A stretch of DNA of 64,000 nucleotides from Ruania halotolerans (GTDB taxonomy: Bacteria > Actinomycetota > Actinomycetes > Actinomycetales > Beutenbergiaceae): the NCBI RefSeq assembly GCF_021049285.1, contig NZ_CP088017.1:4041380-4105379 (forward strand), given 5' to 3'. Within the stretch, counting starts at the first letter, position 1, and each line of letters starts with the position of its first letter. A program made the translations under genes and the position numbers. A model generated the notes under the pieces. The model searched no databases. It was not told the origin of the DNA and worked only from the letters and a program-made list of their open reading frames with translations. Positions 1-64,000 of the stretch are shown in pieces.

Positions 1-747
1 CCCGGGGATGAGACGCCCGACGGCGTGAAGCTCACGGCTGAGGATCTGCGGTTCGCCTATCGCGAGGGTCACGACGTGCTGCACGGGGTGGATGTGGATC
101 TCGTGCCGGGTGAACGGCTGGCGATCGTGGGCCCGTCCGGCTCGGGAAAGTCGACCCTGGGCCGGCTACTCGCCGGGATCAACGGGCCGCGAACCGGCTC
201 GGTGACGGTCGGTGGGGTCAAGCTCATCGATCTCGAACTGGACGTGCTGCGCACCGAGGTGGCGCTCGTGACGCAGGAGCACCACGTGTTTGTGGGCACG
301 ATCCGGGACAATGTGATCCTGGCCCGCGAGCATTCCCCGGACGCCGCGGTGATCGAAGCGCTGCAGGCCGTTGACGCGTGGGACTGGGTGAAGCGGCTCC
401 CGGAGGGAATGGGCACGGTGGTCGGTTCCGGGAAGGTGAAACTCACCCCCGCTCAGGCTCAGCAGATCGCTCTGGCTCGCCTGGTGGTGGCCGATCCGCA
501 CACGCTCGTGCTGGACGAGGCGACAAGCCTGATCGACCCACGCACGGCCCGGCACCTGGAGGGGTCGATGTCTGTGCTGCTTGAAGGACGGGCAGTGGTG
601 GCGATCGCGCACCGGCTGCATACCGCGCACGACGCGGACCGGATCGCCGTGGTGATTGACGGCCGGATCGCCGAACTCGGCAGCCACGATGAACTGGTGG
701 ACGCGGGCGGTGCCTATGCCGACCTCTGGCGCGCCTGGACCAGTTGA
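1..747 (+). CDS. ABC exporter ATPase domain, C-terminal part of a cut-off gene
   Basis: The reading frame is open from base 1, so the gene starts upstream; the GTG at 25 is an internal codon. What is visible is one nucleotide-binding domain: Walker A GPSGSGKST, Q-loop VTQEHHVF, Walker B LVLDEAT and the H-loop AIAHR. The signature motif is degenerate, LTPAQAQQ in place of LSGGQ. A short end after the H-loop, with no further domain, is typical of exporters where the membrane domain comes first and the ATPase last, so the missing upstream part is probably the membrane domain. The substrate cannot be read from this piece. Family assignment is secure; the role as an exporter is inferred. Confidence 0.85.
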   Translation, partial: PGDETPDGVKLTAEDLRFAYREGHDVLHGVDVDLVPGERLAIVGPSGSGKSTLGRLLAGINGPRTGSVTVGGVKLIDLELDVLRTEVALVTQEHHVFVGTIRDNVILAREHSPDAAVIEALQAVDAWDWVKRLPEGMGTVVGSGKVKLTPAQAQQIALARLVVADPHTLVLDEATSLIDPRTARHLEGSMSVLLEGRAVVAIAHRLHTAHDADRIAVVIDGRIAELGSHDELVDAGGAYADLWRAWTS

Positions 748-754
748 ACGGCCG

Positions 755-773
755 ACTCGGCCGACTTCCGAGT
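755..773 (+). terminator. Weak hairpin after the ABC gene
   Basis: ACTCGG and CCGAGT form a 6-bp stem with a 7-nt loop just after the stop codon of the ABC gene. There is no T tract. It could be a weak terminator, and nothing else is visible between the ABC and TetR genes. Confidence 0.25.
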
Positions 774-851
774 GCCCGAGTTTCCGCGGATCAGGATCAA
801 CCGGGTGACGTCTGAGCCGACCCGCTCCAACGCCGCGTACGCCCCGCGCAT

Positions 852-1418
852 CTAGCTAGATCGGAGGCCGCGCAGTGCGACCTCAATAAAGCGTGCAGAA
901 GCTAGCTCTTCATCTCCCGGCGAGTGGGCGATCACTCCCGCGTTTCCTTTGAGGATCGAGAGAACATCGCCAAGAGTGACGTCGGGGCGCAGGATTCCGG
1001 CGTCGCTCGCGTGCTGAGCGATGGAGGTGAACATCACTCCGATGTGGTCCGCGGAGTCCGCGAGAGCGGCCGCGCTCACCCTGTCAGCAATCGCGCCGGC
1101 AAGCCCGGGTTGTGTGGCCTGGTGAGCGGCGCAGGCACGAATCGCGGCAGTGAACGTCTCCCACGCGTCGCCCGTCGAAGCGGGGTCTGCAGTGGCTTCC
1201 TGGAGCTCGGAGAGCTCGTCGGCAACGATCTCGCGGATCAGGTCGTCTTTCGTGGGGAAGCGTCGCTGCGCTGTGGCGAATCCGACGCCGGCTCGCCGTG
1301 CGATTTCCGCCATCGAGACATCAATGCCGTCGCTGGCAAACGCTGCACGCGCAGCGTCGATGATCTGCTCTCGGTTGCGCGCGGCATCCGCTCGCAACGC
1401 ACGTTCACCAGCTGCCAT
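852..1418 (-). CDS. TetR/AcrR family transcriptional regulator
   Basis: This 188-residue protein has an N-terminal TetR helix-turn-helix at about residues 15-60 (REQIIDAARAAFASDG, then VSMAEIARRAGVGFATAQRRF). The remainder is a helical ligand-binding domain with no recognised ligand signature. The gene is divergent from the oxidoreductase at 1556, and the 137-bp gap between them holds a perfect inverted repeat (1504-1527). That is the usual layout for a TetR repressor controlling a neighbouring detoxifying enzyme and itself. The inducer is unknown. The length and the HTH make the family certain; the target is inferred from context. Confidence 0.9.
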   Translation of the reverse strand: MAAGERALRADAARNREQIIDAARAAFASDGIDVSMAEIARRAGVGFATAQRRFPTKDDLIREIVADELSELQEATADPASTGDAWETFTAAIRACAAHQATQPGLAGAIADRVSAAALADSADHIGVMFTSIAQHASDAGILRPDVTLGDVLSILKGNAGVIAHSPGDEELASARFIEVALRGLRSS

Positions 1419-1503
1419 GCCCTGCTGCTCCGTTCCCGCGGGTGTTCCCGTACGACGCTCTCCCGTAAGCGGTTAGGTCTCTCCAGTTACGTGCTAGTGT
1501 CAT

Positions 1504-1527
1504 TAAGTGGAGACATTGCACCACTTA
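1504..1527. promoter_or_regulatory. Probable TetR operator between tetR and the oxidoreductase
   Basis: TAAGTGG (1504-1510) and CCACTTA (1521-1527) are perfect inverted 7-bp arms around a 10-bp spacer. A flanking TGCTA (1492-1496) and TAGCA (1526-1530) add a wider, overlapping symmetry. The site lies 29 bp before the oxidoreductase start and in the shared divergent gap, so one bound dimer could control both genes. Confidence 0.55.
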
Positions 1528-1555
1528 GCAATCACACTGTAGCAAGGAGCGCGTC

Positions 1556-2533
1556 ATGGAGACCATGCGAGCAGTCCTGTTCAACCGGTACGGCGGTCCG
1601 GACGAGCTGTACGTGGCGACCCTTCCAGTGCCAGAGGTGCAGGCGGGAGGCGTCCTCGTACAGGTGGACGCCACCTCAGTCAATGGCGCAGATCTGCTGC
1701 TTCGATCAGGAAAGCTCGGACTGCTCACCGGCCGTCGCTTTCCGAAACAACTGGGAATCGACTTCGTCGGAACCCTCGTCGCCGCCGATACCGGAGCCAA
1801 TCTTGGCGGACTCTCCATCGGCGAGCGCGTCTGGGGGACGGTCGACGAACGCGGAGGGGCCCGCTCGCTCGCCGAATTCGTGAGCGTTCCAGCAATGCAG
1901 ATCGCTCAGGCGCCGGATAGCCTCACTCCAGAGGAGGCGGTCACGCTCCTCGCTGGCGGCACGACCGTCCATACCGGCCTCGTGGAGAAAGTACGCGTGC
2001 AGCGCGGTCAACGTGTGCTCGTACGAGGCGCGGCAGGGGGAGTCGGCAGCGTGGCAGTGCAGTTCGCGAAGGCGCGCGCGGCGCACGTCACGGCACTTGC
2101 AGGTGCATCGAGTATGGAGTTCGTCCGCGAACTGGGGGCTGATGTCGTGCACGACTACCGGACAACGCCGTGTCAGAGCCTCGGGGTGTATGACGTCATC
2201 TTCGATGCGCACGGCAGCGATCTGCTCGCATTCCGTCGGCTGCTGGCACCCGGCGGAAGGATGGTCTCGATCGCTTTCGATAAGAATGCGCCAGCACGCA
2301 GCCTGCTGGGCATCGCCGCCAGCACGGTCTTCGGTGCGCGACGGATTCGGTTCTTTCGAGGGAAGCCAACGCGGCGCGACTTTCAGCGCCTGACCGCTCA
2401 GGTCGAGCGTGGCGAAATCCAACCGGTGCTCGATCGTGCGTTTCCTCTGAGCGGTTCCGCGCACGCGCACGCCGCGCTCGAAGGCCACGGCATACGGGGA
2501 AAAGTCGTCATCTCTCTTTCGGAGCGAGGATGA
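1556..2533 (+). CDS. NAD(P)H:quinone oxidoreductase-like MDR enzyme
   Basis: This is a 325-residue medium-chain dehydrogenase/reductase. It has an N-terminal GroES-like half (MRAVLFNRYGGPDEL) and a Rossmann half with the AAGGVG nucleotide motif at about residues 158-163. No structural-zinc cysteine cluster is visible, so it belongs with the zinc-free quinone/enone reductases that use NADPH to reduce quinones or alpha,beta-unsaturated carbonyls in the cytoplasm. AAGGAG at 1544-1549 supports the start; a second ATG lies at 1562. The divergent TetR gene and its operator suggest induction by a reactive compound. The true substrate is unknown. Confidence 0.85.
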   Translation: METMRAVLFNRYGGPDELYVATLPVPEVQAGGVLVQVDATSVNGADLLLRSGKLGLLTGRRFPKQLGIDFVGTLVAADTGANLGGLSIGERVWGTVDERGGARSLAEFVSVPAMQIAQAPDSLTPEEAVTLLAGGTTVHTGLVEKVRVQRGQRVLVRGAAGGVGSVAVQFAKARAAHVTALAGASSMEFVRELGADVVHDYRTTPCQSLGVYDVIFDAHGSDLLAFRRLLAPGGRMVSIAFDKNAPARSLLGIAASTVFGARRIRFFRGKPTRRDFQRLTAQVERGEIQPVLDRAFPLSGSAHAHAALEGHGIRGKVVISLSERG

Positions 2534-2584
2534 CCGACTGGCCGTCCGACCTGGTGCCGACCGGCGCCCGCATCACACCACGAC

Positions 2585-2637
2585 TGATCGATTCTTGATC
2601 GATTCGTCGTCTTTGCTTGTTCTGATCGATTCGTCGT
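2585..2637. repeat. Three direct repeats in the promoter region of the GH59-like gene
   Basis: TGATCGATTC occurs at 2585-2594, 2596-2605 and 2623-2632; the last two copies extend to GTCGT. Each contains the palindrome ATCGAT. They sit 43-95 bp before the start codon at 2680, so they may be regulator sites for the large glycosidase. Confidence 0.45.
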
Positions 2638-2679
2638 GCTTTCATTCACGTCGTAGTCACGGCACAGCAAAGGAGCACC

Positions 2680-5600
2680 ATGCCCTCGACGTCGAGCGCG
2701 TCCACACCCAGCCCAGGCACCACCACCGGGCGAGCCTCCCGCCCCGGATCGTCACCATCGCGGTACGCCGCGATGGCGACGCTGATGATCGGCGCCCTGG
2801 CCGCCACCTCAGCAGTGACGGCGGCACCTGCCGCTGCGGCACTGCCGGAAACGGTCCCCGCGGCCGCCTACCTGGGCGCCGATGACGCAGCCGAGACCTC
2901 GCTTCCCGCGACCGTCTCGGACGGCACTACCGACCACGCCGTCAGCTGGGATGTCGACGCCGACATGTTCGCCGTGCCGTACAGCACCGTCGAGGTGAAT
3001 GGAACGGTCGACGGCGAGTCGATCACCGCCGTCGTGGAGGTCATTCCCCCGGCCGAGCACCCGCTCGCCTACTTCGTCGACGCCGGCCACGGCGGCGACT
3101 CGCAAGACCGGTGGTACTCCTCAGGTGGGACGACCTCCCAGGCGTTCACCGCCGTCGGAACCCTGGCAGCGGACACGCTGCTCAACACCGCGCCGGACCA
3201 GCCGTTCGACCCGGAGAACCCCACGTGGGGCTACCTCTACGAGAACCCCACCGACTACAAGATCTCCGTTCCAGGCGGCGATCCGGCCGAAGGCACCGAC
3301 CTGTCCGCGCTCGGGAAGGACGAGCTGGGGGTACGCACGAACAGCGACCACCTCACCTTCGGGCTCGCCCTCGATCCGGGCACCTACACGCTGACCAGCG
3401 GCTTCTACGAGTTCTACGCCGCCGGGAACAACCGGTTCCGTCAGATGGACCCGACCCTGACCTACACCGTTGACGGTGACGCCCAGTCCCAGACGCTCGA
3501 CCGGATCGCGTTGAGCACCTCGGCCAACCAGGCGGAGCCGATCCAGAACACCAGCGCCTTCACGATCCCCGCGGGCGCGAGCGATCTCACGCTCTCCTAT
3601 GCCCAATCCGGCGGTGAGGGCCCGATCCTCAGCTGGTTCGCGATCGCGGCAGGTGACGCCGAAGAAGTCATCGACGACGCACTGAGCGGGGACGAGTCCG
3701 ATGCGGTCGAGGTGACCATCGATGCCGCCGACATCCCGGCGGACAACGTCAACGGACTCACCTTCAAGGGCTTCGGGACTCTGAGCGCGAACAGCACCAG
3801 CGCCGTGCTGCTCGACTCCAAGTCCGAGCACCCGCAGGCCTACGCCGAGCTCATCCGGACCCTGTTCGGCGGTGAGCACCCGATCATGAATCACGTCAAG
3901 ATCGAGATGGGCAATGACCGGAACAACTCCACCGGCCCCGATGTGGCCACGATGCGCACCGCGGACGAGCCGGCGAACGTGACCCGGCACCCGGGCTTCC
4001 AGCTCGCCGCCGACGCGCTCGCCGTGAATCCGGACCTGCAGGTCTCCATCCTGCGCTGGACCGAACCCGGCTGGGTGGACAGCAACGACGACATCTACAC
4101 CTGGTACACCAACACGATCCTGGCCGCCTACCGCGAGTACGGCTACATGGTGGACTACGTGAACCCGGGCGTGAACGAGCACAGCGCCGATCTGGCCTGG
4201 ACGCAGGAATACGCCGAGCGGGTGCGCACCGACACCACCGGCTACATCAGCGACGACCCGGCCTTGGCCGGATTCCGCGACGGAGAGGCCGAGCTGTTCC
4301 ACCAGATTCAGGTGGTCATCGCCGACGAGGTGGGCGTGGGGACCTTCGGCGACGAGCTGGTGGCCGACGCGGCTCTGCAGGAAGCGGTCGACGTGGCCGC
4401 CTACCACTACAGCCCCAACGATGACGGGAACGGCAACTTCACCCGGCTCGCTGAAGAGTTCGACATGCAGGTGTGGAACAGCGAGGCGCAGGCGACCTTC
4501 TCCAACACCGCGTTCCGGCCGAACAACAACACCGCCGACCCGACCGTGGCGGGGACCGGGATCGGCGGGCACATCAGCTCCCTGGAGATGGCGAACACCA
4601 TCGTCAAGGGCTTCGTGAACTCGCGCCGGAGCCACTTCATCTACCAGCCCGCCATCGGATCCTTCTACGAGGGTGGTCAGTACTCGTTCAAGGAGCTGGT
4701 CAGTGCCCGCGACCCGTGGTCAGGATGGATGCACTACGACGGCGGCCTGGCCGTTTTGCAGCACTTCTCCAGTTTCGCCGTGACCGGTTGGGAGAACGAG
4801 GACAACACCGCTGGGATCTGGCGCGGCGTGCCCGAGGCAAGCGCCGCCGGCGCGACCGGGACGAACCCCGTGGTGGGCCGCAACGGCGCACCGAACTACC
4901 TCACTCTCGCCGCCCCGGACGGTTCGGACTTCTCCACGGTGATCGTGAACGACTCCGAACAGACCCTCACCTACCGCCTGAACCCCGAGGGCTTCGGACT
5001 CGACGGCGACGCGCTGGCCGTGTGGGAGACCCGCGCGGCCGGGGACGGCGAGGCGTTCAACGCCCACTACAAGCAGCACGTTGGCGACGTCACCCCTGAC
5101 GGCGGAGCGTACGTCGTCGAGATCGCCCCGTTCTCGATGACCACCGTCACCTCCCTGGACGTGACCGGAGACGAGGGGTGGACCACCCCGCTGCCGGTGG
5201 AGAGCGAGCGCACCGTTCTGGACGCTGGGCTGGACTCCGGTGAGGGCGTGCTGTGGTCGGATGACTTCGACTACACCGAGCGCACCATCCCGCAACTGAC
5301 CGCCGAGGGCCAGGTGAGCACGCAGACCGACGCGTTCGTCGAGGCTCGCGGAGGCGAAACCGGAGCGATCCCGCTGTTCACCTGGGATCGCAACGGCGCC
5401 TTCGAGGCCTACCTCGACGGTGAGGAGTGGGTGCTGCGTCAGCAGGTCGACACCGAGGCGACCGGAGTGGGTGGCGCCTGGAACGGCGGCGACCCGATCA
5501 CCGCTATCGGGGACCGCCGGTGGACGAACTACCGCGCCACGGTCGACGTGCGCTTCGAGCGGGAGACCACCGACGGCAACTACGCCGCCGTCGGCGCCCG

Positions 5601-7908
5601 CTCCAGTGGTGGCGACAACTCCCAGAGCCTGAACACCACCCCGTATGTGCTCCGGCTGGAACGAGACGGCGGCTGGCAGTTCCTGCGGATGGGCACGGTG
5701 ACCGAGTCCGGTTCGATCGGCGACATCGGGGCTGAGTGGCACGAGCTGTCCCTGCAGGTGGCCGGTGACCAGATCACCGGCTGGATCGACGGTGAGCAGG
5801 TGGTCGACTGGACCGACCCGGCGCCTATCGGGTCCGGGTGGGTTGACCTGGCCAGCGGCTTCCACCACACCCAGTTCGACAACCTGTCGATCGAGCAGGT
5901 CGAGTCCTATCTGCCCTACTACGGGGGGTACCTGGACAACCTCGAGATGACCGATCTGAGCGACCCGCCGGCCACCCAGCTGGCCTACTCCGGCAGCTGG
6001 AACCACGCCGTCAGCGGCAGCATGTACGAGTACCAGCGCTCCACCTCCCGCACGTCCGAGGCGGGCGCACGCATGGGGTACACCTTCACCGGATCCGGGC
6101 TGGACGTGCTGGGCGTCAACGACGGTTCCGCCCGTCTGGAGGTGCGCGTGGACGGTGAGCTCGTCGAGCCCGCTGCCCGCACGCAGGCCAGCGGTCAGTT
6201 CGAGCAGACGTACGTGCTGCGCGGGCTCGCCCACGGCGAGCACACCGTGAGCCTGGAGGTCCTCTCCGGTTCCCTCACCGTCGATGCCGTGGCGATTCAC
6301 GACGGCGTCCCTTCCGTTCCCGCGGACGTCACCCAGCTGGCCGAGGTGCTGGAGGCCGCCGAGCAGATCGAACGGACGGACGACTTCACCGATGCCGGCT
6401 GGGAGGCACTGCAGAACGCCATCGCCTCCGCCGAGCAGGCGGTGACGGACCCGGCCGGGTACGGCCTGGACGCCGAGGGCGCCACCCAGCTCGCGGACCG
6501 GTTGCGCGCGGGCTCGGCCCCGTTATGGGATCAGATCGTCTCCGTGGAGGACGTCCGGGTGGCCACCCTGGTGGGGGTCCAGCCGGAGCTGCCGGAGACG
6601 GTGGCGGTGACGTTAGTTGACGAGAGCACCCGGGAGATCGCCGTCGAATGGCCGGCCGACGTCAACGTCAGCGAGGCGTGGGCAAGCGCTACGGTGGCCG
6701 GCCAGTACGGGGGTGCAACCATTCCCGCATTCGTGGAGGTGATCCCCTCCGGTGTGGTGGCGTTCGCCGACATCAACGGCACCGAGGGCGGCTCACTCGG
6801 CTACACCTCGCCGTCATACGAGGTCATCTCGGACTCGGCCGAGCTGGTGAACGAGACCCCGGACCAGCCGTTCGACGGCACCTGGGGCCATGCCGGGCAG
6901 AACAGCGGCGGCTCCGAGGAGGTCAACTTCAAGGGCATCGTGGACGGCGACTACAGCAAGCTGACCACCACCGGGATGTACACCTCGAACGCTCAGGGCT
7001 CACAGCTGTCCTACACCTTCACGCTGCCTGCCGGCGACTATGAGCTGGCGGCCGGCAGCCACTCCTGGTGGGCGGACAACGCGCGCACCGCGGACGTGGT
7101 GCTCAGCTACGACGGCGAGGAGCACGTGGTCGACTCGGTCACCCTGGACTCGGGATCGCCCAGCGCCCTGCTGGCCTACGACGTCGAACTTGAGGCAGAC
7201 GGTCCGGTGACGCTGACGTTGCGCAATACCAGCAGCCAATCGCCGATGCTGAGCTGGGTGGGCGTGGCACGCGCCGAGCCGACGCTCACCGGGATCGAGG
7301 TCACCTCACTCCCCGACCGGGTGGAGTACACCCAGGGCGAGGAGCTCGACCTGACCGGACTGGAGGTGACGGCGTCCTACTCCGACGGCGTGCAGACGGT
7401 GTTGGACAACGACGCGCTGGCCGTGACCGGGTACGACCCGGAAACCCTCGGCGGGCAGGAGATCACCGTGCTCTACACCGAGACCGCGCCGCCACTGCAC
7501 ACCCGGGCGGTCGGGGACGTGGCCTCGGCGACGTTCGAGGTGACCGTGGTAGCGACCGATGCCGGTTCCGACGCCGGGGCTGATGGCGCCGACGGCGGAT
7601 CGGATGGATCCGACAGTGGCGCCGACGGCGGATCGGATGGTTCTGATGGAACCGACGCTGGGTCCGCTGCGGATGGGTCCGACGGTTCCGACGACTCGGT
7701 CGGCTCAGGGAACGACAGTTCCGCCGGCTCCACCTCGAGTGAGGCCGCAGCAGATGGCGACGGGTCCGGCTCCGATGGCGGCCCGTCGACCGGCGGTGAC
7801 GAGCTGCCGGTGAGCGGGGCGACGGTCGGAATCGCCATCGTGGTGGCGATCATGCTCCTGTTCGGTGGCGTGGTCCTCGTGGCACGGCGCCGCGGCTCGG
7901 CCGGATGA
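2680..7908 (+). CDS. Secreted, sortase-anchored GH59-like (clan GH-A) multidomain glycosidase
   Basis: This protein has 1742 residues. The signal segment is at about 25-57 and a short Ig-like module follows at about 65-125. A first carbohydrate-binding-like module (128-326) is repeated near the C-terminus (about 1358-1533). The catalytic barrel spans about 355-790: HVKIEMGND resembles the GH59 (galactocerebrosidase) motif, E500 in NPGVNEHS is the likely acid/base and E602 in VWNSEAQ the likely nucleophile. A jelly-roll/lectin-like module (about 855-1075), as in GH59, then modules including a FIVAR-like helical part (about 1217-1285) and a Big_3 Ig domain (1541-1605) follow. The tail is an Asp/Gly/Ser-rich spacer, LPVSG (1709-1713), one membrane helix and RRRGSAG, a sortase-type anchor. 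AAAGGAG at 2669-2675 fits the start. GH30 is the alternative family. A beta-galactoside or related glycan is the likely substrate (inference). Confidence 0.8.
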   Translation: MPSTSSASTPSPGTTTGRASRPGSSPSRYAAMATLMIGALAATSAVTAAPAAAALPETVPAAAYLGADDAAETSLPATVSDGTTDHAVSWDVDADMFAVPYSTVEVNGTVDGESITAVVEVIPPAEHPLAYFVDAGHGGDSQDRWYSSGGTTSQAFTAVGTLAADTLLNTAPDQPFDPENPTWGYLYENPTDYKISVPGGDPAEGTDLSALGKDELGVRTNSDHLTFGLALDPGTYTLTSGFYEFYAAGNNRFRQMDPTLTYTVDGDAQSQTLDRIALSTSANQAEPIQNTSAFTIPAGASDLTLSYAQSGGEGPILSWFAIAAGDAEEVIDDALSGDESDAVEVTIDAADIPADNVNGLTFKGFGTLSANSTSAVLLDSKSEHPQAYAELIRTLFGGEHPIMNHVKIEMGNDRNNSTGPDVATMRTADEPANVTRHPGFQLAADALAVNPDLQVSILRWTEPGWVDSNDDIYTWYTNTILAAYREYGYMVDYVNPGVNEHSADLAWTQEYAERVRTDTTGYISDDPALAGFRDGEAELFHQIQVVIADEVGVGTFGDELVADAALQEAVDVAAYHYSPNDDGNGNFTRLAEEFDMQVWNSEAQATFSNTAFRPNNNTADPTVAGTGIGGHISSLEMANTIVKGFVNSRRSHFIYQPAIGSFYEGGQYSFKELVSARDPWSGWMHYDGGLAVLQHFSSFAVTGWENEDNTAGIWRGVPEASAAGATGTNPVVGRNGAPNYLTLAAPDGSDFSTVIVNDSEQTLTYRLNPEGFGLDGDALAVWETRAAGDGEAFNAHYKQHVGDVTPDGGAYVVEIAPFSMTTVTSLDVTGDEGWTTPLPVESERTVLDAGLDSGEGVLWSDDFDYTERTIPQLTAEGQVSTQTDAFVEARGGETGAIPLFTWDRNGAFEAYLDGEEWVLRQQVDTEATGVGGAWNGGDPITAIGDRRWTNYRATVDVRFERETTDGNYAAVGARSSGGDNSQSLNTTPYVLRLERDGGWQFLRMGTVTESGSIGDIGAEWHELSLQVAGDQITGWIDGEQVVDWTDPAPIGSGWVDLASGFHHTQFDNLSIEQVESYLPYYGGYLDNLEMTDLSDPPATQLAYSGSWNHAVSGSMYEYQRSTSRTSEAGARMGYTFTGSGLDVLGVNDGSARLEVRVDGELVEPAARTQASGQFEQTYVLRGLAHGEHTVSLEVLSGSLTVDAVAIHDGVPSVPADVTQLAEVLEAAEQIERTDDFTDAGWEALQNAIASAEQAVTDPAGYGLDAEGATQLADRLRAGSAPLWDQIVSVEDVRVATLVGVQPELPETVAVTLVDESTREIAVEWPADVNVSEAWASATVAGQYGGATIPAFVEVIPSGVVAFADINGTEGGSLGYTSPSYEVISDSAELVNETPDQPFDGTWGHAGQNSGGSEEVNFKGIVDGDYSKLTTTGMYTSNAQGSQLSYTFTLPAGDYELAAGSHSWWADNARTADVVLSYDGEEHVVDSVTLDSGSPSALLAYDVELEADGPVTLTLRNTSSQSPMLSWVGVARAEPTLTGIEVTSLPDRVEYTQGEELDLTGLEVTASYSDGVQTVLDNDALAVTGYDPETLGGQEITVLYTETAPPLHTRAVGDVASATFEVTVVATDAGSDAGADGADGGSDGSDSGADGGSDGSDGTDAGSAADGSDGSDDSVGSGNDSSAGSTSSEAAADGDGSGSDGGPSTGGDELPVSGATVGIAIVVAIMLLFGGVVLVARRRGSAG
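7585..7640 (+). repeat. In-frame 23-bp direct repeat in the wall-spanning linker
   Basis: A 23-bp unit starting GGCGCCGACGGCGGATCGG occurs at 7585-7607 and again at 7618-7640. The 33-bp offset keeps the frame and adds 11 residues of Asp/Gly/Ser-rich linker. Such repeats change copy number easily. Confidence 0.6.
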
Positions 7909-7929
7909 GCCACACCCGCTGAGGCGACG

Positions 7930-7988
7930 CGACGGTCATGCGTCGAGTTGGCGCAGGTATGCTGCCCAAGCTCGACGCATGGCCGTCG
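7930..7988. terminator. Bidirectional hairpin between the GH59-like gene and ppx
   Basis: ATGCGTCGAG (7938-7947) pairs with CTCGACGCAT (7971-7980). The stem extends outward (CGACGG with CCGTCG, one mismatch) and inward (TTGG with CCAA). It lies exactly between two convergent genes. There is no clear T tract, as is common in high-GC actinobacteria. Confidence 0.7.
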
Positions 7989-7995
7989 ATTCGGC

Positions 7996-8919
7996 TCAGA
8001 GGTGATCGAGGCGTCGCAGCAGTGCCCCCTCCCGCAGCGCCCACGGGCAGATCTCGATACGTTCGATCTCGAGGGCACGCAGCGTCTCCACCGCCACCAC
8101 CGCACCGGCCACGATCTGGTAGGTCCGCTCGGGCGTGACGCCGGGGAGCTCGATCCGCTGCTCGGCGGGGATCTTGGCCAGCCGTGGCACCCAGTCCTCG
8201 AGCTGGCTGGTGCTCATCTGCCACCGCTCGTCGGGCCCGTAGCCGTTGACCGACATCCCGGCCAGGCGAGCCAGGGACCGGAAGGTCTTCGAGGTGGCCA
8301 CCACATGGTCGGGGGCGGATCGGGCTGTCACGCGAGCGACCAGCGGTCTGAGCTGACTGCGCACGGCTGAGCGCAGCGCCTTGAGCTCCTTCTTCTTGGG
8401 GGGATCGCTCTCGAGGTACGCCCGGGTGAGCCGGCCGGCACCGAGCGGGACCGACTCGGCGACGTCGGGAATTTCGTCGATCCCCGCCGCCACCTCGAGT
8501 GAGCCTCCGCCGATGTCGAGCACGAGGAGTTGTCCGGCACCCCAGCCGTACCAGCGGCGGGCGGCGAGGAACGTCAACTCGGCCTCCTCGGCTCCGGAGA
8601 GCACTTGGAGATCGCCGTCCAGCCGGGAGCGGATCTCACTGAGAATCTCCTCGCCATTGGTCGCTTCCCGGATGGCAGAGGTGACGATCACCAACGTCTC
8701 GTCCACTGCGTGGGTGCGGGTGACATCCATCAATCCGTCCACGGCTTCCACCAGGGCGGCCCGTCCCTCCCCCACGATCTCGCCATCGTCGGAGAGGTAG
8801 CGCATCAGCCTCATCGAGACGCGCTCGTCCACCTCCGGGATCGGCCGGGCGCCGCGAACGACGTCGAAGACGAGCAGGTGGATGGTGTTCGAACCTATGT
8901 CGAGAACGCCGAGTCGCAT
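7996..8919 (-). CDS. Ppx/GppA family phosphatase (exopolyphosphatase-like)
   Basis: The protein opens with MRLGVLDIGSNTIHLL, the first phosphate-binding motif of the ASKHA-fold Ppx/GppA family. The second motif, VLDIGGGSLEV, is at about residues 134-144. At 307 residues it is the short actinobacterial form, with only the two catalytic domains and no C-terminal HD domain. Members remove phosphate from polyphosphate or pppGpp in the cytoplasm. I chose the ATG at 8919 over a GTG at 8946 because family members begin at MRLG. It stands alone and is convergent with the glycosidase gene. Confidence 0.85.
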   Translation of the reverse strand: MRLGVLDIGSNTIHLLVFDVVRGARPIPEVDERVSMRLMRYLSDDGEIVGEGRAALVEAVDGLMDVTRTHAVDETLVIVTSAIREATNGEEILSEIRSRLDGDLQVLSGAEEAELTFLAARRWYGWGAGQLLVLDIGGGSLEVAAGIDEIPDVAESVPLGAGRLTRAYLESDPPKKKELKALRSAVRSQLRPLVARVTARSAPDHVVATSKTFRSLARLAGMSVNGYGPDERWQMSTSQLEDWVPRLAKIPAEQRIELPGVTPERTYQIVAGAVVAVETLRALEIERIEICPWALREGALLRRLDHL

Positions 8920-9232
8920 CCGGTCATCGTACGGATGCAGGTGCACCCCACGCCGGTCAACGGTGTCATCCGTGCGCGACGGGCGACTACCCGGCCAGCT
9001 GGGACTCGCCGCGGCGTCAGGTTGACGACGACGCCGACCGCGGTCGATTTCTTCTCACATTGTCAGGAGACGTACTGACGCGATGGCGGCGTCTGCGTCG
9101 TACACTCGCGCTGTGGGGCGAGTGACTCGATACGTCTCCGCCTCCACCGACCAGATCGGCCTTTCGGCCGATGCGCAAGGGCCGCCGTCGTTGGCATGAT
9201 CGAGGCGACACCTACCCGCCGGAGCCGTCCCG
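8920..9232. other. 313-bp intergenic region with one perfect small hairpin
   Basis: This gap lies between ppx and the nitroreductase-like gene, which are transcribed away from each other, so it must hold both promoters. ATCGGCC-TTTC-GGCCGAT (9155-9172) is a perfect 7-bp hairpin about 60 bp before the downstream start. I see no convincing ORF or regulator site. Confidence 0.4.
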
Positions 9233-9691
9233 ATGCCCAGCAAACCCTTCGTCCCGCCACGCTGGTTCGTGCAAACCGCGTGGAAAGTGCACCGCGCGAT
9301 CGCACGCCGCGGCCCGGGCCGCGGCCTGTGGGAACCAGGGCAACGCAACGCCTGGGGCGCCCTGGCACTGACCACCCTCGGGCGCCGGTCCGGGCAAGCA
9401 CGGACGGTGATCGTCGGCTATCTGACTGATGGGGATCGGCTGCACACACTCGCCATGAACGGCTGGGGTGAAGGGCACCCGGCGTGGTGGTTCAACCTCC
9501 GCGCCTTGCCGGAAGCCACCATCACCCTGCCCGACGGATCAACCCGGGCCGTGGTCGCACACCGCGCAGCAGGTGGCGAACGCGAGCGACTCTGGGCGCA
9601 GTGGGGCGCTCTTGTGCCGGGCCTGGACGGGCTCGCCGCGGGCCGGAGCACTCCCACTGACGTTGTGATCCTCACACCGGCGGCACAGTGA
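9233..9691 (+). CDS. Deazaflavin-dependent nitroreductase-family (DUF385/Ddn-like) protein
   Basis: This 152-residue protein has the split-barrel layout of the F420-dependent Ddn/DUF385 family. The core is LTTLGRRSGQARTVIVGYLTD at about residues 46-66, followed by HPAWWFNLRALPEATITL, the typical W-x-N-L segment. Proteins of this family bind F420 or a related deazaflavin and reduce quinones, nitro compounds or similar acceptors, often at the membrane face. Nothing nearby suggests a substrate. The gene ends facing the convergent secreted-protein gene with a strong hairpin in between. The family is clear; the cofactor is inferred from the family. Confidence 0.8.
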   Translation: MPSKPFVPPRWFVQTAWKVHRAIARRGPGRGLWEPGQRNAWGALALTTLGRRSGQARTVIVGYLTDGDRLHTLAMNGWGEGHPAWWFNLRALPEATITLPDGSTRAVVAHRAAGGERERLWAQWGALVPGLDGLAAGRSTPTDVVILTPAAQ

Positions 9692-9727
9692 CCAGCGTGC
9701 CAGCTGATCGGAGGATCACCGCACGAA

Positions 9728-9763
9728 GGTGGCTCGCACCCCGATGAGGGTGTGCAAGCCACC
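9728..9763. terminator. Bidirectional terminator hairpin
   Basis: GGTGGCT (9728-9734) pairs with AGCCACC (9757-9763), and GCAC (9736-9739) with GTGC (9752-9755). The hairpin lies between two convergent genes, 36 bp after one stop and 14 bp before the other. Confidence 0.65.
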
Positions 9764-9777
9764 CGCGCGATGTCAGA

Positions 9778-10770
9778 TCAGCCGATATCAGCTGCCCCGG
9801 CCCGGTCAGCGTCCGTCTGGGCCTGCTGCTTGCGCTCGTCGATCCGGTCCTGGAGAGCGTCCACCCGCGGGGACTGCTCCTGCTGAGCACCGCGTGCACC
9901 GCGCTCCAACGCCGACGCGTCGTTCCACTCCGCGTAGTCGCCCACGATCCCCTCACGCACCGAGATCGCCGCGCCCACCTGCGCGACTGGACTGTTCTGC
10001 TGCAGGCTGAGCCGCCCGTTCACGATCACGTCATTGACGTAGACACCTCCGGTGTTGCCGGCGGCGGTGACGTTGCCACCCCAGTAGGAGCCGCCCGCAC
10101 ACGGGTATGCCGGACCGTCGGAGCCGACCTGCACGAGGCCGGTGTTGTCCCGCAGAACGCCGACGCCCTGCACGGTGGTCTGGCACATCAGGCTGCCCTC
10201 GGAGGTGCCCAACACGCGCACGTCGCCGTCAACGAAGCTTGCGTACAGATCGGTGTAGCGCGAGTCACGCGAATTCACCGAGCCCGTGATCTCGGACTGG
10301 TCCACGAACACCTCGCCCCCGCGGGCCACCAGGTCCCCACTCAGGTCCGCGCCGATCACCACAGCAAAGGTCGCGGCGGCAGCGTCGGTCTGACGAACCA
10401 GGACCCGACCCTGCACGGCACTGTCCTCAACAAGTCCGCCGAACGCATCCCGGAGCACCAGTTCGCCCGCGACGCTGCTATCGACGAGCTCAACATAGGC
10501 ATCCGCGGCACCGACGATCCGGCCCTCGACCGTGACCTGATCGGCAATCAGATCGGCACCCGGTGCCACGCGCACATCTCCGGTCACGGTTGTTCCGGTG
10601 AGCACGCACGCCTGCCCTGCGGGGACCACGAGATCCCCGGGAACGGTGACGGCTCCACCCTCGCCCACGCACCGCGTGGTCAGTGCGGCGCTCGCGGGCG
10701 CGGCAGTGAGCAGGGCAGTGGAAACAATCAGGGCGGTGGTCGTCAGCGCCCCAGCAACGGACTTCTTCAT
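9778..10770 (-). CDS. Secreted repeat protein, probable beta-helix/bactofilin-like
   Basis: Starting at the ATG at 10770 (AAGGGGA just upstream) the protein has 330 residues and a clear signal peptide, MKKSVAGALTTTALIV...PASAA. The mature part is built of short, regularly spaced beta-strand repeats rich in V, G, D and T (TVTGDVRVAPGADL, SSVAGELVLRD, SAVQGRVLVRQ), as in polymer-forming or bactofilin-type beta-helices. Two cysteines occur early and two near residue 230. No catalytic motif is visible. It sits 115 bp after the GH172 gene on the same strand, so it may be the last gene of locus A, or independent. The function is unknown; a surface or matrix protein is my guess. Confidence 0.7.
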   Translation of the reverse strand: MKKSVAGALTTTALIVSTALLTAAPASAALTTRCVGEGGAVTVPGDLVVPAGQACVLTGTTVTGDVRVAPGADLIADQVTVEGRIVGAADAYVELVDSSVAGELVLRDAFGGLVEDSAVQGRVLVRQTDAAAATFAVVIGADLSGDLVARGGEVFVDQSEITGSVNSRDSRYTDLYASFVDGDVRVLGTSEGSLMCQTTVQGVGVLRDNTGLVQVGSDGPAYPCAGGSYWGGNVTAAGNTGGVYVNDVIVNGRLSLQQNSPVAQVGAAISVREGIVGDYAEWNDASALERGARGAQQEQSPRVDALQDRIDERKQQAQTDADRAGAADIG

Positions 10771-10885
10771 CGGGTCCCCTTCGTGGATCAGCAGTGGTCC
10801 ACCGGCATCTCGTTCGCACCGGTGAGGTTCACCTAACCAGAGGAAGCGCCCGCTGAACAGAGGTCCAGCGATCTGGTGTGCAGTC

Positions 10886-12001
10886 CTACCGCGGCGAGCG
10901 GTCACGAGCACCAGGCAGCGGACGGACGCCAGGCTCGCCGATCTGGTACCAGTACGCGACCGTCGCCACGTCGTCGCTGCGCTCGAACAGCCCGAAGTCC
11001 CAGGCCCCGATCTGCTGCAGCGTCACCCGGATCTGTTCAGCGAAGTAGATCGGGTCCGGCAGATGCCACCGGTACAGCCCGTGCATCGGCAGCGCCTCGG
11101 TGGAGAAGTCCGACGCCTTCGAGGAGTCCCGGTGCGCGTGCTGGGGGTACCCGTGGTAGGGCGCCGAGAAGGTCACGATCTCCGGTTCGCTGGACCGGCG
11201 CAGCTCGTCCTGGAATGCCCACGCACCGCCGGCATAGTCCTCCAGGCCGGTGCTGCACAGCGAGGGCAGCTCCCGATCGCCGTCCAGGTAGAACTTCACC
11301 TCTCCCTCGCCCCACCAGTAGCGGTGCAGCGAGGTGAGCCCGACGAAGGTGCCCACGTAGGTGCCAGTGCCATGGACGCCGTCGAGGATCACATGGTCCT
11401 CACCGAGGGGCGTGGTGCCGTTCGATCGGCGCCACTGAGCATGGAAGTAGCCGGCGTCGTCCCCCACCTCGTCCCCCGTGGTGTAGTCCACCTGGTAGAA
11501 GACCCCCGGCACCACGCCGCCGTGCTCGTTCACGAGCTCGATCCGAGCCCGCGATCGGAACGGCATCGGGAAGTAGCTGTTCATCCCTCCGGTGGGCGCC
11601 ACCACGATCGGCTCGGAGGTCACGAGCGCGCGGGCGGCGAACCCATTACAGAAGAAGTCACCGAGCGGTACCTCCACAGCTGGGACGTCCCTGCCGTCCC
11701 AGGTGAACCGCAGCACTAGATCCCGCAGCACGAACGGACCGGCAGCGGTCCGGTCCGGCACGGTGATCCAGATGTGCCGGATCACGCCTGGCCCGGCGAT
11801 GTCGGCGAGTACGGCGGTCTCCCCCGCGGGAAGGTCGAAAGCCGGGCTCCCCTTCCGGCCGGGCCCGAGAGCCGACGCGGCCTGCGCCGCCTGCCCAGGC
11901 GCGCCGGTGGGGTTCTCAGCATTGATGGAGTGGGACCGGACCCCACGTGGCGGGGTGGTGACGTGGTTCCACGAGAACACAGACAGCTCCTTGTCGCTCA
12001 T
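10886..12001 (-). CDS. GH172 (DUF2961) glycoside hydrolase, locus A
   Basis: This 371-residue DUF2961 protein belongs to family GH172, whose characterised members act on alpha-D-fructofuranosides (difructose dianhydride I/inulobiose) or alpha-D-arabinofuranosides. Visible motifs are GPGVIRHIWIT near residue 70, PLGDFFCNG, WWGEG and TGLEDYAGGAW. The glutamates in WWGEG and GLEDY, 22 residues apart, are the likely catalytic pair. There is no signal peptide, so it acts in the cytoplasm on an imported sugar. It overlaps the permease gene by 4 bp (ATGA) and closes the operon lacI-SBP-permease-permease-GH172. A paralogue is at 20981. Whether the bond is fructosidic or arabinosidic cannot be told from sequence alone. 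Confidence 0.88.
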   Translation of the reverse strand: MSDKELSVFSWNHVTTPPRGVRSHSINAENPTGAPGQAAQAASALGPGRKGSPAFDLPAGETAVLADIAGPGVIRHIWITVPDRTAAGPFVLRDLVLRFTWDGRDVPAVEVPLGDFFCNGFAARALVTSEPIVVAPTGGMNSYFPMPFRSRARIELVNEHGGVVPGVFYQVDYTTGDEVGDDAGYFHAQWRRSNGTTPLGEDHVILDGVHGTGTYVGTFVGLTSLHRYWWGEGEVKFYLDGDRELPSLCSTGLEDYAGGAWAFQDELRRSSEPEIVTFSAPYHGYPQHAHRDSSKASDFSTEALPMHGLYRWHLPDPIYFAEQIRVTLQQIGAWDFGLFERSDDVATVAYWYQIGEPGVRPLPGARDRSPR

Positions 12002-12840
12002 TTGATCGCACCAGCGGTCACGCCGCGGCTGAGGGTGCGCTGGAAGATGAAGAAGAAGATCAGCGTGGGCAGCAGCGAGAGCAGCGACCCGGCGTTGATC
12101 ACCGTGATGTCGATGGTGTGCTGCCCACGCAGTGTGGACAGGGCGATCGGCACCGTCTGCGAGGACGGGTCACCGAGCAGCACCAGCGGGATGTAGAACT
12201 CGTTCCACGTCCAGATGAAGAAGAACACCACGAGCACCGAGAGCGTGGGCCGCAGCACCGGGGTGATCACCTTCCACAGGATCTGGAACCGGGTGGCGCC
12301 GTCGATGGCGGCCGCCTCCCGCAGTTCCTTCGGCACCGTGCCCATCACGCTGGAGAGGATGTAGGTGCCGAACGCGGTCTGGAACACCGTGAACACGATG
12401 ATCACCGACCAGATCGTGTTGAGCGTCCCGGTGGCCTGCGCGCCGTAGAACAACGGATAGATCAACGCCTCATGCGGCAGCATGGTCGCCACCAGCAGCA
12501 GGGCAACGATCGCCGTAGAACCCTTCACCCGGCCCACGCCGATCCCGTACGAGGCGAGGAGGGCGAACACCACCCCGCCGAAGGCGACCACTGTGGAGAT
12601 GACCACGGAGTTGCCGAGCGCCACGAGGAAATCGACCCGGCCCAGGTATCCGGCGAACGCATCCAGGGTGAACTCGGCCGGCCAGGCGAGCGGACCGCGC
12701 GTGGAGTAGTCCGCCGTCGTCTTGAATGCGTTCAGCACCAGCAGGGTGAACGGGCTGAGCATGAGCAGGGCCACGGCGATGGCGCCGGCAAGCACCAAGT
12801 AGTCGCGCACATCCCGGCGGGACGTTCCGATCGCTGCCAT
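11998..12840 (-). CDS. Carbohydrate ABC transporter permease, MalG type, locus A
   Basis: This is a 280-residue inner-membrane permease with about six helices and the cytoplasmic EAA loop EAAAIDGATRFQ that docks the ATPase. The C-terminus, FQRTLSRGVTAGAIK, is typical of the CUT1 MalG partner. The start ATG shares one base with the stop of the MalF-type gene, and the end overlaps GH172 by 4 bp, so the genes are translationally coupled. With the MalF-type partner and the binding protein it should import the oligosaccharide used by GH172. No ATPase gene is nearby. Confidence 0.92.
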   Translation of the reverse strand: MAAIGTSRRDVRDYLVLAGAIAVALLMLSPFTLLVLNAFKTTADYSTRGPLAWPAEFTLDAFAGYLGRVDFLVALGNSVVISTVVAFGGVVFALLASYGIGVGRVKGSTAIVALLLVATMLPHEALIYPLFYGAQATGTLNTIWSVIIVFTVFQTAFGTYILSSVMGTVPKELREAAAIDGATRFQILWKVITPVLRPTLSVLVVFFFIWTWNEFYIPLVLLGDPSSQTVPIALSTLRGQHTIDITVINAGSLLSLLPTLIFFFIFQRTLSRGVTAGAIK

Positions 12841-13739
12841 CAGCCCGCCTCCTGTCTGTCAGCGTGCCGTTGCCAGAGCAGCAGCCCGAGCGCGACGACG
12901 AAGATCACCGCAGCCATGACGGTCGAGATGGTCGCGCCGTACCCCACCCGGGAGAGCTCGAAGAAGTTCCGGTAGGCGTAGTAGGAAGGCACCACGGTCG
13001 ATCCCTCCGGCCCGCCGGCGGTGAGGATGAGGATCGGGGCGAATACCTTCAGTGCCGCCACTGTGGCGGTGAGGGTCACCACGAAGCCTTCGGGCCGGAT
13101 CTGCGGCAGGGTGATCGCCCCGAACCGGCGGAACCACCCGGCGCCGTCCAGTGCGGCCGCCTCATGCAGCGACGGGTCGATCCGTTCCAACGCTGCCATG
13201 AAGATCACCGTCGGATAGCCGATCTGCAACCAGACCAGCACCAGCATGACGGCGTACAGCGCCAGGTCAGGATCACCCAGCCAATCGGGTGCTTCCGTCA
13301 CGCCGACCGTGCGGAGAAGGACGTTCAGGGAGCCGTCCCGACTGGCCAGGATCCAGCTCCAGATGAACCCGGCCACGGCGATCGGGAGGATCTGCGGCAG
13401 GTAGTAGCTCCCGCGCAGCACGGCGATGGCCGTCGGTCCGAACTTCCTCGCCAGATGGTCGAAGAGCACAGCGGCGAGGACCACGCCGATGATCGTGGGG
13501 ATCACCGTGACGGCCACGATCATCGCAAGGGAGTTGCCGAAGGAGTCCCAGAAGGCGCCATCGGCGAGCAGCCGGCGATAGTTCTCCAGGCCCACCCACC
13601 GCATCTCGGACTGGCCGCCGCGCCAGCGGTGCAGGCTGATCGCCACGTTGGCAACGAACGGCAGCACGATCACGGCGGCGAACAGCAGCAGAGCGGGGGC
13701 GAGGTACCACCCGTATCCGAGGTCGATGCGTCTACGCAC
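12840..13739 (-). CDS. Carbohydrate ABC transporter permease, MalF type, locus A
   Basis: This CUT1 MalF-type permease has six predicted helices, starting with YLAPALLLFAAVIVLPF, and the EAA loop EAAALDGAGWFRR. I place the start at the GTG at 13739: it follows the binding-protein stop by one base and has AGGTGG five bases upstream. A longer frame open to 13817 would overlap the binding-protein gene by 77 bp and add an unlikely Ser/Arg-rich head. This gives 299 residues. It pairs with the MalG-type permease next to it. Confidence 0.9.
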   Translation of the reverse strand: MRRRIDLGYGWYLAPALLLFAAVIVLPFVANVAISLHRWRGGQSEMRWVGLENYRRLLADGAFWDSFGNSLAMIVAVTVIPTIIGVVLAAVLFDHLARKFGPTAIAVLRGSYYLPQILPIAVAGFIWSWILASRDGSLNVLLRTVGVTEAPDWLGDPDLALYAVMLVLVWLQIGYPTVIFMAALERIDPSLHEAAALDGAGWFRRFGAITLPQIRPEGFVVTLTATVAALKVFAPILILTAGGPEGSTVVPSYYAYRNFFELSRVGYGATISTVMAAVIFVVALGLLLWQRHADRQEAG

Positions 13740-13740
13740 G

Positions 13741-15054
13741 TCAGCCACCTGAGGTGAACTCACGGCCGTCGTCGTAGAACTCCTGGAGCGCCGCGAGGTA
13801 CTCGTCGGCTGTCTCATTCCCGTTGGAGATGGTCTGCATGTGGGTCTGGATGAAGTCGAGGAACCCCGGCACCGGGTAGTCCGGGTAGAAGCTCAACCTG
13901 TCCTCGACCGCGAGCTGGTCGAATCCGGCGGTGTACTCGCGGACCAGGTCGTCGGAGATCTGCGACGTGTCGCCGGCGAGGGGCAGCCCGCCGTTCTCGC
14001 CGATGAGGTTCTGCACCTCGTCCGAGAGGGTGATGTCGATCCAGTCGTAGGCGAGGTCGACGTTCTCGGCGTTGGCAGGGATGCCCCAGAGGTGTCCGGA
14101 GGAGCCCATCACGTGCTGCGCTCCCGGCATCGTGAAGTAGCCCCACTCAAAGTCGGCGTCGGTGCGAATCCGGTCGAAGGCGCCCTGGTTCCACATGTAC
14201 ATTGCGGCCTCACCGCCGAGGAAGCTCACCTGGGCCTGTTCGTAGCTCAAGCCGCCGAGGTCCGCACCGAGGTAGCCGGCCTCGGTCCACTCCTCAAAGA
14301 TCGAGGTTCCCTCGGCCCACGGCCCGCTGGAGAAATCCACATCCTCACGCAGGAACATGAAGTCGTCGATCTGCTCACGGTCGGCGAGCGCCGAGACGAG
14401 GCTGTACCAGATCCACATCTGGTTGAAGCCCTGGCTGGTGGAGGCCGAGCTGGCGATCGGGGTGTGCCCGGCATCCTGGAGCGCGACCATCGCAGCCTCG
14501 AGCTCGTCCAGGCTCTGCGGCACCTCGATCCCGGCCTCGGCGAAGATGTCGGCGTTGTAGTACAAGGTGACGTACTCGCCGATGTTCGGAATGCCATACC
14601 ACTCGCCGGCGCCGGCGTTGCCGTTCTCGTCATACTGGGCGAAGGACGCCATCGAGCCGGTGATCACTTCGTCCCAGCCCCGGGCAGCCACCTCGTCGGT
14701 GAGAGGCAGGAGCAGACCCTGGGAGGCGAGCTGGCCACCGTCGGCGTTGCCCTTGTTGAACTCGACCACGTCGGGCACGTCGTTGCCGCCCAGGGTGATC
14801 GTCGCGTTCTGTCGCATGGCGTCGAAGCTGGTGGTCTGGTAGTCGATGGTGACGTCCGGATGCATCTCCTGGAAGAGCTCCATGGCAAGAGCCCAGCCCT
14901 GGCCTTGAGCGGAGTTGGGGTCCTCGTACTGCAGAACGGTGAAGGTGCGATCCGTTTCCTCCGCGGATCCGCCGGAGCACGCGGCGACGGCCGTCATGGA
15001 CGCCGCGGCGACTGCAGCGATCGCGACGCGGACGAAGCGTGAATGAGTGGACAT
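13741..15054 (-). CDS. Sugar-binding lipoprotein of ABC importer, locus A
   Basis: This 437-residue family-1 extracellular solute-binding protein starts with a lipoprotein signal peptide ending in the lipobox VAAC (residues 23-26, Cys26), so it is tethered outside the membrane. Aromatic and acidic patches typical of sugar binders are present (MWIWYSLVS, MYMWNQGAFDR, SSGHLWGIPANAENVDLAYDW). GGAGGG lies about 9 bases before the ATG. It is the first transport gene after lacI-A and ends one base before the MalF-type start. The ligand is unknown; the GH172 gene in the operon suggests an alpha-fructosyl or arabinosyl oligosaccharide. Confidence 0.9.
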   Translation of the reverse strand: MSTHSRFVRVAIAAVAAASMTAVAACSGGSAEETDRTFTVLQYEDPNSAQGQGWALAMELFQEMHPDVTIDYQTTSFDAMRQNATITLGGNDVPDVVEFNKGNADGGQLASQGLLLPLTDEVAARGWDEVITGSMASFAQYDENGNAGAGEWYGIPNIGEYVTLYYNADIFAEAGIEVPQSLDELEAAMVALQDAGHTPIASSASTSQGFNQMWIWYSLVSALADREQIDDFMFLREDVDFSSGPWAEGTSIFEEWTEAGYLGADLGGLSYEQAQVSFLGGEAAMYMWNQGAFDRIRTDADFEWGYFTMPGAQHVMGSSGHLWGIPANAENVDLAYDWIDITLSDEVQNLIGENGGLPLAGDTSQISDDLVREYTAGFDQLAVEDRLSFYPDYPVPGFLDFIQTHMQTISNGNETADEYLAALQEFYDDGREFTSGG

Positions 15055-15141
15055 GGTGATGTTCCCTCCATTGGGTGTGGGGTATCGACCGAACCGGTGG
15101 GTCCGGCTCGGGTGTGGTTCGCTGTGGGGGTCTTGGGCGGG

Positions 15142-16185
15142 TCAGGGGGCGGGCGACGCAGTAGCCACCGATCCTCGTTCCACGAGTGGGCATGGCATGA
15201 GGTACTCGACTCCGTCAACCGGCCCGGAGTCAGACATCCGGCGAATGGCAGCGGCGGCGGCCCACGCGCCCATCGGTCGATGCGGCAGCTGGATCGTGGT
15301 CAGGCCCGGATCGAGGGCGTCTGCTACCGCCTTCTGGTTGTCGAACCCGACCACAGAGAGCTGGTGAGGAACAGCCAAGCCGAGCCGGTTCGCCACCTGG
15401 TAGCAGGCCATAGCGAGCGAGTCCGAAAAGCAGAAGACCGCCGTCGGCCGATCGGGCCGATCCACCAATTCCCCCGCGGCCGCGGCGCCCTCGAGGGTCG
15501 ACGGGCCCGGTGCGTATCGCTCGAGTGCAGGATCCGGCGCAAGTCCCGCCTCTTGGAGAGCACGGCGGTACCCGGCTCGCCGTTGATCGGCGGCCACGAA
15601 GCGCGGATCGGTCACGCCGAGGAATCCGATCCTTCGATGACCGACCTCGATCAGATGATGAACAGCCGCGTAGGCCCCGCCGTCCTCGTCCGGCACCACC
15701 GAGTCAACGGGATGATCAGGATCGGAGTCCGCGGGCGGCTTGGCGTCCAGGAGCACCACCGGAAGGCTGCGCGGGGCGAACGGCATCTGGACCTCACGGT
15801 GGAAGTCTGCGGCGATGATCAAGGCCTCGATGTTGCGCTGCATGAGTGCCCGTACCGCTGGTGGCTGCATCACGGCGTGGTGGTCGACGTCGATGGCCAT
15901 CAGGAGATAGCCCTCGGCCCAGGCTGCCTCTTGGGCACCGCTGAGCATCTCCCCACTGAACGGGCTGCTGGCGAGACCGTCCGCGAGAAGTCCGAGGGTC
16001 TGGGACTGCTTCGTGCGCAACCCTCGCGCAAGCATGTTCGGCACATATCCGAGCTCGGCTGCCACGGCGCGAATCCGCTCGGCGACGGCAGAGTTCACCC
16101 GGCCGCTGTCACGGTCGTTGAGGACAAGAGACACAGCAGATGGCGAGACGCCGACTTGGTCGGCGATGTCCCTGAGTGTCAGCAC
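15142..16185 (-). CDS. LacI-family repressor, locus A
   Basis: With the GTG at 16185 (GAAGGAG six bases upstream) the protein has 347 residues. It begins directly with the LacI headpiece LTLRDIADQVGVSPSAVSLVLN. The hinge helix is NMLARGLR. The rest is a periplasmic-binding-protein fold that senses a sugar. The open frame extends to 16491, but that extra part would cross the operator at 16201. The gene lies 87 bp before the locus A binding-protein gene on the same strand, with no separate operator seen between them, so it probably heads the operon. The AAACGTTT site at its own promoter implies autoregulation or control by the locus B repressor. Confidence 0.9.
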   Translation of the reverse strand: MLTLRDIADQVGVSPSAVSLVLNDRDSGRVNSAVAERIRAVAAELGYVPNMLARGLRTKQSQTLGLLADGLASSPFSGEMLSGAQEAAWAEGYLLMAIDVDHHAVMQPPAVRALMQRNIEALIIAADFHREVQMPFAPRSLPVVLLDAKPPADSDPDHPVDSVVPDEDGGAYAAVHHLIEVGHRRIGFLGVTDPRFVAADQRRAGYRRALQEAGLAPDPALERYAPGPSTLEGAAAAGELVDRPDRPTAVFCFSDSLAMACYQVANRLGLAVPHQLSVVGFDNQKAVADALDPGLTTIQLPHRPMGAWAAAAAIRRMSDSGPVDGVEYLMPCPLVERGSVATASPAP

Positions 16186-16198
16186 GATGTCTCCTTCG

Positions 16199-16244
16199 TC
16201 AAACGTTTGCCGTGACCGTAGAAAGGTCAATCGTGTTGACGCAA
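16199..16244 (-). promoter_or_regulatory. Promoter and LacI operator of lacI-A / locus A
   Basis: Reading the minus strand: TTGCGT (16239-16244), an 18-bp spacer, TACGGT (16215-16220), six bases, then the palindrome AAACGTTT (16201-16208) inside GGCAAACGTTTGAC. The -10 to operator distance of six bases is identical at the locus B promoter (20802-20807). The operator would cover the transcription start, giving simple repression. Confidence 0.65.
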
Positions 16245-16444
16245 GCCCGTGATCAAGGCGTAACGTGACCGCCGTTGCCCGAGCAGATGGACGGCCATGA
16301 GGGCACTCGTCCCGGAGGGAGGCCATGTCGTCGTTGCGGGGCCCGAGCCGCGTGCCTACCGTGGTGCCAGGGACGCCGTCGTTGAGCATTCTTGAGGTGA
16401 CAGAGTGTGAGGTGCATTCCGATCGCTGCACAGCACGGCTGGCC

Positions 16445-17518
16445 TCACCCGCCCAGGGACCCTTCCGGCCTCCCGCACCCGCACGAGGCACCGTGTTCGA
16501 TCTCGGCGTTCAGGCGCACGGTGAGCGGTGGGGCGTCCGGCTGCCGCAACCGGCGCAGTACCAGCCCCATGGCCTCCCGGCCCACCGAGACGGCCGGCTG
16601 TCCGGCCGCCGTCAGCGAGGTCCGCATCAGGTCGGCATTCGGGAGCGTGTCGAAGGCGACCATCGCCACGTCCTCGGGCACCGAGAGTCCCTGGTCATCC
16701 AGCGCCCGCAGCGCCCCCACGGTCATCGGTGAGCTCGCGGTGAGCAGGGCAGTGGGCCGGTCCGCTCGAGCCATCCGGTCAGAGACCAGCCGCCTCGCGT
16801 CCTCCGCGCTCCCGTCACCCTCCCATACCAGCTCGGTGTCCACCTCGATCCCGGCCGCCGCGAGCGCCGACCGGTAACCCTCGAGCCGCTCCCGCAAGGT
16901 CGCAACCGCCAGGTCTCCGGCGACGATCCCTATCCGCCGGTGGCCCTGGTCGATCAGATGCGCCACCAGGGTGCGGGTGGCGGAGGCACCCTCCACCCCC
17001 ACCTGATCCACCCCAACGCCGTCCAACCGGTCCATCAGCACCACCGGCGTGCCCAATTCACGCGGCCGATCAACCGCCGCCGGCACACTGCCACTCGCTC
17101 GCGCGAGGATCAGAGCATCCACCCGGCGGGACTGCAGCACCTGGACCGCACGGAGCTCGGCCTGCGGATCTTCCCCGGAGTCCGCGAGCAGCAGCACGAA
17201 ACCTTCCTCGCTCGCCACCGCCTCGATGCCGGTGACCATGTCACGGAAGGCCGGTTCACCGCTGTCGGAGACCACCAGACCGATCGAATCGGTCCGCGAG
17301 CGCCGCATCGCCCGGGCCGAGGCATCCTGGGTGTACCCCGTGGCGTCGAGCGCCTTCTGCACCTTCCGTCGCGTGGCCTCGGTGACGCGCCGCGTCCCGT
17401 TCACCACATGCGAGACGGTGGAGGTCGAAACGCCGGCGGCGCGCGCGACATCGACGATCGTGGCCCGCCCCCCGTCCGGAGGCCGGTTCGCGACCGGAGT
17501 CTCTCCTGCGTCCACCAT
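16445..17518 (-). CDS. LacI-family repressor, locus B
   Basis: This is a LacI-type regulator of 357 residues from the ATG at 17518; a GTG at 17521 directly follows the permease stop. A 19-residue leader precedes the headpiece TIVDVARAAGVSTSTVSHVVNGTRRV, then the hinge and sugar-sensing domain follow. Unlike lacI-A it is the last gene of its operon (SBP-permease-permease-lacI), so it is made together with the transporter it presumably controls. The C-terminal CGCG in HGASCGCGRP is unusual. Which of the two repressors reads AAACGTTT is open; both genes lie behind that operator. Confidence 0.9.
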   Translation of the reverse strand: MVDAGETPVANRPPDGGRATIVDVARAAGVSTSTVSHVVNGTRRVTEATRRKVQKALDATGYTQDASARAMRRSRTDSIGLVVSDSGEPAFRDMVTGIEAVASEEGFVLLLADSGEDPQAELRAVQVLQSRRVDALILARASGSVPAAVDRPRELGTPVVLMDRLDGVGVDQVGVEGASATRTLVAHLIDQGHRRIGIVAGDLAVATLRERLEGYRSALAAAGIEVDTELVWEGDGSAEDARRLVSDRMARADRPTALLTASSPMTVGALRALDDQGLSVPEDVAMVAFDTLPNADLMRTSLTAAGQPAVSVGREAMGLVLRRLRQPDAPPLTVRLNAEIEHGASCGCGRPEGSLGG

Positions 17519-17521
17519 CAC

Positions 17522-18406
17522 TCAGCCCTTGACCGCACCGAACGTCATCCCTGCGACGACGTGGCGCTGAAAGACAGCGTAGAGGAGGAGCTGTGGCAGC
17601 AGGACCAGGGTGGCCGAGGCCATCATGGCCCCGTAGTCCACCGACCAGAACCCTTGGAACTGCGCCACCCCGAGGGAGATCGTGGTCATCGCCGGATCGT
17701 TGATCAGCGTGACCGCGAACGGGTACTCGTTCCACACGTAGATGATGTTGAAGATCAGCAGCGTGGCCACCACGGGCCGCATCAGCGGGAACACGATCTG
17801 CCAGGCCAGCGTCCGCAACCGTGCGCCGTCGATCACCGCGGCCTCCTCGACCTCTACCGGGAAGTCCGCCAAGAAGCCGGTGAACAGCAGCACGTTGAAT
17901 GGCAGCTGCGCGGCGATATAGGGGAGGATCAGGGCCCAGTAGGTGCCGAACAGGCCGAGCTCGATGTTCAGCCGGTACACGGGGAACAGAAGGATGTAGA
18001 CCGGGATGGCCAGACCCGCGAGTAGATAGAACCGTAGACCGTTGCGCAGCCATACCCGTGTCCACTCCATCCGGGTCAGCGCATAGGCGGCCATGTAGGC
18101 AAACACCACTCCCACCACCACGGACACACTGGCGAGGATGAAGGTGTTCTTGTACATCAGCATGAGGTTCAGCGTCTGCGTCGCCACCTCGTAATTCGCT
18201 AGGTTCAGCTCGGTGAGGTTGAGCGGGTCGCGCAGGATGTTCTCGTTCGTCTGGAACGAGAGCACCACCACCCACAGCATCGGCAGGATGAGCAGCGCCG
18301 TCACCACATATGCCACGACCGCAGCCCACCCCCGACGGCGCCCCCTGGGCCGACGAGGCACGTCACCGTGCGGAAAACGCACCTGGGTTCGGGTCGAGGT
18401 ACTCAT
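17522..18406 (-). CDS. Carbohydrate ABC transporter permease, MalG type, locus B
   Basis: This 294-residue permease has a basic N-terminal tail, about six helices and the EAA loop EEAAVIDGARLRTL. The C-terminal HVVAGMTFGAVKG is typical for CUT1 MalG partners. The start overlaps the MalF-type stop by 4 bp, and the lacI-B start follows its stop without a gap, so all three are coupled. It forms the membrane channel with the preceding permease. Confidence 0.92.
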   Translation of the reverse strand: MSTSTRTQVRFPHGDVPRRPRGRRRGWAAVVAYVVTALLILPMLWVVVLSFQTNENILRDPLNLTELNLANYEVATQTLNLMLMYKNTFILASVSVVVGVVFAYMAAYALTRMEWTRVWLRNGLRFYLLAGLAIPVYILLFPVYRLNIELGLFGTYWALILPYIAAQLPFNVLLFTGFLADFPVEVEEAAVIDGARLRTLAWQIVFPLMRPVVATLLIFNIIYVWNEYPFAVTLINDPAMTTISLGVAQFQGFWSVDYGAMMASATLVLLPQLLLYAVFQRHVVAGMTFGAVKG

Positions 18407-19278
18407 GCTGCTGTCGCCTTCCGTCGCAAAAACGCCAGGTATCCGAGCGCGACAGCCACACCCAAGACACTGGTGATCACGGCCAGGGCCATTCCGTAGC
18501 CGTAATTCTGCAGGCCGAAGGTGACGTGGTAGGTGTAGCTGACGAGCGTCTCGGACAGGTGCACCGGCCCGCCGCCGGTGAGCTGGACGACAAGCTCGAA
18601 GATCTTGAAGGAGCCGGTGATCACCAGCACCGTCGTGATCCCGATGGTCTCGCGCAACATCGGGACGGTGACGTATCGCAGGCGCTTCAGGCCGGCCGCC
18701 CCGTCCAGCTCAGCGGCTTCCATGACGTCACCGGGGAGCATCTTCAGCCCGGCGTAGAAGATCGTCATGATGAACCCGACGGTCTGCCACACGTATACCG
18801 AACCGATCGAGTACGGACTCAGCGTGGTTCCGCCGATCCACGCCGGCGGCTCGGCCACCCCGACCAGGCGCAGCAGCTCGTTGAGTAGCCCGAGGTGCGG
18901 GTCCAGGATGAACACCCAAATCAGCCCGATCAGGATCGGTGCCACCACGTTCGGGGCGAATACCATGGTGCGCAGGACCCCGGCGCCCCGGATCCGCCGG
19001 CCGAGCAGCAGTGCCAGGCCGAAGGCGCCCGGCAGGAGCAGGCACAGCGAGATGACCAGGATGATCGCCGTGTTCCGCAGCGAACTCCAGAACAACGGGT
19101 CATCGACCATTGAGGTGTAGTTCTCTGCTCCGACGATCGTGGAGGACCCGAAGGCCTTCGCGTCGGTGAAGCTCTGCAGTACCGAGTACACCACCGGGTA
19201 GGTGAAGTACAGGCTGTAGATGATCAGTGCCGGCAGCACCATCCCGGCGAGCTGCCACGGCCTGCTCAACCACCGCAC
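18403..19278 (-). CDS. Carbohydrate ABC transporter permease, MalF type, locus B
   Basis: This 291-residue CUT1 permease begins almost directly with a helix (LAGMVLPALIIYSLYFTYPVVY). It has about six helices and the EAA loop MEAAELDGAAGLKRL. It follows the binding-protein gene after 43 bp and overlaps the MalG-type gene by 4 bp. It is not closely similar to the locus A MalF-type protein, which suggests that the two importers diverged long ago or were acquired separately. Confidence 0.92.
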   Translation of the reverse strand: MRWLSRPWQLAGMVLPALIIYSLYFTYPVVYSVLQSFTDAKAFGSSTIVGAENYTSMVDDPLFWSSLRNTAIILVISLCLLLPGAFGLALLLGRRIRGAGVLRTMVFAPNVVAPILIGLIWVFILDPHLGLLNELLRLVGVAEPPAWIGGTTLSPYSIGSVYVWQTVGFIMTIFYAGLKMLPGDVMEAAELDGAAGLKRLRYVTVPMLRETIGITTVLVITGSFKIFELVVQLTGGGPVHLSETLVSYTYHVTFGLQNYGYGMALAVITSVLGVAVALGYLAFLRRKATAA

Positions 19279-19321
19279 AGGCGGCCACCTCCTCCTCGAC
19301 CTGAGAGACGTCGTCGGGCGG

Positions 19322-20680
19322 TCACTCGAAGGTGTCCTGCACGACCTGCAGCGCCTCGCCCGGGGTGAACACGCCCTGTATCACGCCGTAGATGGAGTCG
19401 TACATGGCGCTGGACTGCTCGGCGGAGATGACCAGGTCCGGCTGGGCCTCAGGGCTGGACCAGCCATCGGCATTGATCACGTCGAGCACGGAGGAGAACA
19501 CGGTCTGGGACTCGTCGACCTGCGGCTCGTAGGTGGTCACCGGGGTCTGGTCGTTGTCCACGAGGATCTGCTGGCCCGTGTCACTGTAGTAAAAGGCCAG
19601 GAAGCGCTCCACGGCGGCTGCCACCTCCTCGTCCTCCATCGCCGCGGCGCTGACCACCAGCGGTGCCGAGGGCGCATTCATGTAAAGCTGCTGGTCCCCG
19701 ACACCATCGGAGAATGTGGGTCCGGCCCAGAACGTGGTGGCCGCACCGACCGAGCTCTCCTGGATCTGCCCGGCGGCCCACACGCCGGCGTCCAGCATCG
19801 CGGCGTTACCGCTTGTGTACTCCTCGACCGCCTGCACATAGTCCTGCGTGGAGACGTTCGGGGAGAACGCGCCCGCCTCGGCGAGCTCGTCGATGTGTTC
19901 GTAGAGCCGGAGGAAGTCCTCGTTCACGTACGAGTCTTCGCCGGCGAGGATGGCATCGATCCGCTCCTCGTAGCCGTACCGGTTCAGCATCGTCAGGAAC
20001 GCCCAGACGCTGAAGGAGGTGCCATTCGCACCCTTCGCGATCGTGGTAACACCCTCGGCGGAGAGGGTCTCGGCCACGGCGAGCAGGTCCTCGAAGGTCG
20101 CCGGCTGGGCGAGCCCGTATTCGGCGAGGATGTCGGTGTTCACGAAGAATCCGGTGACCAGGCCTTGATAGGGCACGCCGTACTGCACTGGGCCACTCGA
20201 GGAGTCACTGACGTAACCGCTGAGCATGGACTCCGGGAACGATGCGCGGAGGTCGCCAGAGTCCAGCAGTGGGCCGAGGTCAGCCAGGTAGCCCTCATCG
20301 GCCATCTGCGTGGCGAGCGAGTTGTAGACCCAGAAGATCTCCGGCAGCGTCCCGGATTGCGCGGCGATCTGCATCGCCTGGTTGTGCTCGTCCACGGTCT
20401 GCCCTTCGACGTGTATCACCACGTCCGGGTTCTCCGCCATGAATGCCTGCACGATCTCGTAGGTGGCCGGGTCCTGCGCCTCGACATTGGGGTTCTGCAT
20501 GGAGAGGGTGATCTCGACGGCGCCGTCACCGGCAGGCTCACCACCGTCGGCAGAGGTCGGGTCCTCGCCGGGGACGGAGCCGCCGCAGCCGGCAAGTCCG
20601 AGCGCGAGCGCGGCTCCAGCGGCGGCTGAGCCGATGAGGGTGCGCCGCTTCATCGCGGGACGCAGGGGGTGGGTGCTCAT
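19322..20680 (-). CDS. Sugar-binding lipoprotein of ABC importer, locus B
   Basis: The solute-binding protein has 452 residues from the ATG at 20680, which has GGAG six bases upstream; an ATG at 20692 is a weaker choice. Twin basic residues (MKRRTLIGSAAAGAALALGLAGC) precede the lipobox LAGC, so a Tat-like lipoprotein export route is possible. The mature part is a family-1 sugar binder. It leads the locus B transport operon and is divergent from GH172-B, with a LacI operator at each promoter. Likely ligand: the oligosaccharide split by the GH172 and GH32 pair (inference). Confidence 0.9.
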   Translation of the reverse strand: MSTHPLRPAMKRRTLIGSAAAGAALALGLAGCGGSVPGEDPTSADGGEPAGDGAVEITLSMQNPNVEAQDPATYEIVQAFMAENPDVVIHVEGQTVDEHNQAMQIAAQSGTLPEIFWVYNSLATQMADEGYLADLGPLLDSGDLRASFPESMLSGYVSDSSSGPVQYGVPYQGLVTGFFVNTDILAEYGLAQPATFEDLLAVAETLSAEGVTTIAKGANGTSFSVWAFLTMLNRYGYEERIDAILAGEDSYVNEDFLRLYEHIDELAEAGAFSPNVSTQDYVQAVEEYTSGNAAMLDAGVWAAGQIQESSVGAATTFWAGPTFSDGVGDQQLYMNAPSAPLVVSAAAMEDEEVAAAVERFLAFYYSDTGQQILVDNDQTPVTTYEPQVDESQTVFSSVLDVINADGWSSPEAQPDLVISAEQSSAMYDSIYGVIQGVFTPGEALQVVQDTFE

Positions 20681-20787
20681 GGAAGTCTCCATTCCTCAGG
20701 GTTCCCGCGGCGGATGTGGGAGCCGGGTCAGGGTGCTCACCGTTGCCTAGACCATCGTCGGACGGCGAGAGACGGCGAGCTGTTGCG

Positions 20788-20830
20788 AAACGTTTGTCAG
20801 AACGGTAGGACGACTCGAGCGGCACGTCAA
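20788..20830 (-). promoter_or_regulatory. Promoter and LacI operator of the locus B transporter operon
   Basis: On the minus strand TTGACG (20825-20830), a 17-bp spacer, TACCGT (20802-20807), six bases, then AAACGTTT (20788-20795) in GACAAACGTTTCGC. The promoter has good spacing and the operator sits over the expected transcription start. Confidence 0.7.
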
Positions 20831-20887
20831 CCCCAGATTCTCCTGACAATCGCTTCCCCGACGATGAAGTCTGCGCACGGCGATCGG

Positions 20888-20940
20888 TTGACAGGCACCA
20901 CGCAGCCAGTCCATTCTCGCTTCATTGAAGACAAACGTTT
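20888..20940 (+). promoter_or_regulatory. Promoter and LacI operator of GH172-GH32
   Basis: TTGACA (20888-20893) has a weak -10, CATTCT (20912-20917), 18 bp downstream. AAACGTTT (20933-20940) in AGACAAACGTTTCGAC lies 15 bp further on, 40 bp before the GH172 start. It is nearly identical to the sites at 20788 and 16201, so the enzymes and the transporter should be induced together. Confidence 0.65.
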
Positions 20941-20980
20941 CGACGGGCGATCACATCGCTCGGCCGAGGAAGGGATCACC

Positions 20981-22333
20981 ATGGCAGCAGGACCTCGCGA
21001 AGGACTCCTCGCGGACATCACCCACGTGCGGCAGGCGCGCACCGGTCGTGTCTCGAGCTGGGACCAGACCGGACGCAACCGGGACAACTGGATCGTGATG
21101 CCCGGCGAGGAACGCGTACTCGCTGATCTTCAAGGACCTGGTTGCATCACGCATATCTGGATGACCCAGTCGTGCCGGCGCCAGCCCGGGCCCGGTCAGA
21201 TCGCCCCCGAGGTGGTCGGGGTGCCGATGCTGGAGATTCACAATGCCCTCGGGGTCAGTTGGGAGGTGCACGACCCGGACTACTACCGCAAGATCGTGCT
21301 GCGGATGTATTGGGACGATGCCACCACGCCCAGCGTGATCGCACCCCTCGGCGACTTCTTCGGGCTGCTCAACTCCCTCTCCGGCTCGTACGAGTCACTG
21401 CCGCTCTCGGTCTCGGCGAAGGAGCCGGAGGAGTACAGCTTCGGCGGATCCGCCGCGTTCAACTCGTGGTTCCAGATGCCGTTCGGCTCCCGGGCGCGGA
21501 TCACCGTGGAGAACCAGAACGATGTGCCGTACCTGCAGTACTTTTACATCGACTACGAGCTCTACGCCGAGTCACTCGCCGAGGACATCGCCTACTTCCA
21601 CGCCCACTACCGGCAGCAGCGGCCGTGCCACGGTTGGGGTCCGGACCTGCAGACCAATAGTGCCGAGGTGGCGACCGTCCCGCACCTATCCGCCGAGGGG
21701 AACTATGTGGCACTGGAGACCGAGGGCGCCGGCCACTACGTCGGCTGCACGCTCGCCGTCCGGCACTTCCAGGACACCTGGTGGGGTGAGGGCGACGACA
21801 TGATCTTCATCGACGACGACACCTGGCCCCCGAGCCTGCACGGCACCGGCATGGAGGATTACCTCGGGCATGCCTGGGGCATGCAGCGCAACGGGTACCT
21901 GATGAACGGGACCATTGTGCACGAGGCGGACGCCCCAGGGTTCCAGCACAGCTACCGGTTCCATCTCGTGGACCCGGTGCGGTTCTCCCGCCGTATCGCG
22001 GTGACCTTCGAGCACGGGCACGCCAACCACCTCGCCGATGACTGGTCATCGGTGGCGTACTGGTACCAGGACACGATCGCGCCCGGACTGACCATCCCGC
22101 CCGTCGAGGACCGGCTGCCGCTGCGGCCGCACCCGACGCAGGTGCACGCGAGCCTTCCCGAGCTCACCGAGGAGCAGCAGCGCGCCCGGGACGCTGCCGC
22201 GGAGCGGATGCGGACCTACGAGGCAGAACGCGATCGCGTCTGGGCAGCCCGCGCGCCGGAGATCGATGCCGCCGAACGAGGGAACACCGAGCACGCGGCC
22301 GAACTGCGGCGTCGGTGGCTGGAGGGACGATGA
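20981..22333 (+). CDS. GH172 (DUF2961) glycoside hydrolase, locus B
   Basis: This is a 450-residue DUF2961/GH172 enzyme without a signal peptide. It is longer than the locus A paralogue, mainly through a charged helical tail (about residues 390-450, rich in E, R and A). Conserved segments are GPGCITHIWMTQS, PLGDFFG, WWGEGDD (E270) and GTGMEDYLGHAWG (E292); these two glutamates are the likely catalytic pair. The ATG at 20981 has a purine-rich GAGGAAGGG upstream and follows the operator; the frame open to 20669 is only a run-through. The stop overlaps the GH32 start (ATGA). Next to a GH32 fructosidase, an alpha-fructofuranosidase or difructose dianhydride hydrolase role is most likely. Confidence 0.9.
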   Translation: MAAGPREGLLADITHVRQARTGRVSSWDQTGRNRDNWIVMPGEERVLADLQGPGCITHIWMTQSCRRQPGPGQIAPEVVGVPMLEIHNALGVSWEVHDPDYYRKIVLRMYWDDATTPSVIAPLGDFFGLLNSLSGSYESLPLSVSAKEPEEYSFGGSAAFNSWFQMPFGSRARITVENQNDVPYLQYFYIDYELYAESLAEDIAYFHAHYRQQRPCHGWGPDLQTNSAEVATVPHLSAEGNYVALETEGAGHYVGCTLAVRHFQDTWWGEGDDMIFIDDDTWPPSLHGTGMEDYLGHAWGMQRNGYLMNGTIVHEADAPGFQHSYRFHLVDPVRFSRRIAVTFEHGHANHLADDWSSVAYWYQDTIAPGLTIPPVEDRLPLRPHPTQVHASLPELTEEQQRARDAAAERMRTYEAERDRVWAARAPEIDAAERGNTEHAAELRRRWLEGR

Positions 22334-23613
22334 CAGACATAAGCACGAACGCCACAGCGCGTCCCCGGATCCACTTCACCGCGCAGGAGGGATGGATCAA
22401 CGATCCGCTCGGGCTGACCTTCCACGACGGCGTCTATCACCTGTTCTTCCAGCACGTGCCCGGGCAGGCCGAGTGGGGGCCGGACCAATCGTGGGGGCAC
22501 GCCACGTCCCCCGACCTGCTGCACTGGACCGAGCGGCCGGTGATCCTCAGCCCCGGGGACGGCGACGGCGGCGTCTGGTCGGGCTCGTTGGTGGTTCCGC
22601 CCGAGGGCGAGCCGACCATCTTTTACACGAGCGTGCGTGTCGACGACGTGCAGATCGGCACGGTACGCACGGCGCACCCGACCGATCCGCAGTGGCGCAC
22701 CTGGGAGAAGGGGCCCGAGGTCGCCCGCCTGCCTGACGAGATCGATGCTCTTGCTTACCGGGACCCACAGGTGTTCCACGACGGCGAGGAGTGGGTAATG
22801 CTGATGGGGGCCGGACTGCGGGATGGAACGGCCGTCGCGCTCGCGCACCGCTCCGACGACCTGCGCACCTGGGGGCAGGCAGAGCCGATCGCGAGCCGGC
22901 ACCGGGACGTGATGGAGCCGGTATGGCTCGGAGCTGTGTGGGAGTGCCCGCAGCTGCTTCGGGTGAACGGACGCTGGGTGCTCACCGTGTCGGTGTGGGA
23001 GCCCGAGGTGCCGTACTACGAGGCCTACCTGATCGGGGACCTGGTCGACGGCCAGTTCGTGCCCGAGCATGTCGGGCGGCTCAGCTACGGCCCTTCCTAC
23101 TACGCCGCGTCGGCCTACACCGACGCAGCCGGCGGTCCAGGCCTCATCTACTGGTTGCGAGGGGTGGACGACCCGGGCGGCACCTGGGCGAGCGCGCACT
23201 CGCTGCCGCACGCATTGCACATCGACGACGACCGGCTAATCGCCGCACCGCACGCGGCCGTCGAAGGATCCCGGATTGGTGCAGCCCAGCATGCCGAGAA
23301 CTCCGCGGTCACCAGCGGACCCGTCTGCGATGTGCTGCTGACCGTAGCGAGCCCGAGCGCACGGGGCACCCTCACCGTCGACGGCGGTCGCGCCCATGTG
23401 CTGGTGGCCGCCGGTCAGGTGGAGGTCACCACCGACGCCGGCAGCTGGTCCATGCCCGCCGGAGGCACTGAGTTGCGGCTGGTGCTGGACGGCCCGGTGC
23501 TCGAGGTCTTCGGTCCACGTGGGACGCTCGCCGTGCCGCTTGTTGCGCCGACCGAACGGGTGACCTTGGAGCTTGCGGGCGCGCTCACAGCGGATGTATG
23601 GAAGCTGGGCTGA
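22330..23613 (+). CDS. GH32 beta-fructosidase (sucrose/fructan hydrolase type)
   Basis: This GH32 enzyme of 427 residues has all three signature acids: nucleophile D25 in WINDPLG, the transition-state aspartate D145 in YRDPQV and acid/base E205 in WECPQL. A five-bladed propeller is followed by a C-terminal beta-sandwich, with MPAGGTELRLVLDGPVLEVFG typical of the family end. There is no signal peptide, so it cleaves beta-fructosyl bonds in imported sugars, releasing fructose. It overlaps GH172-B by 4 bp and should be made with it. Together they could open an alpha-linked difructose unit and then split the beta-linked product. Sucrose is a possible alternative substrate. Confidence 0.92.
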   Translation: MTDISTNATARPRIHFTAQEGWINDPLGLTFHDGVYHLFFQHVPGQAEWGPDQSWGHATSPDLLHWTERPVILSPGDGDGGVWSGSLVVPPEGEPTIFYTSVRVDDVQIGTVRTAHPTDPQWRTWEKGPEVARLPDEIDALAYRDPQVFHDGEEWVMLMGAGLRDGTAVALAHRSDDLRTWGQAEPIASRHRDVMEPVWLGAVWECPQLLRVNGRWVLTVSVWEPEVPYYEAYLIGDLVDGQFVPEHVGRLSYGPSYYAASAYTDAAGGPGLIYWLRGVDDPGGTWASAHSLPHALHIDDDRLIAAPHAAVEGSRIGAAQHAENSAVTSGPVCDVLLTVASPSARGTLTVDGGRAHVLVAAGQVEVTTDAGSWSMPAGGTELRLVLDGPVLEVFGPRGTLAVPLVAPTERVTLELAGALTADVWKLG

Positions 23614-23685
23614 GTCGGTAGAGAGAACCGCCGCACCACGTGGCACCGCCCACCTTGCGGCAGTGCGCTCAGCGCCGTCGATCAT

Positions 23686-24825
23686 TCACGACCCGACGTT
23701 CTCCACCGCGCGTGAGACTGGCTCAGGAGTCACCTCACGACGCCGGCGGGAGATCACCGAGGCGGCAGCGAGCGCCCCGAATGCGGCGATCCCGCCGATC
23801 GCCACGAGGACCGGGCCGGCCGGCAGCCCGAGGATCTCGCGCATGCGGGTCTCATACTGCACGGGGTGGTAATCCGCTCCACCGGATGTCGGCCCGAAGG
23901 TGAAGTCGGAGACGATCTCGCTGCCCGGGTTGTAGAACCACTGGTCGAACACGGTGAGGTAGGCGCCATCCCCGGCGAGCTCAGTGAGGGTGGGGTCGCT
24001 CACGTCATCTGGGTCGAGCGGACCCGCATAGCGCAGGTCCCCGGTAATGGAGTCCCAGCTCGGATCGGTGCGTTGCACCTGCTGCTCCGCGATCACGTAG
24101 GTGCGGACGAACTGGTCCGCGGCGGCAGCAGCCGAGATGCGCATGGGGTAGAGCATCGAATCGGCGTCGAAGCTCAGGTGCAGTGGCTGGATCGAGCCGG
24201 CCAGCGCATCCGCCTCCGGATTCAACCGGACGGCCACGTAGTACCAGCCCTCCGCCACATACGGCAGCAACGCCTCGGCCACAGCATCGCCCATCACATA
24301 GGAGTGCTCATCGAGCCAAGTGGCCAGGCCGTCGGCATCGCTCGCCGAGAGCACGCTCACTTCCAATGGTCCGAGCTCCACCGTCGACATCACGTCTACG
24401 GCGGCACTACCGGGGGCGCCGTCCCCTGCACCAGACCCGCCTGCACCGTTCTCCGGCCACCAGGAGTACCGCACCTCGGTGCGTGGAGCCGTCATCTCTT
24501 CGAGGGCATCGAAGACCGCAGGATCGGCGAGCGCCACCTCGGCGGGCGCCGGAGTCGGGATGAGTAACGCGGCGTCGTCGGCCTCCGTCATCATGTCGAG
24601 TTGGAGCAGGATCTCCTCAGTAGCACCATCCCAGGCCACCACCGCCACCTCACGATTGACCGCCACGTCATAACCGTCGGAGGTCAGGGCGGCGCCACAG
24701 GCACACGCCTCGGCCGGCTGTGGAGCGAGCACTGCCGCCGCTGCGAGCGCCACTGTCAGGGCGATCATCGCAACACCACGGCGGCGGGTGCGCGCGCCTC
24801 GAGGGCGCTTTCGGCCAAGCGTCAT
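23686..24825 (-). CDS. DUF2330 secreted membrane-anchored protein
   Basis: This 379-residue protein from the ATG at 24825 starts with an Arg-rich head, a signal peptide and the mature N-terminus CACGAALTSDGYDVAVNREVAVVAWDG. The CACG motif and the sequence that follows are the mark of DUF2330 proteins. A large extracellular beta-rich domain follows, then one membrane helix (VLVAIGGIAAFGALAAASVI) and a basic tail. There is no clear ribosome site; a GTG at 24834 is an alternative start. The function of DUF2330 is unknown. The cysteines at the mature start could bind metal or lipid, and csoR starts divergently next door, but a link to copper is only a guess. Confidence 0.75.
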   Translation of the reverse strand: MTLGRKRPRGARTRRRGVAMIALTVALAAAAVLAPQPAEACACGAALTSDGYDVAVNREVAVVAWDGATEEILLQLDMMTEADDAALLIPTPAPAEVALADPAVFDALEEMTAPRTEVRYSWWPENGAGGSGAGDGAPGSAAVDVMSTVELGPLEVSVLSASDADGLATWLDEHSYVMGDAVAEALLPYVAEGWYYVAVRLNPEADALAGSIQPLHLSFDADSMLYPMRISAAAAADQFVRTYVIAEQQVQRTDPSWDSITGDLRYAGPLDPDDVSDPTLTELAGDGAYLTVFDQWFYNPGSEIVSDFTFGPTSGGADYHPVQYETRMREILGLPAGPVLVAIGGIAAFGALAAASVISRRRREVTPEPVSRAVENVGS

Positions 24826-24963
24826 GACAGTCACGCTAAGGGAGCGAAAGGGGCGAACCCCGCACTGTGTCCGGATCGATACCGATGACTCTGCGATCGT
24901 GATCGTTCCGTTGTCACTCGTGCACAGATCCTGCACAGCTGGGCTCCGCCGGGGTGCACGCAC

Positions 24964-24981
24964 ATACCCTCGGGGGGTACT
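24964..24981. promoter_or_regulatory. CsoR operator
   Basis: ATACCCTCGGGGGGTACT is a near-palindrome of the G-tract type bound by CsoR repressors (TACCC...GGGTA). It lies 47 bp before the csoR start. Confidence 0.75.
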
Positions 24982-25027
24982 ATGACGAGGTGACCACAGA
25001 GACGTTCCCGGCACCGAAGGAGCAGGC

Positions 25028-25342
25028 ATGACCGAGCAGGCAATCGAGCAGCACGAAGCCCCGCACGGCTACGTGCCGGAGAAGGATGCCTACCTGAAGC
25101 GACTGCGCCGGGTTGAGGGCCAGGTGCGTGGCATTGCTCGGATGGTCGAGAACGACACGTACTGCATCGACGTACTCACCCAGATCTCTGCCGTCACCAA
25201 GGCCCTCCAGGCCGTCGGCCTCGGCCTCATGGACGACCACCTCGGCCACTGCGTGGTCGATGCCGCACGCCGCTCCCCCGAAGAGGGTGCGGAGAAGGTG
25301 GCTGAGGCCAGCGCTGCGATCGCGCGGCTCGTCCGCTCCTGA
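25028..25342 (+). CDS. csoR: Copper-sensing repressor CsoR
   Basis: This 104-residue CsoR/FrmR-family repressor has the copper-type Cys-His-Cys ligand set C46, H71 and C75, with spacing identical to the mycobacterial CsoR (36/61/65). The N-terminal helix LKRLRRVEGQVRGIARMVE is the DNA-binding face. Apo-protein binds the operator and Cu(I) releases it. AAGGAG precedes the ATG. The gene is followed after 21 bp by a CopZ-like chaperone, and the G-tract operator lies upstream. No copper-exporting ATPase is encoded here, so CsoR probably also acts on a distant copA. Confidence 0.92.
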   Translation: MTEQAIEQHEAPHGYVPEKDAYLKRLRRVEGQVRGIARMVENDTYCIDVLTQISAVTKALQAVGLGLMDDHLGHCVVDAARRSPEEGAEKVAEASAAIARLVRS

Positions 25343-25363
25343 CCCGAAACGAGAGGATTCGCC

Positions 25364-25591
25364 ATGGACACCCTGACCACGACGATCGACGTCACCGGAA
25401 TGACGTGTGGCGGCTGCGTCGCACACGTCACGGAGGAACTCCAGTCCCTGGAGGGAGTCAAGGACGTCAGCGTTGAGCTCGACGCCGGCGGCACATCGAC
25501 CGTGACCGTCATCTCGGATGCCCCCCTGAACGAACAGAGCCTACGCGCGGCAGTCGCCGAAGCGGGTTACGACGTCGCCGCCATCGACTGA
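25364..25591 (+). CDS. copZ: CopZ-like copper chaperone (HMA domain)
   Basis: The 75-residue single heavy-metal-associated domain has the ligand motif MTCGGC (C15, C18) and the beta-alpha-beta-beta-alpha-beta pattern ending AGYDVAAID. It binds Cu(I) in the cytoplasm and hands it to an exporter ATPase or to CsoR. It is co-transcribed with csoR and closed by a long hairpin. Mercury or another soft metal is possible for HMA domains, but the CsoR partner argues for copper. Confidence 0.88.
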   Translation: MDTLTTTIDVTGMTCGGCVAHVTEELQSLEGVKDVSVELDAGGTSTVTVISDAPLNEQSLRAAVAEAGYDVAAID

Positions 25592-25634
25592 CCGGCTGCA
25601 CCTCACGCACGAACGGCTTCCGTTCGCCACGAGG

Positions 25635-25678
25635 AACGCCCCGGAACCCTGGCCGGATGGCCAGAGTTCCGGGGCGTT
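25635..25678. terminator. Strong bidirectional terminator between copZ and hsp20
   Basis: AACGCCCCGGAAC (25635-25647) pairs perfectly with GTTCCGGGGCGTT (25666-25678). An inner stem TGGCC-GGAT-GGCCA (25650-25663) extends it. It lies between two convergent genes. Confidence 0.85.
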
Positions 25679-25719
25679 CGTCTGCGATCGACGGCGGAAC
25701 TAGCTCCTACCGCAGCGTT

Positions 25720-26157
25720 CTATGCGGACTCCACCTGCCGGGAGGCCTCGCTGGAGTCGATCGGCGCATTGGCATCACTTGCCTGCACGGCGATCTTGCG
25801 AGGCTTGGCCCGCTCGGCCACCGGGATCCGCAGGGTGAGCACACCGTGGGCATAGTTGGCGCTGATCGCGTCAGCGTCGAGCCCCTCACCGAGGGTGAGT
25901 TGACGGCGGTAGGAACCGGACGGGCGTTCCTGCGCCAGCCAGCGTCCGCCGTCGGGCTGGGCAACCACCCGCTCGGCCTGGACGGTCAGGACGTTCCCGT
26001 CCACGTCCAGATCGATCGAGTCGGGGGCCACGCCCGGAAGGTCGATGTCGACGACGAATTCGTCGCCCGAGCGGTACAGATCCATGGGCATCCAGCGCGG
26101 TCCGCGAGCGTTGCTGCGGCGGTCGAAGTCGCGGAAGGGGTCGAACATGAGAGTCAT
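25720..26157 (-). CDS. Hsp20/alpha-crystallin small heat-shock protein
   Basis: This 145-residue small heat-shock protein has a short N-terminal arm (MTLMFDPFRDFDR) and an alpha-crystallin domain at about residues 35-125 (DEFVVDIDLPGVAPDSIDLDV ... AHGVLTLRIPV). The C-terminal extension has the AKPRKIAV strand. It is an ATP-free holdase chaperone forming oligomers in the cytoplasm. AGGAGG seven bases upstream fixes the ATG at 26157 against a longer frame open to 26298. An HspR-type HAIR element lies upstream at 26279. Confidence 0.92.
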   Translation of the reverse strand: MTLMFDPFRDFDRRSNARGPRWMPMDLYRSGDEFVVDIDLPGVAPDSIDLDVDGNVLTVQAERVVAQPDGGRWLAQERPSGSYRRQLTLGEGLDADAISANYAHGVLTLRIPVAERAKPRKIAVQASDANAPIDSSEASRQVESA

Positions 26158-26278
26158 CTCAAACCTCCTGAAGTCGGCGACCCCGGATGGGGCCGGTGTC
26201 GGTTGGCAGCCGGTCGGCGCCCTGCGGCGCTCCCCGGTATGCCCGTCACAACGTCGACGGCGGCCGCTATGTTCCAGA

Positions 26279-26299
26279 GTTGAGTCACCTTCGCTCAAG
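26279..26299 (-). promoter_or_regulatory. HAIR element (HspR operator) upstream of hsp20
   Basis: GTTGAGT-N7-GCTCAAG matches the HspR consensus CTTGAGT-N7-ACTCAAG at 12 of 14 arm positions with exact spacing. It lies 122 bp before the hsp20 start. HspR is not encoded in the window. Confidence 0.65.
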
Positions 26300-26359
26300 G
26301 CGAACGTCTGGGCCTATCCGCACCTGGTCGCCGCCCCCGCCGAGCGGGCGAGCAGCAAC

Positions 26360-26427
26360 AACTGAACCCGCTTTTCGTATCTGAACTCCCGCCGTCGGGG
26401 GTTCAGATAGGAAAAGCGGGTTCAGTT
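26360..26427. repeat. Long near-perfect palindrome, copy 1 of a dispersed element
   Basis: The outer arms AACTGAACCCGCTTTTC (26360-26376) and its reverse complement (26411-26427) pair at all 17 positions. After one mismatch TATCTGAAC (26378-26386) pairs with GTTCAGATA (26401-26409), then a short GC stem. It stands between the divergent hsp20 and BNR genes, so it is not just a terminator. A related copy is at 51615-51676. The rest of the 353-bp gap 26158-26510 holds the HAIR site and no ORF. Confidence 0.75.
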
Positions 26428-26510
26428 CGTGCCGCGGAGACGCACGGACGGCGGGCCAGCCCGTGGGAAGCGCTATCCAAGCGCGCGGAAGTTTGGCAGA
26501 ATCCAGCCCT

Positions 26511-27836
26511 ATGGCCGCATCGACGCAGCACGACATCCACACCTTCAACGACAACGGCGCCTGGTGCTGGTTCCAGGACGAGCGCGCCATCATCGACCCG
26601 GAGACGAACACCTTGCTGATCGGCTCTGTGGCGGCGGCCGAGGGCCCGGGCGGTGAGCAGCGCTCGGGGAACATCGAACTCGCCGTGACCGATCTCGCCT
26701 CCGGCAGCACCGAGATCGTCGTACTGCACGAGCGCCTCGAGGCCGACGATCACAACGATCCCGCCCTGTGGATCCGCCCAGATGGCCGCTACCTGGCGAT
26801 GTACACCAAGCACAAGAGCGACAACTTCCAGCGCTGGCGCATCTCCACCCGCCCGCACGACGCAGGAGAGTGGGGCCCGGAGCAGGTCTTCGACTGGACC
26901 GAACTCACCGACGGGCGCGGCGCCACCTACTCCAACCTGCACTACCTCGCCGACGAGGGGCGCCTCTATGCCTTCGTGCGGGCGATCAACGACGACCCCT
27001 CGATCCTGATCTCCGACGACCACGGAGACACCTTCCGCTACGGCGGCAAACTGTTCACCCGCCCGAAGCTCGGGTACGTGAACGGCTACACCCGGTACGC
27101 CTCCAACGGCGACGCACCCGATGGCGCAGGTCGCATCGACCTCATCACCACCGATCACCACCCCCGCAACTACGACAACTCGATCTACCACGGTTACATC
27201 AGCGGCGGATCCCTGCACCGCAGCGATGGCGCGGTCGTGGACGAATCCGTCCTGGACCCCGAGGCACCCTCACAGGTGGAGCTGACCACACTGCTGGCCA
27301 GCGGAAGCACCCTCGACGATTCCCCGCTCACACACGCCTGGACCACAGACATCCGCCAGGGCCGGGCGGGGCAGTCCGGGCAGATCGCCGCCGTGCTCAC
27401 TGCACGGGCCAACGATGAGCCGGAGAACAGCAACTTCTCCGACCATCGATTCGTCTATGCCCGGTTCGACGGCGCGGCCTGGCAGGTCTTCCCGCTCGCC
27501 AAGGCAGGGGCGAACCTGCTCCCGCACGAGGAGGACTACACCGGCCTGGCCTCCATCGACCCCTACGATCTGGACTCGCTCTACCTCTCCGCGCCGATCG
27601 ACCCGCGCGACGGGAGCGCGTTGACCCGTCACGAGATCTTCCACGGGCGCACCTCCGATGGCGGAGCGAGCTGGGAGTGGAGCCCCATCACCGAGCACTC
27701 GACGGAAGACAACCTGCGCCCGATCGTGGTGCCCGGCGATCCGGACACCCTGGCGGTCACCTGGTTCCGCGGAACGATGACGGCGTCCCAGCACTATGAC
27801 TGCCGGGTGGTCGGGATCGTCAGTCAGCGGTCCTGA
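26511..27836 (+). CDS. BNR_4-type beta-propeller protein, possible polysaccharide lyase or hydrolase
   Basis: This 441-residue protein has no signal peptide. The N-terminus FNDNGAWCWFQDERAIID and repeats such as SDDHGDTFRYGGKLF and SDGGASWEWSP are bladed BNR/sialidase-like repeats of the BNR_4 type. Conserved HNDPALWIRPDGRYLAMYTKH and RGATYSNLHYL segments line the presumed active face. Homologous propellers act on plant or algal polysaccharide fragments, but I cannot name the reaction. I chose the ATG at 26511; a GTG at 26463 is possible, and neither has a strong ribosome site. The gene is flanked by the palindrome and putA and looks monocistronic. Confidence 0.7.
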   Translation: MAASTQHDIHTFNDNGAWCWFQDERAIIDPETNTLLIGSVAAAEGPGGEQRSGNIELAVTDLASGSTEIVVLHERLEADDHNDPALWIRPDGRYLAMYTKHKSDNFQRWRISTRPHDAGEWGPEQVFDWTELTDGRGATYSNLHYLADEGRLYAFVRAINDDPSILISDDHGDTFRYGGKLFTRPKLGYVNGYTRYASNGDAPDGAGRIDLITTDHHPRNYDNSIYHGYISGGSLHRSDGAVVDESVLDPEAPSQVELTTLLASGSTLDDSPLTHAWTTDIRQGRAGQSGQIAAVLTARANDEPENSNFSDHRFVYARFDGAAWQVFPLAKAGANLLPHEEDYTGLASIDPYDLDSLYLSAPIDPRDGSALTRHEIFHGRTSDGGASWEWSPITEHSTEDNLRPIVVPGDPDTLAVTWFRGTMTASQHYDCRVVGIVSQRS

Positions 27837-27900
27837 CGGCCAGGAGTTCGCGGGTCTCGACGGACTCGCGGTCGATGGGCACGTTGCGCAGGTAGGTCAT
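27820..27900 (-). other. 26-codon ORF just after putA, possible gene remnant or small protein
   Basis: An ATG at 27900 opens a short frame (MTYLRNVPIDRESVETRELL, then six more residues) ending in TGA at 27820 inside the 3' end of the BNR gene, 25 bp after the putA stop. Its composition looks like protein, not chance, and it may be the start of a deleted gene. There is no clear ribosome site. Confidence 0.2.
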
Positions 27901-27925
27901 CGTGATCGGAGCTCGTCATCATCCG

Positions 27926-30900
27926 TCAGTTGGTGGTGAACGACGCGGACTGCGAGGTTACCGCCGGGATGTCGTAGCGGTGGATGGTGCCGAAGCGGTG
28001 CGCGGTGACCGAGACCGCCTGCTCCTTGAGGTATGTCAACAGCTCGATCCGCCCCGCAGCGACCACCTCGTCGGTGTACAGCGCCACGGCCGGTGACCCG
28101 TGCGTGGCGGCGGCCAGCTCGGCGGCCGACCCGCCGATCAGCCGGATCCTGCCGCCCGCACGGCCAAGGTGTGCGGCGCGCGCGCTCCACGCGGCGCCGT
28201 CCTCAACGTGCACTTCGGCTACCTCGGCGACGTACTCGGCAATCTGCCGCGGTAGCGCTGCGGCGGCGCTCACCGTGACGGCGGCACCGGCACGCGCACC
28301 AGCCGCCACCACACGGATCAACTCCACGGGCCGGTCCCCCTCGAACCGCACGGTGACCTGGTCCGGGTGGTAGCGGAAGGCGTTGTGCTCACTGGCGAGC
28401 CCGGTCCGGTCTCGCACGATGCCGAACTCGCCTGCCCATGCCGCCTCGTCAGTGCTCAGCGCACCGCCGAGCCAGTCACGATCGACCTCCGGTAGGGCAT
28501 TCGCCGCACGTAGGGCTCGGCGGCTGATCGCATCGTGGCTCACGGCGGAGCCGGACACAGCGACCGGGGCGTCGGTCCAGGTGCCGAATCCGGTGAGGTA
28601 GTTCGGTCCGCCCGCCTTCGTGCCAGCGCCCACCGAGGCCTTCTTCCACCCACCGAAAGGCTGGCGTTGCACGATCGCGCCGGTGATGCCGCGGTTGACG
28701 TAGAGGTTGCCCGCCTCCACACCTGCCATCCAGGCGGCGATCTCGGCCTCATCCAGCGAGTGCAGCCCGCTCGTGAGGCCGTACTCGATGCGGTTGACGT
28801 ACTCGATGGCCTCCTCGAGCGTGGCTGCGGTCATGATGCCCACTACCGGACCGAAGTACTCGGTGAGATGAAACTCCGAACGGGGCCGGACGCCGTCGCG
28901 GATGCCTGGGCGCCAGAGCGTGCCGGCATCATCGAGCTGCTGGGGCTCGACGAGCCAGCTCTGCCCCGGCTCGAGCGTGGTCAGTGCGCGCAGCAGCTTG
29001 CCCTCGGCCGGGCCGACGATGGGTCCGATCTGGGCTTGCTCGTCCCACGGCTGACCGACCGGCATCGAGGTGACCGCATCCACCAGTTGACGGCGAAACC
29101 TGGCCGACTCCGCCGCAGATCCCACGAGGATGACCAGCGAGGCGGCTGAGCACTTCTGGCCGGCGTGACCGAAGGCAGAGTACGCAACGTCCCGCGCCGC
29201 CAGGTCGTAGTCGGCACTGGGGGTGACGATGAGGGCGTTCTTGCCGCTCGTCTCCGCCAGCAGCGGCAGGTCAGTGCGGATTTCACGGAAGCGTTCGGCC
29301 GTCTCATACCCGCCGGTGAGGATCACGCGATCGACGGCCTCGTTGCCGATCAGCTGGGCACCGAGCTCGCCCTCGGAGAGCTGGACATGGCGCAACACCT
29401 CACGCGGCACCCCCGCCTCCCACAACGCCTCCACCATCACCGCACCCGAACGCCGCGCCTGCGGGGCGGGCTTGATGATCACGGCGGACCCGGCCGCGAG
29501 TGCGGCGAGGGTGGAACCGGCAGGAATGGCCACCGGGAAGTTCCACGGCGGGGTGACGACGGTGAGCCGGGCGGGCGTGAAAGTGGCACCGTCCACGGCC
29601 TCGAGTTCGCGCCCCTGCTCGGCGTAGTAGTGAGCGAAGTCGATGGCCTCGCTCACCTCGGGGTCGCCCTGGGCGAGCACCTTCCCGCACTCGGAACCCA
29701 TCACCTCGAGCAGATCGGCGCGGCGTGCCTGCAGGACGTCTCCGGCTCGGTGCAGGATCTCGGCGCGAGCGTCGGCGCCGAGCGCACGCCAGGCTTCGCT
29801 CGCAGCGACGGCGCCGTCGATGATGTCCTGCAGGTCGGCGGCGGTCGCGATGACCGAGTCTTCGGCGGTAGCGAGACCGAGCGTGCTGTGTGGCATCCGG
29901 GCCCGGATCGCCGCACCCCAGGCACGGTTCGCGGCGATCGCGGGATCGGTGTCCGGGGTGTTCTGGAAGCCCGGCAGCCGGGGCTGTTCCTGTGTACCTG
30001 CCGGCGCGCTCCGGTCCTGTCTGCGATGCGGCGCCGGCACCTGCGTGGGCATCGTCGCGATGGAGTCGAGGAAGCGCTGCTTCTCCCGATCGAAGAGGGC
30101 CTCGGTTTCGAGATCGAACACGGCCGACATGAAGTTCTCTGATGAGGCGCCCTCCTCCAAGCGCCGCACCAGGTAGGCGATGGCGACGTCGAACTCGCTC
30201 GGGTGCACCACCGGGGTGTACAGCAGCAGTCCGCCGACGTCCTCGCGCACCGCCGCTGCCTGGGCGGTGGCCATTCCGAGCAGCATCTCGAAGTCGACGC
30301 CCTCGGTGACGCCACGTCGCTGCGCGAGAAGCCAGGCGAGGGCGATGTCGAAGAGATTGTGCCCGGCCAGGCCGATGCGCACGGCACCGATGTGCTCCGG
30401 GCGCAGCGCGTAGTCCAGGACGGCCTTGTACGAGGCGTCCGATTCCTGCTTACTTCCCCAGGTGGCCAACGGCCAGCCGTGGCTCTCGGCGTCCACGCGC
30501 TCCATCGGCAGGTTGGCGCCCTTGACCACCCGCACCTTGATCGGCGCACCGCCGCGGGCCACTCGCCGGGCAGCCCATTCCTGCAGCCGCATCATCACGC
30601 CGAGGGCATCCGGCAGGTAGGCCTGCAGCACGATTCCTGCCTCGAGATCGCGGAACTCCTCGGCGTCCAGGAGCGTGGTGAACACGGCCTCGGTGAGGTC
30701 GAGGTCCTTGTATTCCTCCATGTCGAGATTGATGAACTTCCCGCCGTCCTGCTTGGCGCGGCGGAACAATGGGCTGAGTGAGGCGACTGCGTGTTCCACG
30801 GCGTCGTCGAAGGACCACGGGCTGTGCGGAGCGACGGTGGAGGAGACCTTGATGGAGACGTAATCGACGTCGTCACGGGAGAGCAACTGCGCGGTGCCGG

Positions 30901-31396
30901 CCACCCTGCGGCTGGCCTCGTCGTCGCCAAGGATCGCCTCGCCGAGCAGGTTGATGTTGAGCCGAATCCCCTGTTCGCGGTCCCGGAGCCGGGCGATGGA
31001 GCGGCCCAGCTTCTGGTCCGTGGCGTCGACGATCAGGTGGCGCACCATACGGCGCAGCACCCGCCGGGCGGCCGGGACCACGAGAGCCGGCAGCACCCGA
31101 CTGGCCACCCCGCCCACGCGGATCGCGGCACGCAGGTGCCATGGCAGCAGACGCGGGGTCAGCGGCACCACATCGCGTAGTGCCCGAGCGGCCACCCGGC
31201 GATCTTCCGGCCGGATGACGCCGTCGACGAAGCCGAGCGTGAAGGCGAGCCCGTTCTCATCCCGAAGGATGGCGGCGAGGCGCCGCGCGGCCGGATCGAC
31301 CGGATGAGCCTGACTGGCAACTAGCCAGCGCCGTACCTGCGCGATCGCGTCCTGCGCCAGGATCTCGTCGATCACCGCAGCCGACTCCGCCTTCAC
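27926..31396 (-). CDS. putA: Bifunctional proline dehydrogenase / glutamate-semialdehyde dehydrogenase PutA
   Basis: The protein has about 1156 residues from the GTG at 31396 (AAAGAGG seven bases upstream); a longer frame reaches 31438. The N-terminal FAD-dependent proline dehydrogenase barrel (about 75-430) includes YVSIKVSS, FINLDMEEY and RVVKGANLPMER. The aldehyde dehydrogenase domain (about 530-1000) has the general-base Glu in LAETSGKNA and the catalytic Cys in GQKCSAAS. A C-terminal ALDH-like tail of about 150 residues completes it. It converts proline to glutamate through channelled P5C. No N-terminal ribbon-helix-helix is present, so it is an enzyme-only PutA. The divergent LysR gene probably controls it. 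Confidence 0.93.
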   Translation of the reverse strand: MKAESAAVIDEILAQDAIAQVRRWLVASQAHPVDPAARRLAAILRDENGLAFTLGFVDGVIRPEDRRVAARALRDVVPLTPRLLPWHLRAAIRVGGVASRVLPALVVPAARRVLRRMVRHLIVDATDQKLGRSIARLRDREQGIRLNINLLGEAILGDDEASRRVAGTAQLLSRDDVDYVSIKVSSTVAPHSPWSFDDAVEHAVASLSPLFRRAKQDGGKFINLDMEEYKDLDLTEAVFTTLLDAEEFRDLEAGIVLQAYLPDALGVMMRLQEWAARRVARGGAPIKVRVVKGANLPMERVDAESHGWPLATWGSKQESDASYKAVLDYALRPEHIGAVRIGLAGHNLFDIALAWLLAQRRGVTEGVDFEMLLGMATAQAAAVREDVGGLLLYTPVVHPSEFDVAIAYLVRRLEEGASSENFMSAVFDLETEALFDREKQRFLDSIATMPTQVPAPHRRQDRSAPAGTQEQPRLPGFQNTPDTDPAIAANRAWGAAIRARMPHSTLGLATAEDSVIATAADLQDIIDGAVAASEAWRALGADARAEILHRAGDVLQARRADLLEVMGSECGKVLAQGDPEVSEAIDFAHYYAEQGRELEAVDGATFTPARLTVVTPPWNFPVAIPAGSTLAALAAGSAVIIKPAPQARRSGAVMVEALWEAGVPREVLRHVQLSEGELGAQLIGNEAVDRVILTGGYETAERFREIRTDLPLLAETSGKNALIVTPSADYDLAARDVAYSAFGHAGQKCSAASLVILVGSAAESARFRRQLVDAVTSMPVGQPWDEQAQIGPIVGPAEGKLLRALTTLEPGQSWLVEPQQLDDAGTLWRPGIRDGVRPRSEFHLTEYFGPVVGIMTAATLEEAIEYVNRIEYGLTSGLHSLDEAEIAAWMAGVEAGNLYVNRGITGAIVQRQPFGGWKKASVGAGTKAGGPNYLTGFGTWTDAPVAVSGSAVSHDAISRRALRAANALPEVDRDWLGGALSTDEAAWAGEFGIVRDRTGLASEHNAFRYHPDQVTVRFEGDRPVELIRVVAAGARAGAAVTVSAAAALPRQIAEYVAEVAEVHVEDGAAWSARAAHLGRAGGRIRLIGGSAAELAAATHGSPAVALYTDEVVAAGRIELLTYLKEQAVSVTAHRFGTIHRYDIPAVTSQSASFTTN

Positions 31397-31491
31397 ACCC
31401 ACACCTCTTTCACTCACACACACGTTCGTACCGCCCACAGTGTGATCGCCGGTGACCTGTGATGAAAAGTGATAGTTTCAGAACGTATTCA

Positions 31492-31506
31492 TTCGATCTG
31501 ATCGAA
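31492..31506. promoter_or_regulatory. Perfect 15-bp palindrome before the LysR gene
   Basis: TTCGATC-T-GATCGAA lies in the 117-bp putA-lysR divergent region and ends 7 bp before the lysR start. It is a candidate autoregulatory site. Confidence 0.45.
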
Positions 31507-31513
31507 GGTTGTT

Positions 31514-32401
31514 ATGTGGGACGCGGGACGACTCCGCCTGCTGCGTGAACTCCAACTGCGCGGCACGGTCACCGCCGTGGCCCACACGCTCAATTTCAGC
31601 GTCTCGACCGTCTCGCACCAGCTCGCTCGATTGGAACGCGAGGTCGGCGAACAGCTGCTCGAGCCCGACGGCCGCCGCGTGCGGTTGACCCCGCAGGGCC
31701 GAGTGGTCGCTGAGCACGCCGCACGGATGATGGACGCGGAGGAGGCGGCGCGGGGTGAGTTGGAAGCCCTCGAACCAGGCCCGGAGACGGTCCGGGTGGC
31801 ATCACTGGAGACTGCGGCGCGCGCCCTGCTGCCGGCCGCGCTCGATGCCCTGGCACAGAGTCACCCGCAGTTGCGCGTTGAGGTGGCCGTGGTGCCGCCG
31901 GAGGTGGGGCTGTTCGAACTGCAGGCGCGCCGCTTCGATCTGACGATCGCCGAGGAGTACCCCGGATCCACCCGCCACCTGCACCCCGGCCTCGACCGGA
32001 TGAGACTGGGCCAGGATCCCGTTCGGCTCTGCGCACCAGCTGCAACGACTGCCCGCTCCCTGCCCGAGTTGGCGGACCAGCCCTGGGTGATGGAGCCCCC
32101 TGGCGCGATCGTGCGGGACTGGGGCATCCAGCAGTGCCGTGCCGCGGGCATCGAACCGGACGTGCGCTACGAGGCGACGGATCTGACCGTGCACATCCGG
32201 TTGATCGCCGCCGGGCACGCCGTAGGCATCTTGCCCGACCTCGTGTGGGCGGGTTACCACGCCGAACTCGCCCTGATCGACCTCCCGGGCGCGCCGTATC
32301 GAGAACTGTTCACCTCGGCGCGGCCCGGATCGCGCGCCCGGCCCGCCGTGCAGGCAGTCCACGATGCGCTGGCGCACGCGCTGCGCTCGCGCAGCGGGTG
32401 A
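31514..32401 (+). CDS. LysR-family regulator, probable putA regulator
   Basis: This 295-residue regulator carries a LysR winged HTH at residues 3-62 (LRLLRELQLRGTVTAVAHTLNFSVSTVSHQLARLE) and a two-lobed effector domain (LTIAEEYPG, GIQQCRAAG). It is divergent from putA, a common pairing in actinobacteria, and presumably activates proline catabolism in response to proline or a related metabolite. A perfect palindrome lies just before its start. The target is inferred from position. Confidence 0.88.
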   Translation: MWDAGRLRLLRELQLRGTVTAVAHTLNFSVSTVSHQLARLEREVGEQLLEPDGRRVRLTPQGRVVAEHAARMMDAEEAARGELEALEPGPETVRVASLETAARALLPAALDALAQSHPQLRVEVAVVPPEVGLFELQARRFDLTIAEEYPGSTRHLHPGLDRMRLGQDPVRLCAPAATTARSLPELADQPWVMEPPGAIVRDWGIQQCRAAGIEPDVRYEATDLTVHIRLIAAGHAVGILPDLVWAGYHAELALIDLPGAPYRELFTSARPGSRARPAVQAVHDALAHALRSRSG

Positions 32402-32482
32402 CACGCAGCGACCCACGGCGGACAATGAGACTCATCCGCACCCCACGGTGAGGATGCCGCTGCCCGGCCCTCGGAGGTCAGC

Positions 32483-32944
32483 ATGAGCACACCGCACACC
32501 CGGCGCCACATCGCCCTCGTCGCGCACGACAGCATGAAGGTCGACCTGCTGCGCTGGGCCGACTACAACCGCGACACGCTCGCCGAGCACGTCCTCTATG
32601 CCACCGGAACCACCGGCACCATGCTCGAATACGAACTCGGCCTTCCGGTGCACCGGTTCCTCTCCGGCCCGGTGGGCGGCGACCAGCAGATCGGCGCGAA
32701 GATCGCCGAAGGCCAGATCACCATGCTGGTGTTCTTCTGGGATCCGTTGGAGGCTCAGCCGCACGACCCTGATGTGAAGGCCCTGCTGCGGATCGGCGCC
32801 GTATGGAACGTGCCGATGGCCTGCAATGTGGCCTCGGCCGATCTGATGATCTCTTCACCGTTGTTGGCCAGCGACTACGAGCACCAGCGGCCGGATCTCA
32901 CACCCCGCACCTGGGATCAGACCTCGGATTCTGCCTCGGCATAG
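32483..32944 (+). CDS. mgsA: Methylglyoxal synthase
   Basis: The protein has 153 residues with the family signature [12 protein letters not shown]67 matches the catalytic aspartate. HDSMK (15-19) and TGTTGTML bind phosphate, and [22 protein letters not shown] closes the active site. It converts dihydroxyacetone phosphate to methylglyoxal and phosphate, a bypass that relieves sugar-phosphate stress and would suit a cell with several fast sugar importers. GGAGG precedes the ATG. It is convergent with the small HTH gene six bases away. Confidence is very high. Confidence 0.95.
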
Positions 32945-32950
32945 CGGCGT

Positions 32951-33175
32951 TCAGGCAGGCCGCTTCTCGATTCGCGATCCGCCGTACTTCTTGTGCACCG
33001 CCTGCTTCGAGACGCCCAGCAGTGTGGCGATCTCTGCCCAGGTCAGCCCTTGTGCACGGGCGCGGCGCACCAGCACCGCCTCGCGCCGGTCCGCCTCCCG
33101 CCGCAGTCGAACCAGCGCGTCCAACGCACGGTAGAGATCGCCGTCATCATCCGTTGCCAGAGCGAGCGCACTCAT
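32951..33175 (-). CDS. Small helix-turn-helix DNA-binding protein
   Basis: From the ATG at 33175 (GAGGAGG eight bases upstream) the protein has 74 residues; a longer frame reaches 33208 but would run into the operators. A charged helix (ALDALVRLRREADRREAVLVRRARAQ) precedes a sigma-4-like HTH, LTWAEIATLLGVSKQAVHKKYGG. Similar small HTH proteins in actinobacteria often sit next to a Clp-N-domain gene, but none is here. Two 16-bp palindromes lie directly upstream, consistent with autorepression. Confidence 0.8.
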   Translation of the reverse strand: MSALALATDDDGDLYRALDALVRLRREADRREAVLVRRARAQGLTWAEIATLLGVSKQAVHKKYGGSRIEKRPA

Positions 33176-33204
33176 CGAGACCACCTCCTCATCGACCATG
33201 CGCG

Positions 33205-33248
33205 TCAACCTACATTGACCCGGCTAACGTCGTCAACCACGGTTGACG
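33205..33248. promoter_or_regulatory. Two 16-bp palindromic operators upstream of the small HTH gene
   Basis: GTCAACCTACATTGAC (33205-33220) and the perfect GTCAACCACGGTTGAC (33233-33248) share the form GTCAA-N6-TTGAC and are 28 bp apart. That is close to three helical turns, so two dimers could bind on one face. Confidence 0.6.
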
Positions 33249-33310
33249 CCAGGCCGCGCCTCCGCACCCCCGCACCCCCGCACCTCGCCGGGGGTGGTGG
33301 GCGAGAGGGG

Positions 33311-34288
33311 TCAGCCCTTCACTGCCCCGGCCGTCAGGCCCTGCACGATCCACTTGCTGGCCAGGGCAAACATCACCATGGTCGGCAAGATCGTCAGTAC
33401 CGCTGCTGCCGACATCGATCCCCAATCGATGTTGAACGTCGAAATGAAGCCGTTGAGCGCCGCCGGCACCGTTCGGTTCGACTCCGCGTGCATCAGCACC
33501 ACCGAGAGGAACAGCTCGTTCCACGAGTTCACGAAGTTGAAGATGAACGCTGCGATGATCCCCGGTGTCATGACGGGCACGATCACCCGGAACAGCGCCC
33601 CCAACCGGGAGCAACCGTCGATCATCGCCGCCTCCTCCAGCGCATCCGGCACGTTCTGGAAGAAGCCGCGCAGCATGATCGTGGAGAACGGGATGCTGAT
33701 CGCTACGTAGACCAGCACCAGGCCGAACTTGCGATCCACCAGACCCAGTTCGGACATCATCGAGTACAGCGGGCCGAGCGCGATGAACGCGGGGATCATC
33801 TGGGTGAGCAGGAACGCGATCAACACCGCACCCTTGGAACGGAAGTGGAACCGTGCCAGGACGTAGGCGCTCAACAGGGCGATCAGCGTGGCAGTGGCTC
33901 CCGCAGTGGTGGCGATGATTGCCGAGTTGGCCAGGAACACCCCGAAGTTGCTCTGTTCGAACAGTCCGCGATAGTTACCCAGGGACAGGTCCCCGGGCCA
34001 GTACTCCAACGGGAAGCGGCTGATCGTCCCGGGGGCCTTCAGCGAGGTGATCGCGATCCAGTACAGCGGGAACAGGGTGATCAGCAGCCATGTACCCAGC
34101 CCGACCACGCGCAGCACACCGCCAGGGGTGATCCGCCTTGGCGTCGGCCGATCGACCCCGGGCCCGGTGACGGTCGCGGCGGGCGTCAGGGACGCCGTGA
34201 GCGCCTCCTGGCCTGAACCCTGCGGTGCCTCACTCCGGTGCGCCTCGTCCCTCGGCGCCCGAACGCGAGGGCTCCTCGCGCTCATCAT
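33311..34288 (-). CDS. Carbohydrate ABC transporter permease, MalG type, locus C
   Basis: This 325-residue permease has a long Arg/Pro-rich N-terminal tail of about 55 residues, then about six helices and the EAA loop EEAAMIDGCSRLGAL. The C-terminus is IVQGLTAGAVKG. The ATG at 34288 overlaps the MalF-type stop (ATGA); the frame open to 35098 is only the shadow of the upstream gene. It ends locus C. A run of CACCCCCGCACCCCCGCACC follows the gene at about 33263-33285. Confidence 0.92.
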   Translation of the reverse strand: MMSARSPRVRAPRDEAHRSEAPQGSGQEALTASLTPAATVTGPGVDRPTPRRITPGGVLRVVGLGTWLLITLFPLYWIAITSLKAPGTISRFPLEYWPGDLSLGNYRGLFEQSNFGVFLANSAIIATTAGATATLIALLSAYVLARFHFRSKGAVLIAFLLTQMIPAFIALGPLYSMMSELGLVDRKFGLVLVYVAISIPFSTIMLRGFFQNVPDALEEAAMIDGCSRLGALFRVIVPVMTPGIIAAFIFNFVNSWNELFLSVVLMHAESNRTVPAALNGFISTFNIDWGSMSAAAVLTILPTMVMFALASKWIVQGLTAGAVKG

Positions 34289-35235
34289 TGGTTGTCCGCC
34301 TTCCGGATCGCCAGCAGGTAGAACGCGCAGAAGACAAGCAGGAAGCCCACCACGCTGAGCCCGATGGCGCTGGCCAGACCGTAGTTGCCCTGCTGTGTGT
34401 AGTTGATCATCCAGGTGGTGATGATGTGGGTGCGGTTCGCCGGCCCACCGCCGGTCATCGCGTAGATGACGTCCGGGAAGTTGAAGATCCAGATGATCCG
34501 CAACAGCACGGTCAGCAACAGCGTCATCGCGATGGTCGGGATGATGATCGAGAACAGGGTCCGTGCCTTGCCGGCACCGTCGATACTGGCGGCCTCGAGC
34601 ATTTCCTCGGGCACGGACTGCAGCGCCGCGAGGATCATGATTGCGAAGAACGTCACGCCGTACCAGATGTTCGCCACGATCACTGCGATCAAGGCGAGCG
34701 TGGGGTCGGCGAGCCACGGGATGGGCGCATCGATCAGCCCGACTTTGCCGAGCAGGTCGTTGACCACGCCGAACTCCGCGTTGAACATCCACCGGAACAG
34801 CATCCCGATGAGGAATCCCGAGACGGCCCAGGGGAAGAACACCAGCGCTTGATACACGCCACGGAACCGGAATCGTTTGCGCAGTGCCAGCGCGAGTGCG
34901 AACCCGATGAGAAGCTGCGGAACCAAAGATCCGAGCACCCAGACCACCGAGTTCCGCAGGACGGTCGGAAAGACGGGGTCGGCCAGGATGGTCCTGAAGT
35001 TGTCGAGCCCCACGAACGGTGTGGACGTCAGGTCCCAGAGATTCCAATCCTGGAACGCCATCGTCGCACCGCGGAGCATGGGGTAGTAGGTGAACCATCC
35101 GACGAACACGATCGCCGGGGCCAGGAACGCCAGGATGGTGAGCCCGTGGCGAGCACGGAAGGGCCGCCGTCGGTCCTCGCCCGCCCCGCCGGCAGAACCG
35201 GCGGGGCGCTTGAGGGGAGAGGTCTGGGTGGTCAC
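34285..35235 (-). CDS. Carbohydrate ABC transporter permease, MalF type, locus C
   Basis: This 316-residue CUT1 permease has six helices after a polar tail (MTTQTSPLKRPAGSAGG) and the EAA loop LEAASIDGAGKARTL. It starts four bases after the binding-protein stop and overlaps the MalG-type gene by 4 bp, so the operon is tightly packed. Its partners are the flanking genes; no ATPase is present. Confidence 0.92.
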   Translation of the reverse strand: MTTQTSPLKRPAGSAGGAGEDRRRPFRARHGLTILAFLAPAIVFVGWFTYYPMLRGATMAFQDWNLWDLTSTPFVGLDNFRTILADPVFPTVLRNSVVWVLGSLVPQLLIGFALALALRKRFRFRGVYQALVFFPWAVSGFLIGMLFRWMFNAEFGVVNDLLGKVGLIDAPIPWLADPTLALIAVIVANIWYGVTFFAIMILAALQSVPEEMLEAASIDGAGKARTLFSIIIPTIAMTLLLTVLLRIIWIFNFPDVIYAMTGGGPANRTHIITTWMINYTQQGNYGLASAIGLSVVGFLLVFCAFYLLAIRKADNQ

Positions 35236-35239
35236 CAGG

Positions 35240-36550
35240 TCACTCCGCGGAGGCGTACTTCTCGGTCCAGAACTCGTCCCATGAGGCGAGCAGCTCCTCG
35301 TGGGTCATCTCCCCGAGCAGCACGCTCTGGATCTCCTGATCGGCCTTCTGGATCCACTCGGTCCACCAGCTCACACCGCGCGGCTGAGACACGTTGACGT
35401 ACGTCTCTGGGTCCTCAGTCATCGTCACGTAGCTGGTCCACGGACCCTCGGAGTAGAACTCGTCCTCGGCTGCCGAGGCGATCGGCGGCACCAGGCTGTT
35501 CGCCTGCGCGAACTCGGTGGCCGGCCCCTCCGAGGCGAGGAACTGCACCAGGGCGACCGCTTCCTCGTGGTGCTCACTGCCCTCGGCGACGCCCCATCCG
35601 GCTGTTGCCAGCGGCTGGGCGGCGCGACCGGTCGGTCCCACCAGCAGCGGGGCGGTGTCCCACTGGTCCTCGCTGAGCGTGTCCGAACCCTGGATGGTGG
35701 CGATCACTTCCGGGTCCTGGAGCAAGAACGCCGTGGAACCGTTGTTGAAGCCCTCCACCATCTCGGGGTATCCCCAGGAGACCGCCGAAGGCGGTGACGC
35801 CTGCTCGAACAGTGCGAAATACGTCTCCAGTGCATCCAACGCCTCCGGGGCGGCGAAGATGGTGGAGCCATCGTTCATCCGGAAGGCGTCTTCCACGTCG
35901 AGGTCGTCGATCACATAGGCATTGATGGCGGCGGTCACATTGCCGTTGGCGTTCTGCCCGCCACGGAAGGCGTACCCGTAGGTGTTGCTGGCCGGGTCCT
36001 GGATGGCGGTGGCCTGTTCAAGCAGGTCCTCCCAGCTGGACGGCGGCCCGTCGAAACCTGCCTCCTCCACCAGGTCGGTGCGGTAGAAGAGCGAAAGGCC
36101 ATAGAAGCCGTACGGGAGGAAGTAGCTCTCGCCGTCGCCCTCTGCCACGGCCCGGGCATTGTCGGTGAGGGCCTCCCACCCGTCCCAGCCTTCGAGGTCA
36201 CCGCTCATGTCGTACAGCCAGCCGTTGTTGGCGAACGGGCCCACCGTGATGTCGCGGACCTCAAGCACATCCACCCCGGAGCCCGATTGCAGCATCTGCT
36301 GGATGGTCTGGTCCGCCTGTTCGGTCGGAGGGGAGACGAGATCCACCTCCACGCCCGGGTTCTCTGCCTCGAAATCGTCGAGCAGGCCGCGGATCAACAC
36401 CGTACGGTCGGGGTTGGTGAGCGACTCCACCATCTGCAGAGTCACCTGATCGCCGGATTCGCCAGAGTCGGTCGAGTCACCGGAACAGGCTGCCAGGGCC
36501 AGCATGGCCAGGCCGGCCGTGGTGGCGACGGCGGAACGTCGGTATGTCAT
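35240..36550 (-). CDS. Sugar-binding lipoprotein of ABC importer, locus C
   Basis: This 436-residue family-1 solute-binding lipoprotein has the signal MTYRRSAVATTAGLAMLALAAC, with lipobox LAAC. GAAGGAGAGG precedes the ATG at 36550, which overlaps the stop of the PLP-enzyme gene (ATGA). The frame open to 37168 is a shadow. The mature protein has the usual two-lobed sugar-binder features (FLPYGFYGLSLFYRTDLV, ATAGWGVAEGSEH). The ligand is unknown; coupling to a class-V PLP enzyme hints at an amino-group-bearing compound or a processing step. Confidence 0.9.
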   Translation of the reverse strand: MTYRRSAVATTAGLAMLALAACSGDSTDSGESGDQVTLQMVESLTNPDRTVLIRGLLDDFEAENPGVEVDLVSPPTEQADQTIQQMLQSGSGVDVLEVRDITVGPFANNGWLYDMSGDLEGWDGWEALTDNARAVAEGDGESYFLPYGFYGLSLFYRTDLVEEAGFDGPPSSWEDLLEQATAIQDPASNTYGYAFRGGQNANGNVTAAINAYVIDDLDVEDAFRMNDGSTIFAAPEALDALETYFALFEQASPPSAVSWGYPEMVEGFNNGSTAFLLQDPEVIATIQGSDTLSEDQWDTAPLLVGPTGRAAQPLATAGWGVAEGSEHHEEAVALVQFLASEGPATEFAQANSLVPPIASAAEDEFYSEGPWTSYVTMTEDPETYVNVSQPRGVSWWTEWIQKADQEIQSVLLGEMTHEELLASWDEFWTEKYASAE

Positions 36551-37827
36551 GATTCCTCTCCTTCGAGGGTGTGGTGAGGTGAGCGGGAACGGGGACGCCG
36601 AGCCGATCGAGCAGGCCCGGCTGCGTCGAGCACAAGCGGGATGCCGCGCTCGACGAACTGGTGGAAGTCGGCAACCTCGGTGTACAGGTGCGCCGAGAGG
36701 CGCAGGTACGGTCGCCCGTCGAAGGTGGTGAATGCGGCCTCCACCCCGGCCGTATCGACGAGCACATCGCGCAGTCCGTCGGCCGCTTCGCGGTTGTCGG
36801 CGAGACTGTCCGGCATACGCACCAGACGCATCGATGGCACCGGCGCCACACCCATCACCACAGGCTCGGAGTCGAGGTGCGGTGCGATGGCCTCGCCGAT
36901 GATCGCGGCGCCGAGGTCGGCCAGCTCGGACATCGTCTCGCGCGCGGCCGCCCAGCCGTACTCGCGTTCCATCCAGGCGATCGCCCGTGGTGCGGCGAGA
37001 TAGCTGGTGGCGTCGATCGTTCCCTGGGTGTCGAATCGCGCGGGAAAGGGCTCCTCGGCAGCCCAGGAGTCGATCAACGGCCACAGGTCGTCCCGATCGG
37101 CCGCGGCGCTGACGAGCACCGCGGCTCCGCGCGGGGCACATGGCCACTTGTGCAGGTTGCCGAACCACCAGTCCGGCTCCCCGCAGCGGGCAGGCGCATC
37201 GATCAGACCAGGGGCATGGGCGCCGTCGACGAGTACCCGCACACCGGAGCGGCGCGCCTGCGCAACGATCTGTGCGACCGGGAAGCGGCGCGCGGTCGGT
37301 GAGGTGATCTGATCCACCACGATGAGCCGGGTCCGGGGTGAGGTGGCGGCGGCGAACCGGGTGAGGACCTCCTCGTCATCGGCGAATAACGGGATGGCGA
37401 CGATGCGCACGCTCGCACCGAACCGGCGAGCGAGGCGGCGCGCTCCCATGGTCACCGCGCCGTAACCGTGGTCGGTCACGAGGATCTCCTCGCCCGCTTC
37501 CAGCCGGAGACTGTTGAAGACGACGGTCGCCGCGGCCGAGGCGTTGGGGACGAACGCAAGATCGCCGGCATCGGCACCGATGAACGCGGCAATCTCGTGG
37601 CGAGCCTGCAGCACGTACTCGGCCAGCCGCGGGTACCAGCCAATCGGACTGCGATCGCCCACTGCCCGCAACTCGTCCTGGTACCGCACCACATCGGTGG
37701 GCACCGCACCGAACGAGCCGTGGTTGAGGTGCACGATCTCCGGGTCGAGCGGCCACGCGTCCCGCGCGCGGTGGTGGCTGCGCAGGCGCACGCCGCTCGC
37801 TGCTGACCGCAACGCTGCCTGGTGCAT
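36547..37827 (-). CDS. Class-V aminotransferase-fold PLP enzyme (isopenicillin-N-epimerase-like)
   Basis: This 426-residue fold-type-I enzyme has the PLP lysine in GNLHKWPCAPRG (about residue 230). The aspartate in LVDGAHAPGLID contacts the pyridine ring. Other motifs are LNHGSFGAVP at the N-terminus and IDATSYLAAPRAIAW. Members act as epimerases, lyases or desulfurases on amino acids; a reaction cannot be assigned. I chose the ATG at 37827 with AAAGAGG upstream over the ATG at 37842. It leads the locus C transport operon, which is unusual for a sugar-type importer, and is divergent from a FadR-like gene. Confidence 0.85.
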   Translation of the reverse strand: MHQAALRSAASGVRLRSHHRARDAWPLDPEIVHLNHGSFGAVPTDVVRYQDELRAVGDRSPIGWYPRLAEYVLQARHEIAAFIGADAGDLAFVPNASAAATVVFNSLRLEAGEEILVTDHGYGAVTMGARRLARRFGASVRIVAIPLFADDEEVLTRFAAATSPRTRLIVVDQITSPTARRFPVAQIVAQARRSGVRVLVDGAHAPGLIDAPARCGEPDWWFGNLHKWPCAPRGAAVLVSAAADRDDLWPLIDSWAAEEPFPARFDTQGTIDATSYLAAPRAIAWMEREYGWAAARETMSELADLGAAIIGEAIAPHLDSEPVVMGVAPVPSMRLVRMPDSLADNREAADGLRDVLVDTAGVEAAFTTFDGRPYLRLSAHLYTEVADFHQFVERGIPLVLDAAGPARSARRPRSRSPHHTLEGEES

Positions 37828-37850
37828 CACACCTCTTTCCATGGCCGCAT

Positions 37851-37927
37851 GTTGTTCGATGACTTGAGCGCCAATGCCGACTTTGACTGCACTATCAGAC
37901 CACTATTGGTGATACTTGTCGAACAAC
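37851..37927. promoter_or_regulatory. Inverted repeats in the PLP-enzyme/GntR divergent region
   Basis: GTTGTTCGA (37851-37859) and TCGAACAAC (37919-37927) are perfect 9-bp inverted arms 59 bp apart. The second overlaps the small palindrome TTGT-CGA-ACAA (37916-37926). In the middle TATCA-N12-TGATA (37893-37914) contains ACCA-N4-TGGT (37899-37910). These are candidate sites for the divergent GntR/FadR regulator; which one is used is unknown. Confidence 0.4.
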
Positions 37928-37970
37928 TCGTGGACTCTAGCCTAGGATCCATCAGTGAGGAAGGGGCAAC

Positions 37971-38666
37971 ATGCGTGCACTCGAGACCGCGCTGGATGGA
38001 TTGCGCACTCTGATCGCGGCTGAAGACCTGCAACCGCGGGATCGTCTCCCCAGCGAGTCGGAGCTGTGTGAGCGGTTCGGCGTGTCCCGCGGATCGCTGC
38101 GTGAAGCCATCCGGATGCTCGCCGCCCTCGGGGTGCTCGACACCAGGCACGGATCGGGCACCTACGTCGGCGATCTGCGCGCAGCGCCGATCCTGGAGAA
38201 CCTCTCGCTCACCGTGGGCCTACTCCCGCTGGACTCGCTGCTGGAGCTCACCGAACTGCGGCGCGCCTTGGAAGCGCACGCGGCAACGCTGGCGGCCGCG
38301 CGGATCGACGAGGCCACCTTGGTTCAGCTCGCCGAACTCCTGGACGAACTCGAGGCCACAACGGACGACGCCGAGCAGTCCCGCCTCGATCACGAGTTCC
38401 ACCTGCGTATCGTGGAAGTGGGCGCGAACAGTGCGTTCGCAGCGATGGTCTCAGTGCTGCGGTCCCGCTCGCGTGCCTACCATCTGTTCAGCACGCAGGA
38501 TGGTGACGAGGTGAAGCGGCTCTCCGACGCCGGCCACCGAGCCATCTGGCAGGGGTTGCGGGCGCGCGATCCGCTGGCGGCCTCCGCCGCTGCCGCTGCC
38601 CACGTCGCTCAGACGGAGGCGTGGCTTCGTCAGCATCGGCCGCCGGCCATCGTCGCCCACCCTTGA
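37971..38666 (+). CDS. GntR-family regulator, FadR/FCD subfamily
   Basis: This 231-residue regulator has an N-terminal GntR winged HTH (PRDRLPSESELCERFGVSRGSLREAIRMLAALGVL, about residues 22-57) with the wing RHGSGTYVG. A C-terminal all-helical FCD domain follows, with a DHEFH and later His residues that usually bind a metal and a carboxylate ligand. GGAAGGGG precedes the ATG. Divergence from the PLP-enzyme/ABC operon and the inverted repeats between them suggest that it represses that operon until an organic acid or amino-acid-like effector appears. Confidence 0.88.
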   Translation: MRALETALDGLRTLIAAEDLQPRDRLPSESELCERFGVSRGSLREAIRMLAALGVLDTRHGSGTYVGDLRAAPILENLSLTVGLLPLDSLLELTELRRALEAHAATLAAARIDEATLVQLAELLDELEATTDDAEQSRLDHEFHLRIVEVGANSAFAAMVSVLRSRSRAYHLFSTQDGDEVKRLSDAGHRAIWQGLRARDPLAASAAAAAHVAQTEAWLRQHRPPAIVAHP

Positions 38667-38791
38667 GCACGCGATCATAGGAATCGAGCTGCCCCGATCG
38701 AGTCGACGTCCTCTCGCCTGTCAGTCGGTTCAGGCGATGTCAGTCGATTCGCACACGCCGCGCGGCACAAGAAGCAGACAGACTGGACGCC

Positions 38792-39589
38792 ATGGAAACT
38801 GCACCGGTGGCCCCACCGCCGAGTAGCCGGGCTCGTTCGAAGCGCCTGACCGCCGAGATCTGGATCGTGCTCGGCCTGAGTCTGGGCAAGTCCGCGGTGT
38901 ATGCCGTGGTGGCGATCATCGCCGCACTGACTCGCGGCCCACTCGGGGAACAGACCACCGCCCTGAACACCTCCCAATCGCCGCGCCCCTACCTTGATCT
39001 GACCTACCAGGTGCTCTCGGTGGCCTTCGCGCTGGTCCCGGTGGCCCTGGTGCTCTACCTGCTCAGCGACTCCGGGCGCAGCGCCTTCCGCCGGATCGGG
39101 CTGGACCTGCGGCGCCCGGTCAGCGATCTCGGGTGGGGCGTCGCGCTCGGTGCACTGATCGGAATCCCCGGGCTCGGCCTGTACCTGGCCGGCCGTGCGC
39201 TCGGGATCACGGTCGCGGTACAGGCATCCGGGCTCGACCCGTACTGGTGGACCGTTCCGGTGTTGATCCTGGCGGCACTGAAGAACGCACTCGTGGAGGA
39301 GGTGATCGTGGTCGGCTACCTCGTGGAACGGCTCGGCGAGAAGCGCTGGGGCATCCCTGCCATCGTGGCCACGTCGGCGCTCATTCGCGGCGGATATCAC
39401 CTGTACCAGGGCTGGGGCCCCTTCGCCGCGAACGCCATCATGGGCGTGATCTTCACGTTGTTCTACCTCTCCCGGTTCGGTCGCAGGCGAGTGATGCCGT
39501 TGGTGGTGGCGCACACTGTGCTCGATGTGGCGGCGTTCGTGGGGTACCAGTACCTCCCCGAGACGTGGCTGGAGGCCCTCGGGGTCTGA
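38792..39589 (+). CDS. CPBP-family intramembrane metalloprotease
   Basis: This 265-residue protein with about seven membrane helices carries the CPBP (Abi) motifs EEVIVVGYL (about 170-178), RGGYHLYQGW (H about 196) and HTVLDVAAF. The first motif has the two glutamates but lacks the usual following Arg. Members cleave membrane proteins or process prenyl-modified peptides. Nothing nearby is an obvious substrate. It has no clear ribosome site and may be read from the GntR gene 125 bp upstream or alone. Confidence 0.82.
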   Translation: METAPVAPPPSSRARSKRLTAEIWIVLGLSLGKSAVYAVVAIIAALTRGPLGEQTTALNTSQSPRPYLDLTYQVLSVAFALVPVALVLYLLSDSGRSAFRRIGLDLRRPVSDLGWGVALGALIGIPGLGLYLAGRALGITVAVQASGLDPYWWTVPVLILAALKNALVEEVIVVGYLVERLGEKRWGIPAIVATSALIRGGYHLYQGWGPFAANAIMGVIFTLFYLSRFGRRRVMPLVVAHTVLDVAAFVGYQYLPETWLEALGV

Positions 39590-39688
39590 CCACCACACGG
39601 CGCTCGTGATCGCCGTCACACCGGCTCAGGCAGTTCAGTGCCGGAAATGACCCGAGGACTGTCACGCCCCTCACTTACCATCGAGATC

Positions 39689-42466
39689 ATGGCTGGCCAG
39701 ACCTCTGACACACCGGCGCCGCCCCACGGCCCGGTGCGCTCGGTCTCGCTGCTGGACGCACCGCTGACCCGCGTCCGCCGCCCCATGGATCTGGTCCTCA
39801 TGCTCACCACCTTGGTGGCCGTGGTGGTGGTGCTCGCCCTCTCGGTGTATGCCTACGGCACCACCACCGGCGTGACTCGCGATGTGCAGTCCGTGTTCTC
39901 CCAGGTGGTGCGCAACATCCTGCTGCTGCCGATGAACGCGATCGAGGGCTTCCTCACTCTGATTCTCCCGATCGTGGTCATCGTGGATCAGATCCTGCGG
40001 CGCCAGGCACGCAACATCCTGGACGCGCTCGCCGCCGCATTCGCCGCCGTCTTGGTGACGGCGGGAGCCAGCTGGCTGCTGGAGTCCTTCGCCCCAGAAG
40101 AGGTACTGCGGGCCCTGCACCTGCTCGAGGGCGGGGAATGGGTGATGACCGTGACGCCGATGGTGGCCGGACTGGCCGCCTTCCTCACCGCGATCGGAAC
40201 CCGCTCGAGGCGCCGCCTGGTGGCGATCTCGTGGAACCTGCTCTGGATCGTCCTGGTGGTTTCGGTCATCGCCGGCGAGGCAACGCTGGTGGGCGCCCTG
40301 GTCTCGGTGCTACTCGGACGTGCGGTGGGGCTCGGCATGCGGTACGCCTCCGGAGTGCGCAGTGAGCGCGCCCACGGAATCACGCTGGTCGAAGGGATCC
40401 GGCGCGCAGGAGTCGATGCGGTCAGTGTGATCCGGATCGGCGATACCACGGACCACGCGGCTCTGCCACGCGAGACCATCACGGTCTCGAACCCCATCGG
40501 CTACGTACCCGAGGGGATGACGGCGAACCGGGCCACAGCTGCCCGGGTGGAAGCGGAGGAGGCCGCGGCACGCGCCGCAGACGATCACGGCTCGACCCTC
40601 CTGGATGGCACGGAACCCACGCACGCCCGTAGCGGCACAGCCAGCACCGACCGCACCGACAGCGACAGCGACAGCGACAGCAGCGATGACAAAGGCGCGA
40701 CTCCGCCGCCCTCGTGGGCATCCGGATCCACCGGTGCGGCCGAGCCACCCGCCGTCCCGGATCACGTGCAGGATTCGGCCACCGTGGCCACCGAGCGCGA
40801 GGGGGCGAACCGCGTGTACGCGGTCACGGATGCCGACGGCGTGCGCTGGGACGCCGTCGTCCTGGATGCGGACCGGCAGGTGATCGGCTGGCTGAACGCA
40901 CTGCTCTCGACGCTCGCCCGCCGCGGCCTCGACCGCCGCGCCACCGTGTCTCTGCGCCAATCCGCCGAGCGGGCCTCCTTGATGTACTACGCCGCCGCAG
41001 CTGCCGGAGTGAACTGCCCCCGGCTGCACGGGATCGCCGAAGCGGGCGCATCGGTGCTGCTCCTGGGTGAGCACGTCCCCGGCGCCCGGCAGGTCTCGGA
41101 CATCGCTGCGGAGTCGATCACTGACGAGATGATGCACAGCGCATGGGAGCAGCTCGGGCGGGCGCACCGGGCCGGGCTCGCGCACCGCAACATCTCCGCT
41201 GACACGGTGCACGTGGTGACCAGCGGAGGTCGGGCCGGCGAGGTCTGGCTGAACGGTTGGGAGGAGGGGGAGATCGCCTCCGGATCGTTGGCGCGACGCG
41301 TGGACCTGGCCCAGTTGCTCACACTCTTCGCACTGCGGGTGGGTGCCGAACGTGCGGTCGCGGCTGCTTCGCGGGCGCTTTCGATCGCGCGACTGGCCGA
41401 AATCGCTCCGCTGCTGCAGCCCATCGCGCTACCGGCACAGACGCGCACCGAAGCCCGGGCGGCGAAGGACCTGATGGCCGAGCTGCGGACCCACCTGGTG
41501 GCGTTCATCCCGACCGCAGGCCACGTGCAGCCGATCCAGATCGCCCGGTTCACCGCCCGGACGGCCATCACCCTCACGGTGGCGGTGGTGGCCGGGTGGG
41601 TGGTGCTCACCACACTCAACTTCCAACAGATCGCCGATGTGGTGGCACAGGCGAATCCGTTGTGGTTGGTGGTGGCGTTCGCCTTTGGCCTACTCACCTA
41701 CCTGGGTTCGGCGATGGGCCTGGTGGCCCTCTCACCCGACCGGCTCGGCCTGTGGCGCACCATCCTCGTGCAGGTGGCCGCCTCCGTCATCACACTGGTG
41801 GCACCGGCGGGCGTGGGGCCGGCCGCCCTGAACCTGAGGTTCATGCAGAAACGCGGCGTGCAGACTCCGGTGGCGCTGGCCACAGTGGCGCTCCTTCAGG
41901 TGTCTCAGTTCGTCACCACCGTGCTCCTCTTGCTCGCGATCGCACTCCTCACCGGCAGTTCCAGTGCCCTGCAGCAGCTCCCCTCCGGGGCGGTGCTGGT
42001 GGTGGTGGGTGCGGTCCTGGTGCTCGCCGGTGCCGTCTTCGCGGTGGGTTCGTTGCGCCGATGGGTGATCAAGAAGACGAAACCCACGCTGCAGCAGGTC
42101 TGGCCACGGCTGGTCTGGGTGATCGGGCAACCACACCGGATCGTGATGGCCATCGGTGGCAACCTGATCATGACGATCGGCTTCCTGGCCGCGTTCGGTG
42201 CCGCGCTGGCGGCCTTCGGGCAGAGCCTGCCGCTGACGTCCTTGGCCGTCGTGTTCCTCACCGGGACGGCCGTCGGCTCCGCGATACCAACTCCCGGCGG
42301 TATCGGCACCGTCGAGTTCGCCCTGTCCACGGGTCTGACCACAGCGGGTATCGCGACTGCGGCCGCGGCCTCAGTGGCCGTGCTGTTCCGGGTGCTGACC
42401 TTCTGGATCCGGGTCCCCCTCGGATGGTGGGCGCTGCGCTACCTGCAACGTCGTGAAGTGCTTTGA
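39689..42466 (+). CDS. Flippase-like (UPF0104/MprF-type) membrane protein fused to a pseudokinase domain
   Basis: With the ATG at 39689 the protein has 925 residues. The N-terminal part (about 30-240) has several membrane helices. A Ser/Asp/Pro-rich linker (about 300-365) follows, then a cytoplasmic kinase-like domain (about 370-595). The catalytic loop reads HRNISADTV (H499, R500, N501), so the HRD aspartate, the lysine and the metal-binding asparagine are all replaced; the DFG region reads LNGWEEG. The C-terminal part (about 610-925) is an eight-helix UPF0104 domain, the flippase half of lysyl-phosphatidylglycerol synthases, with PTPGGIGTVEFAL near the end. It probably moves a lipid or lipid-linked precursor under regulatory control. 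A PP2C phosphatase gene follows after 50 bp. Confidence 0.82.
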   Translation: MAGQTSDTPAPPHGPVRSVSLLDAPLTRVRRPMDLVLMLTTLVAVVVVLALSVYAYGTTTGVTRDVQSVFSQVVRNILLLPMNAIEGFLTLILPIVVIVDQILRRQARNILDALAAAFAAVLVTAGASWLLESFAPEEVLRALHLLEGGEWVMTVTPMVAGLAAFLTAIGTRSRRRLVAISWNLLWIVLVVSVIAGEATLVGALVSVLLGRAVGLGMRYASGVRSERAHGITLVEGIRRAGVDAVSVIRIGDTTDHAALPRETITVSNPIGYVPEGMTANRATAARVEAEEAAARAADDHGSTLLDGTEPTHARSGTASTDRTDSDSDSDSSDDKGATPPPSWASGSTGAAEPPAVPDHVQDSATVATEREGANRVYAVTDADGVRWDAVVLDADRQVIGWLNALLSTLARRGLDRRATVSLRQSAERASLMYYAAAAAGVNCPRLHGIAEAGASVLLLGEHVPGARQVSDIAAESITDEMMHSAWEQLGRAHRAGLAHRNISADTVHVVTSGGRAGEVWLNGWEEGEIASGSLARRVDLAQLLTLFALRVGAERAVAAASRALSIARLAEIAPLLQPIALPAQTRTEARAAKDLMAELRTHLVAFIPTAGHVQPIQIARFTARTAITLTVAVVAGWVVLTTLNFQQIADVVAQANPLWLVVAFAFGLLTYLGSAMGLVALSPDRLGLWRTILVQVAASVITLVAPAGVGPAALNLRFMQKRGVQTPVALATVALLQVSQFVTTVLLLLAIALLTGSSSALQQLPSGAVLVVVGAVLVLAGAVFAVGSLRRWVIKKTKPTLQQVWPRLVWVIGQPHRIVMAIGGNLIMTIGFLAAFGAALAAFGQSLPLTSLAVVFLTGTAVGSAIPTPGGIGTVEFALSTGLTTAGIATAAAASVAVLFRVLTFWIRVPLGWWALRYLQRREVL

Positions 42467-42516
42467 GCGGTAGGGTGTGAGGGCAACGACGGACTCAATC
42501 TCAGAGGCGGTGCACG

Positions 42517-43665
42517 ATGGCGGTGAGGTTCCGCTACGCCCTGAGCACTGACCTCGGAACCGTCCGCACGAATAACGAGGACTCCGCATTCGGCAGTGAT
42601 CGTCTGCTTCTGCTCGCGGACGGAATGGGCGGCCATGCTGCAGGCGAGGTTGCCTCGGCCACGGCGATGCGCGTCTTCGCCGGGTTGACCACGCAGTTGG
42701 TCGCAGGCGTCACGGCCGCCGATGCCATCCTCGATGCCGGCCGTCGCACCCGCCGGGCGCTACACAGCATGTCCGAAGCGGATCCGATGCTCGAGTCGAT
42801 GGGCACCACGCTGCTCGCGGCGGCCTGCGATGGTGACGGGGTGACGGTGGGGCACATCGGCGATTCCCGCGTCTATGCGCTGCGCGAGGAGTCGCTCTAC
42901 CAGGTCACCACCGACCACACCCATGTCCAGCGGCTGGTGGAGACCGGTCAGCTCACTCCGGAACGTGCGCGCACCCATCCCTATCGGTCCATGTTGGTGA
43001 AATCGCTGGACGATCAGCCTGGTGGTGCAGATCTGGACATCATCGACGTGCAGCTTCAGGTCGGTGACCGGTTGCTGTTGTGCTCGGACGGGCTCTCCGA
43101 CTATCTCCCCGCCGAGCAGATCGGCGAGCTGCTCGCTGTGCCGGACCTTGAGGAGGCGGCGCAGCGATTGGTCGATGCCGCGCTCGAGATAGGCACCCGC
43201 GACAACGTGACCGTCGTGGTTGCCGATCTCGAGGTGCTCGAGAGCACGGCCAGCACCACGACTGCCTCGACACGGCACGATCCTGACGGCGGAGCCAGCG
43301 TCGTCGATCAGGGCAGCACCGTGGTCGGAGCTGCCGGGGATGCCATCGGCCTCTCGGCCGAGGCAGCCGCCGCGCTGCGCGCCACACTGCCGGACCTGGT
43401 CCTGGATGCGCAGGCGCCGATGGCTGGGCTGGCGGACGCACCTGCTGCCTCGCTGGAGGACGACGAGGCTCCTGACGACCAACCCCACACCCCACCCGGC
43501 GTCCCGCCCGCTGAAGGCGAGACGGCCGCCGCACCTGCGCCGTCGGGGAGTAGCTCCGGACCCGGGCAGACGCACCCCTCAGCGACTCCCCACCGCCTGC
43601 CCGGGCTGCTCGCGGCACTCGCGGTCCTCGCCGTTGCCGTGGCCCTCTGGCTGCTGCTCGGCTGA
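42517..43665 (+). CDS. PP2C-family serine/threonine phosphatase with membrane anchor
   Basis: The N-terminal PP2C domain (1-240) has all metal-site motifs: RTNNEDSAF, LLADGMGGHAAGE, GHIGDSRVYAL, LLLCSDGLSDYL and GTRDNVTVVV. An acidic, Pro/Ala-rich region leads to a single C-terminal membrane helix (LLAALAVLAVAVALWLLLG) that ends the protein at residue 382. It dephosphorylates Ser/Thr-phosphoproteins at the membrane. Unlike the usual pstP it is not in a pknAB-rodA-fha cluster but directly after the pseudokinase-flippase gene, which suggests a shared pathway. It ends one base from the convergent LssY gene. Confidence 0.92.
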   Translation: MAVRFRYALSTDLGTVRTNNEDSAFGSDRLLLLADGMGGHAAGEVASATAMRVFAGLTTQLVAGVTAADAILDAGRRTRRALHSMSEADPMLESMGTTLLAAACDGDGVTVGHIGDSRVYALREESLYQVTTDHTHVQRLVETGQLTPERARTHPYRSMLVKSLDDQPGGADLDIIDVQLQVGDRLLLCSDGLSDYLPAEQIGELLAVPDLEEAAQRLVDAALEIGTRDNVTVVVADLEVLESTASTTTASTRHDPDGGASVVDQGSTVVGAAGDAIGLSAEAAAALRATLPDLVLDAQAPMAGLADAPAASLEDDEAPDDQPHTPPGVPPAEGETAAAPAPSGSSSGPGQTHPSATPHRLPGLLAALAVLAVAVALWLLLG

Positions 43666-43666
43666 G

Positions 43667-45019
43667 TCAGGCCTTCTCCCCTTCTGCTGACTGCCCACGG
43701 GTGAACACGCGCGCCGTCTCGCCGGAGAGGGCCAGCAGCACCAGGATCTCCACAGATGTGCCGAGCAGCTGACTGGCTAGCGCTGCCTCGGGGGCGCCGA
43801 GGATCCACAGCACCGCGTAGGCGAGCACGCCGATCGCACCCAGCATGAGGGTGGCCATTCGCGCCCAGTTCGCCCGGCGGTAGATGAACCCGGCCAGCAC
43901 CAGGTAGGCGAGCAGATAGGCCATCAGGGCCACCCGCAGGATGAGGAACACTGCCTCGGGGGCGATACCAGCCTGCACCAGCGGGGGGACCACGCTGAGC
44001 TTCTCCACCTGTGCCGGGCTGAGGCCGGCCACCCACGCCAGTCCGATGACACCCGTCACCACGCGCAGCACCATGAGCAACATCCCGAACGCCACGGTCA
44101 ACGGGATGGCCCGCCGTTGATGGGCATCGGCATCGTCGCGCTGGATCTCCTCAGCCACCGCACCGGTCGGCCCGCGAGTGGCACGCAGGTCCACAATCGG
44201 CAGATCGCCATCGGTGCGGATCGCGTCGCCGCCGCCGTTGCGATGGTGATAGCCGGTGGAGAAGTTGCGCAGATGTTTGACCACGATGGCGTCATTACCG
44301 GTACCGGGTGCGGTGAGCGTGGACAGGATGTGGTCACGTTCGGCATCGATCTCCGCATCGATCCGGTGCGTGAACTGCAGCGTGAAGTGGGACAGACCCA
44401 CGGCCCGGTCATAGGTTCCGGCGGCGAGCCAGTCCACCTTCTTACCACCGGGCAGCCGCCAGCCGGTCGGACACGGCCAGAACCTCACGTGATGACGTTG
44501 CGCCGGATTGCCCTCCACCTCCTGCTGATAGGTGAACTGCTGCCGCCGCCCGAACAGGAACAGCGGACTCACCGGGGCATCCGGGTAGCTGCGCTGCAAC
44601 AGGGTAGAGGCGATCATCCGGCGGCTCGACTCGAGGTTGATCTCGTCGGCGCGGTGCCAGCCGGCCCGCAGCATCGCCGCATGGATCTGCTCCTCGCTGC
44701 CGCGGAAGCCCAGGTTCACCGGGTCCCCGAGCAGCCCTTCGCGAGTCCTCGACCGGCCGATGAAGTAGTTCGGCACGTACACGCGGGTGAGCAGCCGATG
44801 CAATCGCGGCAGCAGCAGATACGTCACGATCACCCAGAACGGGAAGAACGCCCACAGGTGTCGCCAGCCCTCGGTGAGGAGCTGATGGATGAGCAGGAAC
44901 GCTAGCCAGCCGCAGGCCACTGTGCCCAGGAAGAAGAACACGTGATCCCAGAATCGGACCGGGTTCTCCTGGACGACCTCGACGGCTGCGTGCGCCCGCT
45001 CGGTGAGCGTACGTGCCAT
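43667..45019 (-). CDS. LssY_C-domain membrane protein
   Basis: This 450-residue protein from the ATG at 45019 has two N-terminal helices (about 24-72). A soluble LssY_C domain (about 90-265) carries EEQIHAAMLRAGW, SPLFLFGRRQQFTYQ and HHVRFWPC, and four helices follow at the C-terminus. LssY-type domains occur in membrane proteins near lipid phosphatases, but their reaction is unproven. No PAP2 domain is present here. The GTG at 45028 is an alternative start. The gene stands alone and is convergent with the PP2C gene. Confidence 0.75.
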   Translation of the reverse strand: MARTLTERAHAAVEVVQENPVRFWDHVFFFLGTVACGWLAFLLIHQLLTEGWRHLWAFFPFWVIVTYLLLPRLHRLLTRVYVPNYFIGRSRTREGLLGDPVNLGFRGSEEQIHAAMLRAGWHRADEINLESSRRMIASTLLQRSYPDAPVSPLFLFGRRQQFTYQQEVEGNPAQRHHVRFWPCPTGWRLPGGKKVDWLAAGTYDRAVGLSHFTLQFTHRIDAEIDAERDHILSTLTAPGTGNDAIVVKHLRNFSTGYHHRNGGGDAIRTDGDLPIVDLRATRGPTGAVAEEIQRDDADAHQRRAIPLTVAFGMLLMVLRVVTGVIGLAWVAGLSPAQVEKLSVVPPLVQAGIAPEAVFLILRVALMAYLLAYLVLAGFIYRRANWARMATLMLGAIGVLAYAVLWILGAPEAALASQLLGTSVEILVLLALSGETARVFTRGQSAEGEKA

Positions 45020-45114
45020 GAGCCCCACGGTAGCGGCTCGGTCCGCGGAATCGCGCAGCCGACGCCAGTTGTCGGGACTCAGTGGCAGGATGGCCGCCAG
45101 GAGGTTCCCCAGCG

Positions 45115-45552
45115 ATGCCGCATCCCCACATGTTCGATGACGACGACCCCTACCTCGACCGGGTCCGGCAGCTCTGTCTGGCCTTTCCCGAGGCTGAGGA
45201 GAAGGTCAGCCATGGCAGGCCCACGTTCCGGGCCGCGAAAGTCTTCACCGTCTACGGCGGCGGTACGAAAGGAAGTGCCGCCGAGCGTATCCGTTATGAC
45301 CACTCGATCCTGGTGCTACCCGACGACGCTGAGCGACTGGCGCTGGAGCAGGATCCGCGCAGCTATACGCCGGCGTACTAGGGTCCAGCCGGATGGATCG
45401 GCTGGGACCTGGCACATGGGGGCGCCGCCGCCGAAGACGTGGATTGGTCGGAAGTGTTCGAACTGGTGGATGCCTCCTATCGGGCGCTCGCCACACCGGT
45501 TCTGCGCCGGCGATTGGAGAGCGCCGAACTGAGCCCGTCCCGCTTCCGATGA
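45115..45552 (+). pseudogene. YjbR/MmcQ-family gene with an in-frame amber stop
   Basis: From the ATG at 45115 the frame encodes a YjbR/MmcQ (CyaY-like fold) protein: VRQLCLAFPEAEEKVSHGRPTF ... HSILVLPDDAERLALEQDP. A TAG at 45379-45381 interrupts PAY-stop-GPAGWIGWDLA; beyond it the same frame continues with normal family sequence (VDWSEVFELVDASYRALA) to TGA at 45552. Relatives read PAYLG here, so one TTG-to-TAG change explains the break. The full product would have 145 residues. It is either a recent pseudogene or a sequencing error; a truncated 88-residue product lacks the last strands. The cellular role of the family is unclear. Confidence 0.8.
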
Positions 45553-45573
45553 CGCAACGCGGTCACCCTCTGC

Positions 45574-46242
45574 TCAACGGGTGCCCCCATTGCCTGCATC
45601 ACCGGGAGCCACGAGTCCGGTTTCGTAGGCGACCACCACCGCTTGCGCACGATCACGCAGCTGGAGTTTCTGCAGGACGGCACTGACGTGGCCCTTGACC
45701 GTCTGCTCCGCCAAGGTGAGCCGAGCGGCGATCTCGGCGTTCGACAGCCCCGCGGCAATGAGCACCAGGACGTCTCGCTCCCGGGGGGTGAGTACCTTCA
45801 GCTCACGTGCCGGGATCTGCGGACGCCGCACCAGATCGGCGACGAGGCGCTTGAGAACGACGGGGGCCAGCAGCGCGTCCCCGTCGGCGACCGTGCGCAC
45901 GCCCTCAGTGAGCTCGGCAGCGGTCGCATCTTTGAGCAGGAACCCGGCGGCACCGGCGCGCAGTGCATCGAGAACGTACTCATCGAGGTCGAAAGTGGTG
46001 AGCACCAGAACGTGCGCGGCCGTGGCCCGAGTGATCTGGCTGGTGGCGGTGATGCCGTCCATCCCAGGCATCCGTACGTCCATGAGCACCACGTCCGGGC
46101 GCATGTCGATCGCCAGCGCCACGGCAGCAGCGCCGTCGGATGCATCGGCGATCACCTCAATACCCGGCTGGGCATCGAGGAGTGCGGAGAACCCGGCCCG
46201 CACCATGGACTGATCGTCCACCACGATGACTCGGATCGTCAT
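45574..46242 (-). CDS. NarL/FixJ-type response regulator
   Basis: The receiver domain (1-118) has phospho-acceptor D55 in VVLMDVRMPG, acidic pocket VVDD and switch residues LTTFD and LLKDA. The C-terminal LuxR-type HTH (LTPRERDVLVLIAAGLSNAEIAARLTLAEQTVKGH) binds DNA. It has 222 residues from the ATG at 46242, which overlaps the kinase stop; a GTG at 46245 is also possible. With the upstream kinase it forms a two-component system of the actinobacterial DesR/LiaR type. The signal and targets are unknown. Confidence 0.93.
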   Translation of the reverse strand: MTIRVIVVDDQSMVRAGFSALLDAQPGIEVIADASDGAAAVALAIDMRPDVVLMDVRMPGMDGITATSQITRATAAHVLVLTTFDLDEYVLDALRAGAAGFLLKDATAAELTEGVRTVADGDALLAPVVLKRLVADLVRRPQIPARELKVLTPRERDVLVLIAAGLSNAEIAARLTLAEQTVKGHVSAVLQKLQLRDRAQAVVVAYETGLVAPGDAGNGGTR

Positions 46243-47507
46243 CACACCACCATGCCTGCGCGCGGCAGAGTGAACTGCAGGACGAAGCCGTCCGGAACCG
46301 AGGCGGCAGCGAATTCCCCACCGGCCGCACGCACGCGCTCGGCCACTCCACGTAACCCGTGGCCATACCAGGCCGGGTCAGCGCCCACGGGAACCTCCGC
46401 CGTCGGGACCTGAGCGTCCTCTGCGCCGGTACCGCTGTAAGCCGTGGCCCGCACCACGGCACCCGGCGGGTCATTCTCGGAATGGTCCGTGGTCACCGTG
46501 ATCCACACCGGAGCGCCGAGAGCGTGCCGCCGGGCGTTGGAGAGGGCCTCCTGAATCCCGCGGTAGAGCGCCAGTTGTGCTGCCCCGCTGAGCTCCGGCC
46601 AGACCCGTGGCCACTGCGCATACACGGTGCTACCCGCCGCGCGGGCGGTCTCGATCAGGTCGGCGAGGTCGGCCACTCCCGGTTGGGGTGCCCGCGGAGC
46701 CTCGGAATCGCGCAGAACGGTCAGGACGCCGCGGACCTCTTGCAATGCGCCGCGGGCCAGTCCAGCGATCTCACTCAACTCGGCGGCGGCCGCGGGAGGC
46801 AGTTCCTTGATCCGGTAGGGCGCAGTCTCGGCGCGAACAGCTACCAGGGACATGTGGTGGGCCACCACATCGTGCAGATCTCGAGCGATCCGAGACCGCT
46901 CAGCACCGGCACGCTCCTGCTCCTGCGCCGCACGTGCTTCTTCGCGAGCCTGTTGCTCCGCCCGCTGAGCGGCGCGACGGGTCCGGGTGGCATCGATCAC
47001 CAGCACCCCGGCGACCAGCAGCACCAGCCAGACCGGTCGTTCGAGGCCGTACGGTCCGAGGGCGATCAGGAGGAAGGACCATACCGCGGCTCCCCGGCGT
47101 TCGGGGGCATCGTGACGTGAGGCGACCCACAGGCAGGAGACCACGAGCGCACTGCTCGGCCAGGTGGAGGGATCGACCCGCGGTTGGTCGAGGAGCGCGG
47201 TCACCGTGAGTGCAAGGTGGAGAACGGCGGCGCACCGCCACCCCAGCAGTGGCAGGAACGGGGCGAGCATCCAGCTCAGTGCGGCGGCCGAGAGCGCGAT
47301 CGTCGGCCACGCGGGCGTGGTGGGCTGGCGCAGAGCCACGGTGAGCACCAACACGAAGGCGCCGATCGAGACGCCCACGATCTGCAACCATCGGCGCGTG
47401 CGTGCCGGTACGGCGGTGGACACCAGCGCGGCCCGGAGGGCGCGCCCGCACTCGGTGGCCCAGTGCCGGGCCGTCTGTGCCCGCCCGGGCGCTGCACTCG
47501 TCGCCAT
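46242..47507 (-). CDS. Sensor histidine kinase, HPK7/NarX type
   Basis: This 421-residue kinase has about five membrane helices in its N-terminal third and a coiled segment rich in A, E, Q and R. The dimerisation helix carries the phospho-His in RIARDLHDVVAHHMSLV. The HATPase domain has ALSNARRHA as N-box and GHGLRGVAERV as G-box. An acidic, degenerate stretch lies between the N and G boxes. The ATG at 47507 is preferred to a frame open to 47564. It shares its last bases with the response regulator. The membrane domain has no large sensor loop, so it may sense the membrane itself. Confidence 0.9.
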   Translation of the reverse strand: MATSAAPGRAQTARHWATECGRALRAALVSTAVPARTRRWLQIVGVSIGAFVLVLTVALRQPTTPAWPTIALSAAALSWMLAPFLPLLGWRCAAVLHLALTVTALLDQPRVDPSTWPSSALVVSCLWVASRHDAPERRGAAVWSFLLIALGPYGLERPVWLVLLVAGVLVIDATRTRRAAQRAEQQAREEARAAQEQERAGAERSRIARDLHDVVAHHMSLVAVRAETAPYRIKELPPAAAAELSEIAGLARGALQEVRGVLTVLRDSEAPRAPQPGVADLADLIETARAAGSTVYAQWPRVWPELSGAAQLALYRGIQEALSNARRHALGAPVWITVTTDHSENDPPGAVVRATAYSGTGAEDAQVPTAEVPVGADPAWYGHGLRGVAERVRAAGGEFAAASVPDGFVLQFTLPRAGMVV

Positions 47508-47669
47508 CCGTCGACGATAGACAGTGCGGGACGTCGTTGTCGCCAGCCTCACGGGTGAACGCACCCCCTACTGGGGTATGGGGTGGGCCACACCACCCTC
47601 CTAGGTCGGGGGCACGCTTCAGCACACAGGCCGATTCGGTGCGGGCGCCGTGTGCCTAACGTCAGGTAG

Positions 47670-49058
47670 GTGCTCTTCCGGATCCTGCGTTCCTTCCGCA
47701 TCCTCCTCATCGGTGCCATCGCCATCGTCGGTCTGATGATGGCGATGCCAGGGGCTCTCGCGTTCCTGCACGCGGTCACCATCGAGGCACCGACCGCGTC
47801 TCAGCTCGCCCAGGGCCAGCCATTGGAGTACCAACCCTCCACCCGGGAAGGCGAGGAAGGGCAGGAACGGTTCCGTGCCGACGGCGAGTGCTCAGTACCG
47901 GTGACCGTTCCGTTCGGATTGCGGGCGGCCTGCCAAGTCCACGACCTCGCCTACGACGAACTGCGCGTGGCCCGCGAATCCGGCCAGTACCACGCCGCGA
48001 CAACGGCATGGGCACGTTGGATGGCAGATGTCGAGTTCACCCTGCGTGGTCACCGGCAGTGCGACGCAGCTCCGTTGCTCGGACGGCCCCTGTGCCACGG
48101 TGTGGTGGCCGTGATGGGCACCGCGGTGACCCTGAACTCGCTCCGCCAGGGATACGGCGCGACACCGCAGGAGTCGCCGGTCGTTCTGATGGCATGGGGT
48201 TTCGGGGCCGCAGCCCTGCTGGGAGCTCCGCGGCGGTCGAGAGGTGCTGGCCGGCATGAGCGCGAGTTCCACAGCGCCGTCCGGTCACCGGATGTGGTCG
48301 GAATGTATGTGGGAGTGCGGCACGCGAGCACGCTCTCGGCCCGGCTCCGGCTCCTGCGCGAAGCGCTGCAGCAGGGGATGACCGGATCCGGCGGTGTGGT
48401 CGTCCTGGTGGTGACCACGGGGTCAGGTTGGGTCAACCCGCATGTCGTCGAGGGCCTGCAGCGCGCGACGAGCGGACCCGTCACGATCATCGCGCTTCAG
48501 TACTCCCGCTTGCCGAGTTGGGCGGTTGCGCTGTTCCGGCCCTGGCTGCCCGCCCGTACGGCGCGAGCGGCCATCGCTGCTGCGAGTGATGCCGCGGCCG
48601 TTGTGCGCCGTCACGGCGGGCGGGTCCGCCTGCTCGTCCACGGGGAGAGCCTCGGGGCGGCGGCTATCCGGACTGCCTTCGCGCAACGACCGCAGCTGGC
48701 GGCGGCCGTCGACGGAGGGCTCCTGGTGAGCCCCCCGGGGAGCGTCGAGTGGGACGGGCCGGCGCACATCGACGTCGTCCGCCATCGTGATGACGCGGTG
48801 GTCTGGTTCACGCTGCGCCTGCTGGTCAGACCGTTGCGCTGGCGCCCGGCGGCCTGTGACGGGTACGCCGCTGCGCCGCCGTATCGTGGGCCATGGCGGC
48901 CGCTGCTGTCCTACCTGCAGGTGTTCGCCGCCTTACCGCGGGCGGGCGACCTGCCGTTCGGTCGTGGGCACCGGTATGGACCCGAGCTCACCCGCGCCTG
49001 GGCCCGGGTGCTGGCACGATCCGGGCGGTCCGCACAGGGGGCGCGTACGGCAGGATGA
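47670..49058 (+). CDS. Phospholipase-A2-like domain fused to Abhydrolase_9 (DUF2319) serine hydrolase
   Basis: This 462-residue protein starts at GTG 47670. A signal or anchor helix (about 8-30) precedes a prokaryotic phospholipase-A2-like region (about 65-160) with CSVPVTVPFG and the catalytic His-Asp in CQVHDLAYDEL (H91, D92), plus paired cysteines further on. A second helix (about 168-185) leads to an alpha/beta-hydrolase resembling DUF2319/PF10081: TGSGWVNPHVVEGLQ, IALQYSRLPSW, nucleophile elbow GESLG (S327) and HIDVVRHRDDAVVWF. Two lipid-active modules in one chain are unusual. The likely action is on membrane or wall lipids outside the membrane (inference). An ABC1 kinase gene follows after 4 bp. 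Confidence 0.72.
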   Translation: MLFRILRSFRILLIGAIAIVGLMMAMPGALAFLHAVTIEAPTASQLAQGQPLEYQPSTREGEEGQERFRADGECSVPVTVPFGLRAACQVHDLAYDELRVARESGQYHAATTAWARWMADVEFTLRGHRQCDAAPLLGRPLCHGVVAVMGTAVTLNSLRQGYGATPQESPVVLMAWGFGAAALLGAPRRSRGAGRHEREFHSAVRSPDVVGMYVGVRHASTLSARLRLLREALQQGMTGSGGVVVLVVTTGSGWVNPHVVEGLQRATSGPVTIIALQYSRLPSWAVALFRPWLPARTARAAIAAASDAAAVVRRHGGRVRLLVHGESLGAAAIRTAFAQRPQLAAAVDGGLLVSPPGSVEWDGPAHIDVVRHRDDAVVWFTLRLLVRPLRWRPAACDGYAAAPPYRGPWRPLLSYLQVFAALPRAGDLPFGRGHRYGPELTRAWARVLARSGRSAQGARTAG

Positions 49059-49062
49059 GGGC

Positions 49063-51078
49063 ATGGTCGACTTCCTTGGCGCACAACTGACGTTGTGGTC
49101 AGTGGTGTTCTCCGTGGTGCTGTTCGGTCTGTTCGTGCGCCGTGTGATGGGCGTCCGGCTCAGTCTGCTCCGCACCGTGGTGGCTGCCCTGATCGGAGCC
49201 ACTGCAGGCCCGGCCGTGCTGGGTGCGCTGCTCTCTCCTCCCGCCACAGAGGGCGATGTGCTCACCCTCGCGCTCTACGCCACATTGACCGCTGCCTTTG
49301 CTCTGATCCTGGCGATGTTCGCCCTCGCCACGATCGAGATGCTGATCCCGGACGGGTCATTGCCGGGCCCGGTCACGGCCTGGCGGTCGCTGCGCGGCCG
49401 CGTGCGTCGCAGCGGTCGATACCTGAAGCTGCTGCGCGTGGTGATCCGCCACGGCCTCGTCCGGTTCCTCCGCGGCGGTTCCCACCGGGGGGTACGCACC
49501 TCGGAGGAACGCCGCGCCCTGGCTCGCTCCTTGCGTCGCGCGCTGGAGGACGGCGGGGCGACCTTCGTCAAGCTCGGACAGCAGCTCTCCACACGCCGAG
49601 ACCTCCTTCCTGCCGAGTTCATCGCCGAGCTCACGCGACTGCAGGATGACGCCTCCGCCCTGGAGTGGCCGGTGGTGGAGCGGGTGATCACGGACGAGCT
49701 GGGCGCACCGCCACTGGAGGTGTTCGCCACGATCGAGCCGCAGCCGTTGGCGGCCGCATCGATCGCGCAGGTGCACGCCGCCACCACTGCCGACGGCGAT
49801 CGGGTGGTGGTCAAGGTGCAGCGCCCCGGGATCTCCGCCCAGGTCTCTCAGGATCTGGAGATCCTCGGCCGGTTCGCGACCGTTCTCACCGCACGCACGG
49901 CGTGGGCAGCCGACCTGGGGTTGACCGATCTGGTGAACGGGTTCGCTGAGGCGCTGGGTGAGGAGCTCGACTTCCGGATCGAACGGAACAACCTGGCCAC
50001 GATCGCCGCGGGGCTGCAGACTTCCGGAGCGCGCGATATCCGGGTTCCGCGCGTGTGGGAAGGCGCGTGCACCTCCCGGTTGCTCGTGATGGAACGCCTC
50101 GACGGGGCCCCGCTCGGGGACGCCCAGCATGCGCTGGCCGGGCTGGGGCCGCAGCGCCGAGGAGAGCTCGCGGGTGAATTGCTGCGGGTGATGCTCGACC
50201 AGGTCACCCTGCACGGGGTGTTCCACGTGGATCTCCATCCGGGCAACCTGCTCGTGGACGTCTCGGCTGCCCATGGACGGGGCAGGCTCGCGATGCTCGA
50301 CCTCGGCTCCGTGGGCCGCCTGGGTTCCCAGTCGCGCTCCAGCCTGACCCGGTTGCTCGCCGCTCTCGGCACCGGTGATTCCCTGGCTGCCTCGGACGCA
50401 CTCCTAGAGGCGGTCAATCGCCCGGAGCGGGTGGATGAGCGCACATTGGAGCAAGAACTGGGGGAGATCCTGCTCCGGTTCACCGACTCCACCGGCGCGG
50501 GAACGGCCACCTCGAATGTGGCCGGGGCCATGGCCGAGTTGTTCCGCCTGGTGGCCCGCCACCGGTTGGGAATCCCGCCGCAACTGGCCGCCGCGTTCCG
50601 CGCGTTGGCCACACTGGATGGCACGCTCGGGGTGATCGATCCCGAGTTCGACCTGGTCCGCGGTGCCAGGGAGGCGAGCCGGGCGCGGTTGGAGTCGAAC
50701 CTGGAACCGGCAGCGTTGCGCCGCACTGTGGAGTCGGAGCTGGTGACCCTGCTTCCGGTGCTCCGGCGCCTGCCACGCCGGATGGAGCGAATCGCCGACG
50801 CTGCCGAGCATGGCCGGCTGCAGGTGAACACGCGCCTGCTCGCCGATCCCGCGGACCGCAGGTTCGTGATGCGGCTGTGGCACCAGGGGTTGCTGACCAT
50901 CCTCGCTGCAACAGCGGGGGTGATGGCCACGGTGATGTTCCTGGTGGCTCCGGGGCCGATGGTCACGGAGGAGGTGGGGTTGTTCCATGTGCTCGCTACC
51001 GCGCTGCTGGCTGGGTCGGTGATCCTTGTGATGCGCCTGCTCGTGGTGTTCTTCCGGCAGGATGACGATCCGCGATGA
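49063..51078 (+). CDS. ABC1/UbiB (AarF)-family kinase-like membrane protein
   Basis: This is a 671-residue protein from the ATG at 49063; the longer frame to 48787 is a shadow of the upstream gene. Three N-terminal helices (about 5-95) precede an ABC1 domain with GATFVKLGQQLSTR (the KxGQ motif), the Ala-rich loop AAASIAQVHAA, VVVKVQRPG, EELDFRIE, FHVDLHPGNLL and MLDLGSVG. Two C-terminal helices follow. UbiB/ABC1 proteins are atypical ATPases that help handle isoprenoid lipids such as quinones. Its coupling to the lipase-like gene suggests a lipid-linked role. Its direct substrate is unknown. Confidence 0.88.
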   Translation: MVDFLGAQLTLWSVVFSVVLFGLFVRRVMGVRLSLLRTVVAALIGATAGPAVLGALLSPPATEGDVLTLALYATLTAAFALILAMFALATIEMLIPDGSLPGPVTAWRSLRGRVRRSGRYLKLLRVVIRHGLVRFLRGGSHRGVRTSEERRALARSLRRALEDGGATFVKLGQQLSTRRDLLPAEFIAELTRLQDDASALEWPVVERVITDELGAPPLEVFATIEPQPLAAASIAQVHAATTADGDRVVVKVQRPGISAQVSQDLEILGRFATVLTARTAWAADLGLTDLVNGFAEALGEELDFRIERNNLATIAAGLQTSGARDIRVPRVWEGACTSRLLVMERLDGAPLGDAQHALAGLGPQRRGELAGELLRVMLDQVTLHGVFHVDLHPGNLLVDVSAAHGRGRLAMLDLGSVGRLGSQSRSSLTRLLAALGTGDSLAASDALLEAVNRPERVDERTLEQELGEILLRFTDSTGAGTATSNVAGAMAELFRLVARHRLGIPPQLAAAFRALATLDGTLGVIDPEFDLVRGAREASRARLESNLEPAALRRTVESELVTLLPVLRRLPRRMERIADAAEHGRLQVNTRLLADPADRRFVMRLWHQGLLTILAATAGVMATVMFLVAPGPMVTEEVGLFHVLATALLAGSVILVMRLLVVFFRQDDDPR

Positions 51079-51100
51079 GCGCAAGTAGAGGGAGGGACCG

Positions 51101-51589
51101 ATGACCATCGATGCAGGCGCGAGCGGGAATGACCCGCAGTGGCTCAGCGAGGACGAACGCACGGCGTGGCTCGCACTCACCGGTCTGCTGGTCCGCCTTC
51201 CCGGCGCCCTGGATGCTCAGCTCGAACGCGACTCCGGCCTGCGCTTCTTCGAGTACATGGTGCTCGCGATGCTGGCCGAGCAGGAGGACCGGACGTTGCG
51301 GATGAGCGCGCTGGCGGAGTTGACCAACGGGTCCCTGTCCCGGCTCTCCCACGTGGTGCAGCGCCTGGAGCGGCAAGGCTTGGTACGGCGGGCCACGAGC
51401 GCCGAGGACAAACGCGCCACGAACGCCATCCTCACCGACGAAGGACTGGCCCGGGTCGAGTCGGCGGCACCCGGCCACGTCGCGCACGCCCGCGCCCTGG
51501 TGGTGGACGCGGCCGGAGCCGAAGAGCTGGAGACGTTCGGCCGGGTGGCCTGGCAGATCCTGCAGCGCGTCGGCGGGTGGCGCACGTAG
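51101..51589 (+). CDS. MarR-family transcriptional regulator
   Basis: This 162-residue winged-helix regulator has its DNA-binding part at about 65-110 (LRMSALAELTNGSLSRLSHVVQRLERQGLVRRATSAEDKRATNAILTDEG). GAGGGAGGG precedes the ATG. It follows the ABC1 gene by 22 bp and may be in the same transcript. MarR proteins usually sense phenolic or oxidising compounds; no operator is obvious. The second copy of the long palindrome follows 26 bp after its stop. Confidence 0.88.
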   Translation: MTIDAGASGNDPQWLSEDERTAWLALTGLLVRLPGALDAQLERDSGLRFFEYMVLAMLAEQEDRTLRMSALAELTNGSLSRLSHVVQRLERQGLVRRATSAEDKRATNAILTDEGLARVESAAPGHVAHARALVVDAAGAEELETFGRVAWQILQRVGGWRT

Positions 51590-51614
51590 CCACGATGAGC
51601 CGGGCTGAGCCGTG

Positions 51615-51676
51615 TGAAACCACTTCTCGTGTCTGAACCCGGCGCGCCGTGGGTTCAGACATGAAAAGTGGGTTCA
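51615..51676. repeat. Long palindrome, copy 2 of the dispersed element
   Basis: TGTCTGAACCC (51630-51640) pairs perfectly with GGGTTCAGACA (51651-51661). The outer arms 51615-51629 and 51662-51676 pair with three mismatches. The core (TCTGAAC...GTTCAGA) and the flank GAAAAGtGGGTTCAG match copy 1 at 26360-26427. Here it lies between convergent genes and may also terminate transcription. Confidence 0.7.
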
Positions 51677-51705
51677 GATGGCGCGGGTGAGCCGACTCGC
51701 TCCCC

Positions 51706-52053
51706 TCAGTGCTCGCCCGCGACGCAGAACTGATTCCCCTGCGGGTCGGCGAGCACCACCCAGCGGAAGTCCCCCAACGCGTGAGTGTCCACCTGCTCGG
51801 CTCCCGCCGCGAGGAGCCGCTGCACCTCGGCGTCCAGATCGGTGGCGCTCAGGTCCAGGTGGATCCGGTTCTTCCCCGGGGTCGGGTCCTCGACCTTCTG
51901 GAACGCCAGGCGATACCCCACGCCATCGATATGCACCACGTAGAAGCCGCCGTCCTCTGCCGTGCTCGTCCCGCCCACCTGCTCGGCCCACCAAGCGGCC
52001 AGCGGCCCGGGGTCAGCAGTGTCGAACGTGATCATGTCCATCGTCAGGGTCAT
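51706..52053 (-). CDS. VOC/glyoxalase-like domain protein
   Basis: This 115-residue protein from the ATG at 52053 (a GTG at 52062 is possible) shows the two beta-alpha-beta-beta-beta units of the vicinal-oxygen-chelate fold: ITFDTADPGPLAAWWAEQVGG at the front and RWVVLADPQGNQFCV at the end, with NRIHLDLSATD between. Actinobacterial relatives are usually of unknown substrate; some bind drugs without metal. No pathway link is visible. Confidence 0.85.
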   Translation of the reverse strand: MTLTMDMITFDTADPGPLAAWWAEQVGGTSTAEDGGFYVVHIDGVGYRLAFQKVEDPTPGKNRIHLDLSATDLDAEVQRLLAAGAEQVDTHALGDFRWVVLADPQGNQFCVAGEH

Positions 52054-52085
52054 GCCACTCACGCTACTCCGAGGCGAGCTGTGGG

Positions 52086-52706
52086 TCAGGTTCGTTCAAG
52101 CGCGAGGAGTGCCTTCTTGGCGGGGAGTCCGCCGCGGTAGCCACCCAGCGCGCCGTCACTGCGCACCACCCGGTGGCACGGCACCAGCAACGGCACCGGA
52201 TTGGTGGCGCAGGCCGATCCCACCGCGCGCATCGCCCGCTCGGATCCGGCAGCGCGGGCAACCTCGGCATAACTGGCGGTGCGCCCGTAGTCGATCATGG
52301 GCAGCTGCTCGAGCACGCGACGCCGGAAGCCGGTGGCCAGGCTGAGGTCGAGTGGCACATCGAACCGGCGGCGGCGGCCCGCGAAGTATTCCTCCAGCTG
52401 ACTGGCGGTGGCATCGAGGCGACTGGGAGCGGCGAGTACACGCGCACTGACGCGGTCAGCGAGATCGGACAGAACGCCGTCGAACCCTTCGGAGGCGAAG
52501 GCCACGCGCACCACGCCACGTTCCGTGGCGGCCAGGAGCAAGGGCCCGACGGCGGAATCAAGAGTGCGGTAGGCCACGTCCAGCAACCCGCGCTGCTGGG
52601 CGTCACGGGCGAACCGGGCGTGCAGGTCGCTCAGTTGCCTCTCGCTGACGGTAGGACTGAGGTGGGCCAGGTCGGCTGGCAGGTCAGGGGTGGTGGGGGG
52701 CATCAT
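52086..52706 (-). CDS. ogt: Methylated-DNA-[protein]-cysteine S-methyltransferase
   Basis: This 206-residue repair protein has the acceptor Cys177 in LVPCHRVVRS, the HTH-like segment YAEVARAAGSERAMRAVGSACATNP and the end GGYRGGLPAKKALLALE. It removes alkyl groups from O6-guanine in one suicide transfer. An extended N-terminal arm (about 40 residues) precedes the usual core. The start overlaps the sigma-factor stop (ATGATGA layout), so the two are coupled, a common arrangement in actinobacteria. Confidence 0.92.
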   Translation of the reverse strand: MMPPTTPDLPADLAHLSPTVSERQLSDLHARFARDAQQRGLLDVAYRTLDSAVGPLLLAATERGVVRVAFASEGFDGVLSDLADRVSARVLAAPSRLDATASQLEEYFAGRRRRFDVPLDLSLATGFRRRVLEQLPMIDYGRTASYAEVARAAGSERAMRAVGSACATNPVPLLVPCHRVVRSDGALGGYRGGLPAKKALLALERT

Positions 52707-53197
52707 CGGGCCATCTCCTTGGCATAGGTCCGGCGCAGTCGTGCGATCCCATCAGAGGCCGCACGCCGGGCGGCCGCCGGGTTGCTCTCGAGCAGCGCGG
52801 CGACCTCCGTATACGGCAGACCGGCGATGTGGTGATAGACGACGGCGGCCTGCTGCGTCGGAGGCAGGTCACCGAGGGCTTCCCACAGATCTCGCTCCCA
52901 CCCACCGGGCTGACCCTCACGTGTGGGACGTTCGGGGAGCCGGTCGGTGGGGTGGGTGCGGGAGCGTGCTCGGGTGCGGTGGGTGTCGATTGCTTTACGT
53001 CTGGCGATGGTCACCAACCAGGCCTGCACATTCGCGTCAGCAGGCAGGTCCGGATAGGCGGTCATGGCGGCGAGGAAGGTCTCCGACCACGCGTCGTCCG
53101 CATGGTCAGGCCCCGCCACGGCACGGCATACGCGGAGCACGGTGGCTCCGTGCTCGGCAACGACGCTCTCGAAAGGTGTCACATCACGTAGACGCAC
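52703..53197 (-). CDS. ECF-type RNA polymerase sigma factor
   Basis: The 164-residue ECF sigma has region 2 (HADDAWSETFLAAMTAYPDL ... NVQAWLVTIARRKAIDTHR) and region 4 HTH (LPPTQQAAVVYHHIAGLPYTEVAALLESNPAAARRAASDGIARLRR). It starts with GTG at 53197 without a clear ribosome site. No anti-sigma gene is adjacent; the next gene is ogt, suggesting control by abundance or by alkylation stress. The membrane protein upstream (53250) could be a partner but lacks a zinc-binding anti-sigma motif. Confidence 0.88.
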   Translation of the reverse strand: MRLRDVTPFESVVAEHGATVLRVCRAVAGPDHADDAWSETFLAAMTAYPDLPADANVQAWLVTIARRKAIDTHRTRARSRTHPTDRLPERPTREGQPGGWERDLWEALGDLPPTQQAAVVYHHIAGLPYTEVAALLESNPAAARRAASDGIARLRRTYAKEMAR

Positions 53198-53249
53198 GGG
53201 AAGCGCAGCATGTGAGGTACGGTCCCTCGATCCGATGCCGTGCGCTCAC

Positions 53250-53717
53250 TCACGTCTGCTCCACGGAAAGGTCGAGCACCTCAGCCACAGTGACGGGTTC
53301 GAGTTCGCTGCCGTCGGTGCGCACGATCCGGCGGTCGCCGAGCGGACCTTCGAGCCACACGGTCTCCACCACCGTGTAGAGATCGTCCGTGCAGCCCTTA
53401 CCGAACTGACGGGTCCCGGTCGGATCCACGCGGCGACCATCGAGCAGCACGGTGTCACCCGTCTCGGTGACCTCGACGCCGAACGGTTCGTGGCAACTCG
53501 ACGAACCCACCTCGTACCGGATGAGCAGAGCGCGATCGTCGTTGATCACGGCTGCGGAGGTGACTGCCGTCGAGGCGACCACCGGGAATCCGATCGCCAC
53601 AGCGTAGATGCCGGCCAGGGTGGCGAGCACGGCCGCCCCGGCGACCACCCACATCATCAAAGCGCGCAGGCGGGTCCGTCGCTCCTCGGGGAGCCTCGCG
53701 TCCTCGCCGGTGCCCAT
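53250..53717 (-). CDS. Small membrane protein of unknown function
   Basis: This 155-residue protein from the ATG at 53717 has a basic cytoplasmic head (LPEERRTRLRAL), one membrane helix (about 20-45, MMWVVAGAAVLATLAGIYAVAIGF) and an extracellular domain of about 110 residues. Two cysteines (SSSCHEP and GKGCTDD) could form a disulfide. I do not recognise the family. It lies between the ECF sigma and TauE genes on the same strand. Confidence 0.65.
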   Translation of the reverse strand: MGTGEDARLPEERRTRLRALMMWVVAGAAVLATLAGIYAVAIGFPVVASTAVTSAAVINDDRALLIRYEVGSSSCHEPFGVEVTETGDTVLLDGRRVDPTGTRQFGKGCTDDLYTVVETVWLEGPLGDRRIVRTDGSELEPVTVAEVLDLSVEQT

Positions 53718-53763
53718 GCACCCATCATCCCCCGGGCTGCCATGATTCGACAGCCTGACCTGC

Positions 53764-54534
53764 TCAGAGGAGGAGGTACCCGGCCCCGGCAATCGTGAGC
53801 ACGATGACCAATCGCTCGAAGAGCACCTGATTCATCCGGGAGACCAGCCACCGTCCGGTGAACGCGCCGACGACGACGGCGGGCACGAGGGCGAGATCCA
53901 TCACCAGGATCGGCCCGGTGATCAGCCCCAGCCCCACGGAGAACGGCAGTTTGACCAGGTTCACGACGGCGAAGAACCATGCCGCCGTGCCCAGGAACGT
54001 CCTCATGGAGAACCGTGAGACGAGGAAGTACATCGACATCACCGGTCCGGCCGCGTTGGCCACCATCGTGGTGAATCCGCCGAGTGTGCCGTAGATGGCG
54101 GATTGGGTGCGCCGGGCACCACGGGTCGGCGGCGCAGGTTCGGTGACCGGCGCGCCGCCGCGAGGACCGGCCGCCCGGCGGCGCCACAGGGTGATGCCGA
54201 TAACCAGGAGGAGGATCACGCCGATCACCCGGCGCACTTCGGCGTCATCGGCCAGGGCGAGGAAGACCACTCCGAGGAGGAGCCCGGCGAGGACGGTGGG
54301 CACCAGGCGCCGCAGCACCGCCCAGTCGGCGTGCTTACGGTAGGCCCAGATCGCGAAGGCGTCGGCCACGATCAGCAGCAGAAGCAGGGCGCCGGTGGAT
54401 TCACGCGCAGGAAGGAGCGCGGCGAAGATCGCGATGGAGATGGTGTTCGCGCCAGGCAGGGCGGTCTTGGAGATGCCGACCAGAACGGCGGAGACGGCGA
54501 GCAGCGCCCAGGCAACCAGGCTCATCTCGGGCAT
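53764..54534 (-). CDS. TauE/SafE-family sulfite/anion exporter
   Basis: This 256-residue protein has about eight membrane helices and the two inverted TauE motifs: VGISKTALPGANTISIAIFAALLPAR near the start and GGFTTMVANAAGPVMSMYFL in the second half. Members export sulfite, sulfonates or other organic anions. GAGAGG precedes the ATG. The neighbours give no substrate. The first motif reads SKTALPG where many have SKGGFGG. Confidence 0.88.
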   Translation of the reverse strand: MPEMSLVAWALLAVSAVLVGISKTALPGANTISIAIFAALLPARESTGALLLLLIVADAFAIWAYRKHADWAVLRRLVPTVLAGLLLGVVFLALADDAEVRRVIGVILLLVIGITLWRRRAAGPRGGAPVTEPAPPTRGARRTQSAIYGTLGGFTTMVANAAGPVMSMYFLVSRFSMRTFLGTAAWFFAVVNLVKLPFSVGLGLITGPILVMDLALVPAVVVGAFTGRWLVSRMNQVLFERLVIVLTIAGAGYLLL

Positions 54535-54606
54535 GGTCGACCTCTCCCCGGCTCCCTCGGAATGTGAACGGGCGCCACGGTAGCGCCGAGGACCGGGCTC
54601 GTGCGT

Positions 54607-55197
54607 TCAGTGACCGGGTGCTGGTCTGCCGAGCGACTGGCCGAGTGTGTGCGCGAGGACCCGGTGAACATAGTCGACATCGGCGGGGATGCTGTCGATC
54701 AGGATCGCGGCGCACAGACCATCGGAGGCCGCGGCGAGCGCGGCGATGGCCTGGGGATCATCCGTGAGGCTTGCGGCAAGCACGGAGACGTCCTCCCGCC
54801 ATCGGCGGGCCACCGGTGCCAGCGCTGGCCGACGGGCTGCGAGCGTGCACAACTCGCGTTCGGCAAGGGCCCGTTCACGTCCGGGGCCGGCGGATTCCAC
54901 CAGGAGCTCAGCCAGTCCGCGCAACTTGTCACCGGGTTCATCGATGATCTGACGCACCCGTGCGGTGTATGTATCGGCCACGCTACTCAGTGCCGCGACG
55001 AGGAGTTCGTCCATGCTGGCGAAGTAGTAGGTACTCAGGGACGTGGTGATGCCGGCTTGTTCGGCCACGGCGCGGTGGGTGAGGCCGGCGGCACCGTCTC
55101 GCATGACGACCGCGAGCGTGGCCTCGATGATCTCGGCGCGGCGCTTATGACCTCTGGCGCGGCGGCCGTCGGTGCTGTGGCCCTCGTCATCGTGCAT
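54607..55197 (-). CDS. TetR-family regulator, probable MFS pump repressor
   Basis: This 196-residue TetR protein has the HTH at about 20-65 (RAEIIEATLAVVMRDGAAGLTHRAVAEQAGITTSLSTYYFASMDELL). GGGAGGG precedes the ATG. It lies 34 bp after the MFS pump gene on the same strand, so it is probably co-transcribed, as in many drug-efflux pairs. A long inverted repeat at the pump promoter (56776-56814) is its likely site. The ligand is unknown. Confidence 0.9.
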   Translation of the reverse strand: MHDDEGHSTDGRRARGHKRRAEIIEATLAVVMRDGAAGLTHRAVAEQAGITTSLSTYYFASMDELLVAALSSVADTYTARVRQIIDEPGDKLRGLAELLVESAGPGRERALAERELCTLAARRPALAPVARRWREDVSVLAASLTDDPQAIAALAAASDGLCAAILIDSIPADVDYVHRVLAHTLGQSLGRPAPGH

Positions 55198-55231
55198 ACG
55201 CCCTCCCGGTGTTCCAGGCTAGTCGAGCGCG

Positions 55232-56776
55232 TCAGTGCTGGGTGGCAGCCGCCTCATCGTCCTGCCCGAGCGGGCGCACATGCCGTAACACCGTCAGGCA
55301 CAGCACCGTCGCGACAACGATTGTTGCCCCAGCCACTGCGGAGGCGGCGTTCACGCCGACCGTGAACGCCTCCTGTGCCTCCACCACCACGTCAGCCGGC
55401 ACCCGGTCCGCAACGGAGAGCGCCCCGGCGAGACTGCCGCTCACCCGCTCAGCAACCTCGGGCGCCGCAGCTGCCAGCGGCTCCATGCGGGAACTGTAGA
55501 CAGCCGTGGTGAGGCTGCCGAGCAAGGCGATACCCACGGCCACGCCCAGCTCTTGGACGGTCTCCGACATCGCCGCAGCCGAACCCGACTTCGACGCCGG
55601 AGCGACCCCCACCACCATGTCGGTACCCAACGCCGCGATGGCACCGAGGCCGAGGTAGATGAGGGCGAAGCCAGCAACGACACGACCAGCCTCACCGGGG
55701 CTGGCGCTCGCGAGCAGGAGGTATCCGAGCACCGACACCGCGAGCGTGAACGCCATCACCTGGCCCGGGCGCACCCGGCGGGCGATCAACGGGGCGCCGA
55801 CGGCGGCCGCCAGCATTGCCAAGGCGGGAGGGCCCATCCACAGGCCCGCGACAAAGGGCGTGAGACCTTCGACGAGCTGGAGGTACTGGGTGACCAGGTA
55901 CATGGTTCCACCGACCCCCACGAGCCCCAGCAGCAGGACAGTCAGGGCGCTGGCCAGGGCGCGATGGGCAAAGAGCGTGACGTCCAGGAGCGGGGAGGCC
56001 AAGCGTCCTTGCCTGCGAACGAAGGCCACGCCCGCGATAACGGCTGCGAGGAGCAGCGTTGCCATGAGCACGTCCACACCGCTGGCCGCAGCGTGTTTGA
56101 CGGCGTAGATGGCGGGCAGAATCGTCAGCAACGACAGGGCGACGCTGGCCAGGTCGATCCGGCCGGCCTGAGCGTCGGCGTACTCGGGCAGCAGCCGCCG
56201 GGCACCGATCAGAACGACGAGGGCGATGGGGATAGCGATCAGGAAGGCCGCGCCCCACCAGAACCTCTCCACCAAGGCACCGCCCACCACTGGGCCTGCC
56301 GCCATTCCGAGCGCGAACATCGTGGCCCACACCCCGATCGCGACCGCACGCTGGCGTACGTCGGGGAACATATTCGAGATCAGCGACAACGTGGAAGGCA
56401 TCAGCGTCGCGCCGGCGATCCCCAACAGCGCCCGGGCTACAATCAGCAGCTCGGCTGTGGGTGCGAACGCCGCGAACAACGAGACGAGCGCGAAGGCCGT
56501 CATCCCGATCAGGAGCAGCCGGCGGCGCCCCATCCGATCGCCCAGCGTGCCCATCGTGATGAGGAAGCCCGCGATGAGGAAGCCGTAGGCATCCATGATC
56601 CACAGGGTCTGCGTGGCGGTGGGTTCCAGTGCCGCGGCCATGCTGGGCAGCACCAGGTAGAGCACGGTGACGTCCAGACCCAGCAGCAGCGTGGGCAAGG
56701 CCAACAAGCCCAGCCCGGCCCATTGCCGCGCGTCTGCGCGTGACCGGCCCGCTGGGGCGACATCGTTCTGCAACAT
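55232..56776 (-). CDS. MFS drug-efflux transporter, DHA2 (14-helix) family
   Basis: This 514-residue proton antiporter has the DHA2 motifs LDVTVLYLVLPSMAAAL (motif D1) in helix 1, GTLGDRMGRRRLL (motif A) and VGVWATMFALGMAAGPVVGGALVERFWWGAAFL (motif C region). It resembles LfrA/SmvA/QacA-type pumps for cationic dyes and antiseptics. I chose the ATG at 56776; a TTG at 56794 would add six residues. The TetR gene follows directly. The true substrate cannot be read from sequence. Confidence 0.92.
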   Translation of the reverse strand: MLQNDVAPAGRSRADARQWAGLGLLALPTLLLGLDVTVLYLVLPSMAAALEPTATQTLWIMDAYGFLIAGFLITMGTLGDRMGRRRLLLIGMTAFALVSLFAAFAPTAELLIVARALLGIAGATLMPSTLSLISNMFPDVRQRAVAIGVWATMFALGMAAGPVVGGALVERFWWGAAFLIAIPIALVVLIGARRLLPEYADAQAGRIDLASVALSLLTILPAIYAVKHAAASGVDVLMATLLLAAVIAGVAFVRRQGRLASPLLDVTLFAHRALASALTVLLLGLVGVGGTMYLVTQYLQLVEGLTPFVAGLWMGPPALAMLAAAVGAPLIARRVRPGQVMAFTLAVSVLGYLLLASASPGEAGRVVAGFALIYLGLGAIAALGTDMVVGVAPASKSGSAAAMSETVQELGVAVGIALLGSLTTAVYSSRMEPLAAAAPEVAERVSGSLAGALSVADRVPADVVVEAQEAFTVGVNAASAVAGATIVVATVLCLTVLRHVRPLGQDDEAAATQH

Positions 56777-56814
56777 ATTTGAACGATAGAACAATTAGGA
56801 TGTTCATTCAAATA
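56776..56814. promoter_or_regulatory. Candidate TetR operator at the MFS pump start
   Basis: TATTTGAA (56776-56783) and TTCAAATA (56807-56814) are perfect 8-bp inverted arms 23 bp apart. An inner GAAC-N9-GTTC (56789-56805) lies off centre. The A+T-rich patch stands out from its surroundings and covers the pump start region. Confidence 0.5.
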
Positions 56815-56844
56815 GTCGGCGCTGCCGCAGCGACTTCACCGCAC

Positions 56845-56887
56845 CCCACTCACCCACTCACCCACTCACCCACTCACCCACTCACCC
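56845..56887. repeat. 8-bp tandem repeat upstream of GH43
   Basis: Five exact copies of CCCACTCA (56845-56884) plus CCC. The array ends 21 bp before the GH43 start codon and could alter promoter spacing or mRNA structure when copy number slips. Confidence 0.85.
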
Positions 56888-56908
56888 GGGCCGAATATCC
56901 TGCACGGC

Positions 56909-57808
56909 ATGCCATGCCTTGCCGACATTCAGATCCGCGACCCCTTCGTCCTCACCGCCCCTGACGGCGAGTACTACCTGTACGGCAGCACAGACCCGAA
57001 CATCTGGTCCGGTCCGGGCATCGGGTTCGACACCTATCGCTCGACGGATCTCGAACACTGGGAGGGCCCGATCCCGGCATTCCGGCCACCGCCGGGGTTC
57101 GTGGGCACCACCGAGTTCTGGGCGCCCGAGGTGTACGCCTACCGCGGCCGCTACGCGATGTTCGCCACCGTGAACGGCCCGGATGTGCTGCGCGGTACGC
57201 ACGCGTTCATCGCCGATACGCCCGCCGGCCCGTTCCTGCCGCACAGTGACGGGGCGTTGACGCCACCGGCATGGCAGTGCCTGGACGGCACGTTGCACGT
57301 GGACGCCGACGGCGATCCGTGGATGGTCTTCTGCCACGAGTGGCAGCAGGTGCACGACGGCGGGATGCATGCGGTGCGGCTGACGCAGGACCTGCGTGCC
57401 GCCGTTGGCCGCCCACAGTTCCTCTTCAACGCGTCCGAAGCCCCGTGGGCACATGACGTGCGAGCCAGCATGGTGGCGGAGAAGGCGGCCACGTACCGGT
57501 TCGCGTGCTACGTCACCGACGGCCCTTTTCTGCACCGCACGCCGGAGGGGACTCTGCTGATGCTGTGGTCCACGATGGGCGCGACGGGGTACACGATGGG
57601 ACTGGCCCGCTCGAGCAGTGGACACGTCAGAGGACCGTGGGAGCAGCTCGCAGAGCCGTTGTGGGACCGCGACGGCGGGCACGGGATGGTGGTGCGTACC
57701 CACGACGAGCGGCTCCTGGTCACCTGGCACGAACCGAACAGCACCCCGGATGAGCGCGCTGTGCTCCGCGAGATCGTCGACGACTCCGGCCGGCTGCGGC
57801 TGGCCTGA
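56909..57808 (+). CDS. GH43-family glycoside hydrolase (arabinanase/xylosidase type)
   Basis: This 299-residue five-bladed propeller starts with the GH43 base motif IQIRDPFVL (D10). EFWAPEVYAYRGRYAMF and GTLHVDADGDPWMVFCHEWQ follow. No signal peptide is present, so it probably hydrolyses imported arabino- or xylo-oligosaccharides; some GH43 enzymes are galactosidases. There is no strong ribosome site; the ATG at 56909 is the first that keeps the domain complete. It is preceded by the 8-bp repeat and followed by a TipA-like regulator. Confidence 0.85.
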   Translation: MPCLADIQIRDPFVLTAPDGEYYLYGSTDPNIWSGPGIGFDTYRSTDLEHWEGPIPAFRPPPGFVGTTEFWAPEVYAYRGRYAMFATVNGPDVLRGTHAFIADTPAGPFLPHSDGALTPPAWQCLDGTLHVDADGDPWMVFCHEWQQVHDGGMHAVRLTQDLRAAVGRPQFLFNASEAPWAHDVRASMVAEKAATYRFACYVTDGPFLHRTPEGTLLMLWSTMGATGYTMGLARSSSGHVRGPWEQLAEPLWDRDGGHGMVVRTHDERLLVTWHEPNSTPDERAVLREIVDDSGRLRLA

Positions 57809-57874
57809 CGCACCCCGGCGCCCTCGCCACCACGATCGTCGATGGGCCGCTGCCACACCCACACCCTTGAGGGC

Positions 57875-57901
57875 TTGACTTTGACGTGACGTCAACGTCA
57901 A
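57875..57901 (+). promoter_or_regulatory. Promoter/operator of the MerR-type regulator
   Basis: TTGACT (57875-57880) is a good -35. It is followed by the inverted repeat TTGACGT-N7-ACGTCAA (57881-57901), placed between the -35 and a weak -10 about 19 bp downstream. That is the overwound spacing and operator position typical of MerR promoters. Confidence 0.6.
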
Positions 57902-57933
57902 CACTGATGTGTGTTCGGAACTGAAGGAGCGTC

Positions 57934-58716
57934 ATGACGGAGTTCGACGAGTGGTCCATGCATGAGATCACCCGCACGACTGGCACGACGAGCCGCACCC
58001 TGCGTCACTACGACCAGATCGGCCTGCTCCCCCCGTCCCGGATCGGTGCCAACGGGTACCGGTACTACGACACCGACGCACTCGTGCGACTGCAGCGAAT
58101 TCTGCTGCTGCGCGAACTCGGGCTCGGGCTGGCCGCCGTCAGGGACGTCCTTGACGGTGACCGGAGCGAGACCGATGCCCTCCGCCTCCATCTGGAGCTG
58201 CTCGAACTCGAGCGCAGCCAGTTGGACCGCCGGATCGCGTCGGTGCGTACCACTTTGACGAAGAGAGAAGGAGGTGAACAACTCATGGCAACCGAGATGT
58301 TCGACGGTTTCGATCACACGCAGTACAAGGACGAGGTGACCGAGCGGTGGGGACGCGAGGCCTGGAAGTCGAGTGACGCCTGGTGGCGCTCGCTCTCCGC
58401 AGCACAGAAGGCGCAGTTCCAGGCGGAGCAGCAGCAGATCGCTGCGGATTTCATCGCCGCCCATGAGAACGGGCTGGACCCTGCAGATGAGCAGGTCCGG
58501 GCGATCGCGGAGCGGCACCACCGCTGGCTGAGCAGCCCGGTCTCGCCGGTCACCAAGGGCTACTACCTGGGGCTGGCGGATATGTATGTGGCCGACCCGC
58601 GGTTCGGAGCGAACTACGAGCGTGACGGCGGCGCTCAGGCGGATGACCGCAGCGGCGCCGAGTACGTGCGTGAGGCCATGCGCGCGTACGCCGAGACGGC
58701 CGAGTTCACGCCGTAG
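57934..58716 (+). CDS. TipA-like MerR-family regulator with TipAS antibiotic-binding domain
   Basis: The N-terminal MerR HTH and wing (about 8-75: MHEITRTTGTTSRTLRHYDQIGLLPPSRIGANGYRYY) and a long coiled helix (about 80-110) precede a TipAS domain (about 125-260). That domain has KDEVTERWGREAWKSSDAWW and ADMYVADPRFGANYE, which in TipAL captures thiopeptide-like drugs. An ATG at 58285 within the coding region (MATEMF, with AGGAGGTG upstream) could give a shorter TipAS-only product, as in Streptomyces. AAGGAG precedes the main start. A MerR-type operator lies upstream and a strong hairpin ends the gene. Confidence 0.9.
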   Translation: MTEFDEWSMHEITRTTGTTSRTLRHYDQIGLLPPSRIGANGYRYYDTDALVRLQRILLLRELGLGLAAVRDVLDGDRSETDALRLHLELLELERSQLDRRIASVRTTLTKREGGEQLMATEMFDGFDHTQYKDEVTERWGREAWKSSDAWWRSLSAAQKAQFQAEQQQIAADFIAAHENGLDPADEQVRAIAERHHRWLSSPVSPVTKGYYLGLADMYVADPRFGANYERDGGAQADDRSGAEYVREAMRAYAETAEFTP

Positions 58717-58748
58717 CCGGACTCACCCCGCCATCCGCCGCCGATCGC

Positions 58749-58792
58749 CGACGTGTGCGGCATCTCCTGAGCGCAGGACGTCGCACACGTCG
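58749..58792 (+). terminator. Long terminator hairpin after the MerR gene
   Basis: CGACGTGTGCG (58749-58759) pairs perfectly with CGCACACGTCG (58782-58792). An inner TCCTG-AGCG-CAGGA stem sits in the loop. The remaining gap up to 59005 shows no ORF or clear promoter. Confidence 0.75.
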
Positions 58793-59005
58793 CGTTCGGC
58801 AGCGGCGCGGTCGCACGGGTGGATATCACGGCGGGTATGACTCGTCCCGGCGGATCATCGAATCGTCCAGCCTCAGCGCCGGATCATCCCTTCACTACCA
58901 CCACGGGGCTCCCTAGCATCGACAGTGCCTCCTCGAGATGCCCCGGCACGGGTCATCGCTGCGCCTACACCTGGCCCTGACCTCCACCGCTGAAGGACGT
59001 GCTCC

Positions 59006-61866
59006 ATGCCTGACCACTCCCGCGCTCCCGATCTCACCCACGACACCGAACCCATCGATCGGATCCTCGATCTGGCCGGTGGGTGGGACTGCGCCCTCGA
59101 CCGCGACGGCGTCGGCGAGCTCGAGCAGTGGTTCCGTCGCGATCTTCCCGGCGAGCCCACAACGATCACCCTTCCCGGATCCATCCAGCACCAGGTCTCG
59201 GCGATCCCGTCACCGTCGACACCCCGTGGACCGGCGGCATCGTCGACCGCTCCTACTTCACGGACGACGTCTATGCCCCCTATCGCGAGCCTGGCAACAT
59301 CGCCGTCCCATTCTGGCTGCAGCCGCAGGTGTACTACCAGGGCGCAGCATGGTTCCAGCGGGAGATCCACGTTCCCGAGGACTGGCAGGACAGCCGGGTC
59401 GAGCTTGCTCTGGAACGCGTGCACTGGGAATCGACCGTCTGGGTCGACGACGACCGCATCGACTCCGAACGAAGCCTGACGACGGCGCACCGGTTTGACC
59501 TGGGCGTGCTCTCCCCGGGCACCCACCGCCTCACGATCCGCGTCGACAACCGGGCCGTCGTCGACGTCGGCCCGAACGCGCACAGCGTTTCCGATCACAC
59601 GCAGGGCAACTGGAACGGCGTTGTCGGGGCGCTGACCCTCACCGCCCAGCCCGAGGCGAGGATCAGCCAGGTGCGGGTGTTCCCCGAACTCGCCACTCGC
59701 TCCGCCCTGGTGAAGGTGGACATCGCCGCCGGCAGCCGCAGTGCAGGCACCGGGCGCGTCGAGGTCACCGCGCGCTGTCATCGCGCAACCGGCACCGCCG
59801 GCATCACCGACGTCGGCCCGGTCACCGCCGAGTTCGAGGCCGAGTATGGCCGCGACCTGAGCGAGCGTGGCCTGACTGCCAGCGGCGCGCACGTGGACGT
59901 CCACCTGCCGCTCGGTGAGGACGCAGCCACCTGGGACGAGTTCGACCCGGCGTTGTACGAGGTCACAGTGCGACTCACCACCGAGATCCACGGCACCGAA
60001 AGCCGCGACACGGTCCGCACCACCTTCGGGCTGCGGGAGATGTCCACCGACGGTACCCAGGTGACGATCAACGGCCGCCGGACCTTCATCCGCGGCACGC
60101 TCGAGTCTTGCGTCTTCCCGCTCACGGGCTACCCGCCCACCGACGTCGGCTCGTGGCGCGAGATCGTCGCCACCGTGCAGGCGCACGGGCTCAACCTGCT
60201 GCGCTTCCACTCCTGGTGCCCACCCGAGGCTGCCTTTGTCGCCGCCGACGAGGCAGGGCTCTACCTGCAGGTCGAGGGCCCGATCTGGGCGAACCAGGGC
60301 GCCGCCATCGGTGAGGGACGGCCCGTGGACGTCTTCCTGGCCGAGGAGACCCGGCGGATCCTGCGCGAGTACGGCAACCATCCCTCGTTCGTGATGATGG
60401 CGCACGGCAACGAGCCGGGCGGCCGTGACGTCGAGCACCTCACCGCCTGGGTCATCGGCTGGCGCGCGCACGACCCCCGCCGCCTCTACACCACCGGTGC
60501 CGGCTGGCCGGCCGTCGCCGAGAACGACTTCGACAACATCCCCCACCCGCGAGCGCACCGCTGGGGCGAGGGGCTGCAGTCGCGCCTGAACGGCCGCCCA
60601 CCGGAGACCGAGTCCGACTACACCGAATGGGTGCGCGATCGGCCGGTGATCAGTCACGAAATCGGGCAGTGGTGTGCCTACCCGGACTTCTCCGAGGTCG
60701 AGCGCTACACCGGTCTGATGCGGCCAAAGAACTTCGGCATCTTCGCCGACTTCCTACGGGAGGCGGGCATGGCCGACCAGGCCGAGGAGTTCACCCGCGC
60801 CTCCGGCAGGCTCCAGACCCTGTGCTACAAGGAGGACATCGAGGCGGCGCTGCGCACCGAGGGCTTCGGCGGCTTCCACCTGCTCGGACTGTCCGACTTC
60901 CCCGGCCAGGGCACTGCGCTGGTTGGGGTGCTCAACCCGTTCTGGGAGTCCAAGGGGTACTGCACCGCCGAGGAGTTCTCCCGCTTCTGTGGGCCGACGG
61001 TGCCACTGGCACGCCTTCCCCGCCGCATCTGGGCCGCCGACGAGCAGATCACCTTCGATGTTCAGGTAGCCCACTTCGGCCCCGCTCCCCTGCATGCGCA
61101 GGTGCGCTGGAGCCTGCGAGCCGACGACGGCGCACCCCTGCTGGACGGTGTCGTCGCCGAGCAGGAGATCACTGTGGGCAACGGCACCCGGCTGGGGCCG
61201 GTGGTCGCGCCGGCCACTGGTCTGACCGCGCCTGCCAGGGTCACGCTGGTGGTCACGATCGCGGACTCCTCCGGTGCCGTGCACGAGAACGACTGGGATC
61301 TGTGGGTTTACCCTGCGGTCGACGTCGAGCCGTCCGGGCTGGTGACCACGTCCGATGTGCAGCACGCCATTGACCGAGCCACAGCGGGCGAGGACGTGCT
61401 GCTCGAGCTCACCCCGGACAGCATCGGCAACGACATCGCGCTCGGATTCACCCCGGTGTTCTGGAACACGGCGTGGACGAAGGGGCAGGCTCCCCACACC
61501 CTCGGCATCACCCACGATCCGACGCACCCGGTGTTCGGCGCCTTCCCGAGCGAGGGCCACACGTCCTGGCAGTGGTGGGAGCCGCTGCACGGCGCCCGTG
61601 CGATGCTGCTCGACGGCTTGCCAGGCTCGCTGCGCCCGCTCGTGCAGCCGATCGACACGTGGTTCGAGACGCGCCGCCTGGGCTGCCTGGTCGGGGCCCG
61701 GCTCGGCGAGGGCAGGATCGTTGTCAGCTCCCTCAACCTCGATCCGGGCGCCGACCGGCTCGCGGCCCGGCAACTGCGGGCCAGCCTCCTGGCCTACATC
61801 GGCGGGCCTGCGTTCGCTCCGACGGAGGCGATCGACGCCGGTCAGCTCCGCAGTCTGCTGCGTTGA
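59006..61866 (+). pseudogene. GH2 glycoside hydrolase gene interrupted by a single-base frameshift
   Basis: The gene starts in one frame (ATG 59006, GAAGGA upstream; LAGGWDCALDRDGVG ... TLPGSIQHQ). Near 59194 it continues in another (GLGDPVTVDTPWTGGIVDRSYFTDD) to 61866. One missing G in the GG at 59194-59195 restores a single 953-residue GH2 protein. It has a sugar-binding jelly roll with WNGVVGALTL, an Ig-like domain, and a TIM barrel with acid/base Glu in HGNEPGG (about 60412) and nucleophile Glu in SHEIGQWC (60658). No signal peptide is seen. Beta-galactosidase, mannosidase or glucuronidase activity is possible. Either the strain lost the enzyme recently or the read has an error; the rest is intact. 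Confidence 0.85.
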
Positions 61867-61883
61867 CGCAGCGACATCCCTCG

Positions 61884-61915
61884 TCGTTCTCGTTGCTGTG
61901 CCGTGACCAGAACGA
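61884..61915. terminator. Weak hairpin between GH2 and the permease operon
   Basis: TCGTTCT (61884-61890) pairs with AGAACGA (61909-61915) around an 18-nt loop, between convergent genes. The stem is short and the assignment is tentative. Confidence 0.35.
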
Positions 61916-61946
61916 GGAGAGATTTCGCTGTTGGGGGTGTTGCGGC

Positions 61947-62861
61947 CTATCCCTTCACCGAACCCGAGGTGAGGCCACGGACGAAGAACCGCTGGAGCAG
62001 GAAGAACACCAGGATCGGCAACGCCATCGAGAAGAAGGCACCGGCCGAGAGGAGTTCCTCACCCTGCCCCTGGGTACCGAGCAACTGTTGCAGCTGCACG
62101 ATGACCGTGGCATTCGAGGGCGCCAGGAACAGTTTGGCGATGAGCAGGTCGTTCCACACCCAGAGGAACTGCAACGTCGCGAACGCCGCGATCGCGGGCA
62201 TCGCCATCGGCGCCACCAGCAACCAGAAGGTCTGGTAATGACTGGCACCGTCGATCTTGGCCGATTCCACCACGGAGTAGGGCAGCGTGGACATGTAGTT
62301 GCGCAGTGTGTAGACGCACAACGGCATTCCGAAGCCGGTGTGCAGCAACCACACGGCCACGAACTCGCCGGAGATCCCGATCCCGTTCGGCCCCAGCAGG
62401 TTCAGCATGGGCTGGAAGGCCACCTGGATCGGCACCACCATAACGCCCACGATGATCACGAACAGGGTCTCCTTGAACCGGAAGTTCAGGAAGGTGAAGG
62501 CGTACGCCGCGAACGCGGCGAACATGATCGGCAGGATGGTCGCGGGTACCGCGACCACCACCGTGTTGAGGAACCCGACGCCCATATCTGCTGCGCCGGT
62601 GAACACGCCCACGTAGTTGTTCCACGTCCAGCCCTGGCCGAACGGGTCGGCGATCACGGTCCACCAGCCGCTGGAGACGATGTCATCGCGGCTGCGCAGT
62701 GAGTTGATCAGCAGGCCGAGGGTGGGGATCGACCACACGATGGCGAGCACGACGGTGACGATGATGGACGTCCAACTACGGCGCCGTCCGTCCTTCATAT
62801 ACGAGGGTTGGCGCTTCACCTTGGGTTTGGGTGTTGCGGGCACTGGCGCGGTGGCGGTCAT
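61947..62861 (-). CDS. Carbohydrate ABC transporter permease, MalG type, locus D
   Basis: This 304-residue permease has a Lys/Pro-rich N-terminal tail, about six helices and the EAA loop VESAKIDGASHYQTF. It ends FVRGLTSGSVKG. The ATG overlaps the MalF-type stop by 4 bp. It ends an operon whose earlier genes (at least a binding protein is expected) lie beyond the window. Confidence 0.92.
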   Translation of the reverse strand: MTATAPVPATPKPKVKRQPSYMKDGRRRSWTSIIVTVVLAIVWSIPTLGLLINSLRSRDDIVSSGWWTVIADPFGQGWTWNNYVGVFTGAADMGVGFLNTVVVAVPATILPIMFAAFAAYAFTFLNFRFKETLFVIIVGVMVVPIQVAFQPMLNLLGPNGIGISGEFVAVWLLHTGFGMPLCVYTLRNYMSTLPYSVVESAKIDGASHYQTFWLLVAPMAMPAIAAFATLQFLWVWNDLLIAKLFLAPSNATVIVQLQQLLGTQGQGEELLSAGAFFSMALPILVFFLLQRFFVRGLTSGSVKG

Positions 62862-63991
62862 CGGGCCCCCTCCTTCCGGTAGTGCCGCACCTGATAGATC
62901 AGGATCGGGGTCACGAGCAGGAGGAGCACCACCACGATCGCGGACGCCCGGCCGGCTCGCTGGAACGTGAACAGCTCCTGGAAGAACAGGTTCGCGATCA
63001 CGTTCGTGCTCGCTTGCCCGTTGGTGAGCACATAGATGATGTCGAAGACCTTCAGCACCAGAATCGTCACGGTGATGAAGACCGTGATCATGGTGCCCTT
63101 GATCTGCGGGATGATCACCTGGAAGAAGACCTGCGGCTCGCTTGCCCCGTCCATCCGGGCCGCTTCCAGCGTTTCCTCCGGCACACCCTTGATACCGCCG
63201 GAGAGCAGGATCATGGCGAAGCCGGCCTGCATCCAGATGAGGATCACCATCATCAGGAACGAGTTCAACCGCAAGGTGTCGAGGCGGATCCAGTTCTGCG
63301 CATCCCCGCCGAGGGTCGTCACGATCGCATTCAAGAGACCGATGTCTTCGTTGGGGCTGTAGATCTGGATGGCCCAGATGGTCGACGCCGCCACGAACGA
63401 GATCGCCATCGGCAGGAAGATGAAACTCTTCGCCACCTTCTCACTCTGAGCAGAGAGCCGATCGGCGAACAGTGCCACGACCAGGCCGACCACCACGGTG
63501 AGCGCCGGCACCACGATCAGCCACAGTGCGTTGTTGGTGAGCGAGAGCCAGAACTCGCCACTGGCGAAGATCGCCGCGTAGTTCTCGAACCCGATATACG
63601 CCGTGCTGTCATTGTTCGCGAAGCTGTAGTTGATCGTCTGCAGCGTCGGGTAGACGAGCACGAGAGCGAGCAGGAAGAACGACGGCAGCACGAAGACGTA
63701 CGGGATCACACCCTCAGAGAGCCGCTGCGGCATCCCCTCGATGAAGACGTTCACGAAGTAGAACAGCAGTGCCGCCCCACCGACACCGGCGATCATGCCG
63801 ACAACGGCCATCAGGAGCCGATTGTCGAAGAACCATTCGGGGTAGTAGGCCAGCGCCAGGAAGACGTTCCCGGCCGCCCAGGCCACCACGACGGCACCGA
63901 CCGCACCGATGACGAGGCGCAGCGGACGGGCGCCACCGACCGTCATCGGTGGCGACTCATCGGCCGCGACAGGTGTCTGTGTCGCGGTCAC
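62858..63991 (-). CDS. Carbohydrate ABC transporter permease, MalF type with extra N-terminal helices, locus D
   Basis: This 377-residue permease starts at GTG 63991 with GGAGGAG just upstream, so the gene is complete. Two extra helices (about 24-48 and 55-78) precede the six-helix core, as in eight-helix MalF proteins. The EAA loop is LEAARMDGASEPQVFF. It overlaps the MalG-type gene by 4 bp. The GH2 and GH43 genes next door may process its substrate, but they lie on the opposite strand. Confidence 0.92.
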   Translation of the reverse strand: MTATQTPVAADESPPMTVGGARPLRLVIGAVGAVVVAWAAGNVFLALAYYPEWFFDNRLLMAVVGMIAGVGGAALLFYFVNVFIEGMPQRLSEGVIPYVFVLPSFFLLALVLVYPTLQTINYSFANNDSTAYIGFENYAAIFASGEFWLSLTNNALWLIVVPALTVVVGLVVALFADRLSAQSEKVAKSFIFLPMAISFVAASTIWAIQIYSPNEDIGLLNAIVTTLGGDAQNWIRLDTLRLNSFLMMVILIWMQAGFAMILLSGGIKGVPEETLEAARMDGASEPQVFFQVIIPQIKGTMITVFITVTILVLKVFDIIYVLTNGQASTNVIANLFFQELFTFQRAGRASAIVVVLLLLVTPILIYQVRHYRKEGAR

Positions 63992-64000
63992 GACTCCTCC

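Follow-up and report, generated by a model that had tools for sequence, protein, structure and literature searches.

Two adjoining GH172 sugar-uptake loci in Ruania halotolerans appear to be separately controlled by their own LacI repressors

Two sugar-uptake loci, A and B, stand side by side in the window (the whole 64-kb stretch of DNA analysed here) and are probably independent and locally controlled, having become neighbours by chance. We infer the following scheme of substrates, binding and repression. The sugars imported by locus B would be alpha-fructosides (difructose dianhydride I or inulobiose, for example), in which GH172-B would open the alpha-fructofuranosyl bond, and the GH32 enzyme would then split inulobiose to fructose, with LacI-B predicted to repress the locus via sites s2 and s3. 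Locus A would take up a different small furanoside, with an alpha-D-arabinofuranoside the likeliest candidate, for cleavage by GH172-A, and LacI-A is predicted to repress its own operon at two operators inside its promoter, O1 and O2, the latter being site s1. The combined locus consists of eleven tiling genes for solute-binding proteins (SBPs), permeases, regulators and hydrolases, identified by profile matches in the window and given here with the putative control sites and their scores against matrices for the A and B operator classes:

10886..12001, minus strand: GH172-A (PF11175, 279 bits; ExoMA1 8ic8, 262 bits; alphaFFase1, 149 bits), beside the ExoMA1-type exo-alpha-D-arabinofuranosidase clade
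11998..12840, minus strand: ABC permease A2 (PF00528)
12840..13817, minus strand: ABC permease A1 (PF00528)
13741..15054, minus strand: solute-binding protein A, SBP-A (PF01547)
15142..16185, minus strand: LacI-A, first gene of operon A, GTG start (PF00356 and Peripla_BP; recognition helix VSPSAVSLVLN)
16198..16211, minus strand: predicted operator O2 of LacI-A, site s1, GGCAAACGTTTGAC, in the same slot as in relatives of the A operon (A 21.1, B 17.0 bits)
16215..16244, minus strand: putative operon A promoter TTGCGT-N18-TACGGT, read by eye and missed by the consensus scan; similar spacing in relatives
16226..16240, minus strand: predicted operator O1 of LacI-A, GTCAACACGATTGAC, within the promoter spacer; the O1 13-mer recurs in 6/10 other LacI-A upstream regions
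16445..17521, minus strand: LacI-B, last gene of operon B (PF00356; recognition helix VSTSTVSHVVN)
17522..18406, minus strand: ABC permease B2 (PF00528)
18403..19278, minus strand: ABC permease B1 (NCBIfam permease models, scores under the curated cut-offs)
19322..20692, minus strand: solute-binding protein B, SBP-B (PF01547)
20785..20798, unstranded: predicted LacI-B operator s2, GCGAAACGTTTGTC, upstream of SBP-B (A 7.8, B 21.6 bits)
20930..20943, unstranded: predicted LacI-B operator s3, GACAAACGTTTCGA, upstream of GH172-B (A 4.8, B 22.8 bits)
20981..22333, plus strand: GH172-B, alphaFFase1-type (difructose dianhydride I synthase/hydrolase type; 7v1v, 541 bits; PF11175, 267 bits)
22315..23613, plus strand: GH32 beta-fructofuranosidase-like enzyme (PF00251, 195 bits; closest solved structure the 1uyp beta-fructosidase)

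The profile matches bear out the gene content, coordinates and order given in an earlier note on this DNA, with lacI first in A and last in B, and both regulators combine a LacI helix-turn-helix with a periplasmic-binding-protein-like domain (PF00356, PF13377, PF00532). The two importer sets described there as complete do have their SBPs and permeases and both lack an ATPase gene; as no ATP-binding subunit is found among the eleven genes tiling the locus, importers A and B probably use an ATPase encoded elsewhere. Importers served by an ATPase from elsewhere in the genome are known as the MsiK-type arrangement. No RNA elements reach Rfam gathering scores anywhere in the window. The transport proteins, GH172 enzymes and LacIs of A and B share 25-33% identity, which together with the separate GH172 clades rules out a recent duplication, and each locus type occurs alone elsewhere, in agreement with the separate origins that the earlier note had proposed.

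The SBP-permease-permease-GH172 core of locus A is present in 10 other genomes, in eight of which a LacI-A homologue (38-57% identity) lies ahead of it, while in G926 and G173 the core is accompanied by a different LacI; homologues may have been missed, since the top five candidates were scored per genome. Within the 20 kb examined around the core, none of these 10 genomes has a B locus, GH172-B matches all being at or below 34%, and by this comparison locus A is a separate operon in its own right. A 14-mer with at most two mismatches from GTCAANCGNTTGAC lies within 250 bp upstream of eight of ten other LacI-A homologues (eight of these ten precede an A operon), against 15 of 2200 base-shuffled upstream regions, and is absent from the 250 bp upstream of the homologues in G274 and G375. 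O1 is likewise present upstream of six of the ten, and G904 has nearly the promoter of the window, O1, and an O2 with the AAACGTTT core flanked in LacI-A style. The s1 site sits where these stand-alone A operons have O2, and it matches their flank cleanly in one half. Stand-alone operons of the GH172-A clade occur in four further families of the order, and a literature search of open-licence papers found no description of them.

Locus B shows the complementary distribution. In all 23 relatives with a GH172-B of at least 70% identity, AAACGTTT occurs within 450 bp upstream of homologues of lacI-B, SBP-B or GH172-B, and in all 23 the SBP-A and GH172-A matches fall below 45% identity. The flanks of s2 and s3 are those of stand-alone B operons, and on these sequence comparisons locus B stands as an independent unit of a known type, that of the alphaFFase1 operon of Bifidobacterium dentium. 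The comparison across genomes that the earlier note had proposed thus finds A-type and B-type loci apart and does not bear out a single regulon.

The two GH172 enzymes differ in both phylogenetic position and active site. The tree comprises 82 of the 118 extracted proteins (leaving out L061-L084 and 12 loci judged redundant) plus four solved ones, with the caveat of long branches that meet. It places GH172-B with alphaFFase1 (99/97) and GH172-A on the side of ExoMA1 (100/99), in a distinct 16-row clade (92/92). GH172-B matches alphaFFase1 (7v1v) at 541 bits, the next match being 189 bits, is 52% identical to it, and has the catalytic E270/E291, D292 and the +1-subsite residues E85 and K147. 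The latter two are kept in 24/24 GH172-B rows (in L056 the reading frame is broken in both GH172-B and GH32, and the later active-site columns are unreadable) and missing in all 16 rows of the GH172-A clade, including that of the window. Mutants of alphaFFase1 at E85 and K147 keep less than 5% of inulobiose activity (PMC8605356). GH172-A is 48% identical to ExoMA1. As GH172-B keeps both alphaFFase1-type +1-subsite residues and GH172-A has neither, the sugars of the two enzymes probably differ. Clade membership by itself says little about substrate, since alphaFFase1 cleaves alpha-D-Araf besides alpha-D-Fruf (PMC8605356) and DgGH172c, on the alphaFFase1 side of the tree, degrades D-arabinan (PMC10115798). 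To our knowledge, no member of the GH172-A clade has been assayed. Homologues of GH183 and GH116 were found neither in the window nor in the 10 A-core loci (one query each, 1e-8), and membership of locus A in a D-arabinan locus is rejected on this ground. Elsewhere, L053 has a GH172-A-clade gene and a GH116 gene some 2 kb apart, and the genome of the window has a D-arabinan-type locus of its own (L202, C1:2.45 Mb).

It is conceivable, though we favour it less, that A and B draw on a common pool of sugars, for example the alpha-fructoside mixture of caramelised sugar, in which GH172-A would handle aglycones beyond the reach of GH172-B. GH172s from both sides of the tree are neighbours in seven of the best 80 of 497 loci (L022, L049-L053, L057; neighbours mapped in 54 of those 80), the pair in L053 including a member of the GH172-A clade and L051 holding both sides within one run of genes. 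The double activity of alphaFFase1 also agrees with a shared pool, as do the three GH172 enzymes from one locus of Dysgonomonas gadei, all active on D-arabinan (PMC10115798). Against it stand the different importers and LacIs of A and B in the window, the presence of the A core by itself in 10 further genomes, and the missing +1 subsite of GH172-A. The D. gadei locus and the seven neighbouring pairs also mean that the earlier description of such a double locus as undescribed is only partly correct.

The reading of two independent loci extends to their control. The 8-base core AAACGTTT occurs exactly three times in the window, at 16201, 20788 and 20933 (0.03 expected; three or more in 0/100 shuffles of the window), and the earlier note had taken the sites at lacI-A, SBP-B and GH172-B for nearly identical operators of one regulon; the three are identical in the core but not in the flanks. 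Ten sites exist in the whole 4.27 Mb genome, and since five of the seven outside the locus are near other LacI-like genes (four within 0.8 kb, one at about 1.2 kb) and two have none in the 11 kb inspected, the core alone is non-diagnostic of regulon membership. A central-CG palindrome upstream of the own operon is conserved for LacI-A and for LacI-B, and the common core looks like the general operator plan of the LacI family, a family likeness rather than a common switch. The half-sites are GGCAAAC/GTCAAAC for s1, GCGAAAC/GACAAAC for s2 and GACAAAC/TCGAAAC for s3. Matrices built without the window sites, the A matrix from 15 sites in 8 genomes (including G492, whose LacI-A homologue has no A operon behind it, and with no sites from G274 and G375), assign s1 to the A class and s2 and s3 to the B class, the margin for s1 being only 2.2 bits when non-redundant sites are used. 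Leaving out one genome at a time gives the correct class for 15/15 A and 42/43 B sites, and on flanks alone for 14/15 and 42/43, counts of sites that share descent and are not independent trials. The B-matrix score of s1 (17.0 bits) exceeds that of all 15 other A sites (top 11.2) and of one of the 43 B sites; s1 is the most B-like of the A-type sites.

Among A half-sites, 29 of 30 have T at operator base 6, against one of 86 B half-sites, and in the LacI family this base is linked to repressor residue 20 (PMC2978694, section 6). Residue 20 is Leu in all ten LacI-A homologues and His in 32/32 readable LacI-B-like matches of at least 43% identity (paralogues included; 22 of the 23 B loci represented, one of 33 matches unreadable), and the LacI-A and LacI-B of the window differ at this published specificity position. 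As far as sequence can tell, the rule linking residue 20 and base 6 separates the two operator classes, and the three operators are predicted to bind different repressors. A single operator class for the three sites is rejected on the slot and flanks of s1. When one mismatch is allowed, TCAAWCGWTTGA matches four sites in the genome, s1 and three others at bases 60629, 81605 and 3184020, and because of these three LacI-A may have further targets.

Some coupling between separate repressors, through drift of s1 to a hybrid that LacI-B can bind, read-through from operon B into A, or both, seems unlikely. The s1 site joins a clean LacI-A half (GTCAAAC) to GGCAAAC, a half seen in 3/86 B half-sites, and no terminator is recognisable in the 259-bp gap between lacI-B and lacI-A (16186-16444); the one terminator-like match lies inside lacI-A, and 196 of 200 shuffles of the 285-base inter-operon stretch fold better than it does (z +1.86). 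However, s1 lacks the CGAAAC half that 36/43 B sites have, its T6 half occurs in one of 86 B half-sites, and simple scans often miss the terminators of high-GC actinobacteria. A sigma-70 consensus scan likewise finds no promoter in 15000-21100, and for this reason the window promoters were read by eye. In a specific form of this coupling, which we regard as quite unlikely, s1 would be a hybrid operator with one LacI-A half and one half tolerable to LacI-B, and locus A would have come under double control once the loci adjoined, helped by read-through; locus A would then open fully only with its own sugar and that of locus B, a regulatory merger in progress. It is very improbable that the three AAACGTTT operators form a single regulon, all served by one LacI or by either of the two: the recurrence of the core at three promoters, well beyond chance expectation, and the B-like character of s1 favour this, but s1 occupies the slot of a LacI-A operator, a slot also seen where no B locus is nearby, flanks and residue 20 divide by locus, and the core recurs at seven other genome sites.

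Like locus B, the B. dentium alphaFFase1 operon (BBDE_2039-2043; PMC8605356) holds LacI, GH32, GH172 and ABC transporter genes together, and GH172-B keeps the checked active-site residues of its enzyme except for N272, which is D; the window differs in that its enzyme pair points away from the importer/lacI operon, with a control region shared between the two, and in the further GH172 locus that adjoins. ExoMA1 of the Microbacterium arabinogalactanolyticum D-arabinan locus (PMC10509167) resembles GH172-A in lacking the same +1 residues, but its Tyr187 is Phe in the separate GH172-A clade, and the window and the 10 A-core loci differ from that locus in having no detected GH183/GH116 homologue. 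PUL42 of D. gadei also has several GH172 genes from both sides of the tree but is a single Bacteroidota D-arabinan locus with GH183, whereas the window has two importer operons with separate LacIs (PMC10115798). Local autoregulating LacI repressors (PMC4052901; PMC2978694) share the even central-CG palindromes, tandem sites, autoregulation and residue 20/base 6 link seen or predicted here, and the window differs only in that two such systems adjoin. A LacI core motif held in common is not enough to define a regulon, and flanks and residue 20 can tell two neighbouring repressors apart, while the stand-alone GH172-A-clade operon could broaden the range of sugars known for GH172.

Eleven genes at 10886-23613 of the window look like three transcription units, which make up the adjacent sugar-uptake loci A and B, the latter including GH172-B and GH32:

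Operon A, minus strand: lacI-A, SBP-A, two permease genes and GH172-A
Operon B, minus strand, immediately upstream of A: SBP-B, two permease genes and lacI-B
Third unit, plus strand, divergent: GH172-B and GH32

The earlier note's observation of two importers, two lacI genes, two GH172 genes and one GH32 gene is mostly right, as is its remark that lacI leads in A and trails in B, but neither importer set is complete, with an ATPase gene absent from both among the eleven genes. Counterparts in A and B share only 25-33% identity, which agrees with the note in arguing against a recent duplication. A few kb past the locus lies a plus-strand gene for a BNR_4 (PF15892) repeat protein (26463-27836), possibly another glycan enzyme, and the minus-strand region 33311-37168 resembles, by eye, a further sugar importer set with SBP and permeases.

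Locus A is a unit distinct from B. Homologues were sought for GH172-A in 24 genomes of the family and 396 of the order, for LacI-A in 396 from the order and 394 from the class (top five candidates per genome scored), and for SBP-A in four families (249, 47, 170 and 168 genomes). The SBP-permease-permease-GH172 core of A is present in 10 other genomes (G049, G274, G388, G331, G988, G904, G862, G926, G1047 and G173) and is preceded by a LacI-A homologue in eight of them, with G926 and G173 carrying different LacIs. No B locus was seen near the core in the 20 kb examined in each of these genomes, the best GH172-B match reaching at most 34%.

Locus B belongs to a known type. Against Bifidobacterium dentium αFFase1 (7v1v), GH172-B scores 541 bits at 52% identity; the catalytic residues are conserved, as are both +1-subsite residues, E85 and K147, whose mutants retain activity on pNP-α-D-Araf and have less than 5% of that on inulobiose (PMC8605356). 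The αFFase1 gene is described as sharing its operon with LacI, GH32 and ABC genes (PMC8605356). The best 80 of 497 loci with GH172-B relatives were fetched, and in all 23 with GH172-B identity of at least 70%, AAACGTTT occurs within 450 bp upstream of a lacI-B, SBP-B or GH172-B homologue. Two Cellulomonas loci (L005, L006) repeat the window's gene order. A PfkB-type kinase gene closely follows GH32 in six of the 23 (L007, L017, L023, L025, L026, L056), which is compatible with fructose as product; none was seen at that place in the window. In Naasia aerilata (L056:10001-12521) the GH172-B and GH32 homologues each appear broken across two frames.

The window contains three copies of the motif AAACGTTT (0.03 expected), upstream of lacI-A (s1), SBP-B (s2) and GH172-B (s3), and the 4.27 Mb genome contains 10 in all. 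The motif also serves E. coli PurR and RbsR. Of the seven sites elsewhere in the genome, four have another LacI-like gene no more than 0.8 kb away and one has such a gene at about 1.2 kb; none was found in the 11 kb examined around the other two. A common core between LacI systems is expected, since a central CG is reported in the motifs of 1173 of 1303 LacI regulators, nearly 90% of the regulators surveyed being local (Ravcheev et al., PMC4052901).

Around this core, the putative operators of A and B fall into two classes. LacI-A homologues are preceded by a recurring layout of TTGCGT, a spacer with GTCAACNCGWTTGAC (slot O1), a second hexamer and a GTCAAWCGWTTGAC-like site (slot O2), which in the window gives:

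16226-16240: O1
16198-16211: s1, GGCAAACGTTTGAC, in the O2 slot, the first site of the earlier note

Eight of 10 other LacI-A upstream regions contain a 14-mer that differs from GTCAANCGNTTGAC at no more than two positions (15 of 2200 in a base-shuffled control that included the window's region), and six contain O1; the G904 promoter, with ATCAAACGTTTGAC, is nearly the same as the window's. B sites in other genomes mostly pair a TCGAAAC half with GACAAAC or CGCAAAC, and s2 and s3 are similar. Matrices derived without the window sites give A/B scores of 21.1/17.0 bits for s1, 7.8/21.6 for s2 and 4.8/22.8 for s3, and leave-one-genome-out classification is correct for 15/15 A and 42/43 B sites, which through common descent are not independent trials. 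The single LacI regulon proposed earlier is not borne out, as s1 occupies the LacI-A O2 slot with the higher A score and s2 and s3 are B-type.

The split fits a published rule by which base 6 of the half-site correlates with residue 20 of the LacI recognition helix, given for Arg-20 with G (Camas et al., PMC2978694). Leu-20 is found in 10/10 LacI-A homologues and His-20 in 32/32 readable LacI-B-like matches of B loci, paralogues counted, and T stands at base 6 in 29/30 A half-sites versus 1/86 B half-sites. The Leu/T and His/non-T pairings are observations of the present analysis.

Weak cross-repression or read-through between A and B is possible, given the following. Because one half is GGCAAAC, s1 is the most B-like A-type site (B score 17.0, against at most 11.2 for 15 others), and only 1/43 B sites scores below it; its A-over-B margin drops to 2.2 bits with non-redundant sites; four genome sites, s1 included, lie within one mismatch of TCAAWCGWTTGA; and no terminator was found in the 259-base gap between lacI-B and lacI-A.

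The sugars of A and B probably differ. A maximum-likelihood GH172 tree with several long branches separates the A and B sides (100/99) and places GH172-A in a 16-row clade adjoining that of the exo-α-D-arabinofuranosidase ExoMA1, its nearest solved protein (262 bits, 48%). E85 and K147 are absent and Tyr187 is replaced by Phe in all 16 rows. Clade is a weak guide to substrate, since αFFase1 also cleaves α-D-Araf (PMC8605356) and DgGH172c, which falls on the αFFase1 side, belongs to a set of three GH172 enzymes from a single Dysgonomonas gadei locus that are reported active on D-arabinan (PMC10115798). ExoMA1 itself comes from a D-arabinan locus (PMC10509167), but the 10 A-core loci gave no GH183 or GH116 match with one query each at 1e-8. 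In our judgement a small α-D-arabinofuranoside is the likeliest candidate for A, somewhat favoured, and an α-D-fructofuranoside with a different aglycone a less probable one. Regulators like LacI-A can also accompany fructoside genes: in G492 the neighbours of a LacI-A homologue (51%) that has A-type operators are an αFFase1-type GH172 and GH32-like genes and not an A operon (L201). The window's own genome holds a D-arabinan-type locus at about 2.45 Mb (L202, G000:C1:2444000-2463999) with GH116, permease, SBP, GH183 (DUF4185), a third GH172 and LacI, and with AAACGTTT flanked by AGT/ACT.

Among the best 80 of 497 loci, seven (L022, L049, L050, L051, L052, L053, L057) hold GH172s from both tree sides no more than 10 kb apart. 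The GH172-A clade proper is represented in L053 alone, and the four cases from Bacillota (L050-L052, L057) should probably be counted as a single event. Such recurring pairs hint at some shared use, yet do not point to shared control. In Blautia schinkii (L051:9980-19320), two overlapping AAACGTTT sites precede a run of two opposite-side GH172 genes, one importer, LacI and an 895-aa protein without a Pfam match. The finding as a whole is ordinary in kind, its most useful lead being locus A, a little-studied type of GH172 operon.
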